Below are positions 1 through 52,109 of a DNA stretch of 52,109 bases, in pieces. The notes beneath the pieces were generated by a model. That model was given only the letters and a program-made list of their open reading frames with translations. It had not been told where the DNA came from and made no database searches. How positions within the stretch are numbered: the first letter of the stretch is position 1; each line of letters starts with the position of its first letter. Made by a program: the position numbers and the translations under genes. The DNA is from Lachnospiraceae bacterium (GTDB taxonomy: Bacteria > Bacillota > Clostridia > Lachnospirales > Lachnospiraceae), in contig JAFZVZ010000033.1 in assembly GCA_017617545.1 (NCBI GenBank), positions 1 to 52,109 on the forward strand. The letters are read 5' to 3'.

Positions 1-130
1 ATAAATCGATTCAGTAGCGAAAGCGGCCGCACATCTTGTACCGTTTGTCAACAGTTTTAAGCAAAAAACCGAAAAAAAGAGTTCCGTACCATCTCTGATA
101 CAGAACTCCAGATGCTGTCATCTTAACTTA

Positions 131-745
131 ATGACATTGGTTGTTATGCCCTACCAATTCAATTGCGCTACATGCAGAAACAGATGTGACGGAACCAGTC
201 TTGGGGTTTATCGGTTCGGAGATGATGTTGAGTATTCTGAACGATATGAAAACCAACTGATACGGGAAATAATTGATTTTGGACTTTACGCCCAAAAGAC
301 TACCCGTGTCGGATATCCGGATATTGAAGTGTACGATTATGAAAACGGTCCGCTCAGATGCTTTATCGAAGTGAAAGTGCAGCGAAGGTCTTTCATGATG
401 GTTTCAAAGCTGTTGCCAAACAGTGATTTACGACCTTCAGAGACAATGGTGCTTAATCTTTCGGATCTGACAAGATACTTTGAGATTGCGGCAAATGAAA
501 CCGTACCCGTTTACATTCTGTGGGTTTTGAGCGAACGTCCGTGCATTGTTCCCAACGGGGAAATCCGGTGTTTTTATCAGAACACAACGGTGCTTCAAGG
601 CATTTATCATCGCTATGGGGATTACCGGCGTTTTCGCAGGCGCAGCGGTCAGGGAGATGTTGTGGATGGGCAGCATCTCGGTGTTGTGGTCAATTATCAT
701 TTCAGTCTGCAGGAACTTATGCCGTTCCGTTTGGAAGACATATAA
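131..745 (+). CDS. Orphan PD-(D/E)XK nuclease-like protein
   Basis: A 204-residue protein. I do not recognise a named family. Around residues 62-80 it has an Asp-Ile-Glu strand followed, after a turn, by an Ile-Glu-Val-Lys strand (D-IE...IEVK). That spacing resembles the PD-(D/E)XK restriction-nuclease core, so a nuclease-like fold is an inference. A Cys-x-x-Cys-x3-Cys cluster lies near residues 12-19 and could bind metal or be incidental. No signal peptide or membrane segment is visible. The start at 131 lacks a good ribosome site; an in-frame ATG at 146 is an alternative. The gene stands alone: nothing is recognisable upstream and a strong terminator follows 28 bases after the stop. Confidence 0.55.
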   Translation: MTLVVMPYQFNCATCRNRCDGTSLGVYRFGDDVEYSERYENQLIREIIDFGLYAQKTTRVGYPDIEVYDYENGPLRCFIEVKVQRRSFMMVSKLLPNSDLRPSETMVLNLSDLTRYFEIAANETVPVYILWVLSERPCIVPNGEIRCFYQNTTVLQGIYHRYGDYRRFRRRSGQGDVVDGQHLGVVVNYHFSLQELMPFRLEDI

Positions 746-773
746 AAGACAGACGGCGCATCAGCCGTGCTAC

Positions 774-801
774 AAAAGGAACCGCTCGCCGGTTCCTTTT
801 T
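774..801 (+). terminator. Intrinsic terminator after the orphan gene
   Basis: A perfect 11-bp stem (AAAAGGAACCG / CGGTTCCTTTT) around a 5-nt loop, ending in a T-run. It ends the transcript of the gene at 131-745. The A-run on the left arm means it may also act on the other strand. Confidence 0.85.
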
Positions 802-911
802 GTGTGCAAAGAAGTTGACAAAGGAGGTCGCTATAGATACAATCAAGAACGCGTGTCTTGAAATTGGCGGCTTTGTGCGGCCGTCGATGTGCTTGTAAGG
901 AGGAAAATGTT

Positions 912-2348
912 TTGAAGTCAGTCAGGAAGATAGGGATTATTGCGCGGCTTTTGTGCGTGGCGCTTTTGCTTGCTGCGTGCGGCTCGGAGAGTGACGGCTC
1001 CGGGAAGAAAGACAGCAAGAAGGACAACAATAAGGAAAATGCTTCGGTTACGGAAACCATAGGAACTCCGACGATCACGCCGGAGGAGAAGTCATTTTCC
1101 ATCACATCGTATGCGGCGGAGACGGACAAGCTGGTGAAGGAGGCGGTTGCCCAGGTTAAGAACGGGGACTATACGCCTCTGGATGAGCCGGTCAAGTACA
1201 ATGTGTTGTGGCTTGGGTTCACGCATGTAACGTTTGGAGAGCTTGATTTTCAGATGACCGATTTCGACCGGGAATACCTGCAGGCGGTTGCTCTCAATTT
1301 CGAACAATCGGTAGAGGAGATCGCGAACCACAACGTGGACATCGCGGTGGAGTTTCATTTTGTGGATGACGTGACGCCCCTCACGCAGGCTTCGGGCGCT
1401 GATTGGCTGTATCTCGCGCAGGAGACGGTGCAGTCGTATATTGACAGTTTCCTCGCGGACAGGGAGTTTGACACCGTGCTGACGACGGTTCAGACCGATG
1501 GCGATGAGAACCGCGAGAGAAATGAAGACAAGGACGGCTACGGCGTTCATGACGTCATGCTCGGGCTGGAGACGGCCAACATGTCGATGCCCATCGGTTA
1601 CTCGACGTTTAATCTGACAAAGCCGCGCGAGGGGACGTACCCGCTGGCGGACCCGAAGGTTCCGTCGCTGTACGCGACAGCGGTCGCCGTTCACGAGTGG
1701 ATGCACCAGTTGGAGCCGTTAGCGACACTGCTTGGCATCGAGTATCCTGACACGCACGCGTACCAGGGTCCCGAGGCGTTCCCGGGGTATCAGCAATATA
1801 TCGCGGACGCAAATGACTATGATTATTTTGAGTTCTACAAGCACGTGCTGCAGGGCAAGCTGCCTTACACCGGGGCGGGTGATGTTCAGTACGTCGGCAT
1901 GTACCCGGCGATGTGGCGCCTGATCAAGCGAAACGTCTTCAACGCCGGCGAATTCACCATCAAGGCCGCGGACGGTCAGGGTTACCTTACCGGTCAGGCA
2001 AGTGATCCGACGCTGACGCTCTCCGACACACCCTGCGTGTGGACGATCCGCTACAACGGAGACGGCCGCCTCGTGCTCTCGCCGAAGGAGCTTCCGGACA
2101 AGCTCATCGACCTCGGAAACGCATGGGATACCGAGAACAACACGATCAGCCTGTGGGTCTACACCGGCTACGTGGATGCCCAGAGCTGGCGGATGCCTGA
2201 CGCGGGTGACGGCTGTGTGTACATCCAGACGCCGTACCAAAGCGGCCGCGTGCTCACGGCGCACAAGGGTCAGCAGGCGCTTCTGTGCACCATCGGCGCT
2301 GACGGCGTGCAGAAATGGATCGTGGAACCGTACAAGGATCCGTCCTGA
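912..2348 (+). CDS. Lipoprotein with HExxH metallopeptidase motif and trefoil-like C-terminus
   Basis: Predicted surface lipoprotein of 478 residues. The N-terminus has a basic stretch, a hydrophobic core and a lipobox (LLAAC), then a Gly/Ser/Lys/Asp linker. At about residues 261-265 it carries HEWMH, a match to the HExxH zinc-binding and catalytic motif of zincin peptidases. The last ~130 residues, with recurring G-x-L/V-x-W blocks, look like a ricin-type beta-trefoil carbohydrate-binding region; this is tentative. I chose TTG at 912 because AAGGAGGA lies seven bases upstream and the signal peptide then starts cleanly; a longer frame from 858 would put 18 polar residues before it. No peptidase partner or immunity gene is adjacent. 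Substrate unknown. Confidence 0.7.
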   Translation: MKSVRKIGIIARLLCVALLLAACGSESDGSGKKDSKKDNNKENASVTETIGTPTITPEEKSFSITSYAAETDKLVKEAVAQVKNGDYTPLDEPVKYNVLWLGFTHVTFGELDFQMTDFDREYLQAVALNFEQSVEEIANHNVDIAVEFHFVDDVTPLTQASGADWLYLAQETVQSYIDSFLADREFDTVLTTVQTDGDENRERNEDKDGYGVHDVMLGLETANMSMPIGYSTFNLTKPREGTYPLADPKVPSLYATAVAVHEWMHQLEPLATLLGIEYPDTHAYQGPEAFPGYQQYIADANDYDYFEFYKHVLQGKLPYTGAGDVQYVGMYPAMWRLIKRNVFNAGEFTIKAADGQGYLTGQASDPTLTLSDTPCVWTIRYNGDGRLVLSPKELPDKLIDLGNAWDTENNTISLWVYTGYVDAQSWRMPDAGDGCVYIQTPYQSGRVLTAHKGQQALLCTIGADGVQKWIVEPYKDPS

Positions 2349-2402
2349 CAGGAAACAGTTTGGGAAACATTGATCTAATTGAGTTTCCATAGAAAAACAA
2401 TC

Positions 2403-2471
2403 GGCGGCGATACTGTCGCGCATCCTCGTATTCGTAAGGAGGAACGTGCGGACAGCTATCGCCGCCTTTTT
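2403..2471 (+). terminator. Long-armed intrinsic terminator
   Basis: Outer 10-bp stem GGCGGCGATA / TATCGCCGCC, an inner pairing CTGTC / GACAG, and a following T5 run. It lies about 55 bases after the lipoprotein stop. An AAGGAGGAA inside the loop is not followed by a usable start. Confidence 0.75.
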
Positions 2472-2630
2472 GTTTGCACGGTTTATGGAATCTGTTAGGA
2501 ATTTGTCGGTAGTTTTCGTGAAGTCCTTTGTGTTTTCGCTCGGAATGTGGTTTTATTGAGACAGTGAAAATGTCACAGAGAAGATAATTTCAGTTCTGTT
2601 GCGGGAAACCGCGTGGGAAGGAGAATAGAT

Positions 2631-3737
2631 ATGGGAAAATGGTTGAAGCGATGCCGGTTCGGTGTCGTGACCGCGATCATCCTCGTGCTGTTCACGTCGT
2701 ATGCGTTGCTGGATGTGTTTGTCATTCCGCACGAGTACAGCGACGTGGGTGTCACGAGCAATACGAACAGCACGTCGAAGAAAAATAATACAAGCTCCGC
2801 GAACAATTCCGGCAGCGGCGAGAGCGGAAACAACAGTAACGTCAACGACGGCAGCGGCAACAACGGCGATAACGGCGGCAACACCGACAACGGCAACGGT
2901 GGTCTTCTCGGCAGTGGCAACGGTAACGGAAGCGGCAGCGGAGACGACAACGGCAACAACGGCGGTCTGCTCGGAGACGGAAGAACCTTTGATGAGCCGG
3001 AGATCACGGACAATTCGTACCGTGACAACGACATCGCGATCACGATCTCGCAGTACCGTGTCAGCGACACGGACGTCTATGTGGCGGATGTGCGCGTGTC
3101 GTCGCCGGAGTACCTGTTCTCCGCGTTCGCGAAAGACAAATACGGCCGTAACGTGACGGAGACGACCTCGGCGATCGCAAGCCGGGCAGACGCGATCCTC
3201 GCGGTGAACGGCGATTACTACGGCGCGAGAAATTCCGGGTATGTGATCCGGAACGGTGTTCTGTACCGCTCCAGAGGCTCGAACGATGAGGCGCTTGTGA
3301 TGTACGAGGACGGAACCCTGGCCACGGTCCGGGAATCCGACGTGAGCGCGGAGCAGCTGCTCAACGACGGTGCGGTTCAGGTGTGGTCGTTCGGACCGGG
3401 CCTGCTGACGGACGGCGAGATCACGGTCTCCGCGGGGCAGGAGGTCGGCCGCGCGATGGCTTCCAATCCCCGGACGGCGCTCGCGTACGTGGAGGACAAT
3501 CACTACCTGTTCGTTGTCGCGGACGGGCGTACCGGTGACAGCGACGGGCTGTCTCTTTTGGAGCTGGCGACATTCCTGCAGTCCCTCGGCGCAAAGGACG
3601 CGTACAACTTAGACGGCGGCGGTTCGTCGACGATGGTGTTCCTCGGCAAGGTTGTGAACAATCCGACGACGAATGGTCGGAAGGTATCGGAAAGGAGCGT
3701 GAGCGACATTGTATGCATCGGATATGAAAAGAGTTGA
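2631..3737 (+). CDS. Phosphodiester glycosidase family protein (NAGPA/DUF2233-like)
   Basis: A 368-residue membrane-anchored extracellular enzyme. Residues ~9-30 form one membrane segment. A ~90-residue linker made almost entirely of Asn, Gly, Ser and Asp follows. The C-terminal ~230 residues match the phosphodiester glycosidase family: the VNGDYYG motif, a PRTALAY strand, and the hallmark NLDGGGSSTMV loop near the end. Known members remove N-acetylglucosamine caps or act on exopolysaccharide/teichoic-type phosphodiesters; the substrate here is unknown. The start at 2631 has AAGGAG nine bases upstream. The 3' end overlaps the next gene by 29 bases, suggesting translational coupling. Confidence 0.85.
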   Translation: MGKWLKRCRFGVVTAIILVLFTSYALLDVFVIPHEYSDVGVTSNTNSTSKKNNTSSANNSGSGESGNNSNVNDGSGNNGDNGGNTDNGNGGLLGSGNGNGSGSGDDNGNNGGLLGDGRTFDEPEITDNSYRDNDIAITISQYRVSDTDVYVADVRVSSPEYLFSAFAKDKYGRNVTETTSAIASRADAILAVNGDYYGARNSGYVIRNGVLYRSRGSNDEALVMYEDGTLATVRESDVSAEQLLNDGAVQVWSFGPGLLTDGEITVSAGQEVGRAMASNPRTALAYVEDNHYLFVVADGRTGDSDGLSLLELATFLQSLGAKDAYNLDGGGSSTMVFLGKVVNNPTTNGRKVSERSVSDIVCIGYEKS

Positions 3738-4134
3738 TTATGCGCGCGTCGCGCTCACGTATGTCTGTGTGGCGATCATTGTGGCGATGGCCGGCGCGGT
3801 CTACGAGATGTTCAGCTTCGGCGTGTACTCCTACTGGATGATCTACGCATTCGCCGTACCGCTTGTTTTGGGAGCGGTTCCGTCCCTGTTGCTGGCGACC
3901 GCAAAACGGCGGATCCGTGTGCCGGATCTGGCACGCAAGCTGTGGCACGCCGGTATCGCGTTCCTGACCGTCGGGTCCGTCTTCACGGGTGCGCTCGCCA
4001 TCTACGGAACCGACAGCATCTGGTCCTGCGTGTACGCGGCGGTCGGCGGGCTCCTTCTGCTCGCGGGGACGTTCGTGTTCCTTCCGGGCCTGGTGCGCTC
4101 ACGGAGAGCGGACGCGCCCGAGGCGGACGCGTGA
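3709..4134 (+). CDS. Small four-helix membrane protein
   Basis: A 141-residue protein with four hydrophobic segments at about residues 11-32, 40-62, 80-102 and 107-130, and a basic/acidic C-terminal tail. No family recognised. It starts inside the 3' end of the phosphodiester glycosidase gene (TTG at 3709 behind AAGGAG, or ATG at 3724), so the two are likely co-translated. The last 16 bases of the gene, including the stop, recur 44 bases downstream. Confidence 0.65.
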   Translation: MYASDMKRVDYARVALTYVCVAIIVAMAGAVYEMFSFGVYSYWMIYAFAVPLVLGAVPSLLLATAKRRIRVPDLARKLWHAGIAFLTVGSVFTGALAIYGTDSIWSCVYAAVGGLLLLAGTFVFLPGLVRSRRADAPEADA

Positions 4135-4179
4135 TAATACACCGCAGGAAAGGTGACATGACTGAGGCGGACGCGTGAT
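4120..4179 (+). repeat. 16-bp direct repeat of a gene 3' end
   Basis: GAGGCGGACGCGTGAT occurs at 4120-4135, covering the last codons and stop of the membrane protein gene, and again at 4164-4179. The second copy sits behind a ribosome-site-like AAAGGTGAC and could end a six-codon peptide from 4158, but nothing indicates that it is a gene. The remaining sequence up to 4268 shows no gene. Confidence 0.6.
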
Positions 4180-4268
4180 GCGTCGAACAGAACGGGAAAT
4201 GGAACCGCTTCCGCGCAAAACCTGAAATCGACGGAATGCATTGGCATTTTCCGAAGAAAGATACGATG

Positions 4269-4321
4269 TTTATACCCATTATACCCTCGACATTTTTCGC
4301 ACAAAGGGTATAATGGGTATA
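4269..4321 (+). promoter_or_regulatory. Promoter inside an 18-bp perfect palindrome (operator candidate)
   Basis: Arms at 4269-4286 and 4304-4321 are perfectly complementary over 18 bp with a 17-nt loop. Each arm holds two copies of TATACCC (or its complement) nine bases apart, so the dyad offers four half-sites. A sigma-A type promoter overlaps it: TCGACA at 4286-4291 in the loop, a 16-base spacer, then TATAAT at 4308-4313 in the right arm. No T-run follows, so a terminator is less likely. The placement about 50 bases before the GH43 start suggests repression by a dimeric or tetrameric regulator, possibly sugar responsive. No regulator gene is adjacent. Confidence 0.65.
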
Positions 4322-4373
4322 ATAGTTTATAAGCGGCGGAAAATGCAGCGCACAGCCGCGGAGAGGGTAGTTT

Positions 4374-5807
4374 ATGAAGGAATACATCAAGGGAGCCAAC
4401 CCGTATATGCCGCTCTGGGAGCATGTCCCGGACGGTGAGCCGAGAGTGTTTGAATATAACGGTGAGAAGCGCGTGTACGTGTACGGTTCGCACGATATCG
4501 AGCGGACGCAGTACTGCGGGCGCAACTATGTAGTCTGGTCGGCGCCGGTCACGGACCTGACCGACTGGACGTACCACGGCGTGGCGTACGAGACGCACTA
4601 CGATTCGATCCTGTACGCGCCGGACGTGGTGAAAAAAGGTGACAAGTATTATATGTATGCGGCGGAGCGCTGCGGAAGCCTCGTTGTGGTCGCTTCCTCG
4701 GACACGCCCTACGGTCCGTTTGAAAATCCCGTGGAGACGAAGCTCGGGTTCGACCCGGGCGTGCTCGTCGATGACGACGGCCAGGCGTACGCGTACTGGG
4801 GCGGCTGCGCGGCGCCTTGCTACATCGCGCGCCTGAAGGACGACATGGCGACGATCGACGAGGAGACGCTTGTGTCCAACCCGCTCGGTCATTCGACGTG
4901 CCCGTGGGATCCGAGGGACGACGGACACATCGACCTGATCGACGCATTTTTCGAGGCATCGAGCCCGCGCAAAGTACTTGGCAAATACGTCTACCTCTAC
5001 TCGAAGCGCTATGAAAAGCCAATCCCCGAGCTTGGCATCTACGAGCCGTGCAACGGCTTTCTGTCGTACCGCTTCTCGGACAGCCCGTTCGGACCGTTCC
5101 GCGAGGGCGGGGACATCAGCTTCAACGGCGGTGAGATCCTTCGCGACGCCGAGGGTGTCGGCACCATGACGTACCAGTGGGGCAACAACCACGGTTCCAT
5201 CATGGAAGTGAACGGGCAGTGGTACATTTTCTACCATCGCCAGACTGGTGTGAACGAGTACTCGCGGCAGGCGATGCTCGAGCCGGTGGATGTTGCGATG
5301 GGCACGGACGGCAAGCTCTACATCGGCGACGTGCGTTACCTTGCAGGCGAGCCGGTTTCGTCAAAGCCCGTGGAAATGACGTCGCAGGGCGCGCACATCA
5401 ACGGTCTTGACGCGCGCCGATGGATCTCGGCCGGCTACGCGTGCCATATCTACGGCAGCAAGACGCGTGCCTACATCGAGCCCGGCTATGAGCAGGTTGA
5501 TACGATCTCCACGCCGGTTGTGAACTTAAGTTCCGGCACGACGGTCGGGTTCCGCTATCTGCAGTTCGGCGCGAACACGCCGAAGACCGTGACCGTGGTT
5601 TTGGGAGAGCACAAGGCGCTTTGTGTGCGCGTGCGTGTCGATTCGTACCGCGGACGCATCATCGCCGAGGAGACGTTCGGCGAGGCGGAGTGCGAGAAGA
5701 CATTCGCGTTGAATTGCGGCGTGATCGGAAAGCGCGCGGTGTATTTTGAGTTTGTTTCGGAAAATGAGGGAGCGATCGCTTCCTTTGACCGGTTCACATT
5801 TGACTGA
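4374..5807 (+). CDS. Glycoside hydrolase family 43 protein
   Basis: Cytoplasmic (no signal peptide) 477-residue glycosidase. The five-bladed propeller pattern of GH43 is visible over residues ~1-330: NPYMPLWEH and GEPRVFEYNG at the start, YAPDV near residue 83 (candidate pKa-modulating Asp), FDPGVLVDDDG, a FNGGEI segment near residue 250 (candidate acid Glu) and a HGSIMEVNGQWYIFYHR strand. The last ~120 residues form a beta-rich accessory domain. Family members cleave arabinose- or xylose-containing side chains; exact specificity cannot be read. ATG at 4374 is preceded by GGAGAGGG. Expression probably depends on the palindromic promoter upstream. Confidence 0.85.
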   Translation: MKEYIKGANPYMPLWEHVPDGEPRVFEYNGEKRVYVYGSHDIERTQYCGRNYVVWSAPVTDLTDWTYHGVAYETHYDSILYAPDVVKKGDKYYMYAAERCGSLVVVASSDTPYGPFENPVETKLGFDPGVLVDDDGQAYAYWGGCAAPCYIARLKDDMATIDEETLVSNPLGHSTCPWDPRDDGHIDLIDAFFEASSPRKVLGKYVYLYSKRYEKPIPELGIYEPCNGFLSYRFSDSPFGPFREGGDISFNGGEILRDAEGVGTMTYQWGNNHGSIMEVNGQWYIFYHRQTGVNEYSRQAMLEPVDVAMGTDGKLYIGDVRYLAGEPVSSKPVEMTSQGAHINGLDARRWISAGYACHIYGSKTRAYIEPGYEQVDTISTPVVNLSSGTTVGFRYLQFGANTPKTVTVVLGEHKALCVRVRVDSYRGRIIAEETFGEAECEKTFALNCGVIGKRAVYFEFVSENEGAIASFDRFTFD

Positions 5808-5882
5808 GGGTAGTTCCGTCCTGAAGTCGGAGAGGGTGTCGAAGCATTGATGTCATGCTGCGGCATGGCAGAAAGGAATACC

Positions 5883-7280
5883 ATGGGGATCAAAGCAGCG
5901 TATATGGTGCCGCATCCGCCGTTGATCGTGCCCGCGGTCGGCAGAGGCGGCGAGGAGAAGATCAGAGAAACCACGGCCTCATACGAGCGCGTGGCGGAGG
6001 ATATCGCACGGATCGCGCCAGACACGATCGTCATCCTGAGCCCGCACTCGATCATGTATGCCGATTATTTCCACATTTCGCCGGGGATTGAGGCGGAGGG
6101 AGATTTCGGCAGGTTCGGCGCGCCGCAGGTGAGCTTCCGCGAGCAGTACGATACCGCGTTCGTGAGACGGCTTGTCGGGCACCTCGAGGAGGACGGCTTC
6201 CCGGGCGGCACGCGGGGAGAGCGCGAGAGGGCGCTTGATCACGGCACGATGGTTCCGCTGTACTTTATCCGAAAAGCTTACAGCGGCGGGAAGATCGTGC
6301 GGATCGGTCTGTCGGGCCTTTCGCTTACGGATCATTACACCTTGGGGACTTATATTCGCAAGACTGCGGAGGAGCTTAACCGCAACACGGTCATCGTCGC
6401 GAGCGGCGATCTGTCCCACAAGCTGCAGGACTACGGACCGTACGGGTTCGATCCCGCAGGCCCCAAGTATGATCGGAAAATTATGGAAGCCGCAGGCAAA
6501 GCCGATTTCGGCGGGATGCTCGGCTTTGACGAGGAATTCCTCGATAAGGCAGCCGAGTGCGGACATCGGTCCTTTGTCATCATGGCGGGGACGTTCGACG
6601 GCTGCGATGTCAATTCGGAGGTGCTGTCGCACCAGGATGTGACCGGCGTTGGATACGGGCTTTGTATCTTCCGTCCGGACGGACCGAATGAGCAGAGACG
6701 GTTTCTGAAGGTTCTCTCCGACAGAGTAGCGGATCAGGCGGAGGAAGCCTCCGCGTACGTGCGGCTTGCGAGAGCCGCGATCGAGATGTATGTTAGGACG
6801 AGGCGCAGGCTTATTTTCCCGAATGACCTTAACGAACAATTGCTGCGGGATCTGCCGCGGGAAGCGACTACAGAGAGAGCGGGAGCGTTTGTCTCGGTTC
6901 ACAAGAACGGCACTCTGCGGGGCTGCATCGGCACGATCTCCGCTGTCGAGGACTGTATCGCCGAGGAGATCATCGGCAATGCGATCAGCGCGGTGTCGAG
7001 GGATCCGCGGTTTGACCCCGTGCGCGGGGATGAGCTCGGGCTTCTGGAGATCAATGTCGACATTCTCGGAAAGCCGGAGTACATCGACGGCCCGGAGGAA
7101 CTGGACGTCAAGCGGTACGGTGTGATCGTCACGTGCGGAATGAAGCGGGGACTGTTGCTTCCCGACCTCGAGGGTGTTGACACGGTGGAGGACCAGATCA
7201 GCATCGCGATGCGCAAGGGCGGGATCTCCCCGTCGGATGATTACCGCCTGCAGAGATTTGAGGTTGTGAGATACAGATGA
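5883..7280 (+). CDS. AmmeMemoRadiSam system fusion: MEMO1-like (B) plus AMMECR1-like (A)
   Basis: A 465-residue two-domain protein. Residues ~1-265 are the MEMO1/extradiol-dioxygenase-like domain: a VPHPPLIVPAVG start, LSPHS, and a conserved SGDLSHK loop. Residues ~295-465 are the AMMECR1 domain with its signature LRGCIGT near residue 343 and a C-terminal YRLQRFEVV strand. In many bacteria these two proteins and a radical SAM enzyme are encoded together; the chemistry is not settled. The radical SAM partner follows 103 bases later. ATG at 5883 is chosen because GAAAGGA lies five bases upstream; a TTG at 5847 in the same frame lacks a ribosome site. Confidence 0.9.
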   Translation: MGIKAAYMVPHPPLIVPAVGRGGEEKIRETTASYERVAEDIARIAPDTIVILSPHSIMYADYFHISPGIEAEGDFGRFGAPQVSFREQYDTAFVRRLVGHLEEDGFPGGTRGERERALDHGTMVPLYFIRKAYSGGKIVRIGLSGLSLTDHYTLGTYIRKTAEELNRNTVIVASGDLSHKLQDYGPYGFDPAGPKYDRKIMEAAGKADFGGMLGFDEEFLDKAAECGHRSFVIMAGTFDGCDVNSEVLSHQDVTGVGYGLCIFRPDGPNEQRRFLKVLSDRVADQAEEASAYVRLARAAIEMYVRTRRRLIFPNDLNEQLLRDLPREATTERAGAFVSVHKNGTLRGCIGTISAVEDCIAEEIIGNAISAVSRDPRFDPVRGDELGLLEINVDILGKPEYIDGPEELDVKRYGVIVTCGMKRGLLLPDLEGVDTVEDQISIAMRKGGISPSDDYRLQRFEVVRYR

Positions 7281-7335
7281 ACCGCGGTCAGACAAGTACC
7301 GCCTGCAGAGATTTGAGGTTGTGAGATACAGATGA
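7242..7335 (+). repeat. 39-bp direct duplication of the AMMECR1 gene 3' end
   Basis: The last 39 bases of the fusion gene, stop codon included, at 7242-7280 are repeated exactly at 7297-7335 after a 16-base spacer. The second copy is in a shifted frame and cannot extend the protein. A hairpin follows at 7335-7367 (ATCCGC / GCGGAT and GCGCG / CGCGC) without a T-run, just before the radical SAM gene. Confidence 0.9.
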
Positions 7336-7383
7336 TCCGCAGCGCGGGAAAGCGCCGCGCAGCGGATGTTCAAGGATTGTGCT

Positions 7384-8232
7384 ATGGCAGTATGCAAGGT
7401 TTGTTTCAGGCATTGTGAGATCGCGGAAGGGGGCGTCGGAGCCTGCGGCGCGAGAACGTGCAGGGATGGGGCTGTCGTTGCCGCGAACTACGGGCGTATT
7501 ACCTCGCTTGCCCTGGATCCCATCGAGAAGAAGCCGCTCTCGCGGTTTTATCCCGGGTCAAAGATACTTTCAGTCGGAAGTTACGGTTGCAATCTGTTCT
7601 GTCCGTTTTGCCAGAACCATGAGATCTCGCGCTCGGACGGCAGTGGATTTTCCGACGAGATCACGCCGGAACAGCTGGCGCAATTGGCGTACCGGTACAA
7701 AGGCAGAGGCAACATCGGCGTCGCGTTTACGTACAACGAGCCGCTGATCGGATACGAGTTTATCAGGGACACCGCGAAGCTTGTGCGGCAGATGGGCATG
7801 AAGACGGTGCTGGTCACGAACGGGACGGCGGAGTTGCCGGTCCTTGAGGAGATCATCCCGTACGTCGATGCCATGAACATCGACCTCAAGAGCTTCTCGG
7901 AGGCGACGTACCGCAATGTTTTGAAAGGAAATCTGGCGAGCACGAAGGCATTTATCGAGCGTGCCGTCAAGGACTGCCATGTGGAGCTCACGACGCTGAT
8001 CGTTCCCGGAATGAATGACAGTGTCAAGGAAATGAGCGAACTGACGGACTGGATCGCGGGCCTGACGGACAGGAACGGAAATACGATCGGAAGCGGGATT
8101 CCTTTGCATGTCTCGCGGTTCTTCCCGCGCTACCGGATGACTGACCGGGAGGCCACGGATGTCGCCGCGGTGTACGCGCTTGCCGACGTCGCGCGGAAGA
8201 AGCTTGAGTACGTATATACAGGCAATTGCTGA
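7384..8232 (+). CDS. amrS: AmmeMemoRadiSam system radical SAM enzyme
   Basis: A 282-residue radical SAM enzyme. The SAM-binding iron-sulfur cluster motif CNLFCPFC (Cys 69, 73, 76) follows the YGCN turn. An N-terminal Cys cluster (CKVCFRHC and CGARTC) is typical of the AmrS family. Other family marks are the TYNEPLIGYEF segment and MNIDLKSF. It is the third component of the MEMO1/AMMECR1 set, and the fused partner is directly upstream. ATG at 7384 has AAGGA eight bases upstream; ATG at 7366 overlaps the preceding hairpin and is less likely. Confidence 0.88.
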   Translation: MAVCKVCFRHCEIAEGGVGACGARTCRDGAVVAANYGRITSLALDPIEKKPLSRFYPGSKILSVGSYGCNLFCPFCQNHEISRSDGSGFSDEITPEQLAQLAYRYKGRGNIGVAFTYNEPLIGYEFIRDTAKLVRQMGMKTVLVTNGTAELPVLEEIIPYVDAMNIDLKSFSEATYRNVLKGNLASTKAFIERAVKDCHVELTTLIVPGMNDSVKEMSELTDWIAGLTDRNGNTIGSGIPLHVSRFFPRYRMTDREATDVAAVYALADVARKKLEYVYTGNC

Positions 8233-8274
8233 GAATATGGAGACAGAGAGAATAATCAATTCGGAGGTTTGGGT

Positions 8275-9783
8275 ATGCTGAAACTATCGGATCTTACCGG
8301 TTACAACGAGATTGTCATCCAGTGCCATGACAACCCCGATGCTGACGCGCTCGCGAGCGGGTTCGCGCTTCGGTGGTACCTTGCGAAGCAGGGGAAGCAG
8401 GCGCGGTTCGTTTACGGCGGCGTCAATCCGATCGCGAAGAGCAATCTGGTGCTGATGAACGAAAACCTGGGCATCAACTGCGAGCATGTGGAGAGCCTGG
8501 ATAACCCGGAGCTGCTGATCACGGTGGACTGCCAGTACGGCGAGAGCAATGTCACCGCATTTTCCGCGGAAAATGTAGCCGTCATCGATCATCACCAGAT
8601 CTCCGAGGCGCTTCCCGAGATGAGCGAGGTCCGCAGCAATTACGGATCGTGCTCCACCGTGCTGTTCGAGATGCTCCGGGCGGAGGGCGTTGATATCAAC
8701 GAGGACAAAAACGTCGCGACGGCGCTGTATTACGGACTGATGACCGACACCGGGGATTTCTCGGAGATCTCGCACCCGAGCGATCGGGATCTGCGCGATC
8801 TGGCGGTGTTCAACAAGTCGCTGATCACGCTGTTCCGCAATTCCAACCTGTCCATCGAGGAACTGCGGATCGCGGGTGACGCTCTGAAGAACACGATCGT
8901 GGACGAGGCACGGTACAGCGGCATCGTGGAGGCCGGACCGTGCGATTCGAACATTCTCGGGATCATCAGCGACATGTTCCTCGAGGTGGACGGCGTGCAC
9001 AGCTGTCTTGTGTATAACATACTGCCTTCGGGCATCAAATTTTCCGTGCGAAGCTGTGTGAAGGAGGTCAAGGCCAGCGAGCTCGCGGCATTTATCGCCG
9101 AGCATTACGGCGGCGGTGGCGGGCATCTGGTCAAGGCCGGCGGTTTCCTGAAGAAGGACCTGCTTGTAAAGGCGGGTGTGAAGTATGAGAAAGAGGACAT
9201 CAGCCGGTTTATCGCGGGGCGGATGAACGAGTATTTCGACAGCTCCGTGATCATTTACGCGGGGCAGTACCGCGCGAACCTTGAGGAGTTCAAGCGTTAC
9301 CGCAAGAAGTCCTTCGAGCTTGGCTTTGTCCGCGCCGCGGATGTTGCCCCGGCCGGCAGCGAGGTCGCGGTGCGCACGCTGGAGGGCGACGTTGACGTGA
9401 CCATCTACGAGGATGTGTACATCATGATCAACGTGGACGGCGAGATCTATCCGATCAAGAAGGATAAGTTTGAGCGCTCCTACCGGGTGCTTGACAAGGA
9501 GTACGTCTACCCCGGCGAGTATCCGCCCACGGTGATCAACAACGCCGCGGGAGAGAGGCTGCCCCTTCTGCCGTTTGCGAAGAGCTGCCTGTCGGTCGGC
9601 GGGGACGGGATCTACGCGAAGGAGATCACCGGCCGCGTGAAGATCTTCACCATGTGGGACCAGGAAAAATACTACCTCGGACGGCCGGGAGACCGGCTTG
9701 CCGTGCGCGCGGATGACCCTTCGGACGTCTATGTGATCGAGAAGGGGATATTTGAAAAAACATATGAATTATGGGAATCCTGA
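8275..9783 (+). CDS. DHH/DHHA1 phosphoesterase with extra C-terminal domain
   Basis: A 502-residue cytoplasmic phosphoesterase. Residues ~1-320 carry the DHH-family metal motifs: HDNPDADA near 19, a VDCQYGES strand, IDHHQIS near 104, MTDTGDFS near 157, and the DHHA1 signature GGGGGHLVKAGG near 283. This makes it NrnA/GdpP-like, acting on nanoRNA or cyclic dinucleotides; which one is unknown. Residues ~330-502 form an extra beta-rich domain that I do not recognise and that typical NrnA proteins lack. The start at 8275 has GGAGG eight bases upstream. Confidence 0.85.
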   Translation: MLKLSDLTGYNEIVIQCHDNPDADALASGFALRWYLAKQGKQARFVYGGVNPIAKSNLVLMNENLGINCEHVESLDNPELLITVDCQYGESNVTAFSAENVAVIDHHQISEALPEMSEVRSNYGSCSTVLFEMLRAEGVDINEDKNVATALYYGLMTDTGDFSEISHPSDRDLRDLAVFNKSLITLFRNSNLSIEELRIAGDALKNTIVDEARYSGIVEAGPCDSNILGIISDMFLEVDGVHSCLVYNILPSGIKFSVRSCVKEVKASELAAFIAEHYGGGGGHLVKAGGFLKKDLLVKAGVKYEKEDISRFIAGRMNEYFDSSVIIYAGQYRANLEEFKRYRKKSFELGFVRAADVAPAGSEVAVRTLEGDVDVTIYEDVYIMINVDGEIYPIKKDKFERSYRVLDKEYVYPGEYPPTVINNAAGERLPLLPFAKSCLSVGGDGIYAKEITGRVKIFTMWDQEKYYLGRPGDRLAVRADDPSDVYVIEKGIFEKTYELWES

Positions 9784-9811
9784 CGGGTTCTTAAGATAAA
9801 GAGGAAAAAGA

Positions 9812-12800
9812 ATGACATACGACGCATTTATCAGCTACCGGCACACACCGCTTGACATGGAGATCGCGAAGAAGGTCCACACGGGCCTTGAGACCTACCA
9901 TGTTCCGGCGGCGGTGCAAAAGAAGACGGGCAAGAAGAAAATCCGCAGAGTGTTCCGCGACCAGGAGGAGCTGCCGATCGGAAGCGACCTCAATGACAAC
10001 ATTGCCGGGGCACTCAGGGAATCGGAGTACCTGATCGTCATCTGCTCGCCGAACACACCGGGTTCGTACTGGGTGAACAAGGAGATCGAGACCTTCATCT
10101 CGCTCCATGACCGGCATCATGTGCTCGCCGTTTTGGTCGAGGGTGAGCCGGATCAGAGCTTCCCGCCGATGCTCTTGACCGACGAGAACGGAAATCCCGT
10201 CGAGCCGCTGGCGGCGGATGTGCGCGGCGCGACCGCGTCGGAGCGGAACAAGAAATTCAAGACTGAGCTTCTGCGTCTTGCGGCGCCGGTCCTCGGCTGC
10301 ACCTACGACGACCTTCGCCAGCGCCATCGCGAGCGGATTTTGAAGAGAAACCTCATGATCGCGGGCGCGGCAGCGGGAATTCTCGCGATCGCGGGCACCG
10401 CGTTCGGTATCTACAACGCGCGCGTTGCCGACCGGATGAAGAAACTCGCGGACGAGAAAGCCGTTCTGGCGGAAGAAAAATCCGTGCTTGCGGATGACAA
10501 GACGAAGCTTGCCGATGAGAAGACGAAGCTTGCCGATGAGATGACCGTGCTGGCGGCTGAGAAGACGCGCCTTGCGGACGAGATCCTCGCCGAGTACAAG
10601 GAGAAGCAGATCAACCAGTCCCGCTTCTACGCGCAGGAGGCGATGCAGCAGCTCCGTGAAGGAAACCGTGAGGACGCGGTGCTCATCGCTTCGGAGGGTC
10701 TTCCCTCGGAGGATCGGGACCGCCCGTATGTCGCGGATGCGGAGTATGCGCTTGCGGCTGCGCTGCATGCATATGACATCGGCAGCGAGCTTGCGTACGA
10801 CCGCATACTGACGCACGATCTGAGCGTCCTGTCCATGACGCTCGACCATGCCGCGAAATACCTTACCACCATCGACAGCGGAAAGACGGTCTATGTGTGG
10901 GATTGCGGAAAATGGGACCTGCTGCTGAAGCTTACCCCCGAGGTGCAGGGCAACAATTTCCGTGCCGCGGTGAACAGCGCGTTTGCCGACCAAAACGGCG
11001 CCGTTCTCGCGTACGGAAAAGCATTGGTGCGCTACGATTTCTCCGGCAAGGAGACGGCGCGCCTGGAATGGAAGACAACAACCACGGCATGTGTATTTTA
11101 CGACGAGGCCGATACGGTTTTGTGCATCTGCCCGGATACGGTGTACGTCGTGACGCTGTCGGATTTCACGATCCGCGCGGAGATCAAGAACGATGCCGGG
11201 GACAATTTCGCCTCTGCGTGCAAACTGTCCCGCGACGGGCGGTACGCAGCTGTCGGGCATTACAATACCACGGGCAGTAACTCGCAGATCACCGTCATCG
11301 ACATGAACACGTACTCCGCGTACACGGTTCCGGTTTCGGAGGAGTACATCCTGAACATGACGCTGACGGACAGCGGAAATATCGCCGTAGTCAGCACGAA
11401 CGCGGATTTCTACTACAGACAGATGGATGCCCTGACGCTCGACGTGTACCGCGCGGAAACCGGCGAGCAGCTGTACAGCCGGGAGATCCCGCGGAACATC
11501 GGCAACCTCGTGAGCTTCACGCTGCTCATCGATTCCCACACCTACGAGGGCGGGAGCGACATCGTGATCGCGGCGGATACAACCGCATTTTCCTATGACG
11601 AGATGAGCGGCGAGTTGAAGGGAAGGATCACGCTTTCCACGACGGCGGTCACGCTCGACATGGTCAGCAGATCGACGACCGCGTTCATCGGCTGCAGGGA
11701 CGGCAACATCTACGCAATCAACACCAACACGGCGAGCATCGGGAACGGAAACACCGTGGTCACGGATACGTATATGGATGACATGCAGATCCTGAACGGA
11801 GGGATCGTTCTGCACCGGCCGCTCTCCAACAACGTGGGCGTGATGAAATATCATACGGCGGAGGATCTGGGGGAGCTTCCCGCCCTCGAGGTTTCGTCTG
11901 TCGGATATGCCGTCGCGCCGTCGTCGGAATACTATGTGCTGCGCAATGCCAACAACTTCTACGAGCTTCGGTTCTACGACCGCGGCGGAAACCTTCTGTA
12001 CATGACCGTTGACGAGACACAGGTCGTCATGGGATTTTACGGAGACCGGTTCATTACGTCCGCCTACGATTCCGTGCGACTCATCGATCCGTTGAACAAA
12101 AATGAACGGATGATCCGCTATCAGGACGCGGGCGCGTCCGAGAGCTATACCTCCGCGTGCTTAAGCCGCGACGGGCACTATATGGCGCTGTGGGGTACGT
12201 ACGGCATCGCGGTTCTGGATCTGGCGGAGGGAGCGTGCATCCGCGCGGATAAGGACATCACATCCGTCGGCTCCATCGCGTTCTCCGCGGACAACAGCAA
12301 GCTTGTGATCTCGCGCACGGGGATGACCCTCGCGATCATGGATATCCGAACCGGAGAACTTACGCAGCTTGCGGACGAGGCACTTCGCCAGGTATCCGAT
12401 TGCTACAGACTGTCGTATCTCGCGTGTGACGCGAGCGGAAAATACATCGCCATGGCCTGTGCGGATGGCAACGTGCGCATCCTGTCGTTTGCCTCGGGTG
12501 AAACGCTGTATACCATTCCGCTTTCGGTACAATCGGTCTGCTTCCTCGGATTTACCTCGGATGCCGGACACATCGTCATGCAGGGTGATGACTACATCGT
12601 CCGCGTGTACAATCTTGCGGACGGATCCTGCGTGAACAGCTTCGATGTTCCCATGCGAGTATCCTACATGATCGAGGACGGTGATCGCATTGCCGTCTGC
12701 GACAACTACACGGTGAGCCTTGTGGATGCGAGCAGCTTCGGCCGCCTCGCGTACGTGGAGGACGCGGTTACATATCTCGCGTCGGACAAGACGTTCATCC

Positions 12801-12928
12801 TGGTCGACGGCCGCAACGCCTGGGCCGCGAAATACAAGGACTACAAGGCGCTGCTGCAGGAAGCGAAGAAGCAGTTCCCGGGCTCGAGCCTCAGCGAGGA
12901 GAAGAAGGTTACTTACAACATCGAGTGA
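9812..12928 (+). CDS. TIR domain - membrane helix - heptad coiled coil - beta-propeller protein
   Basis: A 1038-residue protein. Residues 1-~150 are a TIR domain: YDAFISYRH start, a RVFRDQEELP loop, and WVNKEIE in which Glu 91 sits at the position of the NADase catalytic glutamate. One hydrophobic segment at ~177-200 follows. Residues ~205-265 are a heptad array of the form L-A-[DE]-[DE]-K/M-x-x repeated at least seven times, also visible as near-repeats in the DNA at about 10440-10590. The rest consists of WD40-like beta strands. The TIR domain would face the cytoplasm and the propeller the outside if there is one crossing. It may be an immune-type receptor or a Lachnospiraceae-specific sensor; no effector partner lies nearby. 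Confidence 0.82.
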   Translation: MTYDAFISYRHTPLDMEIAKKVHTGLETYHVPAAVQKKTGKKKIRRVFRDQEELPIGSDLNDNIAGALRESEYLIVICSPNTPGSYWVNKEIETFISLHDRHHVLAVLVEGEPDQSFPPMLLTDENGNPVEPLAADVRGATASERNKKFKTELLRLAAPVLGCTYDDLRQRHRERILKRNLMIAGAAAGILAIAGTAFGIYNARVADRMKKLADEKAVLAEEKSVLADDKTKLADEKTKLADEMTVLAAEKTRLADEILAEYKEKQINQSRFYAQEAMQQLREGNREDAVLIASEGLPSEDRDRPYVADAEYALAAALHAYDIGSELAYDRILTHDLSVLSMTLDHAAKYLTTIDSGKTVYVWDCGKWDLLLKLTPEVQGNNFRAAVNSAFADQNGAVLAYGKALVRYDFSGKETARLEWKTTTTACVFYDEADTVLCICPDTVYVVTLSDFTIRAEIKNDAGDNFASACKLSRDGRYAAVGHYNTTGSNSQITVIDMNTYSAYTVPVSEEYILNMTLTDSGNIAVVSTNADFYYRQMDALTLDVYRAETGEQLYSREIPRNIGNLVSFTLLIDSHTYEGGSDIVIAADTTAFSYDEMSGELKGRITLSTTAVTLDMVSRSTTAFIGCRDGNIYAINTNTASIGNGNTVVTDTYMDDMQILNGGIVLHRPLSNNVGVMKYHTAEDLGELPALEVSSVGYAVAPSSEYYVLRNANNFYELRFYDRGGNLLYMTVDETQVVMGFYGDRFITSAYDSVRLIDPLNKNERMIRYQDAGASESYTSACLSRDGHYMALWGTYGIAVLDLAEGACIRADKDITSVGSIAFSADNSKLVISRTGMTLAIMDIRTGELTQLADEALRQVSDCYRLSYLACDASGKYIAMACADGNVRILSFASGETLYTIPLSVQSVCFLGFTSDAGHIVMQGDDYIVRVYNLADGSCVNSFDVPMRVSYMIEDGDRIAVCDNYTVSLVDASSFGRLAYVEDAVTYLASDKTFILVDGRNAWAAKYKDYKALLQEAKKQFPGSSLSEEKKVTYNIE

Positions 12929-12961
12929 GTTCGTGATAAGAAACAGATCTCGGAAAATGAA

Positions 12962-13003
12962 AACTGCCGACAGTGCGAAACCCGTGCTGCCGGCAGTTGT
13001 TTT
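12962..13003 (+). terminator. Terminator between convergent genes
   Basis: Stem AACTGCCGACAG / CTGCCGGCAGTT (11 of 12 pairs) followed by GTTTT. It sits between the TIR gene and the convergent DHHW gene. Confidence 0.7.
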
Positions 13004-13063
13004 GTCATGGGTGCTGCCGATAGCGCAGGAGAGCTGCGCTGCCGGCTGTTTAGTTTTTCTGCG

Positions 13064-14170
13064 TCACCGGCTGCATCTTGCCACCGCGGTGTCGCTTGTG
13101 AAGTTCGGGATGTTGTAGAGAACCAGGACTTCGGTGATGCCATTTTCCGAGATATACTTTAGGACGGAGCCGCGGAAGAAGCGCATGTCGATCAGGTGCG
13201 TCTCGGCGAAATCGTCCACCGTGAACTGGGCGAAGCAGTTGGCATAGGAGTCCTTGAGGATCAACAGCTTGCCCGTGCCGGGGCCGGTGATGACGGTCGT
13301 CTCCTGATTGGAATTGAGGAAGACTGCGTACTGGTCGCGACCGCTTAAGTAGCTGCGCTCATAGATCGTGTCGGTCACGTAGTAGCCGCGGTTGTAGTCG
13401 ACCGTGTGGGCGGTGTCGCGGTAGTACGCGTCGATCGTGTCGTAGGCCGCCAGCGGGTCGTTGACTTTGTTGTACGTCGTGCCGCGAAAATGATCGCTGA
13501 GGCATTCCTTCGTCCACTCGCCGATGGGCGCTGCGGTGAGCCCGCGGTCGCGCATCCACGCGGCGTAGGCATAGTAGGCACCGAGGCTTGTCCAATGGTG
13601 GTCGGTCTTGTAATAGATGTACTCGTTCCTGTGCGCGGTAAGTGCCTCGGTCACGTCGGTCAGGCGGATCCCGCGGAGGGCAGCGTAGTCAAGGACCTTT
13701 TGCTCATCGGCCACCTGCGCATACGGCGGGAGCTTGTCCGAAAGGATGCGCGCGGCGGTGGGAACCAGCATGGTGCGCATGGGGATCCCGGCCTTGTCCA
13801 TGGCGTTCTGAAGGTCCTTGAGGGCCGTCATGTTGGCGGTGGTCTGCCTGCCGTTCCAGGAGCGGTAGATGTCGATCAGGTAGCCGTCGTCCGCGTAGTA
13901 GACGCCGCCGGAATCGCGCTTACCAAAGAGCCGCTCGCAGATTGTCTTTACAGCGACCCATTGGTCGCGTCCGGGAAACTGGTCGGCGAGGTAGGTTTCC
14001 ACTTCGCTGCCGAACTGCCCGGAGAAGACGGTTTCGCGGGACACGGCGGGCTTCTGCTGAAGCTCACGCTTCTCGCTTTCGGAGTAGACGCGGTCCGAAA
14101 GGAGCAGGTGCGTCGCGGCTCCGGCGAGGAGCATCAGACAGAACAGTACTGCGGTAACTTTGTTGTGCAT
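13064..14170 (-). CDS. DHHW family (AlgX/DltD-like) acylation accessory protein
   Basis: A 368-residue exported or membrane-tethered protein with one N-terminal hydrophobic segment (residues ~5-24). The family motif KTDHHWT is at about residue 190; a YYADDGYLID strand and a late LILKDSYAN block carry the SGNH-type serine region. Known relatives work with MBOAT membrane acyltransferases to O-acetylate or otherwise acylate surface polysaccharide. The MBOAT gene is 18 bases upstream in the same operon, supporting that role. A GGAGG site precedes the ATG. The C-terminus ends in a short Cys-Ser-Arg tail with no further domain. Confidence 0.87.
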   Translation of the reverse strand: MHNKVTAVLFCLMLLAGAATHLLLSDRVYSESEKRELQQKPAVSRETVFSGQFGSEVETYLADQFPGRDQWVAVKTICERLFGKRDSGGVYYADDGYLIDIYRSWNGRQTTANMTALKDLQNAMDKAGIPMRTMLVPTAARILSDKLPPYAQVADEQKVLDYAALRGIRLTDVTEALTAHRNEYIYYKTDHHWTSLGAYYAYAAWMRDRGLTAAPIGEWTKECLSDHFRGTTYNKVNDPLAAYDTIDAYYRDTAHTVDYNRGYYVTDTIYERSYLSGRDQYAVFLNSNQETTVITGPGTGKLLILKDSYANCFAQFTVDDFAETHLIDMRFFRGSVLKYISENGITEVLVLYNIPNFTSDTAVARCSR

Positions 14171-14188
14171 ATAACCTCCGAAATACGG

Positions 14189-15622
14189 TCAGAACCGAAA
14201 ATACAGAAAAGGATTGTACGAGCCGCTGATCAGGTACGCCAGGCTCAGTGCGGACAGCCCGAGAAGCCGCACGGAATCGCAGGCGGTCAGGAGGCACTCG
14301 CGGAAGCGGCGGCGGACGGGAGCATTAGCCGTTTTATCGGAAAATAGTTTCCGACCGATCCATGCGACGAGCGGCGTGCTCGCTATGGCGCATACCGCAA
14401 GGAGCGGCGCGTAGGAGAGGAACCGGTAGCGCGTCGCGTCGTTGATCAGTCCGGCACCGCCGCCGAACAATACCTTGATGAACGAGAACCCGCGATGGAT
14501 GTCCTCAAAGCCGAACAGCGCGCCGGCGAAGACGACGACGAACAGCGTGTAGACATGTCCGACGAACCGCGGCAGCTTCTTCAAAAGGTTCGCAAGGAAG
14601 AGCTTTTCGCACAGCAGCACCGCTGCGTACCACACGCCCCAGAGGACGTAATTCCAGCTCGCCCCGTGCCAGAGGCCGGTGAGCAGCCACACGACGGCGA
14701 TGTTGAACAGCTGCCGGCGCAGTCCTTTGCGGTTGCCGCCGAGCGGAATGTAAACGTAGTCGCGGAACCATGCGCCGAGGCTGATGTGCCAGCGTCGCCA
14801 GAACTCAGTCACACTCGCGGAGATATACGGGTAATCAAAGTTCTCCGGAAAATGGAACCCGAGCATCCGCCCGAGACCGATCGCCATGTCGCTGTACCCT
14901 GAAAAATCGAAGTACACCTGGAAGGAGAGCGCGATCAGCCCAAGCCACGCGCCTGTTGTGGTCAGCGTTGCGACATCGGTCTGCGAGACCGCATCCCACA
15001 GAAGGCCGATGTTGTTGGCGAGAAGCACCTTCTTCGCAAGGCCGGTCACGAAGCGGCGTGCGCCCTCGCCGAAGTCATCGAAGCTGTGCGTACGGGTGTC
15101 GAGCTCCTCGGCGATGTCGCGGTACCGGACGATCGGACCCGCGATCAGCTGCGGGAACAGCGCGACGTAGGCGCCGAAGGAGATAATGTTCCGCTGTACT
15201 TTCGCAGATCCGCGGTACACATCGATTGTGTAGCTCATCGTCTGGAACGTGTAGAAGGAGATGCCGATCGGCAGCGGCAGATCGTGCGTCGGCAGCGAGA
15301 GGCCGGCGAGGTGGTTGATCGTTCCCGCGAGGAAATCGGCGTACTTGAAGAAAAAGAGAAGGCCGAGGTTGCCGCACAGCGAGATGATCAGGCCGATTTT
15401 CCGCTTCGAGGTGCCGCGGTACCGCTCCACGAGGCGTCCGCAGGTGTAGTCGAGCACGGTGGAGAAGATCATGAGCACGACGTAGACCGGCTCGCCCCAG
15501 GCGTAAAAGATAAGACTTCCGAGGAACAATACCGCGTTTTTGCCCTGCCGCGGCGTGACATAGTACATCAGAAGCATCACAGGCAGGAACAGAAAGAGAA
15601 ATGTAAGACTTGAGAAAACCAT
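14189..15622 (-). CDS. MBOAT family O-acyltransferase
   Basis: A 477-residue multi-pass membrane acyltransferase of the AlgI/DltB group. Diagnostic segments: LPIGISFYTFQ, an ALFPQLIAGPI block, WRRWHISLGAWFRDYVYIP near residue 285, and LTGLWHGASWNYVLWG near 325, whose His is the conserved MBOAT active-site residue. It would move acyl groups across the membrane onto surface glycopolymers together with the DHHW protein. I chose ATG at 15622 (GAGG six bases upstream) over a TTG at 15634. The middle gene of a three-gene operon: lipoprotein, MBOAT, DHHW. Confidence 0.9.
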   Translation of the reverse strand: MVFSSLTFLFLFLPVMLLMYYVTPRQGKNAVLFLGSLIFYAWGEPVYVVLMIFSTVLDYTCGRLVERYRGTSKRKIGLIISLCGNLGLLFFFKYADFLAGTINHLAGLSLPTHDLPLPIGISFYTFQTMSYTIDVYRGSAKVQRNIISFGAYVALFPQLIAGPIVRYRDIAEELDTRTHSFDDFGEGARRFVTGLAKKVLLANNIGLLWDAVSQTDVATLTTTGAWLGLIALSFQVYFDFSGYSDMAIGLGRMLGFHFPENFDYPYISASVTEFWRRWHISLGAWFRDYVYIPLGGNRKGLRRQLFNIAVVWLLTGLWHGASWNYVLWGVWYAAVLLCEKLFLANLLKKLPRFVGHVYTLFVVVFAGALFGFEDIHRGFSFIKVLFGGGAGLINDATRYRFLSYAPLLAVCAIASTPLVAWIGRKLFSDKTANAPVRRRFRECLLTACDSVRLLGLSALSLAYLISGSYNPFLYFRF

Positions 15623-15667
15623 TTTTTGCCTCAACAGTTAAAAATACGCGCAGGAGTAATCTATGTG

Positions 15668-16447
15668 TCAGCAGCCCTGGAAGGACGGCTTGTCCCCGGT
15701 CTCGCCGGGAACGTCGAGATCATCGTCAAACGGGATCTCCCCATCGTCGTACGGGATGTCTCCGCTGTTCATGGCAGCCGCGGGTTCGCCGCTTTCGTCC
15801 GGTTCAGACTCGACGAGAAGATTTTCCGGAAGATAGCCGTACAGTTCCTTGATCAGGTCATCGATTTTTTTGTACTCGGCCTCCGCGAGGTTGATGCAGG
15901 CAGTGTCATCCATGCCCTCCTCCGGGGAGCGGCCGGCGATGATGTACATCACGGTGTTGCCGACCTTGTAGATGCGGGCACGCACCAGCTTGTGCGGCTC
16001 CATCGGATACTGCTTGGCGTACATGGTCGCGCGCTCATACTCCTTGTTGTAGAGTTTCACAAGTTCCTCGGCGTACGCGGCGTCCTTCGCGGTCGCGATC
16101 ACGATCTGATCCTGCTGTACCGAGGGGACGAGAGTGAGTTTGGCCACATAACTGTCAATCTTCGAAAAATCGGCATCCGCGAGAGCGCAAGAGTACATCT
16201 CGTCCATCGGGACATCCACGGTGGCGTTGTAGCCGTCGCCGATCACGCGCGCGATCGCGGCCTCGATCTCGGCGGGGGTGTAGGTCTTGCCGTTGCCTTT
16301 GTTGCCGTTGTCCGGGTTGACGGTCGGGGTCGGCGTGCTTGTTTCGTTCTCCTTTTTGTTGTCGCTTTTCTGCGACGTATTGTTCTTGCCGCAGCCCGTG
16401 AGAAGCGCGAGAAGAAGGATGAGAACGATTGCGTAGAAGTGTTTCAT
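15668..16447 (-). CDS. DUF4358-type lipoprotein
   Basis: A 259-residue lipoprotein: short basic start, hydrophobic core, lipobox LLTGC, then an Asn/Lys/Thr/Pro linker. The domain at ~55-185 resembles DUF4358 proteins common in Lachnospiraceae (YTPAEIEAAI start, CALADADF, a long EEL-x-K-x-YNKEYERA helix). The ~60-residue tail is Asp/Glu/Pro rich. First gene of the acylation operon; its promoter matches that of the ECF sigma gene. Function unknown, presumed envelope-related from context. Confidence 0.78.
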   Translation of the reverse strand: MKHFYAIVLILLLALLTGCGKNNTSQKSDNKKENETSTPTPTVNPDNGNKGNGKTYTPAEIEAAIARVIGDGYNATVDVPMDEMYSCALADADFSKIDSYVAKLTLVPSVQQDQIVIATAKDAAYAEELVKLYNKEYERATMYAKQYPMEPHKLVRARIYKVGNTVMYIIAGRSPEEGMDDTACINLAEAEYKKIDDLIKELYGYLPENLLVESEPDESGEPAAAMNSGDIPYDDGEIPFDDDLDVPGETGDKPSFQGC

Positions 16448-16532
16448 AAGTATTTACCTCGTTATAGTTTATTCAGAGCATTGTTTCTGTGGCGGAGCAG
16501 CGTTCGTGCTGTCCGTAAAAACGGCTCTCTGA

Positions 16533-16564
16533 CCATATAACGATTGAAATACGAAAAATGTCGG
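16533..16564 (-). promoter_or_regulatory. Candidate ECF-sigma promoter of the acylation operon
   Basis: Read on the minus strand: CCGACATTTT, ten bases, ATCGTTATATGG. The same two blocks at the same spacing stand before the ECF sigma gene (17944-17975). The start of the lipoprotein gene lies about 85 bases downstream. The -35-like block is shared with one arm of the terminator of the upstream anti-sigma gene. Confidence 0.65.
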
Positions 16565-16606
16565 CACGATCTTCAAAAAAGTGAAAATCATGCCGACAAT
16601 GTTTTT
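16555..16606 (-). terminator. Bidirectional-looking terminator after the anti-sigma gene
   Basis: Arms TGTCGGCA (16559-16566) and TGCCGACA (16591-16598) pair perfectly; A/T-runs flank both sides, so it can end transcripts on either strand. It ends the sigma/anti-sigma operon on the minus strand. Confidence 0.65.
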
Positions 16607-16666
16607 AAATTATGAAAATTACAGTTCACTATGGTTCTACTGATGTAGAACGAACAACAGGGAAAC

Positions 16667-17440
16667 TTACTTTCCCATCAGTTTCCAATAAACTTCCGCG
16701 ATATCCCAATCCGTCATGTCGCCGGGGCCGGAGAGTATGTTTTTGACGCTGCCCTCGTTCCAGACAAGCTTGAAGAGATCGGTTCCCTCGTTCTTCACGA
16801 AGGTGATCACGGCGTCGTCCACGCTCTCGAGTTGACGAGGCTGGCTCTCCTCGCCGTACAATCCGGAGAAGTCCTCGGATGATTCCGAAGCGCGGAGGGT
16901 GTATTCCCGTCCGCCGTATGTGAAGAGAACCTGCGCAAAATCTGTCCCGGCGGCTTCGTAGGAGACGTCGGTTGCCCCGGCGGGAGCATCGATGTGCATG
17001 CCGGTAGCGGCTGCGAGTTCCTCTGCGGAGGAGTAGACCGTAAGAGGTCCGAAGGTTGCGGTACCGCCGTCGGGTGTTACGGTAGCGGTGACGGTAGCGG
17101 TGACGTCGCCCGATGTTGACGGCTTGTTGTTGCGCGGGAAGAGTTGCACGGCTCCGATGATCACGATGATCAGACATGCCGCGGCAGGAACTGCCCAGCG
17201 CAGGATCGCGGTGATCCGTCGGTTCGGCGCAGTCTCGTTCTTCGCCGTATCGCGGAGCTCCCCGGAAACAGTCGTGTCAGCCTGAGTCGCGGAGGGATTG
17301 ATTGCGGACGGCGCAGATTCATTTTCCGAAGCCTGCGCGGCCTTGCGGCGTATGTTCGCCAGCATGCGCTCCCTTGCGCCCTCAGCCGGTTCAATCTGTT
17401 CCAGAGCTTCCCGGATTCGATTGTTCTCAGTTTCGTTCAC
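16667..17440 (-). CDS. Anti-sigma factor-like membrane protein
   Basis: A 257-residue protein encoded right behind, and overlapping by 14 bases, the ECF sigma gene. Residues 1-~75 are a polar cytoplasmic region of the kind that binds sigma. One membrane segment lies at ~82-102. A Thr/Val-rich linker (TATVTATVT, from a DNA repeat of GGTAGCGGTGAC) is followed by a ~120-residue extracellular beta-rich domain. No classic ZAS zinc motif is seen, so the anti-sigma role rests on layout. The start is GTG at 17440 with AAAGGA upstream. Confidence 0.72.
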   Translation of the reverse strand: MNETENNRIREALEQIEPAEGARERMLANIRRKAAQASENESAPSAINPSATQADTTVSGELRDTAKNETAPNRRITAILRWAVPAAACLIIVIIGAVQLFPRNNKPSTSGDVTATVTATVTPDGGTATFGPLTVYSSAEELAAATGMHIDAPAGATDVSYEAAGTDFAQVLFTYGGREYTLRASESSEDFSGLYGEESQPRQLESVDDAVITFVKNEGTDLFKLVWNEGSVKNILSGPGDMTDWDIAEVYWKLMGK

Positions 17441-17927
17441 GGTCGATCCTTTCCCTAAGCAGATTTCTTGCGTCCCGCATCTGGTTCCGCACGGTGGACG
17501 GCGGCCTGCCGAGCATCACGGCGATCTCGTCGGTTGAGTACCCGTCGAAATAGTAGAGCCAGATGACATCCTTCAGTTTCGGCGGAAGAGCCATCACGGC
17601 CTCCCGCACATCGGAATAGTCCTCCTGCACCGGCGCGGCGATCTCAGGCGCATCCTCAACGTCGAGCGAGTCGACGTTGCGCCGCCCGAAGCTCTTCAGA
17701 CGGTCCTTGCACAGATTGATCGCGGTGACCGTCAGCCATTTGCGTTCGTGCGTCTCATCCTCAAACGCAAAATCGCCGGTCAGCACCTTCACAAACACAT
17801 CCTCCGTGCAGTCCTCGGCGTCGGCCTCGGATTGCATGTAGGTGTAGCACAGGCGGTACACATATTTCCAGTGCCGTTCATAGAACGCTTCGAAATCCGC
17901 ATCCGTACGCGATGCAGCTTTCGGCAT
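17427..17927 (-). CDS. ECF family RNA polymerase sigma factor
   Basis: A 166-residue group IV sigma factor. Region 2: residues ~10-75, with FEAFYERHWKYVYRLCY and a DAEDCTEDVFVKVL helix. Region 4: residues ~108-162, with LPPKLKDVIWLYYFDGYS and a helix-turn-helix ending TVRNQMRDARNLLRER. The start at 17927 has GAAGGAGAA upstream. It is co-transcribed with the anti-sigma gene. A promoter motif directly before it recurs before the lipoprotein-MBOAT-DHHW operon, suggesting autoregulation and control of surface acylation. Confidence 0.9.
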   Translation of the reverse strand: MPKAASRTDADFEAFYERHWKYVYRLCYTYMQSEADAEDCTEDVFVKVLTGDFAFEDETHERKWLTVTAINLCKDRLKSFGRRNVDSLDVEDAPEIAAPVQEDYSDVREAVMALPPKLKDVIWLYYFDGYSTDEIAVMLGRPPSTVRNQMRDARNLLRERIDRERN

Positions 17928-17943
17928 AAAAGTTCTCCTTCAT

Positions 17944-17975
17944 CCATATAACGATCCGGCTTCGGAAAATGTCGG
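17944..17975 (-). promoter_or_regulatory. Candidate autoregulated ECF-sigma promoter
   Basis: Minus-strand CCGACATTTT, ten bases, ATCGTTATATGG, directly before the sigma gene's ribosome site. It is identical in both blocks and spacing to the motif at 16533-16564. The implied 5' leader is very short, about 15 bases. Confidence 0.65.
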
Positions 17976-18021
17976 AAAAAATCGGGTTTCGCATTTTCCT
18001 TTGTCCGGAACAATGCAGATA

Positions 18022-19125
18022 TTATACACCATACGCCGCAGATTCGGCCAGCTTCGCCTCGAATTTCTGTTTGAATTTTCCGGAGACATTGTCCTTGACC
18101 TTATCGAGGATGGCGTAGAGCGCTTCGACAGCGGTTGCGCCGGCGTCGTCATACACCGTGGTCTTTTTAACATGGTCCGTGAGAATGAGGTTGTGCAGGT
18201 CATAGATCGGATCCCTGTCGAACTCTATGGCCATGCGGATCGCCGTATCAAGGCATGCATCGGATTCCCGCGTTTGTCCGGTAGCCGCATAGGCGATGGA
18301 GAGCGCAAGATTGTAGAGACAGAGCATCTTATCCAGATAACCCCGCTCCCCGGGGAATTCCTTCAGGCTCTTAGCATAGTCCATGCCCCAGCGGATGGCG
18401 CGGATCCCGCGCTCGTAATCACCCGTGTGCAGGTAATAGATGAAGTAGGCGGAGAGCAGGGAGATCATTTTCCCCGTGCCGGTCAGAAACGCGGATTCGA
18501 TATATCCGATCCCTTCCTTGTCCTGTTTCAGGTCCGCGATCAGGATCTGACCGATGTCAACATCGTTGAGCCCACATACGTTATTTTTCTTATATTCCTC
18601 CACGGCGCGCTTGTGGTCCTTCAGCTGGCTGTAGCACATGGCGATGGAGTTGCGGATGATCACCTCGTTGATCTTCGGGTCGGTGTTCTGCGAAAACAGT
18701 TCCAGCGCATGGCGATGAAGCGACAGTGATTCGTGCAGCGCTTCATTTTTCTTGTAAACCGTGCCGATCTGCAGATAGATCTCCGCCGCGCCGAGCACGA
18801 TGCGAAAATGGTTCGGGAACCGCCGCAGAGCAAGCTTGTATTCCTCGAGCACCTGCTCGACGGGCTTGTTGCCGATCATGTTCTCAATCCGCTCGGCCTC
18901 GCTGTCCGCGTCGCCTCCGCGCATGGAAAATCCGATCAGCGCATCCACCGATATCCGGAATACATCTGCGAGTTCCATGAGATATCCGATATCCGGTTCC
19001 GACGCTCCACGCTCCCATTTGGAGATGGTACCAAGTGTGATGCCGAGCCGGTCGGCAAGCTGTTCCTGAGTAAATCCCGCACGCTTGCGGGCATCGCGGA
19101 TATTTTCCGCAAGATGGTTCTCCAT
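18022..19125 (-). CDS. XRE-family regulator with TPR-like C-terminal domain
   Basis: A 367-residue regulator. Residues ~4-60 form a helix-turn-helix of the Cro/CI type (IRDARKRAGFTQEQLADRLG, TISKWERG). Residues ~75-350 are helical repeats like the TPR arrays of peptide-sensing (RRNPP-like) regulators. I chose ATG at 19125 with AGAGGT seven bases upstream; the frame continues to 19239 but upstream residues look non-coding. A short overlapping frame with a strong site (AAGGAGAGGG, ATG at 19178) precedes it in another frame and may tune translation. Not obviously linked to its neighbours. Confidence 0.82.
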   Translation of the reverse strand: MENHLAENIRDARKRAGFTQEQLADRLGITLGTISKWERGASEPDIGYLMELADVFRISVDALIGFSMRGGDADSEAERIENMIGNKPVEQVLEEYKLALRRFPNHFRIVLGAAEIYLQIGTVYKKNEALHESLSLHRHALELFSQNTDPKINEVIIRNSIAMCYSQLKDHKRAVEEYKKNNVCGLNDVDIGQILIADLKQDKEGIGYIESAFLTGTGKMISLLSAYFIYYLHTGDYERGIRAIRWGMDYAKSLKEFPGERGYLDKMLCLYNLALSIAYAATGQTRESDACLDTAIRMAIEFDRDPIYDLHNLILTDHVKKTTVYDDAGATAVEALYAILDKVKDNVSGKFKQKFEAKLAESAAYGV

Positions 19126-19362
19126 ACAGTGACCTCTTTCAGTACAGTTTTCGTGTTGATCGATACGCTCTGTGTCATGATTCCCTCTCCTTTCCTGCAG
19201 TGTGCCCCACACATAGCTGCCTGTTTGTTCTGAGATCATGATAGCGTATCTGACGCTCTAATTGAACACCCAATACGTATAGTTTGTCAAATTATTTTTC
19301 TATGAACCGTAGAAATTCGCTGTAAGGTTTCGGAAAATGAGCACCTTACGTCAGACAATCAA

Positions 19363-19394
19363 AAGGCCGGGCGCTTCGCGGAGCACCCGGCCTT
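19363..19394 (-). terminator. Terminator of the PadR-DUF1700-DUF4097 operon
   Basis: Arms AAGGCCGGG (19363-19371) and CCCGGCCTT (19386-19394) with extra pairing inside; on the minus strand the stem runs into TTTTG. Between here and the XRE start (19126-19362) lies only the XRE promoter region, with no gene. Confidence 0.8.
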
Positions 19395-19411
19395 CCTTGC
19401 GTTTTCGTCGT

Positions 19412-20641
19412 TTAACGATAGTATTCAATGTCTACGCCCACCAGCGAGAAACCGCTGTTTTTGTCCACGATGAACATCAGCTTCTTGGCGCCACGCGCCG
19501 CCGCGTCGTCAAGCAGTTTGCCGAGTTCAAATTCAACGTACATTTCCTCACCCTCGGACATCATCTGCGTGAGGATGAAGGGATACTCGCTGTCGGGGGT
19601 TTCGGACTCAAAGCCGATACCGCCGAGCGTCGAGCCGTTGTGGAGTTCGGCCGACGGCTTGTCACAGCGCAGGATCACTTTCACGACGGCGTCATCCGGA
19701 TAGAGAACCATCGTGTTCACAACGATGCGAGGGATATCCGTTCCCGGATCCTCAATCTTGTGGACGATTTGCAATTCCGGTCCTGCAGGGGTCGGTGTAG
19801 CCGTCGGCTCCGGGGTAGGTGCAGCCGTGGGGCTCGGAGCGGGAGCGTTGGAGGTCAGGATCTTTACGTCTCCGGACCCTGTACTGACAGTACACGCGAC
19901 ACCGTTGTCGCTCTTCGGAACACTCACATCGCCGGAATCGGTTTTTACGTTGAAGATGTAGGGCCCGAGAAGCTCACCCTCGACATCTCCCGAGGACGTG
20001 TTGACAGTTATTGAACCGCCGGCATGGCATTTTAAGAAATTCACATCGCCGGATTTGGTATTGATACTGATTTCTGCGGCGGATACCTCGTCAAGGACAA
20101 CATTGCCGGAGGAAGTATTGATCCGCAGTGTCTTCTCCGCAGGGGAGAGACATGTCACATCGCCGCTGTCGGTCGTGATGTCGATGTCGGTCAGTGAGAT
20201 ACCCTTCATGACCTTGATATTCCCAGACGATACATCGGCGAGGAGAAGTTTGTATGTCTTCTCCGGCAGATAAATGCTGATCTCCGGGTCTGTGATTGCG
20301 ATGCCGATATGAATATTGTTAAACCAGGAGGTCGTGTCCTCGAGGTAAACCTTCAGCACGCCGTCCTCGACCGCGGCGGAGTGGCTCCATTTTTCGGGGT
20401 ACTTGCAGACAACCGTGCACGTCCCGTTCTCCGAAGGGAGGATGGTAACGTCCCCGGAATTCGTGTCAAGCGATATCGTATGGAATTCCTCGGTAAACGT
20501 GTGCGTATCCTCGGTGTGTATCACCGTGTTCAGCTTCGAGAAATCCCAGCCGTTCGCTGACATCATGACAACAAACACGATCAGCCCCGCGCCCAGGAAA
20601 AAGGTCGCGATGCTGAGCATGATCTTGGTTCTCTCACGCAT
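19412..20641 (-). CDS. DUF4097 family beta-repeat protein
   Basis: A 409-residue protein with one N-terminal membrane segment (~8-28). It has a right-handed stack of strands in which the motif T-x-S-G-[DN]-[VI] recurs at least six times (TNSGDVTI, TDSGDVTC, TSSGNVVL, TKSGDVNF, TSSGDVEG, TDSGDVSV), the DUF4097/DUF4098 pattern. A Pro/Thr/Ala linker at ~270-290 leads to a ~115-residue extra C-terminal domain that I do not recognise. Third gene of the PadR-DUF1700-DUF4097 operon, overlapping the previous stop by one base. Such trios are associated with envelope homeostasis; direct function unknown. Confidence 0.85.
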   Translation of the reverse strand: MRERTKIMLSIATFFLGAGLIVFVVMMSANGWDFSKLNTVIHTEDTHTFTEEFHTISLDTNSGDVTILPSENGTCTVVCKYPEKWSHSAAVEDGVLKVYLEDTTSWFNNIHIGIAITDPEISIYLPEKTYKLLLADVSSGNIKVMKGISLTDIDITTDSGDVTCLSPAEKTLRINTSSGNVVLDEVSAAEISINTKSGDVNFLKCHAGGSITVNTSSGDVEGELLGPYIFNVKTDSGDVSVPKSDNGVACTVSTGSGDVKILTSNAPAPSPTAAPTPEPTATPTPAGPELQIVHKIEDPGTDIPRIVVNTMVLYPDDAVVKVILRCDKPSAELHNGSTLGGIGFESETPDSEYPFILTQMMSEGEEMYVEFELGKLLDDAAARGAKKLMFIVDKNSGFSLVGVDIEYYR

Positions 20642-21243
20642 TATGATTCCTCCTTTTTCTTAACAAACATATGCTTAATCCCCAACACAAGCTTGGCCGA
20701 CAGTTTGGCCATACCTTTTGTAGCAGCCTTGCATGCGTAGTACATGTAGATGGACAGACCGACGAGCACGCAACCTGCACTGATGAGAGCAACGCCCGGA
20801 ATAATATGACCCTGGATGCACAATAAGGCGCCTGAGCCAAATCCCGCGATCGCTCCGCCGATGAAGCTGATGAACACCGCCCAAAGCGTTATGACCAGCG
20901 ACCAGAGCACGGCGAACAGCGAGAAGATCAACGCGTACAATGCGATCAGAAGCGAGAGCCAGAGAGGAGAACCGAGCACGAGCAACGCGATCTCCCAGCC
21001 CTTCATTTTCCGCTTCGGGCGCACGCGCTCCGACACGATCTTCGTGAGCGGGGTTTCCGCGATCGTCTGGATCACGATGGTGTTGACCGGGCCGACCGCC
21101 TCGATCGCCTCCTCCTCGGAGAGACCTTCCTCCACGCGGTCGTCAATCATTTCTTCGTAAAATGAGATGCGTTCCTCGACCTCTCCGATCGGCAGGCCCG
21201 ACAGCTCTTTGCGAAGCTTTTGAATGAATTCTGCTTTATTCAT
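20641..21243 (-). CDS. DUF1700 (HAAS-type) membrane protein
   Basis: A 200-residue protein. The first ~65 residues are the DUF1700 signature: a Lys-rich helix, LRKELSGLP, EERISFYEEMIDDR and EEEAIEAVG. Four hydrophobic segments follow between residues ~85 and 175. AAGGAGGG precedes the ATG, and the start overlaps the end of the padR-like gene by eight bases. Typically co-encoded with PadR regulators and DUF4097 proteins, as here. Confidence 0.87.
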   Translation of the reverse strand: MNKAEFIQKLRKELSGLPIGEVEERISFYEEMIDDRVEEGLSEEEAIEAVGPVNTIVIQTIAETPLTKIVSERVRPKRKMKGWEIALLVLGSPLWLSLLIALYALIFSLFAVLWSLVITLWAVFISFIGGAIAGFGSGALLCIQGHIIPGVALISAGCVLVGLSIYMYYACKAATKGMAKLSAKLVLGIKHMFVKKKEES

Positions 21244-21556
21244 AAGCTTGTCCCTCCTTGGTTACAAATCGATAAATCTTCATTACGTCTTCCCATTCCT
21301 GACGGAACTCCTCGATACGGCGCATCCCCACTGCGGTTATCCGGTAGTATTTTCGCAACCGGCCTTCATGCTCCGCCGTTCGGACCGTCAGCATCTCCGC
21401 CGCCTCGAGCCGTTTCAGGATCGTGTACAGGGTCGATTCGGACAACTCCGTGTACGGCTTCAGATCCTTGATGATCTTGTAGCCGTAGGAATCCTCATCC
21501 TTGATGGCAGCCAGAACGCAGATATCCAGGAGACCGCGCTTCAATTGAGCATCCAT
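21236..21556 (-). CDS. PadR family transcriptional regulator
   Basis: A 106-residue winged-helix regulator: LKRGLLDICVLAAI start, DSYGYKIIKDL, SESTLYTILKRLE recognition region, and a GRLRKYYRIT wing. First gene of the operon with the DUF1700 and DUF4097 genes, so probably an autorepressor of it. Its ribosome site AAAGGAGG is one arm of an 11-bp hairpin, part of the 101-bp repeat in the leader, so its translation may depend on RNA folding. Confidence 0.9.
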   Translation of the reverse strand: MDAQLKRGLLDICVLAAIKDEDSYGYKIIKDLKPYTELSESTLYTILKRLEAAEMLTVRTAEHEGRLRKYYRITAVGMRRIEEFRQEWEDVMKIYRFVTKEGQAYE

Positions 21557-21558
21557 AA

Positions 21559-21785
21559 GTACCTCCTTTCGTGAACGGAGTGAAACGAAAGGAGGTCGGT
21601 TGCACGAGGATTACGCAGTGCAACCGGGCAAACGCGAAAAACGCAAAGCGTTTTTCGCGGTACCTTCTTTCGTGAACGGAGTGAAACGAAAGGAGGTCGG
21701 TTGCACGAGGATTACGCAGTGCGACCGGGCAAACGCGAAAAACGCGAAGCGTTTTTGGCGGTACCTCCTTTCACGAAATACCTCC
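21559..21785 (-). repeat. 101-bp tandem repeat with three palindromes per unit, in the padR leader
   Basis: Units begin at 21559, 21660 and 21761 (third partial), an exact 101-base period with few mismatches. Each full unit contains, in + orientation: CCTCCTTTCGT / ACGAAAGGAGG (11-bp stem, 12-nt loop); GGTTGCAC / GTGCAACC (8 bp; one mismatch in unit 2); CGCGAAAAACGC / GCGTTTTTCGCG (12 bp in unit 1, 8 bp in unit 2). On the minus-strand transcript, the ACGAAAGGAGG arm is the padR ribosome site and CCTCCTTTCGT is its anti-SD. Open frames across the array (for example 21611-21808 minus) look spurious. Confidence 0.88.
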
Positions 21786-21798
21786 CCTTGTGAGATAC

Positions 21799-21827
21799 AT
21801 CGTAACACGAAGTATATGCGGTGTCAA
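21799..21827 (-). promoter_or_regulatory. Sigma-A promoter of the padR operon
   Basis: Minus strand: TTGACA (21822-21827), a 17-base spacer, TACGAT (21799-21804). This places a ~235-base leader, almost all tandem repeat, before the padR start. Confidence 0.75.
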
Positions 21828-21939
21828 GAGTAAATTTTTAAATAGGTTGCGGTGGAGAAGACCGGTTAACGGCAGCGGACGAAGCGGAGATGACAGAGAA
21901 AACCCCTGAAAAAAGAGCCGATATTTTTAGGCGTAGCCC

Positions 21940-21981
21940 TTGCGTTTTTTGTGATTCTATGACATAATTATTCTAATAATT
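21940..21981 (+). promoter_or_regulatory. Candidate promoter and operator of the CIS locus
   Basis: TTGCGT at 21940-21945, 17 bases, CATAAT at 21963-21968. Overlapping the -10 and the start region is a 7-bp inverted repeat AATTATT-CT-AATAATT (21966-21981). The region is clearly AT-rich against its surroundings. No other promoter-like pair of similar quality was seen before the first CIS gene at 22103. The stretch 21830-22102 holds no gene. Confidence 0.5.
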
Positions 21982-22102
21982 TTCAGGGATTTTTTTGATG
22001 ATTCGCACGAAGGACGGCGAACCGGTTGGAAAGTGATAAGGAATATGAAGCGGACTTATTTTCCGAATTTCCGCGAGCGTGAAAACAAAGGAGAGCAGGT
22101 CA

Positions 22103-22471
22103 ATGTTTGAGACAGAATTCAGGTTTACACTGCCCAAGGGGTATCTGGACATGAACGGAAACCTTCACCGCGAGGGTGTTATGAGGCTTGCCAACGCAGG
22201 CGATGAGATCATCCCGCTGAAGGATCCGCGCGTGCAGCAGAACCCGGGCTATCTTACGATCATTATTCTTTCCCGCGTCATCAAGAGTCTCGGGACTCTT
22301 CCGGCGGTCGATACACGCGTGATTGAGGGGCTGTACACGATCGATCTCGCCTATCTTCAGGATTTGTATTCTAAGATCAATACGATGGATATTCCCGTCT
22401 ATAAATCGGTTTGTCCTCACTGCGGTCAGAAGATTGAGATACCCGTAAATTTTCTGGAAGCCGGAGTATAG
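22103..22471 (+). CDS. CIS baseplate-hub/tail assembly chaperone-like protein
   Basis: A 122-residue protein of the type found before tail-tube genes in extracellular contractile injection systems (family of T4-like hub assembly chaperones). Recognisable features: FTLPKGYLD, LHREGVMRLA, DEIIPLKDPRV, a long IIILSRVIKSLG helix and a C-terminal CPHCG half zinc finger. I chose ATG at 22103 (AAAGGAG upstream) over GTG at 22079. It is the first gene of the CIS locus here; in related systems it usually follows sheath and first tube genes, which are absent. Its 3' end overlaps a second frame that begins without a normal start. Confidence 0.72.
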   Translation: MFETEFRFTLPKGYLDMNGNLHREGVMRLANAGDEIIPLKDPRVQQNPGYLTIIILSRVIKSLGTLPAVDTRVIEGLYTIDLAYLQDLYSKINTMDIPVYKSVCPHCGQKIEIPVNFLEAGV

Positions 22472-22647
22472 CAGCGTACCCGGCTGACCGGATTTATGAG
22501 GAGATCGCATTTATCGGTTACTATATGCACTGGCCGCATGATGAGATAGCTGCGCTTAGCCACAGAGAGCGTCAGCGCTGGTGCCGGGAGATCTCCAAGA
22601 TCAACAGCAGATTGAACGATGAGCCAGACAATGCGTTCAAAATATGA
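22468..22647 (+). CDS. DUF6760-like small CIS protein without a standard start codon
   Basis: A frame of 59 codons encodes a sequence closely resembling the small DUF6760 proteins of eCIS loci: AYPADRIYEEIAF, YYMHWPHDEI, RERQRWCREIS and a Lys/Asn/Arg-rich end. No ATG, GTG or TTG precedes the conserved part; the first ATG is internal (22522-22524). Two routes are possible. A -1 slip at A AAT TTT (22447-22453) in the upstream gene enters this frame exactly, three codons after its in-frame stop. Or AUA at 22468, with GGAAG about eight bases upstream, acts as a rare start. Two stop-free frames overlap for about 25 bases. Stop at 22645-22647, just before the tube ribosome site. Confidence 0.7.
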   Translation: MAAYPADRIYEEIAFIGYYMHWPHDEIAALSHRERQRWCREISKINSRLNDEPDNAFKI

Positions 22648-22658
22648 GGTGAATGACT

Positions 22659-23096
22659 ATGGCAGACGCTAGCGATCTGGTCCCCAGTTATTCGTTTGAG
22701 GTGACTCTCGACGGTATTTCGTTCAGCTTCACGAAGGTGACGAATCTCTCGGGTTCAGTCGAAATAGAAACGATTGTCGACGGTGGGTCCAATAATTCCC
22801 CGGTGATTTTGCGCAAGCCGAAGCGCAGCCCTGATATGCTTGTCCTCGAGAAAGGGGTACAGACCACGTTCAAGGATGTGGCAATGGCTCTTTTTACCGA
22901 AGGAAGCAAGATCAGCGCGATCAATATCAATGTGCTTCGCAACGGGAAAATCGTGCGCATGTTCTTCGTCACCGGAGGCGTCGTGGTACGGCGGGAGTTT
23001 TCGCCGCTGGACGCCCTTGAAAGCGCGGTTTTACTGGAATCCCTGCAGATAGCTCACACGGGGATTACAGAGGTTCCTTTGCCGGTAGGATTGTAA
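22659..23096 (+). CDS. CIS tail tube protein (gp19/Hcp-like)
   Basis: A 145-residue inner-tube protein: SYSFEVTLDGISFSFTKV start, the G-x-x-x-P-V-I-L-RKPKRSPDMLVLEKGV core typical of T4 gp19-like tubes, and a LESLQIAHTGI end. Hexamers stack to form the tube through which cargo passes. ATG at 22659 is preferred because GAGGTG lies about eight bases upstream; ATG at 22653 would be too close. Only one tube gene is present, while related loci usually have two. A structured, gene-free stretch of nearly 300 bases follows. Confidence 0.9.
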   Translation: MADASDLVPSYSFEVTLDGISFSFTKVTNLSGSVEIETIVDGGSNNSPVILRKPKRSPDMLVLEKGVQTTFKDVAMALFTEGSKISAININVLRNGKIVRMFFVTGGVVVRREFSPLDALESAVLLESLQIAHTGITEVPLPVGL

Positions 23097-23136
23097 GCCT
23101 AGGGCAGCTGCGGAATATATGTTGAGGAAAAGAAAA

Positions 23137-23289
23137 GCCGTCTGCGGTGACGGCGCCGGGAATGCCAATGGGAGACATTCCGGTCTGTGAGAAGACCGTC
23201 ACCGGGACGGTCTCATGGGAAGGCGGTGAGAGGCCTTCCTCGAAGAAAGTGTTGAGACGTTATTTGCAGGAAGCACATCAGGGTGTTCC
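23137..23289 (+). ncRNA. Structured intergenic RNA element downstream of the tube gene
   Basis: Four hairpins in series: GCCGTC / GACGGC (23137-23154); CCGGGAATG / CATTCCGG with one bulge (23156-23183); AGACCGTC / GACGGTCT (23193-23213, perfect 8 bp); GGAAGCAC / GTGTTCC with one bulge (23269-23289). No T-run follows, so it is not a terminator. It may stabilise the tube mRNA 3' end or attenuate expression of later genes. It does not match a riboswitch that I know. A 23-codon frame at 23119-23190 lacks a ribosome site. Confidence 0.45.
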
Positions 23290-23379
23290 CGTTCAGTGCA
23301 GGCTGCTCCTTAGGGAGTGACCGCTTGACCGGGGATGCCGTTGTTGGTGTTGTTTCCGAACGGACAAGGGGTTGTCGAA

Positions 23380-26175
23380 ATGGAGATCACAGGTGGCAAA
23401 AGCATTACAATGAACTCGCCGATGAGAGGCCTTCCTCTCACGGCGGGTTTTGTTGTTCTTGAGAAAGCTGTGCGATTTGCCGAAGAGATCATAGCCAAAT
23501 ACGACAGACCTGAGGAGAGCATGCAGTTTGGGGAAACGCTGGTGTTCCTCAGAAACATCAAGGATGAACTTCAGCGCGCGGAAGCGGTGCGCAACGAATA
23601 TCTTCTTACCGTCCGACTCATGATCGCCAGGCAGCTGGTGCTCACCGGACGGACAGAAGTCCAAAACAGAGAATATTCTACTACAGTAGAACGGCTTATT
23701 GAAAGGATGTCCGCGGATCTTCGCAGCTACGATCCGACAGCCTGGGGAAGGCTTCGGGAGTTGCAGCGTGTCATTGAAAATGATGTGCGTTTTGCAGAGG
23801 CGGTCACCGCGGAGACAGTGGGAACGGAAGCCGGCAGCACAAGGCTTCTCAGGGTGGATGCCGCTTCGCTGATCCGTGTGATCAACGAGGGGATCGACCG
23901 TGAGATGTCGCGTGAGATCACGGCGGCGGAGTTGTTCGGACCATTTTCCGGAGGAGAGTTGGTGTTCCGGACGAGAGATCTAGCGGCTGCAGGTGCGGTA
24001 GACACAGATGCGGCGGGTCACGGCGAAGGAAAGCTTGCGTCTGACAACAGAGAACAGCATACGGCCGTCGGCGGGGAGATCAAGGTGTCCTCGGACGACT
24101 ACGGTTATGACAGGCAGAACCTGGTTCTCCGGGAGGCAGCCGAGCATACTGAAGGAATTTCACAGGCAGGCGTGACACAGCAGACCAAAGCGGCAGCAGG
24201 CGCAGGGATCGCAGCAGACCACGCGGAAACGGATACCTCCGACAGTGAGCCCCAAACCGGGAAACAGGGACGGAGAAACTCCGGTAAGCGAGGACGAGGG
24301 AACTCTGCAAACACGGAAGCGGCCAATGCCGATGCAGCGATTGCGAGCGAGTCTCGTGATAGCTCCCATGTTAGCATCCGTGATAACACGGCAACGTTCG
24401 GTGAACACACCGGCAGTACCGATGTCAGCGACGACACAGCAGGCGAAGCCGGTACGACTTCCGACGAGGGTGGTACCGAAGATGCGATACGCGCGGCGGA
24501 ACCGGTCAACGTATCCTCCGATGATTACCGCTACGAGACGGAATCCATGGTGCACCGCGAGTCAGCGGATGACGGCGGGGATACACAGTCAGGGATCATT
24601 CCGCAGCAGGGAACAGAAACGACGCGTGGCGAAGCCAGTGTCCGCGAACAGACGAACGCGTCCGCCGCGGAAGCGGCGAGCGGGGCAGTTGTTGCAGGTG
24701 GTGCAGCTAGATCGGGCGTTGCAGGTGTTGCAAACGGCGAGAATGTTACGAGCGTTGCAGGTGTTGCGAGTGGCGCGGATATCGCGGGTGACGCAGCAAG
24801 TACGAGCCGTGTAGGCGACATGGCCGATGCAAGTGATATCAATAGAGAGAGAACTACTCGAGAAGACAGAACAGACGAAGATAACGCGATCGTCGGCGAT
24901 GCAATCACAGTATCGTCGAAGGACTACGCATACGACGCCGGGACCATGGTTCTCAGGGATGAGACGGGTGCACGGGGTGATGATACAACGAACACACATT
25001 TTCCGCAGCTGACGGATACCGGAAGACGTGCTTCTGACAGCGGGATCGATAGCGGCGGCAGCGACGGCAGCAACGAGCGCATCGTCAGTGAGCGCAATGA
25101 CAGCAGTAACAGCGTAACGGCTGCGGCCGGGGACGAGGCTGTCGTTGGGGATGCTATCCAGGTCTCGGCAGGAGATTACAGATACGGATTTGAGACGTTC
25201 GTTCACAAGGAGAATGCGGAAGTCGGGAGTGAGGCTTCGTCGACTGCAGCGTCGGAATTGCAGAGTGCCGGTTCCCGAGGAGGGGAACCTGTCCGTGTCT
25301 CCCGCGCAGGAGACGGCATCACCGTCAGCAGCGGCGATGACAACGTGAACATTTCGGTCAACGGAGACACGCTGACGGTTACACACGGCAGTGACAGCGT
25401 GAGGGTGCCCCTGGAGGGCAGCGGCGAAGCAGCCCGCAGCACAGCGGCTCCCAGTGCAGACGATGCCGGGGACGCAGCAAGGGGAAGTGCAGTTGATGCG
25501 GCTTCGGGCAATACCGACTACCGCGTGAGTGATCTGATCTATCGGAACGGCAGCGGGACAGCGGAAATGCCGGACAATGCGATCATGATGAACAGCTTCC
25601 TCACGGAGGGCGCGAAGTATTTTGCGGGGCTTGTAGGCAAGCGACCCATGTCTGCTCTGAGAGCACCGGCAGGTATGACGACACTCGGCAACAGCACGAT
25701 GGTGACACTTCCGGAGAATGCACCGGATGGTGCCGCGAGAGGCGAAGCGGAATACAGGGACACGGCAGCGCAGCTTTCATATGCACGTGCCCACAGCGGA
25801 GAGCCGGAACAGCAGGCAAGACCGACGGGCAGTCGCGCAAGCGGGCCGACAACCGATATGCTCGTGCGGCAGTTCGGCAACCTGATCGAAGGTGCCGATC
25901 CTACGGGGTTGACGGAACAGTCCGGCAGCGCGGCATTCGCGGGGGACAGCAGCATACAGCGGTCGGATACCGTGATCCGCGAGCTTGTCACGGCAGTTAA
26001 GAGCGCCGCGGAGAAGTCCGCCGAGAACAGCAAAATGATCGAAGAGATACGCAAGAGACAGACAGAGATGGAAAGCGGAACGCTGAAGACAAGCGACATG
26101 CGGGTGATCTCGGACGAGGTGATCACGCGGCTTCGCTCGGAACTGAGATTTGACCGTTCAAGATATTCGGGATGA
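23380..26175 (+). CDS. Long disordered CIS protein with repeated VSSxDYxY motifs
   Basis: A ~931-residue protein between the tube and LysM genes. Residues ~1-185 are helical and ordered, ending FSGGELVFRTRD. The middle ~600 residues are Ala/Gly/Ser/Thr/Asp rich, low complexity and probably unfolded, broken by a repeated block [IV]-x-V-S-[SA]-x-D-Y-x-Y followed by [LMF]-[VI]-x-[RK]. Copies start near residues 236, 378, 511 and 595, with a degenerate one near 649. The C-terminal ~130 residues are helical and end DEVITRLRSELRFDRSRYSG, a tail like that of proteins at this position in other eCIS loci (recollection). I chose ATG at 23380 (AAGGGG upstream); ATG at 23335 is in frame too. Possible scaffold, tape-measure or cap factor. 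Confidence 0.65.
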   Translation: MEITGGKSITMNSPMRGLPLTAGFVVLEKAVRFAEEIIAKYDRPEESMQFGETLVFLRNIKDELQRAEAVRNEYLLTVRLMIARQLVLTGRTEVQNREYSTTVERLIERMSADLRSYDPTAWGRLRELQRVIENDVRFAEAVTAETVGTEAGSTRLLRVDAASLIRVINEGIDREMSREITAAELFGPFSGGELVFRTRDLAAAGAVDTDAAGHGEGKLASDNREQHTAVGGEIKVSSDDYGYDRQNLVLREAAEHTEGISQAGVTQQTKAAAGAGIAADHAETDTSDSEPQTGKQGRRNSGKRGRGNSANTEAANADAAIASESRDSSHVSIRDNTATFGEHTGSTDVSDDTAGEAGTTSDEGGTEDAIRAAEPVNVSSDDYRYETESMVHRESADDGGDTQSGIIPQQGTETTRGEASVREQTNASAAEAASGAVVAGGAARSGVAGVANGENVTSVAGVASGADIAGDAASTSRVGDMADASDINRERTTREDRTDEDNAIVGDAITVSSKDYAYDAGTMVLRDETGARGDDTTNTHFPQLTDTGRRASDSGIDSGGSDGSNERIVSERNDSSNSVTAAAGDEAVVGDAIQVSAGDYRYGFETFVHKENAEVGSEASSTAASELQSAGSRGGEPVRVSRAGDGITVSSGDDNVNISVNGDTLTVTHGSDSVRVPLEGSGEAARSTAAPSADDAGDAARGSAVDAASGNTDYRVSDLIYRNGSGTAEMPDNAIMMNSFLTEGAKYFAGLVGKRPMSALRAPAGMTTLGNSTMVTLPENAPDGAARGEAEYRDTAAQLSYARAHSGEPEQQARPTGSRASGPTTDMLVRQFGNLIEGADPTGLTEQSGSAAFAGDSSIQRSDTVIRELVTAVKSAAEKSAENSKMIEEIRKRQTEMESGTLKTSDMRVISDEVITRLRSELRFDRSRYSG

Positions 26176-26188
26176 AGGAGGATAACGT

Positions 26189-26923
26189 ATGGATCTCACT
26201 TCAACATTGTTGAACGCTGCGGTTTCCGCGGTGCAAAAGCTCACGGGAAGCAAGGCGGTCATCGGCATTATTGTTAAGGGGAAAATAACAGAGCAGATAC
26301 CGGTACAGTTCAATCCTTCGGAGTACCGGATCACGGAGACCTCCTCGTACTCGCAGACTGAGCGGCGCGGCAAGGATGAGCCCGTAGTCAACTACAACGG
26401 CAGCCAGTTTTCCCGGCTTTCCGTGAAACTCTATTTCAACGGCGACGATTTCTTCTCGGCACAGTCGGCTCTTGACACCGCGTCCAGCCTGATCACGGGC
26501 GAAGAGAAAGAGGGGATCAGCGCAACCATCGAAAAGATCACCGCGCTGACCAAGATCGACGGAGAGTCGCATCAGCCGCCGCAGATCGTATTCGCATGGG
26601 GCTATCTGTGCTTTGTCGGTTTCGCGCAAAATGTGTCCGTCACATACACGATGTTCGACAAGGGCGGTAAACCGCTCCGTGCCGTCATTGATTTTTCAAT
26701 GTGTGGCTCAAACATACCGCTCAGCGAGCGCGGTGAGCCGAAGGAGTCGCCGGACCGCACCAAGGCGAGGACGCTGACCGAGGACACGAACATATGGAGC
26801 ATCGCGAAAAATGAGTACGGCAATGCCCGTGAGTGGCGGAGAATCGCGGAGGCGAACGATATCATGAACCCGCTTGACATTCCGGTTGGAAAGGTGTTGC
26901 GCGTGCCTTCCATCGACGATTAG
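26189..26923 (+). CDS. CIS tube-associated LysM protein (Pvc7/gp53-like)
   Basis: A 244-residue protein. Residues ~20-180 match the contractile injection system tube-protein domain: IPVQFNPSEYRI, TSSYSQTERRG, LSVKLYFNG and FDKGGKPLRAVIDFSMCG. Residues ~192-243 are a LysM domain (NIWSIAKNEYGNAREWRRIAEAN, IPVGKVLRVP). In PVC-like particles it links the tube to the hub. Stop and next start are separated by about ten bases, and a TAGGAGATTT ribosome site spans its stop codon. Confidence 0.88.
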   Translation: MDLTSTLLNAAVSAVQKLTGSKAVIGIIVKGKITEQIPVQFNPSEYRITETSSYSQTERRGKDEPVVNYNGSQFSRLSVKLYFNGDDFFSAQSALDTASSLITGEEKEGISATIEKITALTKIDGESHQPPQIVFAWGYLCFVGFAQNVSVTYTMFDKGGKPLRAVIDFSMCGSNIPLSERGEPKESPDRTKARTLTEDTNIWSIAKNEYGNAREWRRIAEANDIMNPLDIPVGKVLRVPSIDD

Positions 26924-26933
26924 GAGATTTAGC

Positions 26934-28013
26934 ATGGCTGATTTGATGACAGCTACAACCGATACCGCCGAGCTTGAGAACAAGTACGGGAATTTCATCG
27001 TGCCGGCGATGAAGATCAAGTCATCGGGCAATGATCTGATCTCCTCGAATGATCTCTCCGTGACTGAGATGGAGGTGACGCTCTCTCTGGAGACTGCGGG
27101 GATGGTGATCATCAAGATCGCGGACGCCTACGACGTTGAAAAGCACGAGTTTGTCTCAAAGATTAAGACCGCGTTCAAGCTCGGCACGATCCTGACCGTA
27201 GAACTCGGGTACCTCTCGGATACCACCGAGGTGTTCAAGGGTTATGTAGCCGGCCTGGGTGCGGAGTTCAGGGACACGCCGCTTCTGGTTGTAAAGCTGA
27301 TGGATGTCCGCAAGCTGATGATGTCCAGCGGTGTGCGGCGGCAGCTGTATGAGGACAAGAACTATTCCGACATTTTCAAAAAGATCATGGGCAACTACTC
27401 AAAGCTCTGCTCCGTTGAGTGCGACGCGACCTCGGATGAGCTGACGTCGCCGGTTTCGCAGAGCACGAACGATTTTGATTTCGTGAACCAGGAGCTGATC
27501 GCTAAGGGTAAATCGCCACGGGAGTTCTTCGTGCTGACGGACAAAGCATATTTTCGGGAGACCGGGAAAAATAAAACTCCGATCATGAAGACGGAGCTGG
27601 GCAATGTGCTGCTGCGGTTCAGCATGATGGCGGACTACCTCGACACCGAGGTCAACGTGATCGGCTACGATCCCGCCAACATGAAAGCCATCAGTTCCAA
27701 GATGGCGGTCAAGACCACAGAGCAGTATTCGGCAGTGCTTTCCCCGACACCGGCCCAGTTCTTCATCGATGCCGATGCAGACAGCGAGGCCAAGGCTAAG
27801 ACGAGAGCAGAGGCGATCGCGAAGCAGATGCAGATGCAGGTCTGTTACGGGGAGGGAGAGACAGTCGGACTTCCGGAGCTTGTGCCCGGAAGATATATCG
27901 AACTCACGGATGTCGATGCGCTGGTCAATCGCAAATACTACATCAGCGAGGTTCGGCACCGCATCACCGCATCGCGGTATGTCACATTTTTTGAGACGAA
28001 AGGTTGGCTGTAA
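26934..28013 (+). CDS. gpD-like baseplate hub protein (VgrG N-terminal half)
   Basis: A 359-residue protein of the phage late control gpD family: it forms the tube-like hub trimer above the spike. Visible: an N-terminal beta domain (ENKYGNFIVPAMKIKS), a middle SDIFKKIMGNYSKLC block, FDFVNQELIAKGKSPREFFV (the typical W/N-x-x-F-V-N-Q-x-L-A segment) and a late LVPGRYIELTDVDALVN. In many eCIS loci this is fused to the OB-fold spike; here the spike is a separate gene starting at the very next base after the stop (TAA-ATG). ATG at 26934 is chosen over an upstream frame overlapping the LysM gene. Confidence 0.87.
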   Translation: MADLMTATTDTAELENKYGNFIVPAMKIKSSGNDLISSNDLSVTEMEVTLSLETAGMVIIKIADAYDVEKHEFVSKIKTAFKLGTILTVELGYLSDTTEVFKGYVAGLGAEFRDTPLLVVKLMDVRKLMMSSGVRRQLYEDKNYSDIFKKIMGNYSKLCSVECDATSDELTSPVSQSTNDFDFVNQELIAKGKSPREFFVLTDKAYFRETGKNKTPIMKTELGNVLLRFSMMADYLDTEVNVIGYDPANMKAISSKMAVKTTEQYSAVLSPTPAQFFIDADADSEAKAKTRAEAIAKQMQMQVCYGEGETVGLPELVPGRYIELTDVDALVNRKYYISEVRHRITASRYVTFFETKGWL

Positions 28014-28784
28014 ATGGGGCTTTTTGATGATATCAGGATTACCCCGGGTTTCGGGATCCCCGATGTGATCGGGGGGATCGTCACGGGGACGGTCAAGGAG
28101 AATTACAACAAGGATTTTCCGGGCAAGATCAAGGTCGAGCTCTTCCTCGGCGAGGAGGGCAAGAATGTCACGGGTTGGATCCCGGTGATGACGCCATACG
28201 GGGGAAACGAGTTCGGCAACTATTTCCTTCCCGAGGTCGGTGCGGAGGTCGTTGTAGCGTTTCACATGGGCGATCGGAACCGCCCGCTTGTGATCGGATG
28301 CTTGTGGAGCGAGAAAAATGTGTTCCCGCCGGAGACGGTGAAGGAGGAAAATCCCATCAAGACCATAATGACCAAGGGTGGGAGCCAGATCACATTTGAC
28401 GACACGAAGGATAAGGAAATCATATCCGTCAAGACGAAAAAGGGCAGCTTCTTCGAGATCAACGAGGAGCAGCAGACCATTACAGTTTCCGACAAGGACA
28501 AAAAGAACGCCGTCGTGATCAACGCGAAGGACGGCGAGGTGGATGTGACTGCCGACAAAAAGTTTGTGCTGAAGGTCGGAAAGAAGGAAGCAATCACCGT
28601 GACCGACAAGGAGATCACGCTGAAGAGCACCACCGTCGCCGCCAACGCGGACAAGGATCTGAACCTCAAGGGACAGAACACGGCGGTTGAGGGCACCTCG
28701 GTCAAGGTGAAGGGGAACGGGTCCATGGAGGTGTCGGCAAGCGGAACGACGCAGATCAAGGGCGCGATGGTCAAGATTAACTGA
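28014..28784 (+). CDS. gp5/gpV-like baseplate spike protein
   Basis: A 256-residue spike. Residues ~1-100: OB-fold (IVTGTVKENYNKDFPGKIKVELF, GWIPVMTPYGG, YFLPEVGAEVVVAFHMGDRNRPLVIGCLW). Residues ~110-256 form a regular series of short strands of the type x-I-x-V-x-D-K-x-G, matching a triple-stranded beta-helix needle. With the preceding gpD-like hub it rebuilds what VgrG/Pvc8 does in one chain. The PAAR-like DUF4280 protein encoded 13 kb later probably caps its tip. It starts directly at the previous stop, so translation is coupled. Confidence 0.88.
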   Translation: MGLFDDIRITPGFGIPDVIGGIVTGTVKENYNKDFPGKIKVELFLGEEGKNVTGWIPVMTPYGGNEFGNYFLPEVGAEVVVAFHMGDRNRPLVIGCLWSEKNVFPPETVKEENPIKTIMTKGGSQITFDDTKDKEIISVKTKKGSFFEINEEQQTITVSDKDKKNAVVINAKDGEVDVTADKKFVLKVGKKEAITVTDKEITLKSTTVAANADKDLNLKGQNTAVEGTSVKVKGNGSMEVSASGTTQIKGAMVKIN

Positions 28785-28807
28785 CGAAGCGATACGGAGG
28801 CAAGACA

Positions 28808-29239
28808 ATGGCAAATTCGGACAGCAGAAGTTTTCTGGGAACCGGGTTCAGTTTTCCGGTCAGGGTGGATCCCAACACCGGCAAGGTGGAAACCGCTTCG
28901 AATGATGATGATATCCGGGAATCCATACGGATCATCCTCGGGACGCAGCCCGGCGAGCGGCCGATGTGCCCTGAGTTCGGGTGCGCCATCAACCGGTTTG
29001 TGTTCGGAACGACGGACTACACTTCGATCATGCTGATGAAGCAGGCGGTGGAGAGTGCGCTCGTCATGTGGGAGCCGAGGATCAAGAATATCGAAGTGAG
29101 TATCGATCATGCTCCCGACGAGGACGGTCTGTTGCTGATCAAGATCGGTTACACGGTGAGAGCGACCAACAACCCGTTCAACCTCGTGTATCCGTTCTAC
29201 ATCAGCGAGGGCTACAACGAAGCGGCTATGGTGAAATGA
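28808..29239 (+). CDS. gp25-like baseplate wedge protein
   Basis: A 143-residue protein of the GPW/gp25 family: FLGTGFSFPVRVD start, a DDIRESIRIILGTQPGERPMCP helix-turn with the conserved PGERPMxPEFG, then a FVFGTTD segment and ENKNIEVS-like strand pairs. gp25 nucleates sheath assembly at the baseplate, so its presence implies that a sheath protein exists somewhere, although none is encoded in this window. Confidence 0.9.
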   Translation: MANSDSRSFLGTGFSFPVRVDPNTGKVETASNDDDIRESIRIILGTQPGERPMCPEFGCAINRFVFGTTDYTSIMLMKQAVESALVMWEPRIKNIEVSIDHAPDEDGLLLIKIGYTVRATNNPFNLVYPFYISEGYNEAAMVK

Positions 29240-29289
29240 CCCGAAACGGGTTTTGAGAAATATCAGGCGACCGAAAGGAACATAAGCAA

Positions 29290-32238
29290 GTGGTTAAGGT
29301 AGACAGTCGCGGGAGAAAGGAAATCCGTGAGCAGCTGAAGAAGCGTGCCGCGAGCTACACTCCCGAATGGAACATGGACATCGAGAATCCCGACATCGCG
29401 GCAGCGTTGGCGCTTGCCTGCGCCGACATGTTTGAGGGTACGGTCAGGAAGATCAACAGTCTTCCGCTGAAAAATGAGATCGCATTTTTCAACACGATCG
29501 ATTCTTCACTTCTCTCCGCATCGCCGTCGGAGGGCTATGTCAGCTTCGGCCTTTCCTCCGCGGATGTCGGCACGACGGAGGTTCCGAAGGGCACGGTTCT
29601 CTCTGCGTATGCGAAGGACGGGGAGCCGGTCCGCTACGAGACGGTCAGCGAGGTGCTGGTGTCGGCTGCGAAGATCGCCGCAGCGTTCTGCGTCGATGAC
29701 AAGCTCGATCTCATCGGACGCTACGACAGTGTGAATTCGTTCGAAAAGGGTCTCTTTACCCTGCCCGGCAACAATCTGCAGACGCATGTTCTCACAATGA
29801 ACCATCCGTATGCATTTCATATCACCACCGAGGGTGAGCTGTGCCTGAGCTTTTACCAGAACGGCGGAATGACGCTGAAGAGCAATGTCATAGGCGCGCT
29901 TGCAGACAAGGATAACGTGACGATCGAATACTATGCGGGTGAGGAGCAGGGTTATGTGCCGTTCCGTGAGATCCATGAGCGCAGCGGTAAGCTGTATCTG
30001 CGCAAGCAACCGGATATGCCCGGAATCGTCAGCGACGGGAGCAATGATGTGCTGCGCTTCACAGTACGCGACATCAATAAGATTAAAAATTTCCGGTATT
30101 CGTTCGCAGAGGCGATGCCGACCGGAAAGAGGATCGTGCCTGACATGGTGTTTAACGGCAATGCCGAGCTTAACGTCGATTCCTTCTTCCCGTTCGGAGA
30201 GAGATTCCAGATATACAACGAGATCTATATCGGCAGCTCCGAGGTGCTGGATAAGCGCGGAGCGGTCGTCACACTGAGTTTTGACCTGAATATGATCAAG
30301 GTTCCCATTGAGAACCAGGTCGAGGAAGAGATCAAGTGGAAATGGGTCGCGAACAAGGACAGCTTCAAGGAGCACACCGATTACGAGATCGCCATCACGG
30401 AGGTCATCTGGGAATACTATAACGGCTATGGCTGGAGCAGGTTGTTCCGCGACGGTCAGTACAGCGACATTTTCAACTATACCCAGGGCGTGACGGGCAG
30501 CTTCCGAAGCATGACGTTCGTCTGCCCCGAGGACATCAGTCCCGCGTTTGTCGGTGCCGGTGAGGGCATGTTTATCCGGGCGCGGATACTGAAGGCGGAC
30601 AATCTGTACAAGCTGAGAGGGTTCTTCGTCTCGCCGCAGATCCGCAATATCTCCTTTGAATACTATTACACGGAGCACGGCTGCCGCCTCTCCGAGCTGC
30701 GCTCGTTCAACTGCCTCGAGGAGAAGGTGTGCGAGCCGGGAGAGGAGTTCACACCCTTCTACGGGACGGACTGCAAGGGGCGCGCAGTATTCCTCGGCTT
30801 CACGATCCCGCCGGACAACGGTCCGCTGCGGATCTTGTGGGATGTGCGGGAAAATGTGTTCGCTAAGCGCACGGAGCTCAGCTGGGAGTATCTTTCCGAC
30901 AAGGGCTGGAAGCCTATGAATATGGTCGATGAGACCGAGAGCTTTACGTCGGAGGGACTGACAGTATTCCTTGACAATCACGGGTTCGCGAGAAAGCAGT
31001 TGTTCGGCGAGGAGCTCTGCTGGGTGAGGATCCTCGATCGGAAAGGGGCATTTTCCGAGGGAACGGCGACACCGCCCGTCATCGACGGGATTTACTATAA
31101 CGTGGTCCGTGCGGTCAATGTCGACAGCCACAAGGAAGAGAATTTTGCGATGAACGTGTACACGGAAAATGCAGAGTTCAGCCTTGCAGGGGAAGGCCTT
31201 CTCGACGTGGAGGTCTATGTCAACGAATATCCTGCGCTCACCGGTGAGGAGTGCAGGGCGCTGCTCAGCGAGGGACGGCTGCGCGAGGTGACCGACAACG
31301 CGGGAATGGTCACGGAGCAGTGGGTGAAATGGAACGAGGTCGGCACCTTCATCACAGAGGACGGCAGCTCGCGTTCCTTCCTGACCGACCGCAGCAAGGG
31401 CATTGTGAGGTTCGGCAACGGCCGGAAGGGAAAGATCCCTCCGGCGTCCAGCACGGACAACATCAAGGTGGTCTACACAACCGGCGGCGGCAAGCGCTCG
31501 AACGCGGAGCCGGGAAGCATCGTTTCCATGGAGCGCTCCATCGGGTTTGTCACCTCGGTCACGAATCCGAAGCAGTTCTATGGCGGCTGTGATACGCAGA
31601 CCGTGTTCGAGGCGCTCAAGCACAGCTCGGTCATGCTAAGCACGCAGGGCAAGGCGGTCACGGTCCGGGATTTTGAGGAGCTTGCATTTGCCGCATCGAG
31701 AAGTGTCGGAAAAGTCCGCTGTTTCAAGGGCATAAACATAAGCGGTGAGCCGGAGCACGGAGCGGTCACCCTGGTCGTACTCAAGGACAGAGACTGCGAT
31801 TTCAGCACGCTGCGCCGGAAGCTGACGGAGTACATGCTGCCGCGCATGGCAGGTCTGCTTGCATCGTCCGGCAGATTCTACGTGACGGAACCGACCTTCG
31901 TCAGCATGAACATCAAGGCGGAGCTTGCCGCGGGCGGTCTTGAGGGGATCTTCGAGCTGAAGCGCAAGGCAGAGCAGTGCATACGCGAATGTATCGAATC
32001 CTACTCCGGACGCGAGGGCTCGCGGAGCTGGATGCTCGGACGCATTCCGAACGAGCAGCAGATCAGAAGTGCGCTGCTGCGGATCAAGAGAGTGGAATTC
32101 GTCCGCAGCATTAAGATCACCGCATTTGTCTCCGGGGAGAGCGGTTACGCGGAGACGGACATTGAGAAGCTGAGAGAAATGCCGTATATCCTGCCGGTGT
32201 GCGGCGAGAGCGACATCAGCTTTTCGCTTGTGAAATAG
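29290..32238 (+). CDS. Baseplate J-like wedge protein 1 (Pvc11/gp6-like)
   Basis: A 982-residue baseplate wedge component. The N-terminal helix pairs (IREQLKKRAASYTPEWN, NPDIAAALALACADMFEG) and the mid-region strands match large eCIS baseplate J proteins; the C-terminal third holds the J core (DRSKGIVRFGNGRKGKIPP, VTNPKQFYGGCDTQTVFEALKHSSVM, AVTVRDFEELAF). GTG at 29290 with AAAGGA upstream is the likely start. It forms a wedge with the next gene product; the order gp25-J-J-I is typical. Confidence 0.88.
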   Translation: MVKVDSRGRKEIREQLKKRAASYTPEWNMDIENPDIAAALALACADMFEGTVRKINSLPLKNEIAFFNTIDSSLLSASPSEGYVSFGLSSADVGTTEVPKGTVLSAYAKDGEPVRYETVSEVLVSAAKIAAAFCVDDKLDLIGRYDSVNSFEKGLFTLPGNNLQTHVLTMNHPYAFHITTEGELCLSFYQNGGMTLKSNVIGALADKDNVTIEYYAGEEQGYVPFREIHERSGKLYLRKQPDMPGIVSDGSNDVLRFTVRDINKIKNFRYSFAEAMPTGKRIVPDMVFNGNAELNVDSFFPFGERFQIYNEIYIGSSEVLDKRGAVVTLSFDLNMIKVPIENQVEEEIKWKWVANKDSFKEHTDYEIAITEVIWEYYNGYGWSRLFRDGQYSDIFNYTQGVTGSFRSMTFVCPEDISPAFVGAGEGMFIRARILKADNLYKLRGFFVSPQIRNISFEYYYTEHGCRLSELRSFNCLEEKVCEPGEEFTPFYGTDCKGRAVFLGFTIPPDNGPLRILWDVRENVFAKRTELSWEYLSDKGWKPMNMVDETESFTSEGLTVFLDNHGFARKQLFGEELCWVRILDRKGAFSEGTATPPVIDGIYYNVVRAVNVDSHKEENFAMNVYTENAEFSLAGEGLLDVEVYVNEYPALTGEECRALLSEGRLREVTDNAGMVTEQWVKWNEVGTFITEDGSSRSFLTDRSKGIVRFGNGRKGKIPPASSTDNIKVVYTTGGGKRSNAEPGSIVSMERSIGFVTSVTNPKQFYGGCDTQTVFEALKHSSVMLSTQGKAVTVRDFEELAFAASRSVGKVRCFKGINISGEPEHGAVTLVVLKDRDCDFSTLRRKLTEYMLPRMAGLLASSGRFYVTEPTFVSMNIKAELAAGGLEGIFELKRKAEQCIRECIESYSGREGSRSWMLGRIPNEQQIRSALLRIKRVEFVRSIKITAFVSGESGYAETDIEKLREMPYILPVCGESDISFSLVK

Positions 32239-32315
32239 CATTTTACGCTTGTTAATAAAACCCGGAGGCGTCGTTTACACGGCGTGTCCGAGATGAACCG
32301 ATAGGGAGCAACACG

Positions 32316-34370
32316 ATGTTACCTGATCTTGATCTTGACAATGAACGCTACGACGATATCCTCGAGAACGCCAGGAATATGATCGTGAGCACGTACCCGG
32401 GGTGGACGGATTTCAACTACCACGACCCCGGTATTACCATGCTTGAAATGTTCGCCTGGCTCAAGGAGATCCAGCAGTATTATCTGAACCGGATCGGACC
32501 CGAGAATATTGAAAAATACCTGAAGCTGATGGGTATCCGACGTCGCACGAAGAAGCCTTCCAAAACGATGGTGAGCTTCCGGCACGATAACGACATCGTG
32601 ACGGGGCAGGGCACGAAGCTGTACGCCGGCAACATCTGCTTTGAGTCCGACCGAAGGACGTATGTTTCCTCCGCGCAGATCGTCTGCTGCATCTGCAGGC
32701 ACGGTAAGAACGATCACATCGTGGAGGGCGGGGAGCTTTCCTTCGGAGGAAGCCTTCGCATCAATCCGTTTCCGGCGGAGGGCACGGGAGAGTTCCTGAT
32801 CGGGTTTGACAGGCCGCTGCAGAGTGACGAGGATCATCTGATCTATTTCGGGCTGGGAGACCGGGGAACCGTGCCGCGCAATCCGGTGACCGATCCCGAA
32901 AGCTTCATCCCCCTCACGGATATTGCGGCGGAGTACTACAACGGGGCGTCCTGGAAACCGATGGAGTTTGTCGACGGAACAAATGGGTTCCTGAATTCGG
33001 GAAGCATTCAATTCCGGCTCGACTCGGAGCATGCGAGCAGCAAGGTGCTCGGCAGAAAGGCCTACTTTATCCGGTTCCGGCTGGTCGGCGGCGAGTTCGA
33101 TGAACTGCCGACGATCCGGAGCATCAAGTTCAACCTTCTGCCGGTGACGCAGAGAGACACCCTTGCGGAATGCTTTGATTTTCCGGTATCGAACAAGATC
33201 ACGATCCTCAGCGAGCTCTCGGTGACGGGAGTCAGCGATATCTGGTTCCGCGGAAGCGACGGTCTCTTCACAGCGGTGAACAGCTTTGAGAAGAGACTTG
33301 ATCAGGTAACGGGAGCTGTTACGTTTAAAATACCCGGTGTGAAGGACGCGACGTCAATCCGGATCGCCAATCTCTCCGTAGACCATCTTGACAAATTGGA
33401 GGTCGGCTTCGGAACGGGACTTCCGTATCAGGAATACGATCTCGGGGATACGGGTTTAGAGTATGAGACGTTCACTCTCATGACCGAGCTGCCCGCGAGC
33501 GGCGGACGGTATGTGGAGTGGAAGAAGGTGAGGGATTTCTCATCTGCGGGAAGTGACGATTTTGTCTACGTCTTCGACAGCAGCAGAGGCGTCATCCGCT
33601 TCGGCGACTGCGTCAGAGGCATGGCACCCGAGGGACGGATCTTTGTGGTGGGCTGCTCACAGACGCTGGGGGCTGACGGAAACGTGTCAGCCGGCAAGAT
33701 CAACCGGCTCGGAGCCGGCGGCAATGACGAGATCGTCCTGTCCAATCCCTTCCGCTCCGAGGGAGGTTTCGCGGAGGAGACGGACGAGGAGTGCTGTGTG
33801 CGGGCGTTTCGGAAGCTTCGGTCCACGGAGACACTTGTCACCGATGAGGACTGTGAGAACTTTATCTCCAACGTGCAGGGACTCAAGATCGAAAAATGTA
33901 AGGTGATCCGCATGGAGGGCCAGGCCGACAACGTGACTTCGGTGGTCGTGCGGCCGTACTCGCCGGACGGGCGCGGCGTGCCCTGTGAGCGGTACATCAA
34001 GAATATACTTGCAGCGGTGGAACCCCGAAGGCTGTTAGGAACGAAGTTTAGGATCGTGCGGCCCGAGTATTCGGCGGTGACCGTGTTCGCAGATGTGCTT
34101 GTCTCGCGGAGCGCTTCCGACGCGAGGGAGACAGTTCAGCGGACGATCACAGAATTTTTCGGATCGCTGCGCGACTGCTTCGGCGCGAAGATCATTTACA
34201 GCCGGCTGTATGAGCTGATCGACCGGCTCGACTGTGTGCTGAATGTCAACATGCTGACGCTGGAGACCGACGGAAGCGGAGCGAAACACACGCGGGAGGG
34301 AGACCTTCTGCTGTCGCCGAATGTATCGGCGTATCTTGACGAGACCGATCTGATGATCGGGATCGGATGA
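32316..34370 (+). CDS. Baseplate J-like wedge protein 2 (Pvc12-like)
   Basis: A 684-residue second baseplate J protein. N-terminus: LPDLDLDNERYDDILENARN, PGWTDFNYHDPGITMLEMFAW (the HDPG motif of this family). C-terminal half: SSRGVIRFGDCVRGMAPEG, NRLGAGGNDEIVLSNPF, DEECCVRAFRKLRSTETLVT and a CKVIRMEGQADNVTSVVV block. Pairs with the 982-residue wedge protein. GGGAGC precedes the ATG. The short spacer 32239-32315 has no gene. Confidence 0.9.
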   Translation: MLPDLDLDNERYDDILENARNMIVSTYPGWTDFNYHDPGITMLEMFAWLKEIQQYYLNRIGPENIEKYLKLMGIRRRTKKPSKTMVSFRHDNDIVTGQGTKLYAGNICFESDRRTYVSSAQIVCCICRHGKNDHIVEGGELSFGGSLRINPFPAEGTGEFLIGFDRPLQSDEDHLIYFGLGDRGTVPRNPVTDPESFIPLTDIAAEYYNGASWKPMEFVDGTNGFLNSGSIQFRLDSEHASSKVLGRKAYFIRFRLVGGEFDELPTIRSIKFNLLPVTQRDTLAECFDFPVSNKITILSELSVTGVSDIWFRGSDGLFTAVNSFEKRLDQVTGAVTFKIPGVKDATSIRIANLSVDHLDKLEVGFGTGLPYQEYDLGDTGLEYETFTLMTELPASGGRYVEWKKVRDFSSAGSDDFVYVFDSSRGVIRFGDCVRGMAPEGRIFVVGCSQTLGADGNVSAGKINRLGAGGNDEIVLSNPFRSEGGFAEETDEECCVRAFRKLRSTETLVTDEDCENFISNVQGLKIEKCKVIRMEGQADNVTSVVVRPYSPDGRGVPCERYIKNILAAVEPRRLLGTKFRIVRPEYSAVTVFADVLVSRSASDARETVQRTITEFFGSLRDCFGAKIIYSRLYELIDRLDCVLNVNMLTLETDGSGAKHTREGDLLLSPNVSAYLDETDLMIGIG

Positions 34371-34388
34371 CACGAAGGAACATGAAAT

Positions 34389-35552
34389 ATGAGAGAGAAA
34401 CTGAAGTATTTCATAATCAACAAAGCCTACGATTACAACCGCGGCTTTTTTGAGAACATGACCGTGCGCGACAACGAGCTGTGTTTCTCCACGGACAATG
34501 ACTCCGGCGTCGGACGGTTTCTGACGCGGGTGTTCGACTCGGGGGAGCGCGGCATGAACTGGCACCGCCTTGTGATCAACGCGGAGGACTGCGAGCCGGA
34601 GGCGCTGCGGGTTACCGTGTACGCGTGCGACGGAGGCACGGTCCGATACCGGGGAGACACAATGCCGCTTGAGGAGTTTATGGCTCTCGACGGGATACCG
34701 TTGGAGGAGCGGCTGACGGCACTTGAGCCATACGCGGTTAAGAAGGTATCCGGGGTGACCGATGTGCTGCTGCATTACGTCAGCGGGCGGTTCTTCTGGG
34801 CTTACATCGAGTTGTACAGCCCGGGAGGAGGGAGGATCGCGAGGATCAACAACATCCGGATCTATCTTCCCTCGGAATCGTGGATCGATCATTTGCCGGC
34901 GATCTACCGCACCGGAGACGGAGAGACACATTTCCTGGAACGGTACCTCGGCATTTTCCAGACCTTCTACGAGGAACTGGACTACGAGATCGCCAATATC
35001 GCGAACCGGTTCGACCCGGAATGCGCCGAGGCAGAATTCCTGGAATGGCTTGCAAGCTGGCTCAATATCCGGGACACGAAGATCTGGTCCGAGGAGCAGA
35101 TGCGAAAGCTTCTGATGCGGGCGGTCAGCCTGTACCGAAGGCGAGGTACGAAGGAGAGCCTGTCGGAGATGATCGAACTCTATACCGGCGAGAAGCCATT
35201 CATCATCGAGGGCTCCGATGTCGGCGAGCTGGCGGACCGGGCAGAGTTTAAGGATCTGATGTCATCGCTGTACGGTGCCGATCCATCCACCGTGACCGTG
35301 CTTGTTCAGCCGGGACACGACACGGAGGTGATCAAGAGGATAGCGATGGAGATGCTGCCGGTCACGGCGGAATTGAACCTGATCGAACTGGATCCTTACA
35401 TTTCTCTCGGCAAGCACGCATACCTCGGTGTGAACAGCGGTATCGGAGCATTCAAGACAGCGGTGCTTGACGGAAAATCAAGGCTCACGATGACGACACT
35501 CGGAGGAACGGAAGAAAACGGCGAGACAGACGGATCGCCGACGGAATCATAA
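34389..35552 (+). CDS. Phage tail protein I-like baseplate protein
   Basis: A 387-residue protein. The region from ~residue 160 to 310 matches tail protein I of contractile systems: LPAIYRTGDGETHFLERYL, QTFYEELDYEIANIANRFDP, FLEWLASWLNI, LLMRAVSLYRRRGTKESL and YTGEKPFIIE. The N-terminal ~150 residues are a beta-rich eCIS-type extension. It joins the wedge to peripheral baseplate parts. Confidence 0.88.
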   Translation: MREKLKYFIINKAYDYNRGFFENMTVRDNELCFSTDNDSGVGRFLTRVFDSGERGMNWHRLVINAEDCEPEALRVTVYACDGGTVRYRGDTMPLEEFMALDGIPLEERLTALEPYAVKKVSGVTDVLLHYVSGRFFWAYIELYSPGGGRIARINNIRIYLPSESWIDHLPAIYRTGDGETHFLERYLGIFQTFYEELDYEIANIANRFDPECAEAEFLEWLASWLNIRDTKIWSEEQMRKLLMRAVSLYRRRGTKESLSEMIELYTGEKPFIIEGSDVGELADRAEFKDLMSSLYGADPSTVTVLVQPGHDTEVIKRIAMEMLPVTAELNLIELDPYISLGKHAYLGVNSGIGAFKTAVLDGKSRLTMTTLGGTEENGETDGSPTES

Positions 35553-35600
35553 ATCAGAAACACTACGAAGGAGGAACGCCCAAGCGGCGGAAGCGGGACA

Positions 35601-37310
35601 ATGAAAAATACTCAGCTCTATCCCTTTGAAAGGACCAAGTACTACTACGGAATGCTCTTGAACGTTGATGATTTCAATGCGGAGCAGAGATACATGAATG
35701 ATAAGCGCAGGCTGGTCAACCGCCTCATCCACGGGATGGGTGTCGTGTGTGGTCTGAATGTCGTCCGGCTGGACGACAGCACGATCTCGGTCGAAAGCGG
35801 CATGGCCCTCGACAATACGGGCCGGGAGATCGTGGTCGATGTGCCGGTGACGAAGAAGCTCTCCATGATCAACGGGTATGAATCCGCGATGAACAGCGGA
35901 AGCAATGCCTACGTTTATCTCTGCCTGGAATACAGCGAAGGAGAGCGAGGAGCATCCTACAGCATTGCGGATGGCGACGGCAAGGCGCCGAACGGCAAGA
36001 TCCGTGAGAATTTCAACCTCTATCTCACCTCCTCGGAGCCCGATGACAGCATCGATCAGGTGCGTGATTTCAGCGAGCAGACCGTGACAGTGTTCAGCAA
36101 TGATCAGCTCTGCATCCGCCACATCACGCCGCGGTATGTCAACCCGATGATGCCGGTGGAGCTTCGGGTGGAGATTGAGACGTTTACCAAGCAGTTTGCA
36201 GCATTTTCCTATGATGTCCAGCTCGTCTGCATGAACAACGAGGAGGACGAGAGCTCTGTGCTCACCGTCAAGTTCAACGAATCGCTCTTCGACAAGAGCG
36301 GCCGCTACACGCTTGTTTACAAGCTTCGGGCGACCAACGTAACCGACACGACCGGAACGATCAAGGTTGACCCGTCCACCTTTACGCTCGCCTTCGACAA
36401 GGTTCCCGCGACCGGAACGATAGCGGGAAGTTCCTCTGTCTCGATCATTTCGGAAGGCGTTGAGGATGCGGCAATCCGCGCATGCTATGAGCGCGACATG
36501 GATACGCTTCTTCGCAGCACTATGGGACACCGGCTGTATCTCGCCAGGATCAATCTCGTGAACGCGGGTGACACGGCGATCATCGAGGATGTCCTGAACG
36601 TTCCGTTCCGGCAGTATGTGGCGGGAAGCGTGATGCTGAGCGCCATGCATCGGATGCATCGCTTCACCGGCGGCAGCGCGGAGGGTAAGCCCGCGGAGAG
36701 CGGAAACGCCGTGATCCCGAGAGCTTCGGACAAGGATGTTGCGAGCGGTATCTGCAGGATCGACCTGAGCTCCGGCAGCCTCAAGAACAAGGTGTTCTTC
36801 TCGGAGGAGATCACGCACGGTCTCGGTCTCGGCAGTGTCACGATCCAGCTCGGCATCATTACGTCTGACAAGAAGACGGTCTACGGGGATCCGAAGATCT
36901 TCAAGGAGGATTGCCCGCAGCTTGTTCTCGGCGCTAAGACGGATCCCTCGAGAGGAAGCTTTGTCATCGGTGCGATGACGATCGCGACCGTGCTCGACGA
37001 TTATGTCGACGTCAAATGGACGGCGATCCGCGATGCGGACGAGACCGTCAGCGAGAAGAACAACATGAAGATCATGATCAAGCCGAATTCGCTGATCATC
37101 AAGCCGAAGGAAAACCGGTACCTCGAGGCGGTCTGCGTCAACATGACCAACAAGACGGTGCGCTGGTCAGTCGTTCCCGAGACGGGCGGCAGCATCGACC
37201 AGAACGGCCTTTACACGGCGCCGGCGTCCGAAGGTGTCTACGAGGTTGTAGCCCAGAGCGCGGCGTACCCTGAGGTCAAGGCTTCCATCATGGTTGTCGT
37301 GCGTGATTGA
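35601..37310 (+). CDS. Conserved eCIS baseplate-associated protein with Ig-like end
   Basis: A 569-residue protein of a family that I know only as an unnamed member of eCIS loci, recognised by its N-terminus: ERTKYYYGMLLNVDDFNAEQ, YMNDKRRLVNRLIHGMGVVCGL. The next ~430 residues are beta-rich with no clear domain. The last ~90 residues look like a bacterial Ig-like fold (IIKPKENRYLEAVC, VRWSVVPETGGSIDQNGLYTAP). No receptor-binding fibre gene is present in the window, so this or its Ig-like tail could be surface exposed; that is a guess. Confidence 0.65.
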   Translation: MKNTQLYPFERTKYYYGMLLNVDDFNAEQRYMNDKRRLVNRLIHGMGVVCGLNVVRLDDSTISVESGMALDNTGREIVVDVPVTKKLSMINGYESAMNSGSNAYVYLCLEYSEGERGASYSIADGDGKAPNGKIRENFNLYLTSSEPDDSIDQVRDFSEQTVTVFSNDQLCIRHITPRYVNPMMPVELRVEIETFTKQFAAFSYDVQLVCMNNEEDESSVLTVKFNESLFDKSGRYTLVYKLRATNVTDTTGTIKVDPSTFTLAFDKVPATGTIAGSSSVSIISEGVEDAAIRACYERDMDTLLRSTMGHRLYLARINLVNAGDTAIIEDVLNVPFRQYVAGSVMLSAMHRMHRFTGGSAEGKPAESGNAVIPRASDKDVASGICRIDLSSGSLKNKVFFSEEITHGLGLGSVTIQLGIITSDKKTVYGDPKIFKEDCPQLVLGAKTDPSRGSFVIGAMTIATVLDDYVDVKWTAIRDADETVSEKNNMKIMIKPNSLIIKPKENRYLEAVCVNMTNKTVRWSVVPETGGSIDQNGLYTAPASEGVYEVVAQSAAYPEVKASIMVVVRD

Positions 37311-37389
37311 CGGAACTTACGAAGATTATGCGGCGGGGCGGTAATTACCCGGCCGCAGGGAATAAACGAGGGAAGGAGGATTTGCCGGT

Positions 37390-38238
37390 ATGGTCAGTAC
37401 CTTTGAGCACGATTATCCCATCACGGGTGTCAGGGAAACCAATGAGGTGTATGACAGCTACCTTTGCCGTAATGTTGCCGGAGGAGGTCTCTGCAGCATC
37501 CTGTGTATACATGACAGAAGCTGTTTCCCGTCGCTTGTCGGTTGGCTGACGGAGGTGGTGGATCCCCGGGCGTTCACGGATTTTATCGAATATTTCAACT
37601 TCAACGACGATCTGTGCATCGTCATGAAATACAAACAGGGGCTTTCTCTGGAGAAGAAGCTCGCGACGGAGGCATTAACTCTTGCGGAGCGGCTGGAGCT
37701 CGGACGGAAAATTCTGGAACGGGCGGTGCTCCAGGAGATCCCCGAGTACTTCCTCGACAAATGCTTCTCCCCGGATTGCATCATGGTCGAGCCGGATCTG
37801 ACGGTCAGCTTCAACTATCCGATCGAGGATATCATGGGTGACCGGCAGTGCTCGGTGAAGGACAACATCGAGAGGGTAATGCGGCTGCTGTTTGACAGAG
37901 AGCTGCAGCGCAAGGTTCCGACGGTTCTCATTGAGTTCATCGACCGCCTTCCCGAGTTGACCGAGGGGAGCATCATCGATCTGTACAGCGAGTATTACGC
38001 GCTGTGCATGGCGCTGGAGGGCTACGGCACGGATTCGGAGCTGCCGAGGACGTTCAGCTTCCGGTTCTGGGAAGGCTTCAAAAAGGTGTTCGGGAAGGTC
38101 AAGACGGTGTTTATCGTCCTGCTGGTTCTGGTTGCCTTTGCGTATCTGTTTTATACAATGTTCGACCCGGGCAAGAGCAAGGTGAAGGACCCGCAGTTTG
38201 ACCGGATCGGTACCGTTCAGATTGATAAGAATAGGTGA
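37390..38238 (+). CDS. Membrane-anchored pseudokinase-like protein in the CIS locus
   Basis: A 282-residue protein. Residues ~10-215 follow the Ser/Thr kinase layout: an N-lobe-like start, a hinge-like DDLCIVMKYKQGLSLEKKL near residue 78, an alpha-E-like helix, then FSPDCIMVEPDLTVSFNY near residue 125, which aligns with HRDLKPENIMV...DFG. The catalytic Asp and Asn are Cys, and DFG is replaced (NYP), so it should be inactive. One membrane segment lies at ~236-258 with a short tail outside. The layout (cytoplasmic kinase fold plus C-terminal membrane helix) recalls T6SS PpkA. AAGGAGG precedes the ATG. The MORN gene starts seven bases after its stop. Confidence 0.65.
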   Translation: MVSTFEHDYPITGVRETNEVYDSYLCRNVAGGGLCSILCIHDRSCFPSLVGWLTEVVDPRAFTDFIEYFNFNDDLCIVMKYKQGLSLEKKLATEALTLAERLELGRKILERAVLQEIPEYFLDKCFSPDCIMVEPDLTVSFNYPIEDIMGDRQCSVKDNIERVMRLLFDRELQRKVPTVLIEFIDRLPELTEGSIIDLYSEYYALCMALEGYGTDSELPRTFSFRFWEGFKKVFGKVKTVFIVLLVLVAFAYLFYTMFDPGKSKVKDPQFDRIGTVQIDKNR

Positions 38239-38245
38239 TGTGAAG

Positions 38246-40429
38246 ATGAATTTTGATCTGCTGTCAGCATTCAAGCTGTTCTTTAAAAAATTTCAGCGTA
38301 TCTTCGTTACACCCGTAACGCTTGCATTCCGCGGGCTTCTTCGGAAAATGAACCCGCAGAATATCGCGGGCAAGGTTGCCGGAGATGTCAAGGACGGCGT
38401 CAAGGGCATTACCAAGAAGCCGAATGACATCAAGCAGTACGCGGTGATCGGAGACCGGTATGTCGCGAAGAAGCTGCTCGCTCTGCTGATCATCGTTCTG
38501 ATCGCCATAGTGGTCTGTTTCATTAAGTTCGTGAACCCGTGGCTGGTGAGTAAGTATTTTACGAAGTCCATGTGGATCAACAGCGCAGAATGTGCCGGAT
38601 ACTCCGGCAAGGTCCGGTTGTATGACAACATCGACCACGATGTGCTCCTCTTTGAGGGAAGACTCAACGAGGGCAAGGTTGACGGAGAGGGAACGCTGTA
38701 TGACGCGTACGGCCATCTCGTGTACAGCGGAGAGTTTGTCTCGGGCGAGTACTCGGGCAACGGCAAGCTCTATTTCCTCGACGGATCGCTGCAGTACGAG
38801 GGCGGTTTTTCCTCCAACCTTCGGGAAGGAACGGGAACGGAATACTTCCAAAACGGCGGGATCAGCTATGTCGGAGGATATTCGGCCGGGCTGTATTCCG
38901 AGAGCGGCAAGCTGTATGACCGGGGAACCGGACGGCTTCTGTACGAGGGAGGCTTTTCCAACGGGCTGTATAACGGCAACGGCACACTGTACGATCCCGC
39001 CACCCAGAGGATCGTGTACAGCGGAGGGTTTGTGAACGGTGTGATCGACGGAAAAGGAACGCTGTATGACAACGGAAATATCCTGTATGAGGGAGAATTT
39101 TCCGAGGCAATATATAACGGCGAAGGCAAGCTTTATGTCGACGGAAAATTAAGAAAAGAAGGCACATTCAACAACGGTGTCCTGAACGGAAGCGGCAAGC
39201 AGTACGACGCGAACTACCTGATGTACGAGGGCGAGTTCACGAACGACCAGTACAACGGCAAGGGCAGGGAGTACAAGTCCGGCAAGTTGTACTACGACGG
39301 GGATTTCGCCATGGGCGTGCGGCAGGGCCAGGGCACGTTCTACAACAGCGATGGCGTCGTGATCGGCAGCGGTACCGTCAGCGGCGGAACCGTGATCACG
39401 GGAACAGTGACCACCTACGCAAGCACGGGGAAACCGCTCTATGTCGGGGAGGTTGTGGACAGCGTATACAACGGCGCCGGCAAGCTTTATGACGAGAGTA
39501 CGGGCGAGCTGATCTACGACGGAAACTTCAAGGACGGCGTGTACGACGGCGCCGGCAAGCTCAGAAAGAACGGCGTTCTCGTCTACGACGGCGAGTTCAC
39601 CGACGGTGTGTACAACGGCAACGGTAAGCTTTACGAGAACGGTAAGCTCCGTTACGACGGCGGCTTTGACATGGGAAAATACACGTCCGGCACGCTCTAT
39701 AATGACAACGGTGACGTCGTGGCAAGCGGTGAGATCGGCGGCGACGGTGAGGTCAAGGATGGCGAGACACGTATCCTGGACGGCAAGGGAAGGCTCGTCT
39801 ATGACGGCGAGGTCAAGGGCGGCGTCTACAACGGCAGCGGCAAGCTCTATGACCCGAGTTCGGGGAACCTGATCTACGACGGCGAGTTCAAGGACGGAAA
39901 ATACGACGGACAGGGCCTTTTGTACGAGCAGGGGGTTCTCAAGTTCGAGGGAACGTTCCGCGGAGGCAAGAAGGTCGGAACCGGAACCTATTACGACAAG
40001 GACGGCACGGTTTCCGCGAGCGGAACACTCGACGGAAACGGCAACGTGGTCACCGGAACGGTCGTGATCAAGGAGAACGGCAAGGTGAAGTACTCCGGCG
40101 AGATCCGCGATGGCAAGTATGACGGTACCGGCAAGCTGTACGACAAGAACGGCAACCTCGTGTACGAGGGCCAGTTCTCCTTCGGTTCCTACAACGGAAG
40201 CGGAAGGATCTTCAACAGCAAGGGCACGGTCATCTACGACGGCGGCTTCTACATGGGCAAGTACGACAACTACGGAAGAGAATTTTACGATAACGGCAAA
40301 CTCAAATATATCGGCGAGTTCCGTCTGGGCGAATACTACGGCAAGGGCGTGTTGTACGACAAGGATGGCAACGTAATATCTGACACGACTGTTGAGAAGA
40401 CCGACAGCGGCGCGGAAGGCGGAAACTAA
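38246..40429 (+). CDS. Membrane-anchored 24-repeat MORN protein
   Basis: A 727-residue protein. Residues 1-~74 are basic and cytoplasmic by the positive-inside rule, a membrane segment lies at ~75-100, and from about residue 125 to the end there are some 24 MORN-type repeats of 22-25 residues: [VIL]-Y-[DES]-G-[EG]-F-x2-G-x-Y-x-G-x-G-x-L-Y-D-x-x-G. Two repeats are degenerate (near residues 390 and 500). The repeat array would lie outside the membrane. MORN arrays bind lipids or proteins. ATG at 38246 is chosen because the upstream frame overlaps the pseudokinase gene. A role in tethering or docking the injection particle at the membrane is inferred. Confidence 0.82.
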   Translation: MNFDLLSAFKLFFKKFQRIFVTPVTLAFRGLLRKMNPQNIAGKVAGDVKDGVKGITKKPNDIKQYAVIGDRYVAKKLLALLIIVLIAIVVCFIKFVNPWLVSKYFTKSMWINSAECAGYSGKVRLYDNIDHDVLLFEGRLNEGKVDGEGTLYDAYGHLVYSGEFVSGEYSGNGKLYFLDGSLQYEGGFSSNLREGTGTEYFQNGGISYVGGYSAGLYSESGKLYDRGTGRLLYEGGFSNGLYNGNGTLYDPATQRIVYSGGFVNGVIDGKGTLYDNGNILYEGEFSEAIYNGEGKLYVDGKLRKEGTFNNGVLNGSGKQYDANYLMYEGEFTNDQYNGKGREYKSGKLYYDGDFAMGVRQGQGTFYNSDGVVIGSGTVSGGTVITGTVTTYASTGKPLYVGEVVDSVYNGAGKLYDESTGELIYDGNFKDGVYDGAGKLRKNGVLVYDGEFTDGVYNGNGKLYENGKLRYDGGFDMGKYTSGTLYNDNGDVVASGEIGGDGEVKDGETRILDGKGRLVYDGEVKGGVYNGSGKLYDPSSGNLIYDGEFKDGKYDGQGLLYEQGVLKFEGTFRGGKKVGTGTYYDKDGTVSASGTLDGNGNVVTGTVVIKENGKVKYSGEIRDGKYDGTGKLYDKNGNLVYEGQFSFGSYNGSGRIFNSKGTVIYDGGFYMGKYDNYGREFYDNGKLKYIGEFRLGEYYGKGVLYDKDGNVISDTTVEKTDSGAEGGN

Positions 40430-40448
40430 ACACGGAAGGACAGAAACT

Positions 40449-41021
40449 ATGCCAAACTACAATATTGTTTCGGAAACGGGAGAGGCTCTGGTGAAACTGC
40501 TTCGCGAGGGAATGGTGCCGGACATCATTCCGAACAGCGAGGGCATCGGCGTGTGCCATCCCTCCGACCGGGGGGACGTCAGTCTCGGCATTTGCCTGTA
40601 TGACATACGGCGCAACACCGACATCATCCAGACGGACAGGATTGCTGTGGGAACGGACAAGTTGAAGAGCCCGTCCTCATACGTTGATCTCTATTTCATG
40701 ATCACAGCGTACTCTTCCAGCGATATCAAGTTCCGAATGCTTGAGGAGTCGAAGATCATCGGAAGAGCGATCCAACTGCTTGAGGGCACGCCGATTTTGA
40801 AAGGCGATGTCTTCGGCAAACCGTTCAGCGATCTGACGCATGCCCCGAAGATTGAGATGCTCGACCTCGAGACCGAGGAGAAGCACCGCATCTGGAACAG
40901 CACGGAGCATCCTTACAAGCTTTCGGTATTTTACAAGGTCTACCCGATCGAGATCGAGTCCGAGAAGATCACGAGCATCACGAGAGTTGTCGAGACCGAT
41001 ATCACGGTCGGCCAGAAGTAG
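40449..41021 (+). CDS. DUF4255 (Pvc16-like) cap protein
   Basis: A 190-residue protein of the DUF4255 family, a marker of eCIS: SETGEALVKLLREGM, an LGICLYDIRRN strand, a SSYVDLYFMITAYSS core, LLEGTPILKG and a final HPYKLSVFYKVYPIEI. In PVC-like particles it terminates the tail at the end far from the baseplate. AAGGA precedes the ATG at 40449. Confidence 0.88.
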   Translation: MPNYNIVSETGEALVKLLREGMVPDIIPNSEGIGVCHPSDRGDVSLGICLYDIRRNTDIIQTDRIAVGTDKLKSPSSYVDLYFMITAYSSSDIKFRMLEESKIIGRAIQLLEGTPILKGDVFGKPFSDLTHAPKIEMLDLETEEKHRIWNSTEHPYKLSVFYKVYPIEIESEKITSITRVVETDITVGQK

Positions 41022-41058
41022 GTCGAAGCGCCGCCGATGCACATGGAAAGGAAGAGTT

Positions 41059-41811
41059 ATGGAGGAACATTTCAACATATCGAACAGGGTACGGCTTCGG
41101 ACAAGCATTGCTGTGCTCCTGCTCGACGACCTCACCGGCCTGCCGATCATCGGCAGCAACGCGAGGGCGTGGATCGAGGGACAGAAACCGCCGGTCAAGA
41201 AAAATGACGGCTGGAATGCTTTTCTGGAACTGCCCCCGGGAACGTACAACGTGACTGCGGAGGGTGGAACGTACGAGCGAAAGACGGTGCAGGTCACGGT
41301 GGATAAGCCGTTTGACACGGTTCTGCTGCGGCTCAGCCCGAACAGGCTCTACCGTGCACCGTACGACTGCATCCGCGTGGAGGGACACACGGAACCGAAC
41401 ACGGAGGTCACGGTCTATCCGCAGGGACGCCAGACGGTGTTTAAACTGCAGCGGGACTGTGCGAAGAAGGATACGACGCTTGCTGTGTACAGCAGCACGA
41501 ACACTTCTCTGCAGGGGCGGCTGTTGAAGCTTAGCTCCCCTGACGGCACGGGAGAGACGGTGCGGATCGACAAGGTCTCCGAGGATAAGCCGGGGGAATA
41601 TGTGTTGGAGACACCGGTGAAAAATGCTTATCCGAAGATCGGTACGGTGCTTGTTCCCGCCACGCAGACACGATCCGATGAGAACGGTGATTTCTTCGCG
41701 CTTGTCAAGACCGGGTCCGGCGATACGGAGGTGGTCGTTGAGGTCGCGGGAAGCGGGAAGAGGAAAACCTTTGAGCGAGGGGAAGGAAATACGATAACCG
41801 TAGCGTTATAA
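41059..41811 (+). CDS. Secondary beta-domain CIS protein (carboxypeptidase-regulatory-like folds)
   Basis: A 250-residue protein, all-beta. Residues ~15-95 look like a carboxypeptidase-regulatory/transthyretin-like fold (AVLLLDDLTGLPIIGS, GWNAFLELPPGTYNVTAEGG, VDKPFDTVLLRLSP). Residues ~100-250 hold one or two more beta domains. Proteins of this kind stand next to DUF4255 genes in some CIS loci. No membrane segment or signal is seen. Exact role unknown; a structural accessory is likely. Confidence 0.55.
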   Translation: MEEHFNISNRVRLRTSIAVLLLDDLTGLPIIGSNARAWIEGQKPPVKKNDGWNAFLELPPGTYNVTAEGGTYERKTVQVTVDKPFDTVLLRLSPNRLYRAPYDCIRVEGHTEPNTEVTVYPQGRQTVFKLQRDCAKKDTTLAVYSSTNTSLQGRLLKLSSPDGTGETVRIDKVSEDKPGEYVLETPVKNAYPKIGTVLVPATQTRSDENGDFFALVKTGSGDTEVVVEVAGSGKRKTFERGEGNTITVAL

Positions 41812-41832
41812 CGCAGATAAGGAGCGAGGAAT

Positions 41833-42219
41833 ATGGGATTTGCAGTATGTGGAGGAGCTCAGCTGATGTGCTCGTTCGGGATGGCGCCGTCGGCGCTTAA
41901 TGTGCTCCCGCAGAACAAGACACTGACAAGCGCACCGCTTGCGAACATTATGGACAACAAGCCGATGGTCAACATCATGCCGTTCGGCATGTGTACCTGC
42001 CCGTCGAACCCGACGGTGGCAGCGGCGACCGCGGCCGCGCTCGGGGTGTTGACGCCGATGCCCTGCATCCCGGCGACGGCGGCACCGTGGGCACCGGGGT
42101 GTCCGACCGTTCTGATCGCGGGTAATCCGGCGCTGAACAACACAAGCAAGCTGATGTGTTCCTACGGCGGAGTCATCCAGGTAACCAACCCGATGGCTAA
42201 TACAATACAGATCCCCTGA
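41833..42219 (+). CDS. PAAR-like DUF4280 spike-tip protein
   Basis: A 128-residue protein of the DUF4280 family, which replaces PAAR in many injection systems: FAVCGGAQLMCSFGMAPS, NIMDNKPMVNIMPFGMC, CPSNPTVAAATAAALG, PCIPATAAPWAPG and a final TSKLMCSYGGVIQV. The paired Cys and short Gly/Pro loops suit a metal-pinned tip on the gp5-like spike encoded at 28014-28784. The short spacer before the next gene holds a GGGAGGAG site. Confidence 0.9.
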   Translation: MGFAVCGGAQLMCSFGMAPSALNVLPQNKTLTSAPLANIMDNKPMVNIMPFGMCTCPSNPTVAAATAAALGVLTPMPCIPATAAPWAPGCPTVLIAGNPALNNTSKLMCSYGGVIQVTNPMANTIQIP

Positions 42220-42234
42220 CGGGAGGAGTAAACG

Positions 42235-43023
42235 ATGGAAAATGAAACCATGACGGCTCAGGCAATGACCGGGACGGAAGCGGCAATCATGAACATATAT
42301 GTCTTTTTTCCGGGAAACGGAGAGAGGACAAGCGAGGAACTGATCGAGAGGCTCAGGACGATACTAAACTGCGCAGCGCCGATCGCGGAGAAACACGGCG
42401 GGAAGATTTCCCGCGTGTCCGAGCAGGGCATCTCCGTGCTTTTCGAGGGAGGCTGCGAGAAAGCCCTGAACTGTGCGATCGGAATATGCACGGACGGCGC
42501 ACTCGTCGGGGACAGCCGCATTTCCGCGGGCTTTACCATCGGAATTCACTACGGAAGCGTGAGCATGGGAACGTTGGAATACGGCGAGTTTAAGACGTTT
42601 ATCGCAGTTTCCGCCGACAACACGATCACCCGAAGCATCAGTGAGCTGGCTGTCGGCCTGAAGGCGAGGATCCTGCTCACGGAGACCGCGGCATCGCGCA
42701 TCCGGGACTTCGGAAACCGGTACTCCTCACGCAGGCTCGGATTGATCCACAGCCGGTACGGAAATCTCGATATCGATCTGTATGATGTCTTCGAGGGTGA
42801 TCCCACGGAGAGCAAATACAAAAAGAGAAGGAGCAAGCTCTTCTTCGAAAAGGGAGTGGAGCTGTTTCTCAAGGGTGATTACATGCAGGCAAGGACCTAT
42901 TTCATCGAGTTGCTGAAGTATGACCGAAGCGATGAACCTGCCAAGAGATATGTGTTCCGCTGCGACGGGTTCATCGCGGATCCGCAGTCCGCAGACAACA
43001 GCAGGGTTCTGGCAACAATCTGA
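42235..43023 (+). CDS. Class III nucleotidyl-cyclase-like domain without metal ligands
   Basis: A 262-residue cytoplasmic protein. Residues ~17-165 follow the class III cyclase homology domain: an N-terminal strand, a long helix ending IAEKHGGKISRV, a GISVLFEGG strand, a helix, then FTIGIHYGSVSMG and a dimer-helix region. Both positions that normally hold the metal-binding Asp (F-x-D-I-x-G-F and G-D) are replaced: the first by FFPGNGERT, the second by EQG. The NTP-binding N-x-x-x-R pair is also absent. The last ~95 residues form a TPR-like helical pair. It should not make cyclic nucleotides; a binding role is likely. GGAGGAG precedes its ATG. Confidence 0.65.
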   Translation: MENETMTAQAMTGTEAAIMNIYVFFPGNGERTSEELIERLRTILNCAAPIAEKHGGKISRVSEQGISVLFEGGCEKALNCAIGICTDGALVGDSRISAGFTIGIHYGSVSMGTLEYGEFKTFIAVSADNTITRSISELAVGLKARILLTETAASRIRDFGNRYSSRRLGLIHSRYGNLDIDLYDVFEGDPTESKYKKRRSKLFFEKGVELFLKGDYMQARTYFIELLKYDRSDEPAKRYVFRCDGFIADPQSADNSRVLATI

Positions 43024-43062
43024 GTTTAGCCTTTATACATCAACGCAGGGGGCTTGTTGGGG

Positions 43063-44688
43063 ATGAAAAAATACAGCAGGATACAAGTAAAAACCATCAT
43101 CATATTTCTGCTGATGACGCTGATCGTTTCGGCTCTGATCGGAACCGTGATCTACCAGATCATATACAAAAACGCGATCAAGAGTTCCGAAAAACAGTTG
43201 CTTCGATGCAGTAAATATTCCAGTGAAATGCTCAAGGCTGAAACGCTTCAGGGCTGGATCGACAACGGCGCAGACGAAAAATACAGCGATATCCGGGAGT
43301 TTCTGGAGGATATCAAGGAATGCTTTGATCTGTCGGATCTGTTTATCTATAAGCTGAACTATGACGCCGACGGCAAATTGCTGAACGATGTTGTCTTCCT
43401 TTTTGACATTTTACCGGATCCGGATTACCGGGAGAAACCGATGATGCTCGGAGAGAGGACCAAACAGGTCGAAGAGTTCGAAGTCGTCAAAGAAGTAGCC
43501 GAATCAAAGGAACCCAGAGTGACCGATGATTTGGAGGGAGATGTGTCGGAGCGGACGCTGTTCGCGTTCGACCCGATCCTTGACAAGGACGGCAATGTGT
43601 TCGCGGTTGTATGCCTCAGCCGATCGGTACAGTTGACCCGCAAGGAAGCGCTGGCGGAGATTCTCAAGATCGCTGTCATTTACGTAGTTGTTATGACTGC
43701 GTTCGTGGTGTTCTTTATGAGCTATATGCACAGAGGGATCATCAAGCCCGTCAAGCTGCTTTCCAACCGGATGAACCACTTCGTCTCGGATTTCAATGAG
43801 CAGAGCTATATACCCGTAACGGAGATCACCACGGGAGATGAGATCGAACAGATGTCGGATGCCTACAACAAGATGTCCGAGTCTATCATCACCTACACGA
43901 ATGATCTGAAGGAGGCAACTGCCGAGCAGGAGAGACTCAAGGCAGATTTTGCGGTTGCCGAGAGCGTTCGTTCGGCAACCTCCGCGGAAATCAGCTATCC
44001 GGCCTTCCCGGAGCGCAATGATTTTGATCTTTGCGCGAGTCTGGGCAACACAGTATCCAAGAGCTGCAGCTTCTGCAATTACATCTTAAGCGATGAGGAT
44101 CATCTCTACATCGTGATCGGTGAGTCTGTAGGAAATACACTGCCGGCAATGCTGATGTCCATGCTCGCCTCGAACAGCATCCGCTGTCTGGCGAAAATGG
44201 GGTATTATCCGTATCAGATCGCTGCGGAGACAAACGATCAGCTCTGCTCGTTTGAGCGCAGTGATAACAACCTGAATGTCAGCGTTCTGATCGTGCAGAT
44301 CGATCTGAAGACGGGTGTTCTCCGCTACGTCAACGCGGGCATGCCTCCGATGCTCATCAAGCGTCCGGGCGAGGCGTTTGAGCCGGAGGAGCTTGCGATC
44401 CAGTTCAATCTCGGAGAGATGCCGGGAGTAACCTTCGACCAGAAGCAGCTGACACTGCAGCAGGGAAGCGGTATCATCCTGACGTCCTACGGTGTCTGTG
44501 ATATGAAGAACAGCGACGGAGAGCGTTTCACCACGGAACGCGTGGAGAAGGAGATCAACGATATCGCTGCCTCCAAGTATTATCTCAACGAGCTGATCGA
44601 TGAGTTTGATCAACGGCTTAATACATTCCGCGGCGACTGCGATATCGAGCGTGACACCACCGTTGTCGGCTTCCGGTATTTCGGCTGA
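43063..44688 (+). CDS. Membrane HAMP-PP2C (SpoIIE-type) pseudophosphatase
   Basis: A 541-residue protein: membrane helix ~8-30, an extracellular sensor of ~170 residues, membrane helix ~203-225, HAMP ~228-285, and a SpoIIE/RsbU-like PP2C domain ~315-540. Comparison with RsbU shows loss of metal ligands: the GD-Y motif is SCSFCNY, ADVIGKG is GESVGNT, and S-DG-V is TSYGV; only one Asp of the final DD pair remains (RDTTVV). The fold is recognisable from the FDLCASL, ANAGMPP-like VNAGMPPML and GEMPGVTFDQKQL segments. A catalytic role is unlikely. I chose ATG at 43063; a TTG nine bases upstream is also possible. Confidence 0.72.
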   Translation: MKKYSRIQVKTIIIFLLMTLIVSALIGTVIYQIIYKNAIKSSEKQLLRCSKYSSEMLKAETLQGWIDNGADEKYSDIREFLEDIKECFDLSDLFIYKLNYDADGKLLNDVVFLFDILPDPDYREKPMMLGERTKQVEEFEVVKEVAESKEPRVTDDLEGDVSERTLFAFDPILDKDGNVFAVVCLSRSVQLTRKEALAEILKIAVIYVVVMTAFVVFFMSYMHRGIIKPVKLLSNRMNHFVSDFNEQSYIPVTEITTGDEIEQMSDAYNKMSESIITYTNDLKEATAEQERLKADFAVAESVRSATSAEISYPAFPERNDFDLCASLGNTVSKSCSFCNYILSDEDHLYIVIGESVGNTLPAMLMSMLASNSIRCLAKMGYYPYQIAAETNDQLCSFERSDNNLNVSVLIVQIDLKTGVLRYVNAGMPPMLIKRPGEAFEPEELAIQFNLGEMPGVTFDQKQLTLQQGSGIILTSYGVCDMKNSDGERFTTERVEKEINDIAASKYYLNELIDEFDQRLNTFRGDCDIERDTTVVGFRYFG

Positions 44689-44758
44689 CGGACGAAGAGT
44701 GCTCTGCAGTGACCGTTGACAGCTGCGACTGACTGTAAACAAAGGAGTTTTCGTATCC

Positions 44759-46990
44759 ATGGAAATCAACGAACTCTATGATTCATTTTTCGATCTGGGC
44801 ACCATGCTCAAGCCTTATGAGAGTGACGAGGAACACCTTCGGGAGATGTTCCGGCTGCTTGATCTGTGCTTCACCGTCGTCTCAGTCGCGAGAGGATTTT
44901 CCGGGGAAAATTTTCCGGGGAAGGATGCGACGGGCAACCTTCAGGGCTTGACGGTTGCGTCCAAGGACCTTGCGGGAGTGCTTCTCGCGGGGCGTACCGG
45001 TGACGGGTACGACGAGCTCTCGCAGGAGGCGCGGGAACAGATTGAAAATGCTTTCTTCCATGTGGCGTGCAGGTTGAAGAAGAGCAGCGCTAAGGGCATG
45101 ATCCCTCGGTTTGAGGTCGTGCGTATGAAATTCGGGCTCTCGGATCTCGAAACCTTTGCGATGCTCCTTGCTCTGGCGGCTGAGTATGACCGCCGGTACG
45201 AGAGTGTGTTTGTGTATTTGCATAACAACACCTCGGATATCTACGCGACGCCGTGGCTTGCGGTGAAACTGTACGGATACTTCTATCACGGAAACGATGC
45301 CGATGCGGCTAAACTTCTCTCCGGAAGCTCCGTGCTGACGCGCTTTTTGTGCAGCCGTGAGTTCCGCAAGAGGGAACGAAGCGAGAGCTCGCAGTGGCTT
45401 GTGCTTTCAAGAAGAGTCAGCGCGTATATTATGGGCAGAAACGCTCTTGATCCGGCATTGTCCGGGTTTGTGACGCTGCGCGACGGGGAGACGGACCCGA
45501 CGGAGCATGTTCCGGTGAGGGCGGAGCAGTTCGCGCAGGCGGAGGAGTTCTTCCGGAACAACGCATTTGCCGACGAGGGATGCTTTGTGCTCAATCTCTA
45601 CGGCCCGAAGGGCGTCGGTCGTTGCTATACGGCGATGCGTGCGACGGCTGCGGTCGGGCTGCGCATACTGCGGATCGATCTGAATAAATACTACGATTCC
45701 GTCGGATCGTTCGACGAAAAATACTTTGATATGCTCTACACGGAATCGGTTCTGGTAGGGGCAATTCCCTGCTTTGTATACGATGTTCCGTTGAATGTGA
45801 CGGACAATGAGGGCGTCTCGGCACCGTCGGCCGCCGCCGCGAGAACGGATATCGTGACGGACTATGTATCGAAACTGTTCCGTTTTGTATTCTGGGTTTC
45901 CCCGGAGAAGATCAGCATATCCTCACGCGAGGGAACGAACTGTGTGGGTATCGAACTGCCCATGCTTACCGCGAACGAGAGAAAATTGTTCTGGGAGAAG
46001 CAGCTTGCCGACACCGGACTTGACGCAGTTTCCTTCGCAAACCGCTATATCCTCACACCGCTGTACATTGAGCGTGCATGCCGTACCGCAGCGGAGTATG
46101 CGGTTACCGCAGGCCGGAGTGTGACATCTGAGGATGTCATCGAGGGTGTGAAGCAGCACTCCGTCAACCCGCTCGGAAGCTATGCCACCAGGATCAACGC
46201 CGTGTTCACATGGGACGACCTGGTTGTAAGCGAGGAACAGAAGACGAGAATGAAGATGATCTGCGACCAGGTTCGATATCGCAGCGTGGTCCACGAGGAC
46301 TGGGGCTTCCGTCGGAAGACGCCGTACGGGCGAGGGCTTTGCGCGCTATTTTACGGTTCTCCCGGAACCGGCAAGACGATGGCGGTACAGGTCATGGCCA
46401 ACGATCTCGGCCTCGACGTATACCGCATCGATCTCTCGCAGCTCACGAGCAAGTACATCGGTGAGACACAGAAAAATATCAGCCGTCTGTTCGAGCGCGC
46501 GAAGAACATCAATGCGATGCTGTTCTTCGACGAGGCAGACTCGATGTTTGCCAAGCGCTCGGAGGTCAAGGATTCCAACGATCGTTATGCCAACGCGGAC
46601 ACTGCGTTCCTGCTGCAGAAGCTGGAGGAGCATGAAGGGATCACAATCCTGGCGACAAACTACGTCAACAATATCGATGATGCATTCAAACGAAGGATCA
46701 AGTTCATGGTGAACTTCGTGTTCCCGACGGCGGATGTCAGACGCAGGCTGTGGGAGACGATACTTCCGGCCGAGGCGGTGAAGGACGAGCCGCTTGACTT
46801 TGACTTCTTCGCCGAGCGGTTTGAACTCTCGGGCAGCAATATCAAGGAAATCCTCACAAACGCGGCATTTCTCGCGGCGGCTGAGGGTACGGGAATTCGC
46901 AACAGCCACATCATCGAGGCGGTGAAGCTGAATTTTTCGAAGTATGGGAAAATCCTCACCAACGCGGATTTTGATTATCTCGGTGGGTGA
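44759..46990 (+). CDS. AAA+ ATPase of the CIS locus (Pvc15-like) with degenerate first domain
   Basis: A 743-residue ATPase. The C-terminal AAA+ module is intact: GSPGTGKT (Walker A, near residue 533), LFFDEADS (Walker B, near 587), ATNYVNNID sensor 1 and an arginine-containing FKRRIKF motif. An earlier AAA-like module near residue 282 has GPKGVGRCYT, where the Walker A Lys is Arg, and its Walker-B-like strand reads CFVYDV with no Glu, so it should not hydrolyse ATP. Pvc15-type ATPases help assemble or load the particle. AAAGGAG lies about 12 bases before the ATG. Confidence 0.87.
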   Translation: MEINELYDSFFDLGTMLKPYESDEEHLREMFRLLDLCFTVVSVARGFSGENFPGKDATGNLQGLTVASKDLAGVLLAGRTGDGYDELSQEAREQIENAFFHVACRLKKSSAKGMIPRFEVVRMKFGLSDLETFAMLLALAAEYDRRYESVFVYLHNNTSDIYATPWLAVKLYGYFYHGNDADAAKLLSGSSVLTRFLCSREFRKRERSESSQWLVLSRRVSAYIMGRNALDPALSGFVTLRDGETDPTEHVPVRAEQFAQAEEFFRNNAFADEGCFVLNLYGPKGVGRCYTAMRATAAVGLRILRIDLNKYYDSVGSFDEKYFDMLYTESVLVGAIPCFVYDVPLNVTDNEGVSAPSAAAARTDIVTDYVSKLFRFVFWVSPEKISISSREGTNCVGIELPMLTANERKLFWEKQLADTGLDAVSFANRYILTPLYIERACRTAAEYAVTAGRSVTSEDVIEGVKQHSVNPLGSYATRINAVFTWDDLVVSEEQKTRMKMICDQVRYRSVVHEDWGFRRKTPYGRGLCALFYGSPGTGKTMAVQVMANDLGLDVYRIDLSQLTSKYIGETQKNISRLFERAKNINAMLFFDEADSMFAKRSEVKDSNDRYANADTAFLLQKLEEHEGITILATNYVNNIDDAFKRRIKFMVNFVFPTADVRRRLWETILPAEAVKDEPLDFDFFAERFELSGSNIKEILTNAAFLAAAEGTGIRNSHIIEAVKLNFSKYGKILTNADFDYLGG

Positions 46991-47082
46991 ACGGCCCGTC
47001 GTAACAAGATACATGGAATCCGGCGGGATGCAAGGCCGGATTGCACAAGGGCAGACGAGAAAGTACGGAAGGGAGAGCAGGG

Positions 47083-48747
47083 ATGCTGAAAGAAGAAAAA
47101 GATTTAGCCGGTAAACTATCCGGTAAGAAAGATATCGACAATACTAAGATACCGGCAACTCCCGCAGCTGAGGAGCAGAATACGACCTCAGAGGAGCCTG
47201 ATCCGTCGCCCGAAGAAATCAAGAATATTGCGGCGGAGCAGCCGGAAACAGCTTCGAACACTCCCGCGGAGAAGCCGGCGACAACAGAGAACAGCGATGC
47301 CGGAACCGCTGTGAAGGCGAAAGGCGCGGAAACAGCATCCGCAGAGAGCGGACGCAAGGAGGCTCCGGCGCCTGCGAACCGAGCTGAGCTTCTGAAACGG
47401 AATCTTGTCGAGGCGTACAAAGCAGAGAAGGGTAAGACGGATGCCGCGGATGCGGACAAGGCAGCGACAACGACAGAGGAATCGACCGACAAGGGAAAGG
47501 ATCCCGTCAGTGCGGCCGTGCCGGAAGCCGATCTGAAGAAGAAAGACAAGGAAGTGAAGGACGCCAAGGCAGGAAAGGCGGAATCCGCGGAAGACAAGAA
47601 AGAGGAGAAGGAAGCTTCCGGAGAGAAATCCGAGGGCGGAGAAGAGAAGGAAGACAAGGAAGAGAAGAAGCCGACATTGGCTTCACTCTTTGGGACGGCC
47701 AAGGCGATCGCAGGCAGTATTTATCAGAACTATAAAGACCGTAAGAAGATCAAGAATTCAAAGACGGCAGAGACGAAGAAGGGGGCCAGAAGAGAATTCT
47801 GGAAGGGCCTCGGCGATACGATGAAACATCTGTCGGGTGGCGCTTCCTCAGGACTTAAGTTGTTTGGCAGCAGCGAGGATCAGAAGTCGGGCTCCAAGTA
47901 TCTTGACATGATCACCACCGCCGCAGGATCCATCGGCAGCTTTATGTCGATGGCAGCGGGGATCAGCGCCAAGAGAGAGCACAAGAAAATTGCCGGTTCC
48001 GCGCAATCCTGGATGGATAAGCTGAAGGATACGCCTGCGGGCCGGGAGGCAGAGCTCTCAAAGAGTGTCAAGGAAGCTAAGGGAACTGATGCGTACGGTG
48101 CAAAGCGCAAGGAGAGAAACGATTTTAAGGCCAAGAAATACGCGATGTCCATCGCCCATGATTTTAACAAGATGAAGGGGAATCAGATGGTCAAGGGCGG
48201 TTTCGATTTTGCGACTTCGCTGATCGGAACCGCGAAGAAGGGTCTGTCGTTTGCTTCGGACAACTTCCTGCAGTCCAAGGTTGGCACGGGACTCTCGATG
48301 GGATTGGATGTGCTTGGCAAAGTTCTTGATAAGGTCGGCGGTGCCGCGGAGAAGAAGTCGGACGAGAACCAGGCTAAGGCGAGCAAGGAAGCACAGCTGA
48401 AGCACGTTAACGAATACATTGCCAAGGGAACCGAAAAGCTTCAGGTCGGCGAGGATGCAATATTCAAGGGAATCTCCGAGGATGAGAAGGGTAATTACGG
48501 CAGCGGCGAGCTCACAGCCAACGAGAAGGAACGTATTGTGATCGCCCGACTCGGTGTCGATGTTGAGATCCTTGACGAACCGTTGACAGATGAGGAGAAG
48601 CAGGCGGCGTTCAAGTTGCTTGCCATGAAGAGAGCAAAGAACATATTGAATGCATCACCGGACACGAAGAAGGAAATGCTGAAGTCACTCGGCCTCGGGG
48701 ATTCGGCCAAGGCAGAGGATGTTGTTGCTGCGATGGTCGGTGAATGA
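47083..48747 (+). CDS. Large low-complexity protein 1, putative CIS cargo or adaptor
   Basis: A 554-residue protein, Lys/Glu/Ala rich. The first ~200 residues are charged and probably disordered. Residues ~205-440 are helical with Gly-rich hydrophobic stretches (TAAGSIGSFMSMAAG, GTGLSMGLDVLGKVLDKVGG). The C-terminal ~110 residues share a domain with the next gene product: an ARLGVDV strand, then KRAKNILNASPDTKKEMLKSLG and EDVVAAMVG. A further shared block is AKKYAMSIAHDFNKM. Not recognised as a known toxin. The placement directly behind the ATPase and ahead of two small chaperone-like genes suggests cargo. ATG at 47083 with a GGAGAGCAGGG site. Confidence 0.6.
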   Translation: MLKEEKDLAGKLSGKKDIDNTKIPATPAAEEQNTTSEEPDPSPEEIKNIAAEQPETASNTPAEKPATTENSDAGTAVKAKGAETASAESGRKEAPAPANRAELLKRNLVEAYKAEKGKTDAADADKAATTTEESTDKGKDPVSAAVPEADLKKKDKEVKDAKAGKAESAEDKKEEKEASGEKSEGGEEKEDKEEKKPTLASLFGTAKAIAGSIYQNYKDRKKIKNSKTAETKKGARREFWKGLGDTMKHLSGGASSGLKLFGSSEDQKSGSKYLDMITTAAGSIGSFMSMAAGISAKREHKKIAGSAQSWMDKLKDTPAGREAELSKSVKEAKGTDAYGAKRKERNDFKAKKYAMSIAHDFNKMKGNQMVKGGFDFATSLIGTAKKGLSFASDNFLQSKVGTGLSMGLDVLGKVLDKVGGAAEKKSDENQAKASKEAQLKHVNEYIAKGTEKLQVGEDAIFKGISEDEKGNYGSGELTANEKERIVIARLGVDVEILDEPLTDEEKQAAFKLLAMKRAKNILNASPDTKKEMLKSLGLGDSAKAEDVVAAMVGE

Positions 48748-48807
48748 TGAATGTTTCATTTTATACCGGAAAATGATCCCGGTATTTTGGAGAAGGGAGA
48801 GAAAAAG

Positions 48808-50712
48808 ATGCCTCCGGAAGAAGCAACCAGTATACAACCGAACCAGGGAAACAGCGACACGACAGCAAGGCCTCGGGCTAATGGCGGTTTCAGTGAACCC
48901 GTGACAGAAAACGATCCTTTGAATGCCTTGGGCAATCAAGTTGCCGGCGAGGACGATGCAGCGGCAGCGGCTCCGGCAGGGGGTGGAGACGGCAACGATG
49001 CGCCTGTGGCTCCGGCGGGGGGCGGCGGCAATGATGCGGCAGCAGCGGCAGCAGGTGGAGGTGCAAATGATGCATCTGCGGCTCCGGCAGCAGGTGGAGG
49101 TGCAAATGATGCGTCTGCGGCTCCAGCGGGTGGCGGCAGCAACGCAGCGGCAGCAGCACCGGCGGCAGGTGGCGGCAATGCATCAGCGGCTCCGGCGGCA
49201 GGTGGAGGTAACAATGCAGCGGCGGGAGGAGGTGCCAATGCGGCGGCTCCGAGTACCCGATTCGGTGTCTTAAAACAAAAACTCGTGATCGAGCACAAGG
49301 CCAATAAGCCAGATGAACATGAAATCGATCAACAGGAAGCTGCCGGCATTCAGCATACCCGGAGGGTAGGTGTAAATAATGGTCTGGATAATGCGGCGTT
49401 CGGTATTGGGATAGGAGGAACTGTCCTTTCTGCGGCAAATGCATTGGGACCTACCGTAGTGAAGAATGCAGCAGAGTGGGCCGGAGACACCAGAACTGCC
49501 GAGGCCGTAGAGCAGTCTCAGGATAAGGCATTGGACCCAAACAAACTCTCCGATGATGCAAAGCTCGCACAGACAATAACTGACGTGACCGGTCTCGTTG
49601 GAGGCGGACTTTCCGCAATAAGCGGCGGGCTGAGTCTCGGAGCGAATATTTACCGGGCAACTCGTGATAAGAACAAGTACAAGCGAGAAGCGGCCAAGCG
49701 CAGGGCGGCTGCAGGTGGGTTTGTCCTCGGCGGGGGTCTCTCAAGTATGTGGAGCAATGCGGAAAACCTCGGATGGGGCGGGGAAAAAGCACATTTGCAG
49801 GGTAGTGGTGCACAGCAGCGCGGTGGCTTAGCGGATATTTTTACCGGGATATGTGACATCGGTGAAAAGATTTCAGATCATTTAGGAAACGTAAAAGAAG
49901 CCGAAGGGCATGCTGCTGTTGTGCGGGACGCCGGCGCGATCGCGTCCAGAAATCGAGTATCTGCGAGTATAAGACTGGCGAATTCGAGAGGACGTCTGAA
50001 GAATAGAAATATTCCGGCAGGGACAACGAGACAGGATTATATTAATGCGGTTAAAGAGGCTCGTACCGTTCGACATACCGCAAAGGCGCAGAAATATGCA
50101 ATGGCGCAGGCAACGAAATTTCACAAGGACATGGATACTAGTGGCAAGGGTTTTATTAATCTGTTTGGAGGCCTTTCCGGCGGCCTGGGATCGATAGCGA
50201 CGGGGATAATGAAAATGAGAGGGACACTCACAGACCCCACCGGCGGCATGATCAGCTTGGCTCTCTCCGGAATAGGCGGATTCCTCAAGACCGTAAACGG
50301 AGTTGTCAACGCGAAGAATGCAATCTCGCAGCGGAAAAAGACGGGTGTCAAGAAAAAGGAGATAGTCGACGAGTATCTGAATGATAAGATGGTACGTATC
50401 AAGGCTGATGCCAGGGGCGTCAAAGATACTCTGCTTCCGTCACAGATCATAGCACTTGGGCGGCAGGGAGTGAATATCACGGATATTGAGGCCAAAAAGA
50501 TAGCTGTTATGAGACTTGGGGTTGAAGTGCCCGAAGATGAGACTGAAATCGGATCTAAGGTCTACGACAAACTGTTTGAAAAGATCACGGAGAAACGGGC
50601 CAAAAACATTCTTCTTTCAGAGGACAAAGAGAAAAAGAAGATGCTCGCGGCACTCGGTCTTGATGAGGATGCAGCTTTAGAGGATGTTGTCGCTTCACTC
50701 AAAGCAGAATAA
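48808..50712 (+). CDS. Large low-complexity protein 2, paralogue of the preceding gene
   Basis: A 634-residue protein. Residues ~30-150 are Ala/Gly/Asn/Pro repeats of about 8-13 residues (AAGGGANDAS, APAAGGG), encoded by near-identical GC-rich DNA units. Residues ~185-500 are helical with Gly-zipper-like hydrophobic parts (GLVGGGLSAISGGLSLGANIY, GLSGGLGSIATGIM). The C-terminus aligns with the upstream protein: MRLGVEV, KRAKNILLSEDKEKKKMLAALG, EDVVASLKAE; the AQKYAMAQATKFHKDMD block is also shared. Start: ATG at 48808 behind AAGGGAG; an upstream ATG at 48751 has no ribosome site. Putative cargo or translocator-like protein. Confidence 0.6.
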   Translation: MPPEEATSIQPNQGNSDTTARPRANGGFSEPVTENDPLNALGNQVAGEDDAAAAAPAGGGDGNDAPVAPAGGGGNDAAAAAAGGGANDASAAPAAGGGANDASAAPAGGGSNAAAAAPAAGGGNASAAPAAGGGNNAAAGGGANAAAPSTRFGVLKQKLVIEHKANKPDEHEIDQQEAAGIQHTRRVGVNNGLDNAAFGIGIGGTVLSAANALGPTVVKNAAEWAGDTRTAEAVEQSQDKALDPNKLSDDAKLAQTITDVTGLVGGGLSAISGGLSLGANIYRATRDKNKYKREAAKRRAAAGGFVLGGGLSSMWSNAENLGWGGEKAHLQGSGAQQRGGLADIFTGICDIGEKISDHLGNVKEAEGHAAVVRDAGAIASRNRVSASIRLANSRGRLKNRNIPAGTTRQDYINAVKEARTVRHTAKAQKYAMAQATKFHKDMDTSGKGFINLFGGLSGGLGSIATGIMKMRGTLTDPTGGMISLALSGIGGFLKTVNGVVNAKNAISQRKKTGVKKKEIVDEYLNDKMVRIKADARGVKDTLLPSQIIALGRQGVNITDIEAKKIAVMRLGVEVPEDETEIGSKVYDKLFEKITEKRAKNILLSEDKEKKKMLAALGLDEDAALEDVVASLKAE

Positions 50713-50745
50713 GTAACGGAAGAATAAATATACGGAGGTACATAC

Positions 50746-51252
50746 ATGGATAAACTGGGAGCGAAGGAATATCTCGCGGAGATCGCGGATCTGATCGAAG
50801 ACGGCATTCACGAGGCGGTCATCGATAACACGGAGGATGGGGCAGTGCTCCTGATGACGGCAGCCTCTCCGTTTGACGAGAATGGGGAGCTTGCGTATTC
50901 GGTCTCGTTCGAGGAGTTTAAGGCGGATATGTACATTTTCCAGATTATGATCTTCGCGTTCACGAATATCCCGGAAGAGCGGTTTGAGGAACTCCGGGTA
51001 GCGATCAACGCGTTGAACGCGCGTATCAGTCTCGGCAGCTTCGTGCTGTTTGAGGAGGCTAACGCGGTGTTCTTCAATCACAGTTTTCTGCTTGATGAGA
51101 CGGCCAATGCGGCAGTCGCCGCGCGCATACTCCTGCGCAGCATCGGTCTGATGGAAAATGCGGTCGTGAACGCAGGGCAGTGGCTTTTGCGGCTGCTTGC
51201 AGCGGAATGCACCGTCGATACGATGATGAACGCTTTGAACGAGGAGGAGTGA
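50746..51252 (+). CDS. Small YbjN/CesT-like protein 1 (possible cargo chaperone)
   Basis: A 168-residue acidic protein: an N-terminal helix, a mixed beta sheet, then LGSFVLFEEANAVFFNHSFLLDE and a C-terminal helix pair. Strand and helix order suit the YbjN / type III secretion chaperone (CesT-like) fold, but similarity is by pattern only. It resembles the next gene product around the LGxFxx...F-x-LDE segment. A clear GGAGGTACATAC site precedes the ATG. It follows the low-complexity protein 2 gene by 33 bases. Confidence 0.55.
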   Translation: MDKLGAKEYLAEIADLIEDGIHEAVIDNTEDGAVLLMTAASPFDENGELAYSVSFEEFKADMYIFQIMIFAFTNIPEERFEELRVAINALNARISLGSFVLFEEANAVFFNHSFLLDETANAAVAARILLRSIGLMENAVVNAGQWLLRLLAAECTVDTMMNALNEEE

Positions 51253-51257
51253 TAACA

Positions 51258-51755
51258 ATGATGGATAACGAAGCTTTGCAGGCACTCATTATGGAACATC
51301 TTGAGGCAATCGGCATCACCTGCACAACGGAAGAAATCGCCGGCAAGGAAACGATCGTTGCCGAGTATACCGGGGAAAGTGAAGATTTGCCCGAGGACTG
51401 CACGATCACAGTGGAAAATCTTACGGAGGATTCGACGGAGATCGGCGTTTTGATCACCGTATTTTCCGGATTCGATGAAACACAGACCGTCAATGTAGCA
51501 AGAGTAGTAGGAGAGCTCAACAAGTATCTTCAGCTCGGCTGTTTCTCCGTGATCGATGACGGGGCGCTGTTCCTGAACTATTGCTTCGTGCTGGATGAGG
51601 AGATGGGCGTCAACAATATGCTTGCGGCATTTCTCGCGTCGCTGGATGCAGTCTCCGCAGCAGCGATTGACGCAAAACAGCAGCTCCTGCCGTTGGTCAA
51701 AGGCGAGGTCACGGTCGAGCAGCTGTTGGAAGAGGGCCTTGTGGTTAATCAGTAA
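51258..51755 (+). CDS. Small YbjN/CesT-like protein 2
   Basis: A 165-residue acidic paralogue of the preceding small protein. Helix, ETIVAEYTGE strand, TITVENLTEDSTEIGVLITVF, a LGCFSVIDDGALFLNYCFVLDEE segment aligning with LGSFVLFEEANAVFFNH in its neighbour, and a helical end. Starts at 51258 (or 51261) behind GAGGAGGAG, five bases after the previous stop. Pattern similarity to chaperones of secreted proteins, together with context, is the only evidence. Confidence 0.55.
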   Translation: MMDNEALQALIMEHLEAIGITCTTEEIAGKETIVAEYTGESEDLPEDCTITVENLTEDSTEIGVLITVFSGFDETQTVNVARVVGELNKYLQLGCFSVIDDGALFLNYCFVLDEEMGVNNMLAAFLASLDAVSAAAIDAKQQLLPLVKGEVTVEQLLEEGLVVNQ

Positions 51756-51836
51756 CGAGGGAAGAGCAGATATCGTTCCGATTGTGTCGAGTTTACCTAG
51801 ATAAAATCCAATGATTAAGGTTATAGGAGACAAGCT

Positions 51837-52109
51837 ATGGAGCATACAGATAAAAATAATCTGGCAGATGGAAAGGCCGATGCCACTGATAAAGGCAGCG
51901 GAGCAGCGTCTGGAAGTTCCAGTGAACCGAAAAATGTGTCGGCAGACGTGACGGAAGTCCCTCCGAAATCAGAGCCCTCTGTAACATCACCGGCAACGGC
52001 ACCGGCACCAGCACCTGCAGCGCCACCGGCCCCGGCAGCAGACGTGGCAGCGGCACCAGCACCTGTACCTGACGCGGCAGCGGCACCGGCACCTGCAGCG
52101 CCACCGGCC
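51837..52109 (+). CDS. Third low-complexity protein, cut by window end
   Basis: The first 91 residues of an open frame that runs off the window. Residues 1-~40 are polar and acidic (Asp, Lys, Glu, Ser). From ~45 on it is a Pro/Ala array (repeats like PAPAPAAPPAPA) encoded by GCACCGGCACC-type DNA repeats. Resembles the repetitive N-terminal part of the 634-residue protein in kind, not in sequence. ATAGGAGAC precedes the ATG. Possibly a third cargo-like paralogue; the C-terminal domain lies outside the window. Confidence 0.55.
   Translation, partial: MEHTDKNNLADGKADATDKGSGAASGSSSEPKNVSADVTEVPPKSEPSVTSPATAPAPAPAAPPAPAADVAAAPAPVPDAAAAPAPAAPPA

What the first reader, a model, noticed from the sequence alone, without database searches (positions are those of the whole stretch)
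37390..44688. Three degenerate signalling enzymes inside a contractile injection system locus
Seen: a pseudokinase (catalytic Asp and Asn replaced by Cys, no DFG) at 37390-38238, a class III cyclase-like domain lacking both metal-binding Asp at 42235-43023, and a membrane HAMP-PP2C protein lacking most metal ligands at 43063-44688. All three stand in one operon with the baseplate genes, between tail protein I and the ATPase. Known: T6SS loci can carry a real kinase/phosphatase pair (PpkA/PppA) that controls firing. Inference: here three enzyme folds may have been kept as binding or gating parts that sense a ligand, phosphorylated peptide or nucleotide and trigger or anchor the particle. I know of no described CIS with this trio.
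Basis: partly seen in the sequence, partly recalled or inferred. Interest (0 to 1): 0.85.

Follow-up and report, generated by a model that had tools for sequence, protein, structure and literature searches.

The report
Dead-enzyme docking module of bacterial syringe
Some gut and rumen Clostridia carry a phage-tail-like syringe whose membrane-side proteins have the folds of a kinase, a cyclase and a phosphatase but have lost their active sites and stay under selection, which suggests that dead enzymes dock and trigger the syringe.

Summary
37390-38238 has a protein-kinase fold (AlphaFold pLDDT 86; Foldseek probability 1.00) without catalytic residues (Lys, catalytic Asp and Asn are Cys; DFG is NYP). 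42235-43023 is a class III cyclase fold without either metal Asp. 43063-44688 is a sensor-HAMP-SpoIIE protein keeping one of four metal Asp. The losses are family-wide: catalytic Asp in 0 of 60 kinases, both metal Asp in 0 of 62 cyclases, all four metal Asp in 0 of 44 phosphatases, against 6 of 6 and 8 of 8 in ordinary cyclases and phosphatases read as controls. dN/dS of 0.10-0.20 speaks against decay.

The pseudokinase follows the Cis13-like gene in 78 of 78 loci that reach it. The next recognised gene is mostly a membrane MORN protein; in five loci the two are fused round one membrane helix. The pseudocyclase is elsewhere the output of a sensor-HAMP receptor; in one clade of 45 that includes the window it is separate and a HAMP-SpoIIE protein is present.

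Best reading: a docking and triggering module for an envelope-bound CIS, working by binding, not catalysis, like CisA or EssB. Function is inferred. Nine paper searches gave no description.

The parts
35601..37310 (+). Cis13-like protein (N-terminal match to CIS13_fam), the gene directly upstream of the pseudokinase
   Evidence: NCBIfam NF053767 E 1.6e-19, 70.4 bits, below its 370-bit cut-off; its alignment was used to find 80 related loci
37390..38238 (+). Pseudokinase, 282 aa: kinase fold (about aa 1-210, predicted cytoplasmic), one membrane helix (about aa 222-258), short outer tail with the IGT motif
   Evidence: C39/C125/C130 for Lys/Asp/Asn, NYP for DFG
38246..40429 (+). MORN-repeat protein with one N-terminal membrane helix, repeats predicted outside; fused to the pseudokinase in five other loci
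   Evidence: PF02493 E 1.2e-36, 13 stretches; membrane helix and fusions
40449..41021 (+). Pvc16 N-terminal domain protein (CIS part)
   Evidence: PF14065 E 5.4e-24
41056..41811 (+). Carboxypeptidase-regulatory-like beta protein of the operon, function unknown
   Evidence: PF13620 E 7.9e-5, 23.4 bits, below its 32.3-bit cut-off; found in 71 of 89 loci
41833..42219 (+). DUF4280 PAAR-like protein
   Evidence: PF14107 E 3.1e-35
42235..43023 (+). Soluble pseudocyclase (class III cyclase fold without metal ligands) with a conserved C-terminal TPR-like segment
   Evidence: TPR_1 only E 0.068; no membrane helix
43063..44688 (+). Sensor-HAMP-SpoIIE protein with degenerate metal site (S, E, Y, D); membrane helices about aa 12-30 and 200-218, HAMP aa 222-275, SpoIIE aa 344-538
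44759..46990 (+). AAA ATPase with winged-helix domain, of the kind found in eCIS loci
   Evidence: PF00004 E 1.2e-29, PF22977 E 8.5e-23
22079..35552 (+). Structural part of the CIS: tube, sheath-position gene, CIS_tube, hub, spike base, gp25, baseplate J and I and others

Best explanation
It is a non-catalytic membrane docking and triggering module of a contractile injection system in monoderm Clostridia. The pseudokinase sits under the membrane next to the baseplate; through its helix, or by fusion, it is joined to the outward-facing MORN protein, giving a dock between particle and envelope. An outer sensor with HAMP passes a signal to the pseudocyclase, directly when the two are one protein, or through the degenerate SpoIIE domain in the window's clade. 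The pseudocyclase with its conserved TPR-like tail then binds the dock or the baseplate and licenses attachment or firing by a change of shape. Shown: folds, loss of active sites, conservation, gene order, fusions, purifying selection, one switch of receptor architecture. Inferred: membrane topology (hydropathy and fusion logic), the protein contacts, and the docking and firing role.
For: Active sites lost family-wide while ordinary relatives keep them: 0 of 44 vs 8 of 8 for SpoIIE, 0 of 62 vs 6 of 6 for cyclase, catalytic Asp 0 of 60 for kinase. dN/dS 0.10-0.20 for the three genes against L030 and L032. Pseudokinase directly after the Cis13-like gene in 78 of 78 loci that reach it; next recognised gene MORN in 71, fused to MORN in 5; all five fusions have one membrane helix in the part held and lack the pseudokinase's own tail motif. 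In 200 family genomes the 9 with a syntenic pseudokinase are exactly the 9 with a cyclase hit above 260 bits. 15 of 15 genomes with a separate cyclase carry a SpoIIE hit at 276-364 bits; in 17 fused-type genomes the best is 227.4 bits. The separate state is one clade, support 100/99. Distant CIS loci keep pseudokinase, cyclase and MORN side by side. Streptomyces CisA, a bitopic protein encoded just after the baseplate genes, is needed for CIS function and firing. In T6SSiv, Cis13 is said to be possibly an aid in anchoring to the inner membrane (PMC12210884, passage).
Against: No interaction, localisation or phenotype data. Topology rests on hydropathy and gene fusions. The pseudokinases of L156 (249 aa) and L200 (244 aa) show no membrane helix at my threshold, so a bitopic form is not universal. 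In L088 and L096 the SpoIIE protein is short (412 and 440 aa) with only about 50-65 residues between its two membrane helices, so no full outer sensor there. L082's genome shows no cyclase hit and none was seen in the stretch of L201 read. L048's cyclase and SpoIIE genes lie on another contig than its pseudokinase although that contig goes on. The sensors match Cache families only weakly or below cut-offs, so the ligand is unknown. Loss of aligned ligands does not exclude nucleotide binding or a new activity.
Confidence: 0.5

Rival explanations
1. A sensory and regulatory side-branch: the receptor, pseudophosphatase and pseudocyclase work as a partner-switching circuit that controls expression or assembly of the CIS, not its docking, as SpoIIE/RsbU-type proteins usually act on sigma-factor control.
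For: Sensor-HAMP-SpoIIE architecture with membrane helices; an ECF sigma factor and an HTH-TPR regulator lie upstream in the window at 17427-19239.
Against: No STAS or anti-sigma kinase domain appeared among the window ORFs scanned (not all ORFs were scanned); metal ligands are incomplete in 44 of 44; the pseudokinase stays next to the Cis13-like gene in 78 of 78 loci that reach it, also in fused-type loci without a CIS-type SpoIIE protein. The upstream sigma gene was not tested for conservation.
Confidence: 0.2
2. The proteins are enzymes after all, with ligands supplied by non-aligned residues or by a changed chemistry, as in SelO-type pseudokinases (recalled).
For: Some members keep part of a site: five SpoIIE domains keep 3 of 4 metal Asp, L090's cyclase keeps the transition-state Asn and Arg, 4 of 62 cyclases and 2 of 4 distant ones keep one metal Asp, 4 of 60 kinases keep Asp at the DFG position.
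Against: No member read keeps a full set; the positions vary within the families while structural glycines of the cyclase fold and the TPR-like tail stay.
Confidence: 0.12
3. Structural scaffold only: pseudokinase and MORN hold the particle at the envelope, and the receptor proteins are unrelated cargo or passengers of the operon.
For: Pseudokinase-MORN linkage is the tightest; the SpoIIE gene is on the other strand in four loci; the outer sensor is cut down in L088 and L096.
Against: Pseudocyclase and pseudokinase co-occur in 9 of 9 family genomes and in distant CIS loci; a HAMP receptor is present in both architectures.
Confidence: 0.15
4. Degenerate remains without function.
For: Missing catalytic residues.
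Against: dN/dS 0.10-0.20; open frames and fixed order across many loci.
Confidence: 0.03

Closest known systems
CisA of the Streptomyces coelicolor CIS (PMC12237407; passages and the Discussion read)
   Same: Single-pass membrane protein encoded just downstream of baseplate genes; proposed to bring the particle to the membrane and to act as sensor and checkpoint of firing.
   Different: CisA's cytosolic part is described as largely unstructured and its outer part as like solute-binding domains; here the inner part is a pseudokinase and the outer parts are MORN repeats and a separate sensor.
EssB/YukC of type VIIb secretion and TraF of Gram-positive type IV secretion (PMC12599244, PMC13037476; passages read)
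   Same: Transmembrane pseudokinases of Gram-positive secretion machines, described as hubs or scaffolds (TraF's hub role is postulated there).
   Different: Other machines; the window protein does not match PF10140, EssB is not among the 50 Foldseek rows shown, and PF10140 was absent from 148 class genomes.
T6SS threonine phosphorylation pathway PpkA/PppA/Fha (search listing with abstract beginnings only)
   Same: Kinase and phosphatase folds in a contractile-machine locus controlling firing.
   Different: There PpkA is an active kinase acting on threonine; here all have incomplete active sites.
Sensor-HAMP-SpoIIE (SiaA-like) phosphatases and HAMP class III cyclases
   Same: Domain order and fold.
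   Different: Metal ligands lost; part of a CIS locus.
Thylakoid-anchored CIS of Anabaena (PMC8894136; passages read)
   Same: A CIS held at a membrane of the producing cell.
   Different: There anchoring is by tail fibre and baseplate extensions; 'kinase' and 'cyclase' do not occur in its text.

Membership tests
Contractile injection system of the eCIS lineage | Tube, baseplate (gp25, J, I), spike base, Pvc16, PAAR-like tip and AAA ATPase in one locus | tested here: met
   the sheath-position gene 23335-26175 has no Pfam match
Type VI secretion system | TssJLM membrane complex and ClpV | tested here: not met
   none among the window ORFs scanned; the first 16 kb of the window were not scanned by family
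Ser/Thr protein kinase (enzyme) | VAIK Lys, HRD Asp and DFG Asp | tested here: not met
   C39, C125, N142 in the window; HRD Asp 0 of 60, DFG Asp 4 of 60, Lys 7 of 60
Protein kinase fold (pseudokinase) | Two-lobed kinase fold | tested here: met
EssB/YukC | Match to PF10140 | tested here: not met
   no hit at E up to 1; no PF10140 in 148 class genomes
Class III nucleotide cyclase (enzyme) | Two metal-binding Asp | tested here: not met
   0 of 62 CIS members and 0 of 4 distant ones have both; 6 of 6 control cyclases do
PP2C/SpoIIE phosphatase (enzyme) | Four metal-coordinating Asp (D628, D746 and D795 seen in PMC5468089; D610 recalled) | tested here: not met
   0 of 44 CIS members have all four; 8 of 8 controls do
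CisA | Bitopic protein with solute-binding-like outer domain, needed for membrane attachment and firing | tested here: inconclusive
   bitopic topology predicted, the outer part differs; function not testable here; no direct sequence comparison was made
PpkA/PppA pathway | Active kinase and phosphatase acting with an FHA protein | tested here: not met
   incomplete sites; no FHA domain in the scanned ORFs

The most novel reading that the evidence does not exclude
A sensory chain for a contractile injection system built only from dead enzymes: an outer signal runs through HAMP to a pseudophosphatase or pseudocyclase and on to a pseudokinase-MORN dock that holds and fires the particle from the producer's own envelope. 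It would be a third kind of Gram-positive secretion machine, after T7SSb (EssB) and T4SS (TraF), built round a membrane pseudokinase.
Probability: 0.4. Interest if true: 0.87.

Novelty: new variant of a known kind. Interest (0 to 1): 0.74.

Why it matters
How CIS particles of single-membrane bacteria reach the envelope, and what makes them fire, is open; CisA of Streptomyces is the described case that I read of. This module is carried by Clostridia, many of them from rumen and gut by their record titles, gives named parts to test, and offers a natural experiment: one recorded switch in which the HAMP receptor's output is a pseudophosphatase instead of a pseudocyclase while the pseudocyclase is kept. 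It also points to membrane pseudokinases as a shared solution in several Gram-positive secretion machines, and shows relatives of the pseudokinase with PKD or LysM outer domains outside CIS.

Tried and rejected
Decaying pseudogenes: spoken against by dN/dS and fixed order. A fixed trio: rejected, the SpoIIE member goes with one clade. EssB membership: rejected by PF10140. Activity hidden in some relatives: no member with a full set found. Origin of the sensor: unresolved; its profile matches fused-cyclase sensors (14-150 bits) and two ordinary SpoIIE proteins (163 bits over the whole sensor in L182; 114 bits over the HAMP side only in L181). The Foldseek answer shows only its best 50 rows, so a lower-ranked EssB match is not excluded. 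The pseudocyclase was never modelled: 13 attempts met a full queue. A4 contains one row that I trimmed wrongly and was not used for counts. G039's hit (58 aa, one in-frame stop) was dropped as chance. A metal-column reading was off at D746 and was corrected. hmmalign placed few of the ordinary kinases, so the kinase motif map rests on hhalign and on the two L165 kinases.

What the counts cover. Kinase 60: the window and 59 of the 70 separate, complete proteins of the 80 loci. SpoIIE 44: 29 of 31 hits in the 80 loci and the window (L041 and the cut copy of L055 dropped) and 15 fetched from whole genomes; L079 is cut before the fourth position. Controls: 8 of the 36 weaker SpoIIE hits, and 6 of the 42 weaker cyclase hits, were read. 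Of the 21 genomes, thirteen neighbourhoods were read.
Full report
What is there. The window is one contig (C8) of a 2.7-Mb, 45-contig genome. From 22079 to 46990 it carries a contractile injection system: T4 gp19-like tube, a 946-aa gene in the sheath position without Pfam match, CIS_tube, hub, spike base, gp25, baseplate J, Tail_P2_I, a Cis13-like protein, Pvc16_N, a PAAR-like DUF4280 protein and an AAA ATPase with winged helix. By gp25 its nearest solved relatives include 2ia7, 9gtp, 7aeb and the Anabaena All3318 protein 7b5h. The three proteins of the finding lie between Tail_P2_I and the ATPase, all on the + strand.

The pseudokinase. The single sequence has no Pfam kinase hit, but a profile of 60 homologues matches real kinases: hhalign probability 94.7 and E 6e-8, CDKL5 E 4e-4 in the PDB, and two bona fide kinases of one genome at E 7.5e-8 and 5.7e-6. 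The AlphaFold2 model (pLDDT 86, mostly above 90 in the kinase part) matches protein kinases with Foldseek probability 1.00, among them S. aureus PknB (TM 0.52). In the window the Lys, catalytic Asp and Asn are C39, C125 and C130, and DFG is NYP. Over 60 homologues the catalytic Asp is present in 0, the DFG Asp in 4, the Lys in 7. One membrane helix is predicted in 70 of 71 proteins of 255-360 aa (the other has two), followed by a tail with IG[TS] in 48 of 60. The distant L156 and L200 proteins show none.

The pseudocyclase. The single sequence has no Pfam cyclase hit; a profile of 47 homologues matches CyaB (3r5g) at E 5.4e-14 and other class III cyclases. Both metal Asp are present in 0 of 62 CIS-linked domains (58 have neither, 4 have one), in 0 of 4 distant ones (2 have one) and in 6 of 6 ordinary cyclases of the same bacterial family. 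The transition-state Arg is kept in 3 of 62 and Asn in 2 of 62. What is conserved best is the C-terminal segment with YDVxDGD, a TPR-like helix pair and EVLK...D.AAKEY.

The SpoIIE-like protein. It has two membrane helices, an outer part and a HAMP. Of four metal Asp the window keeps one (S, E, Y, D). Of 44 CIS-linked domains 0 keep all four (2 keep none, 21 one, 16 two, 5 three); 8 of 8 ordinary relatives read from such genomes keep all four. Three of the four positions were seen in PMC5468089 (passages); D610 is recalled. In L088 and L096 the protein is short and has only about 50-65 residues between its helices, so the outer sensor is cut down there.

Relatives. A scan of the genome collection (one genome for each of 84,980 species) with the Cis13-like alignment gave 396 relatives, of which the best 80 were kept; by title they are mostly Lachnospiraceae, Ruminococcus and other Oscillospiraceae and unplaced Clostridia, many from rumen and gut. 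The query came from loci that have a pseudokinase and 316 weaker relatives were not looked at, so a bias is possible. Counting 81 loci (80 and the window), the pseudokinase follows the Cis13-like gene in 78 of 78 that reach it (median gap 24 bases); the next gene of the families searched is MORN in 71, a pseudokinase-MORN fusion in 5, the cyclase in 1 (L090), and one ends there. The fusions (L061, L063, L065, L072, L106) have a single membrane helix in the part held, and lack the pseudokinase's own tail motif; the sequence round the helix is that of the MORN protein. This is the best evidence that the pseudokinase faces the cytoplasm, the MORN repeats face outward, and the two belong together.

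Co-occurrence without the Cis13 query. In 200 genomes of the family, a single-sequence search found pseudokinases in 10 (one dropped as chance), and a cyclase-profile search found full-length hits above 260 bits in the same 9 genomes. Eight more genomes have weaker cyclase hits (65-137 bits) in frames of 556-921 aa, one with stops; of these only G180 was read, and it is a distant CIS locus (L153). Distant loci L153-L156 and, outside the class, L200 keep Cis13-like, pseudokinase, cyclase and MORN in a row; L201 keeps pseudokinase and MORN, and no cyclase was seen in the stretch read. In 341 class genomes 21 have a hit of the pseudokinase profile at E up to 1e-5 (some are ordinary kinases or stand-alone pseudokinases) and in 398 phylum genomes 7 at E up to 1e-8.

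One switch of architecture. Of 81 loci, 31 show a separate cyclase with a HAMP-SpoIIE protein (27 on the same strand, 4 on the other), 17 show the sensor-HAMP fused to the cyclase, 13 a separate cyclase alone in the stretch held, and 20 neither, mostly for lack of sequence. Whole-genome searches then gave a strong SpoIIE hit (276-364 bits) in the genomes of the 13 and of L048 and L055, 15 of 15. Eight of these lie on the CIS contig itself, judged by equal contig length (L053, L055, L056, L057, L058, L059, L066, L070). In six the CIS contig ends (L060, L061, L068, L081, L091, L106). L048's cyclase and SpoIIE genes lie side by side on another contig although its CIS contig goes on. L089, L094 and L095 have no SpoIIE hit, and their cyclases lie in frames of 571-611 aa, the fused size (frames not read). 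Of 12 'neither' genomes searched 11 have the cyclase, L082's does not, and 8 were not searched. In the 17 fused-type genomes the best SpoIIE hit has 227.4 bits; the five above 190 bits were read from one place each and keep all four metal Asp (L181, L182, L186, L187, L188). One of them (L181) lies on L097's own CIS contig, about 7 kb beyond the stretch held, so an ordinary SpoIIE protein can stand near a fused-type locus. On a tree of the Cis13-like protein the separate state is one clade of 45 rows (support 100/99) and the 20 fused rows lie outside it. The tree was drawn at the midpoint and has long branches; that fused is the older state is inferred from the distant loci, whose cyclases have four membrane helices. 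So the receptor changed once, and the pseudocyclase was kept.

Selection. Against the nearest relatives L030 and L032, dN/dS is 0.10-0.14 for the pseudokinase, 0.17-0.20 for the pseudocyclase and 0.13-0.18 for the SpoIIE-like protein, beside 0.07-0.10 for the Cis13-like protein and 0.08-0.09 for the ATPase. dS is above 1 in most of these pairs, so the values are rough.

How it most likely works. PMC12237407 states that all previously studied CIS must bind a membrane before firing, and that CisA, a bitopic protein encoded just after the baseplate genes, is needed for this in Streptomyces. PMC12210884 says that Cis13 of T6SSiv may help to anchor that system to the inner membrane (passage); the pseudokinase here is the gene after a Cis13-like one. 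EssB of T7SSb and TraF of Gram-positive T4SS are transmembrane pseudokinases seen or proposed as hubs (passages). By analogy I propose that the pseudokinase with MORN docks the particle at the envelope, and that the sensor, through HAMP and a dead output domain, controls this through the pseudocyclase. Folds, losses, order, fusions, selection and the switch are shown; contacts and function are inferred.

Novelty. No paper in the library holds both 'contractile injection system' and 'pseudokinase', or it and 'MORN'. Searches with cyclase, Clostridia, eCIS-Firmicutes, EssB, Ruminococcus, T6SS and SpoIIE/PP2C terms listed none that I recognised as on this module (listings only, capped). In the eCIS survey PMC8213781 'cyclase' and 'phosphatase' do not occur; in the metagenome survey PMC12210884 'kinase', 'cyclase', 'phosphatase' and 'MORN' do not; in the pseudokinase review PMC12599244 'contractile' and 'MORN' do not. 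The library lacks most subscription papers. The CIS itself and each fold are known; the combination is a new variant.

Noticed in passing
L157, L158, L161-L164 and L159, L160: Relatives of the pseudokinase without CIS genes of the families searched nearby: pseudokinase, membrane helix, and an outer PKD domain (L162 by Pfam; the others by likeness) or LysM domains (L160 by Pfam, L159 by likeness). They may be an undescribed family of wall- or surface-facing pseudokinases.
   Followed up: partly
22079-22471: A small conserved protein with a CPHCG motif upstream of the tube gene, matched in 11 of 89 stretches (most stretches do not reach so far upstream); no clear Pfam family (Cys_rich_CPXG E 0.031).
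   Followed up: partly
L057 18604-21615; L087 18278-21211: Very long proteins downstream of the CIS genes in several relatives, with a major-facilitator domain in the two scanned; L057's also has a Cache domain.
   Followed up: no
47041-50712: Two large proteins (568 and 653 aa) after the ATPase with no convincing Pfam family; in iterated searches of the 89 loci they match only each other, so they look like paralogues special to this locus; role unknown.
   Followed up: no
17427-21243: Minus-strand genes upstream of the CIS: an ECF sigma factor, an HTH-TPR regulator, a DUF4097 protein and a HAAS protein.
   Followed up: no
L069, L073, L074, L080, L084, L090, L097, L107: In these loci the cyclase receptor is about 900 aa with four membrane helices, that is, a further N-terminal outer domain (L090 shows a weak beta-propeller match).
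   Followed up: partly
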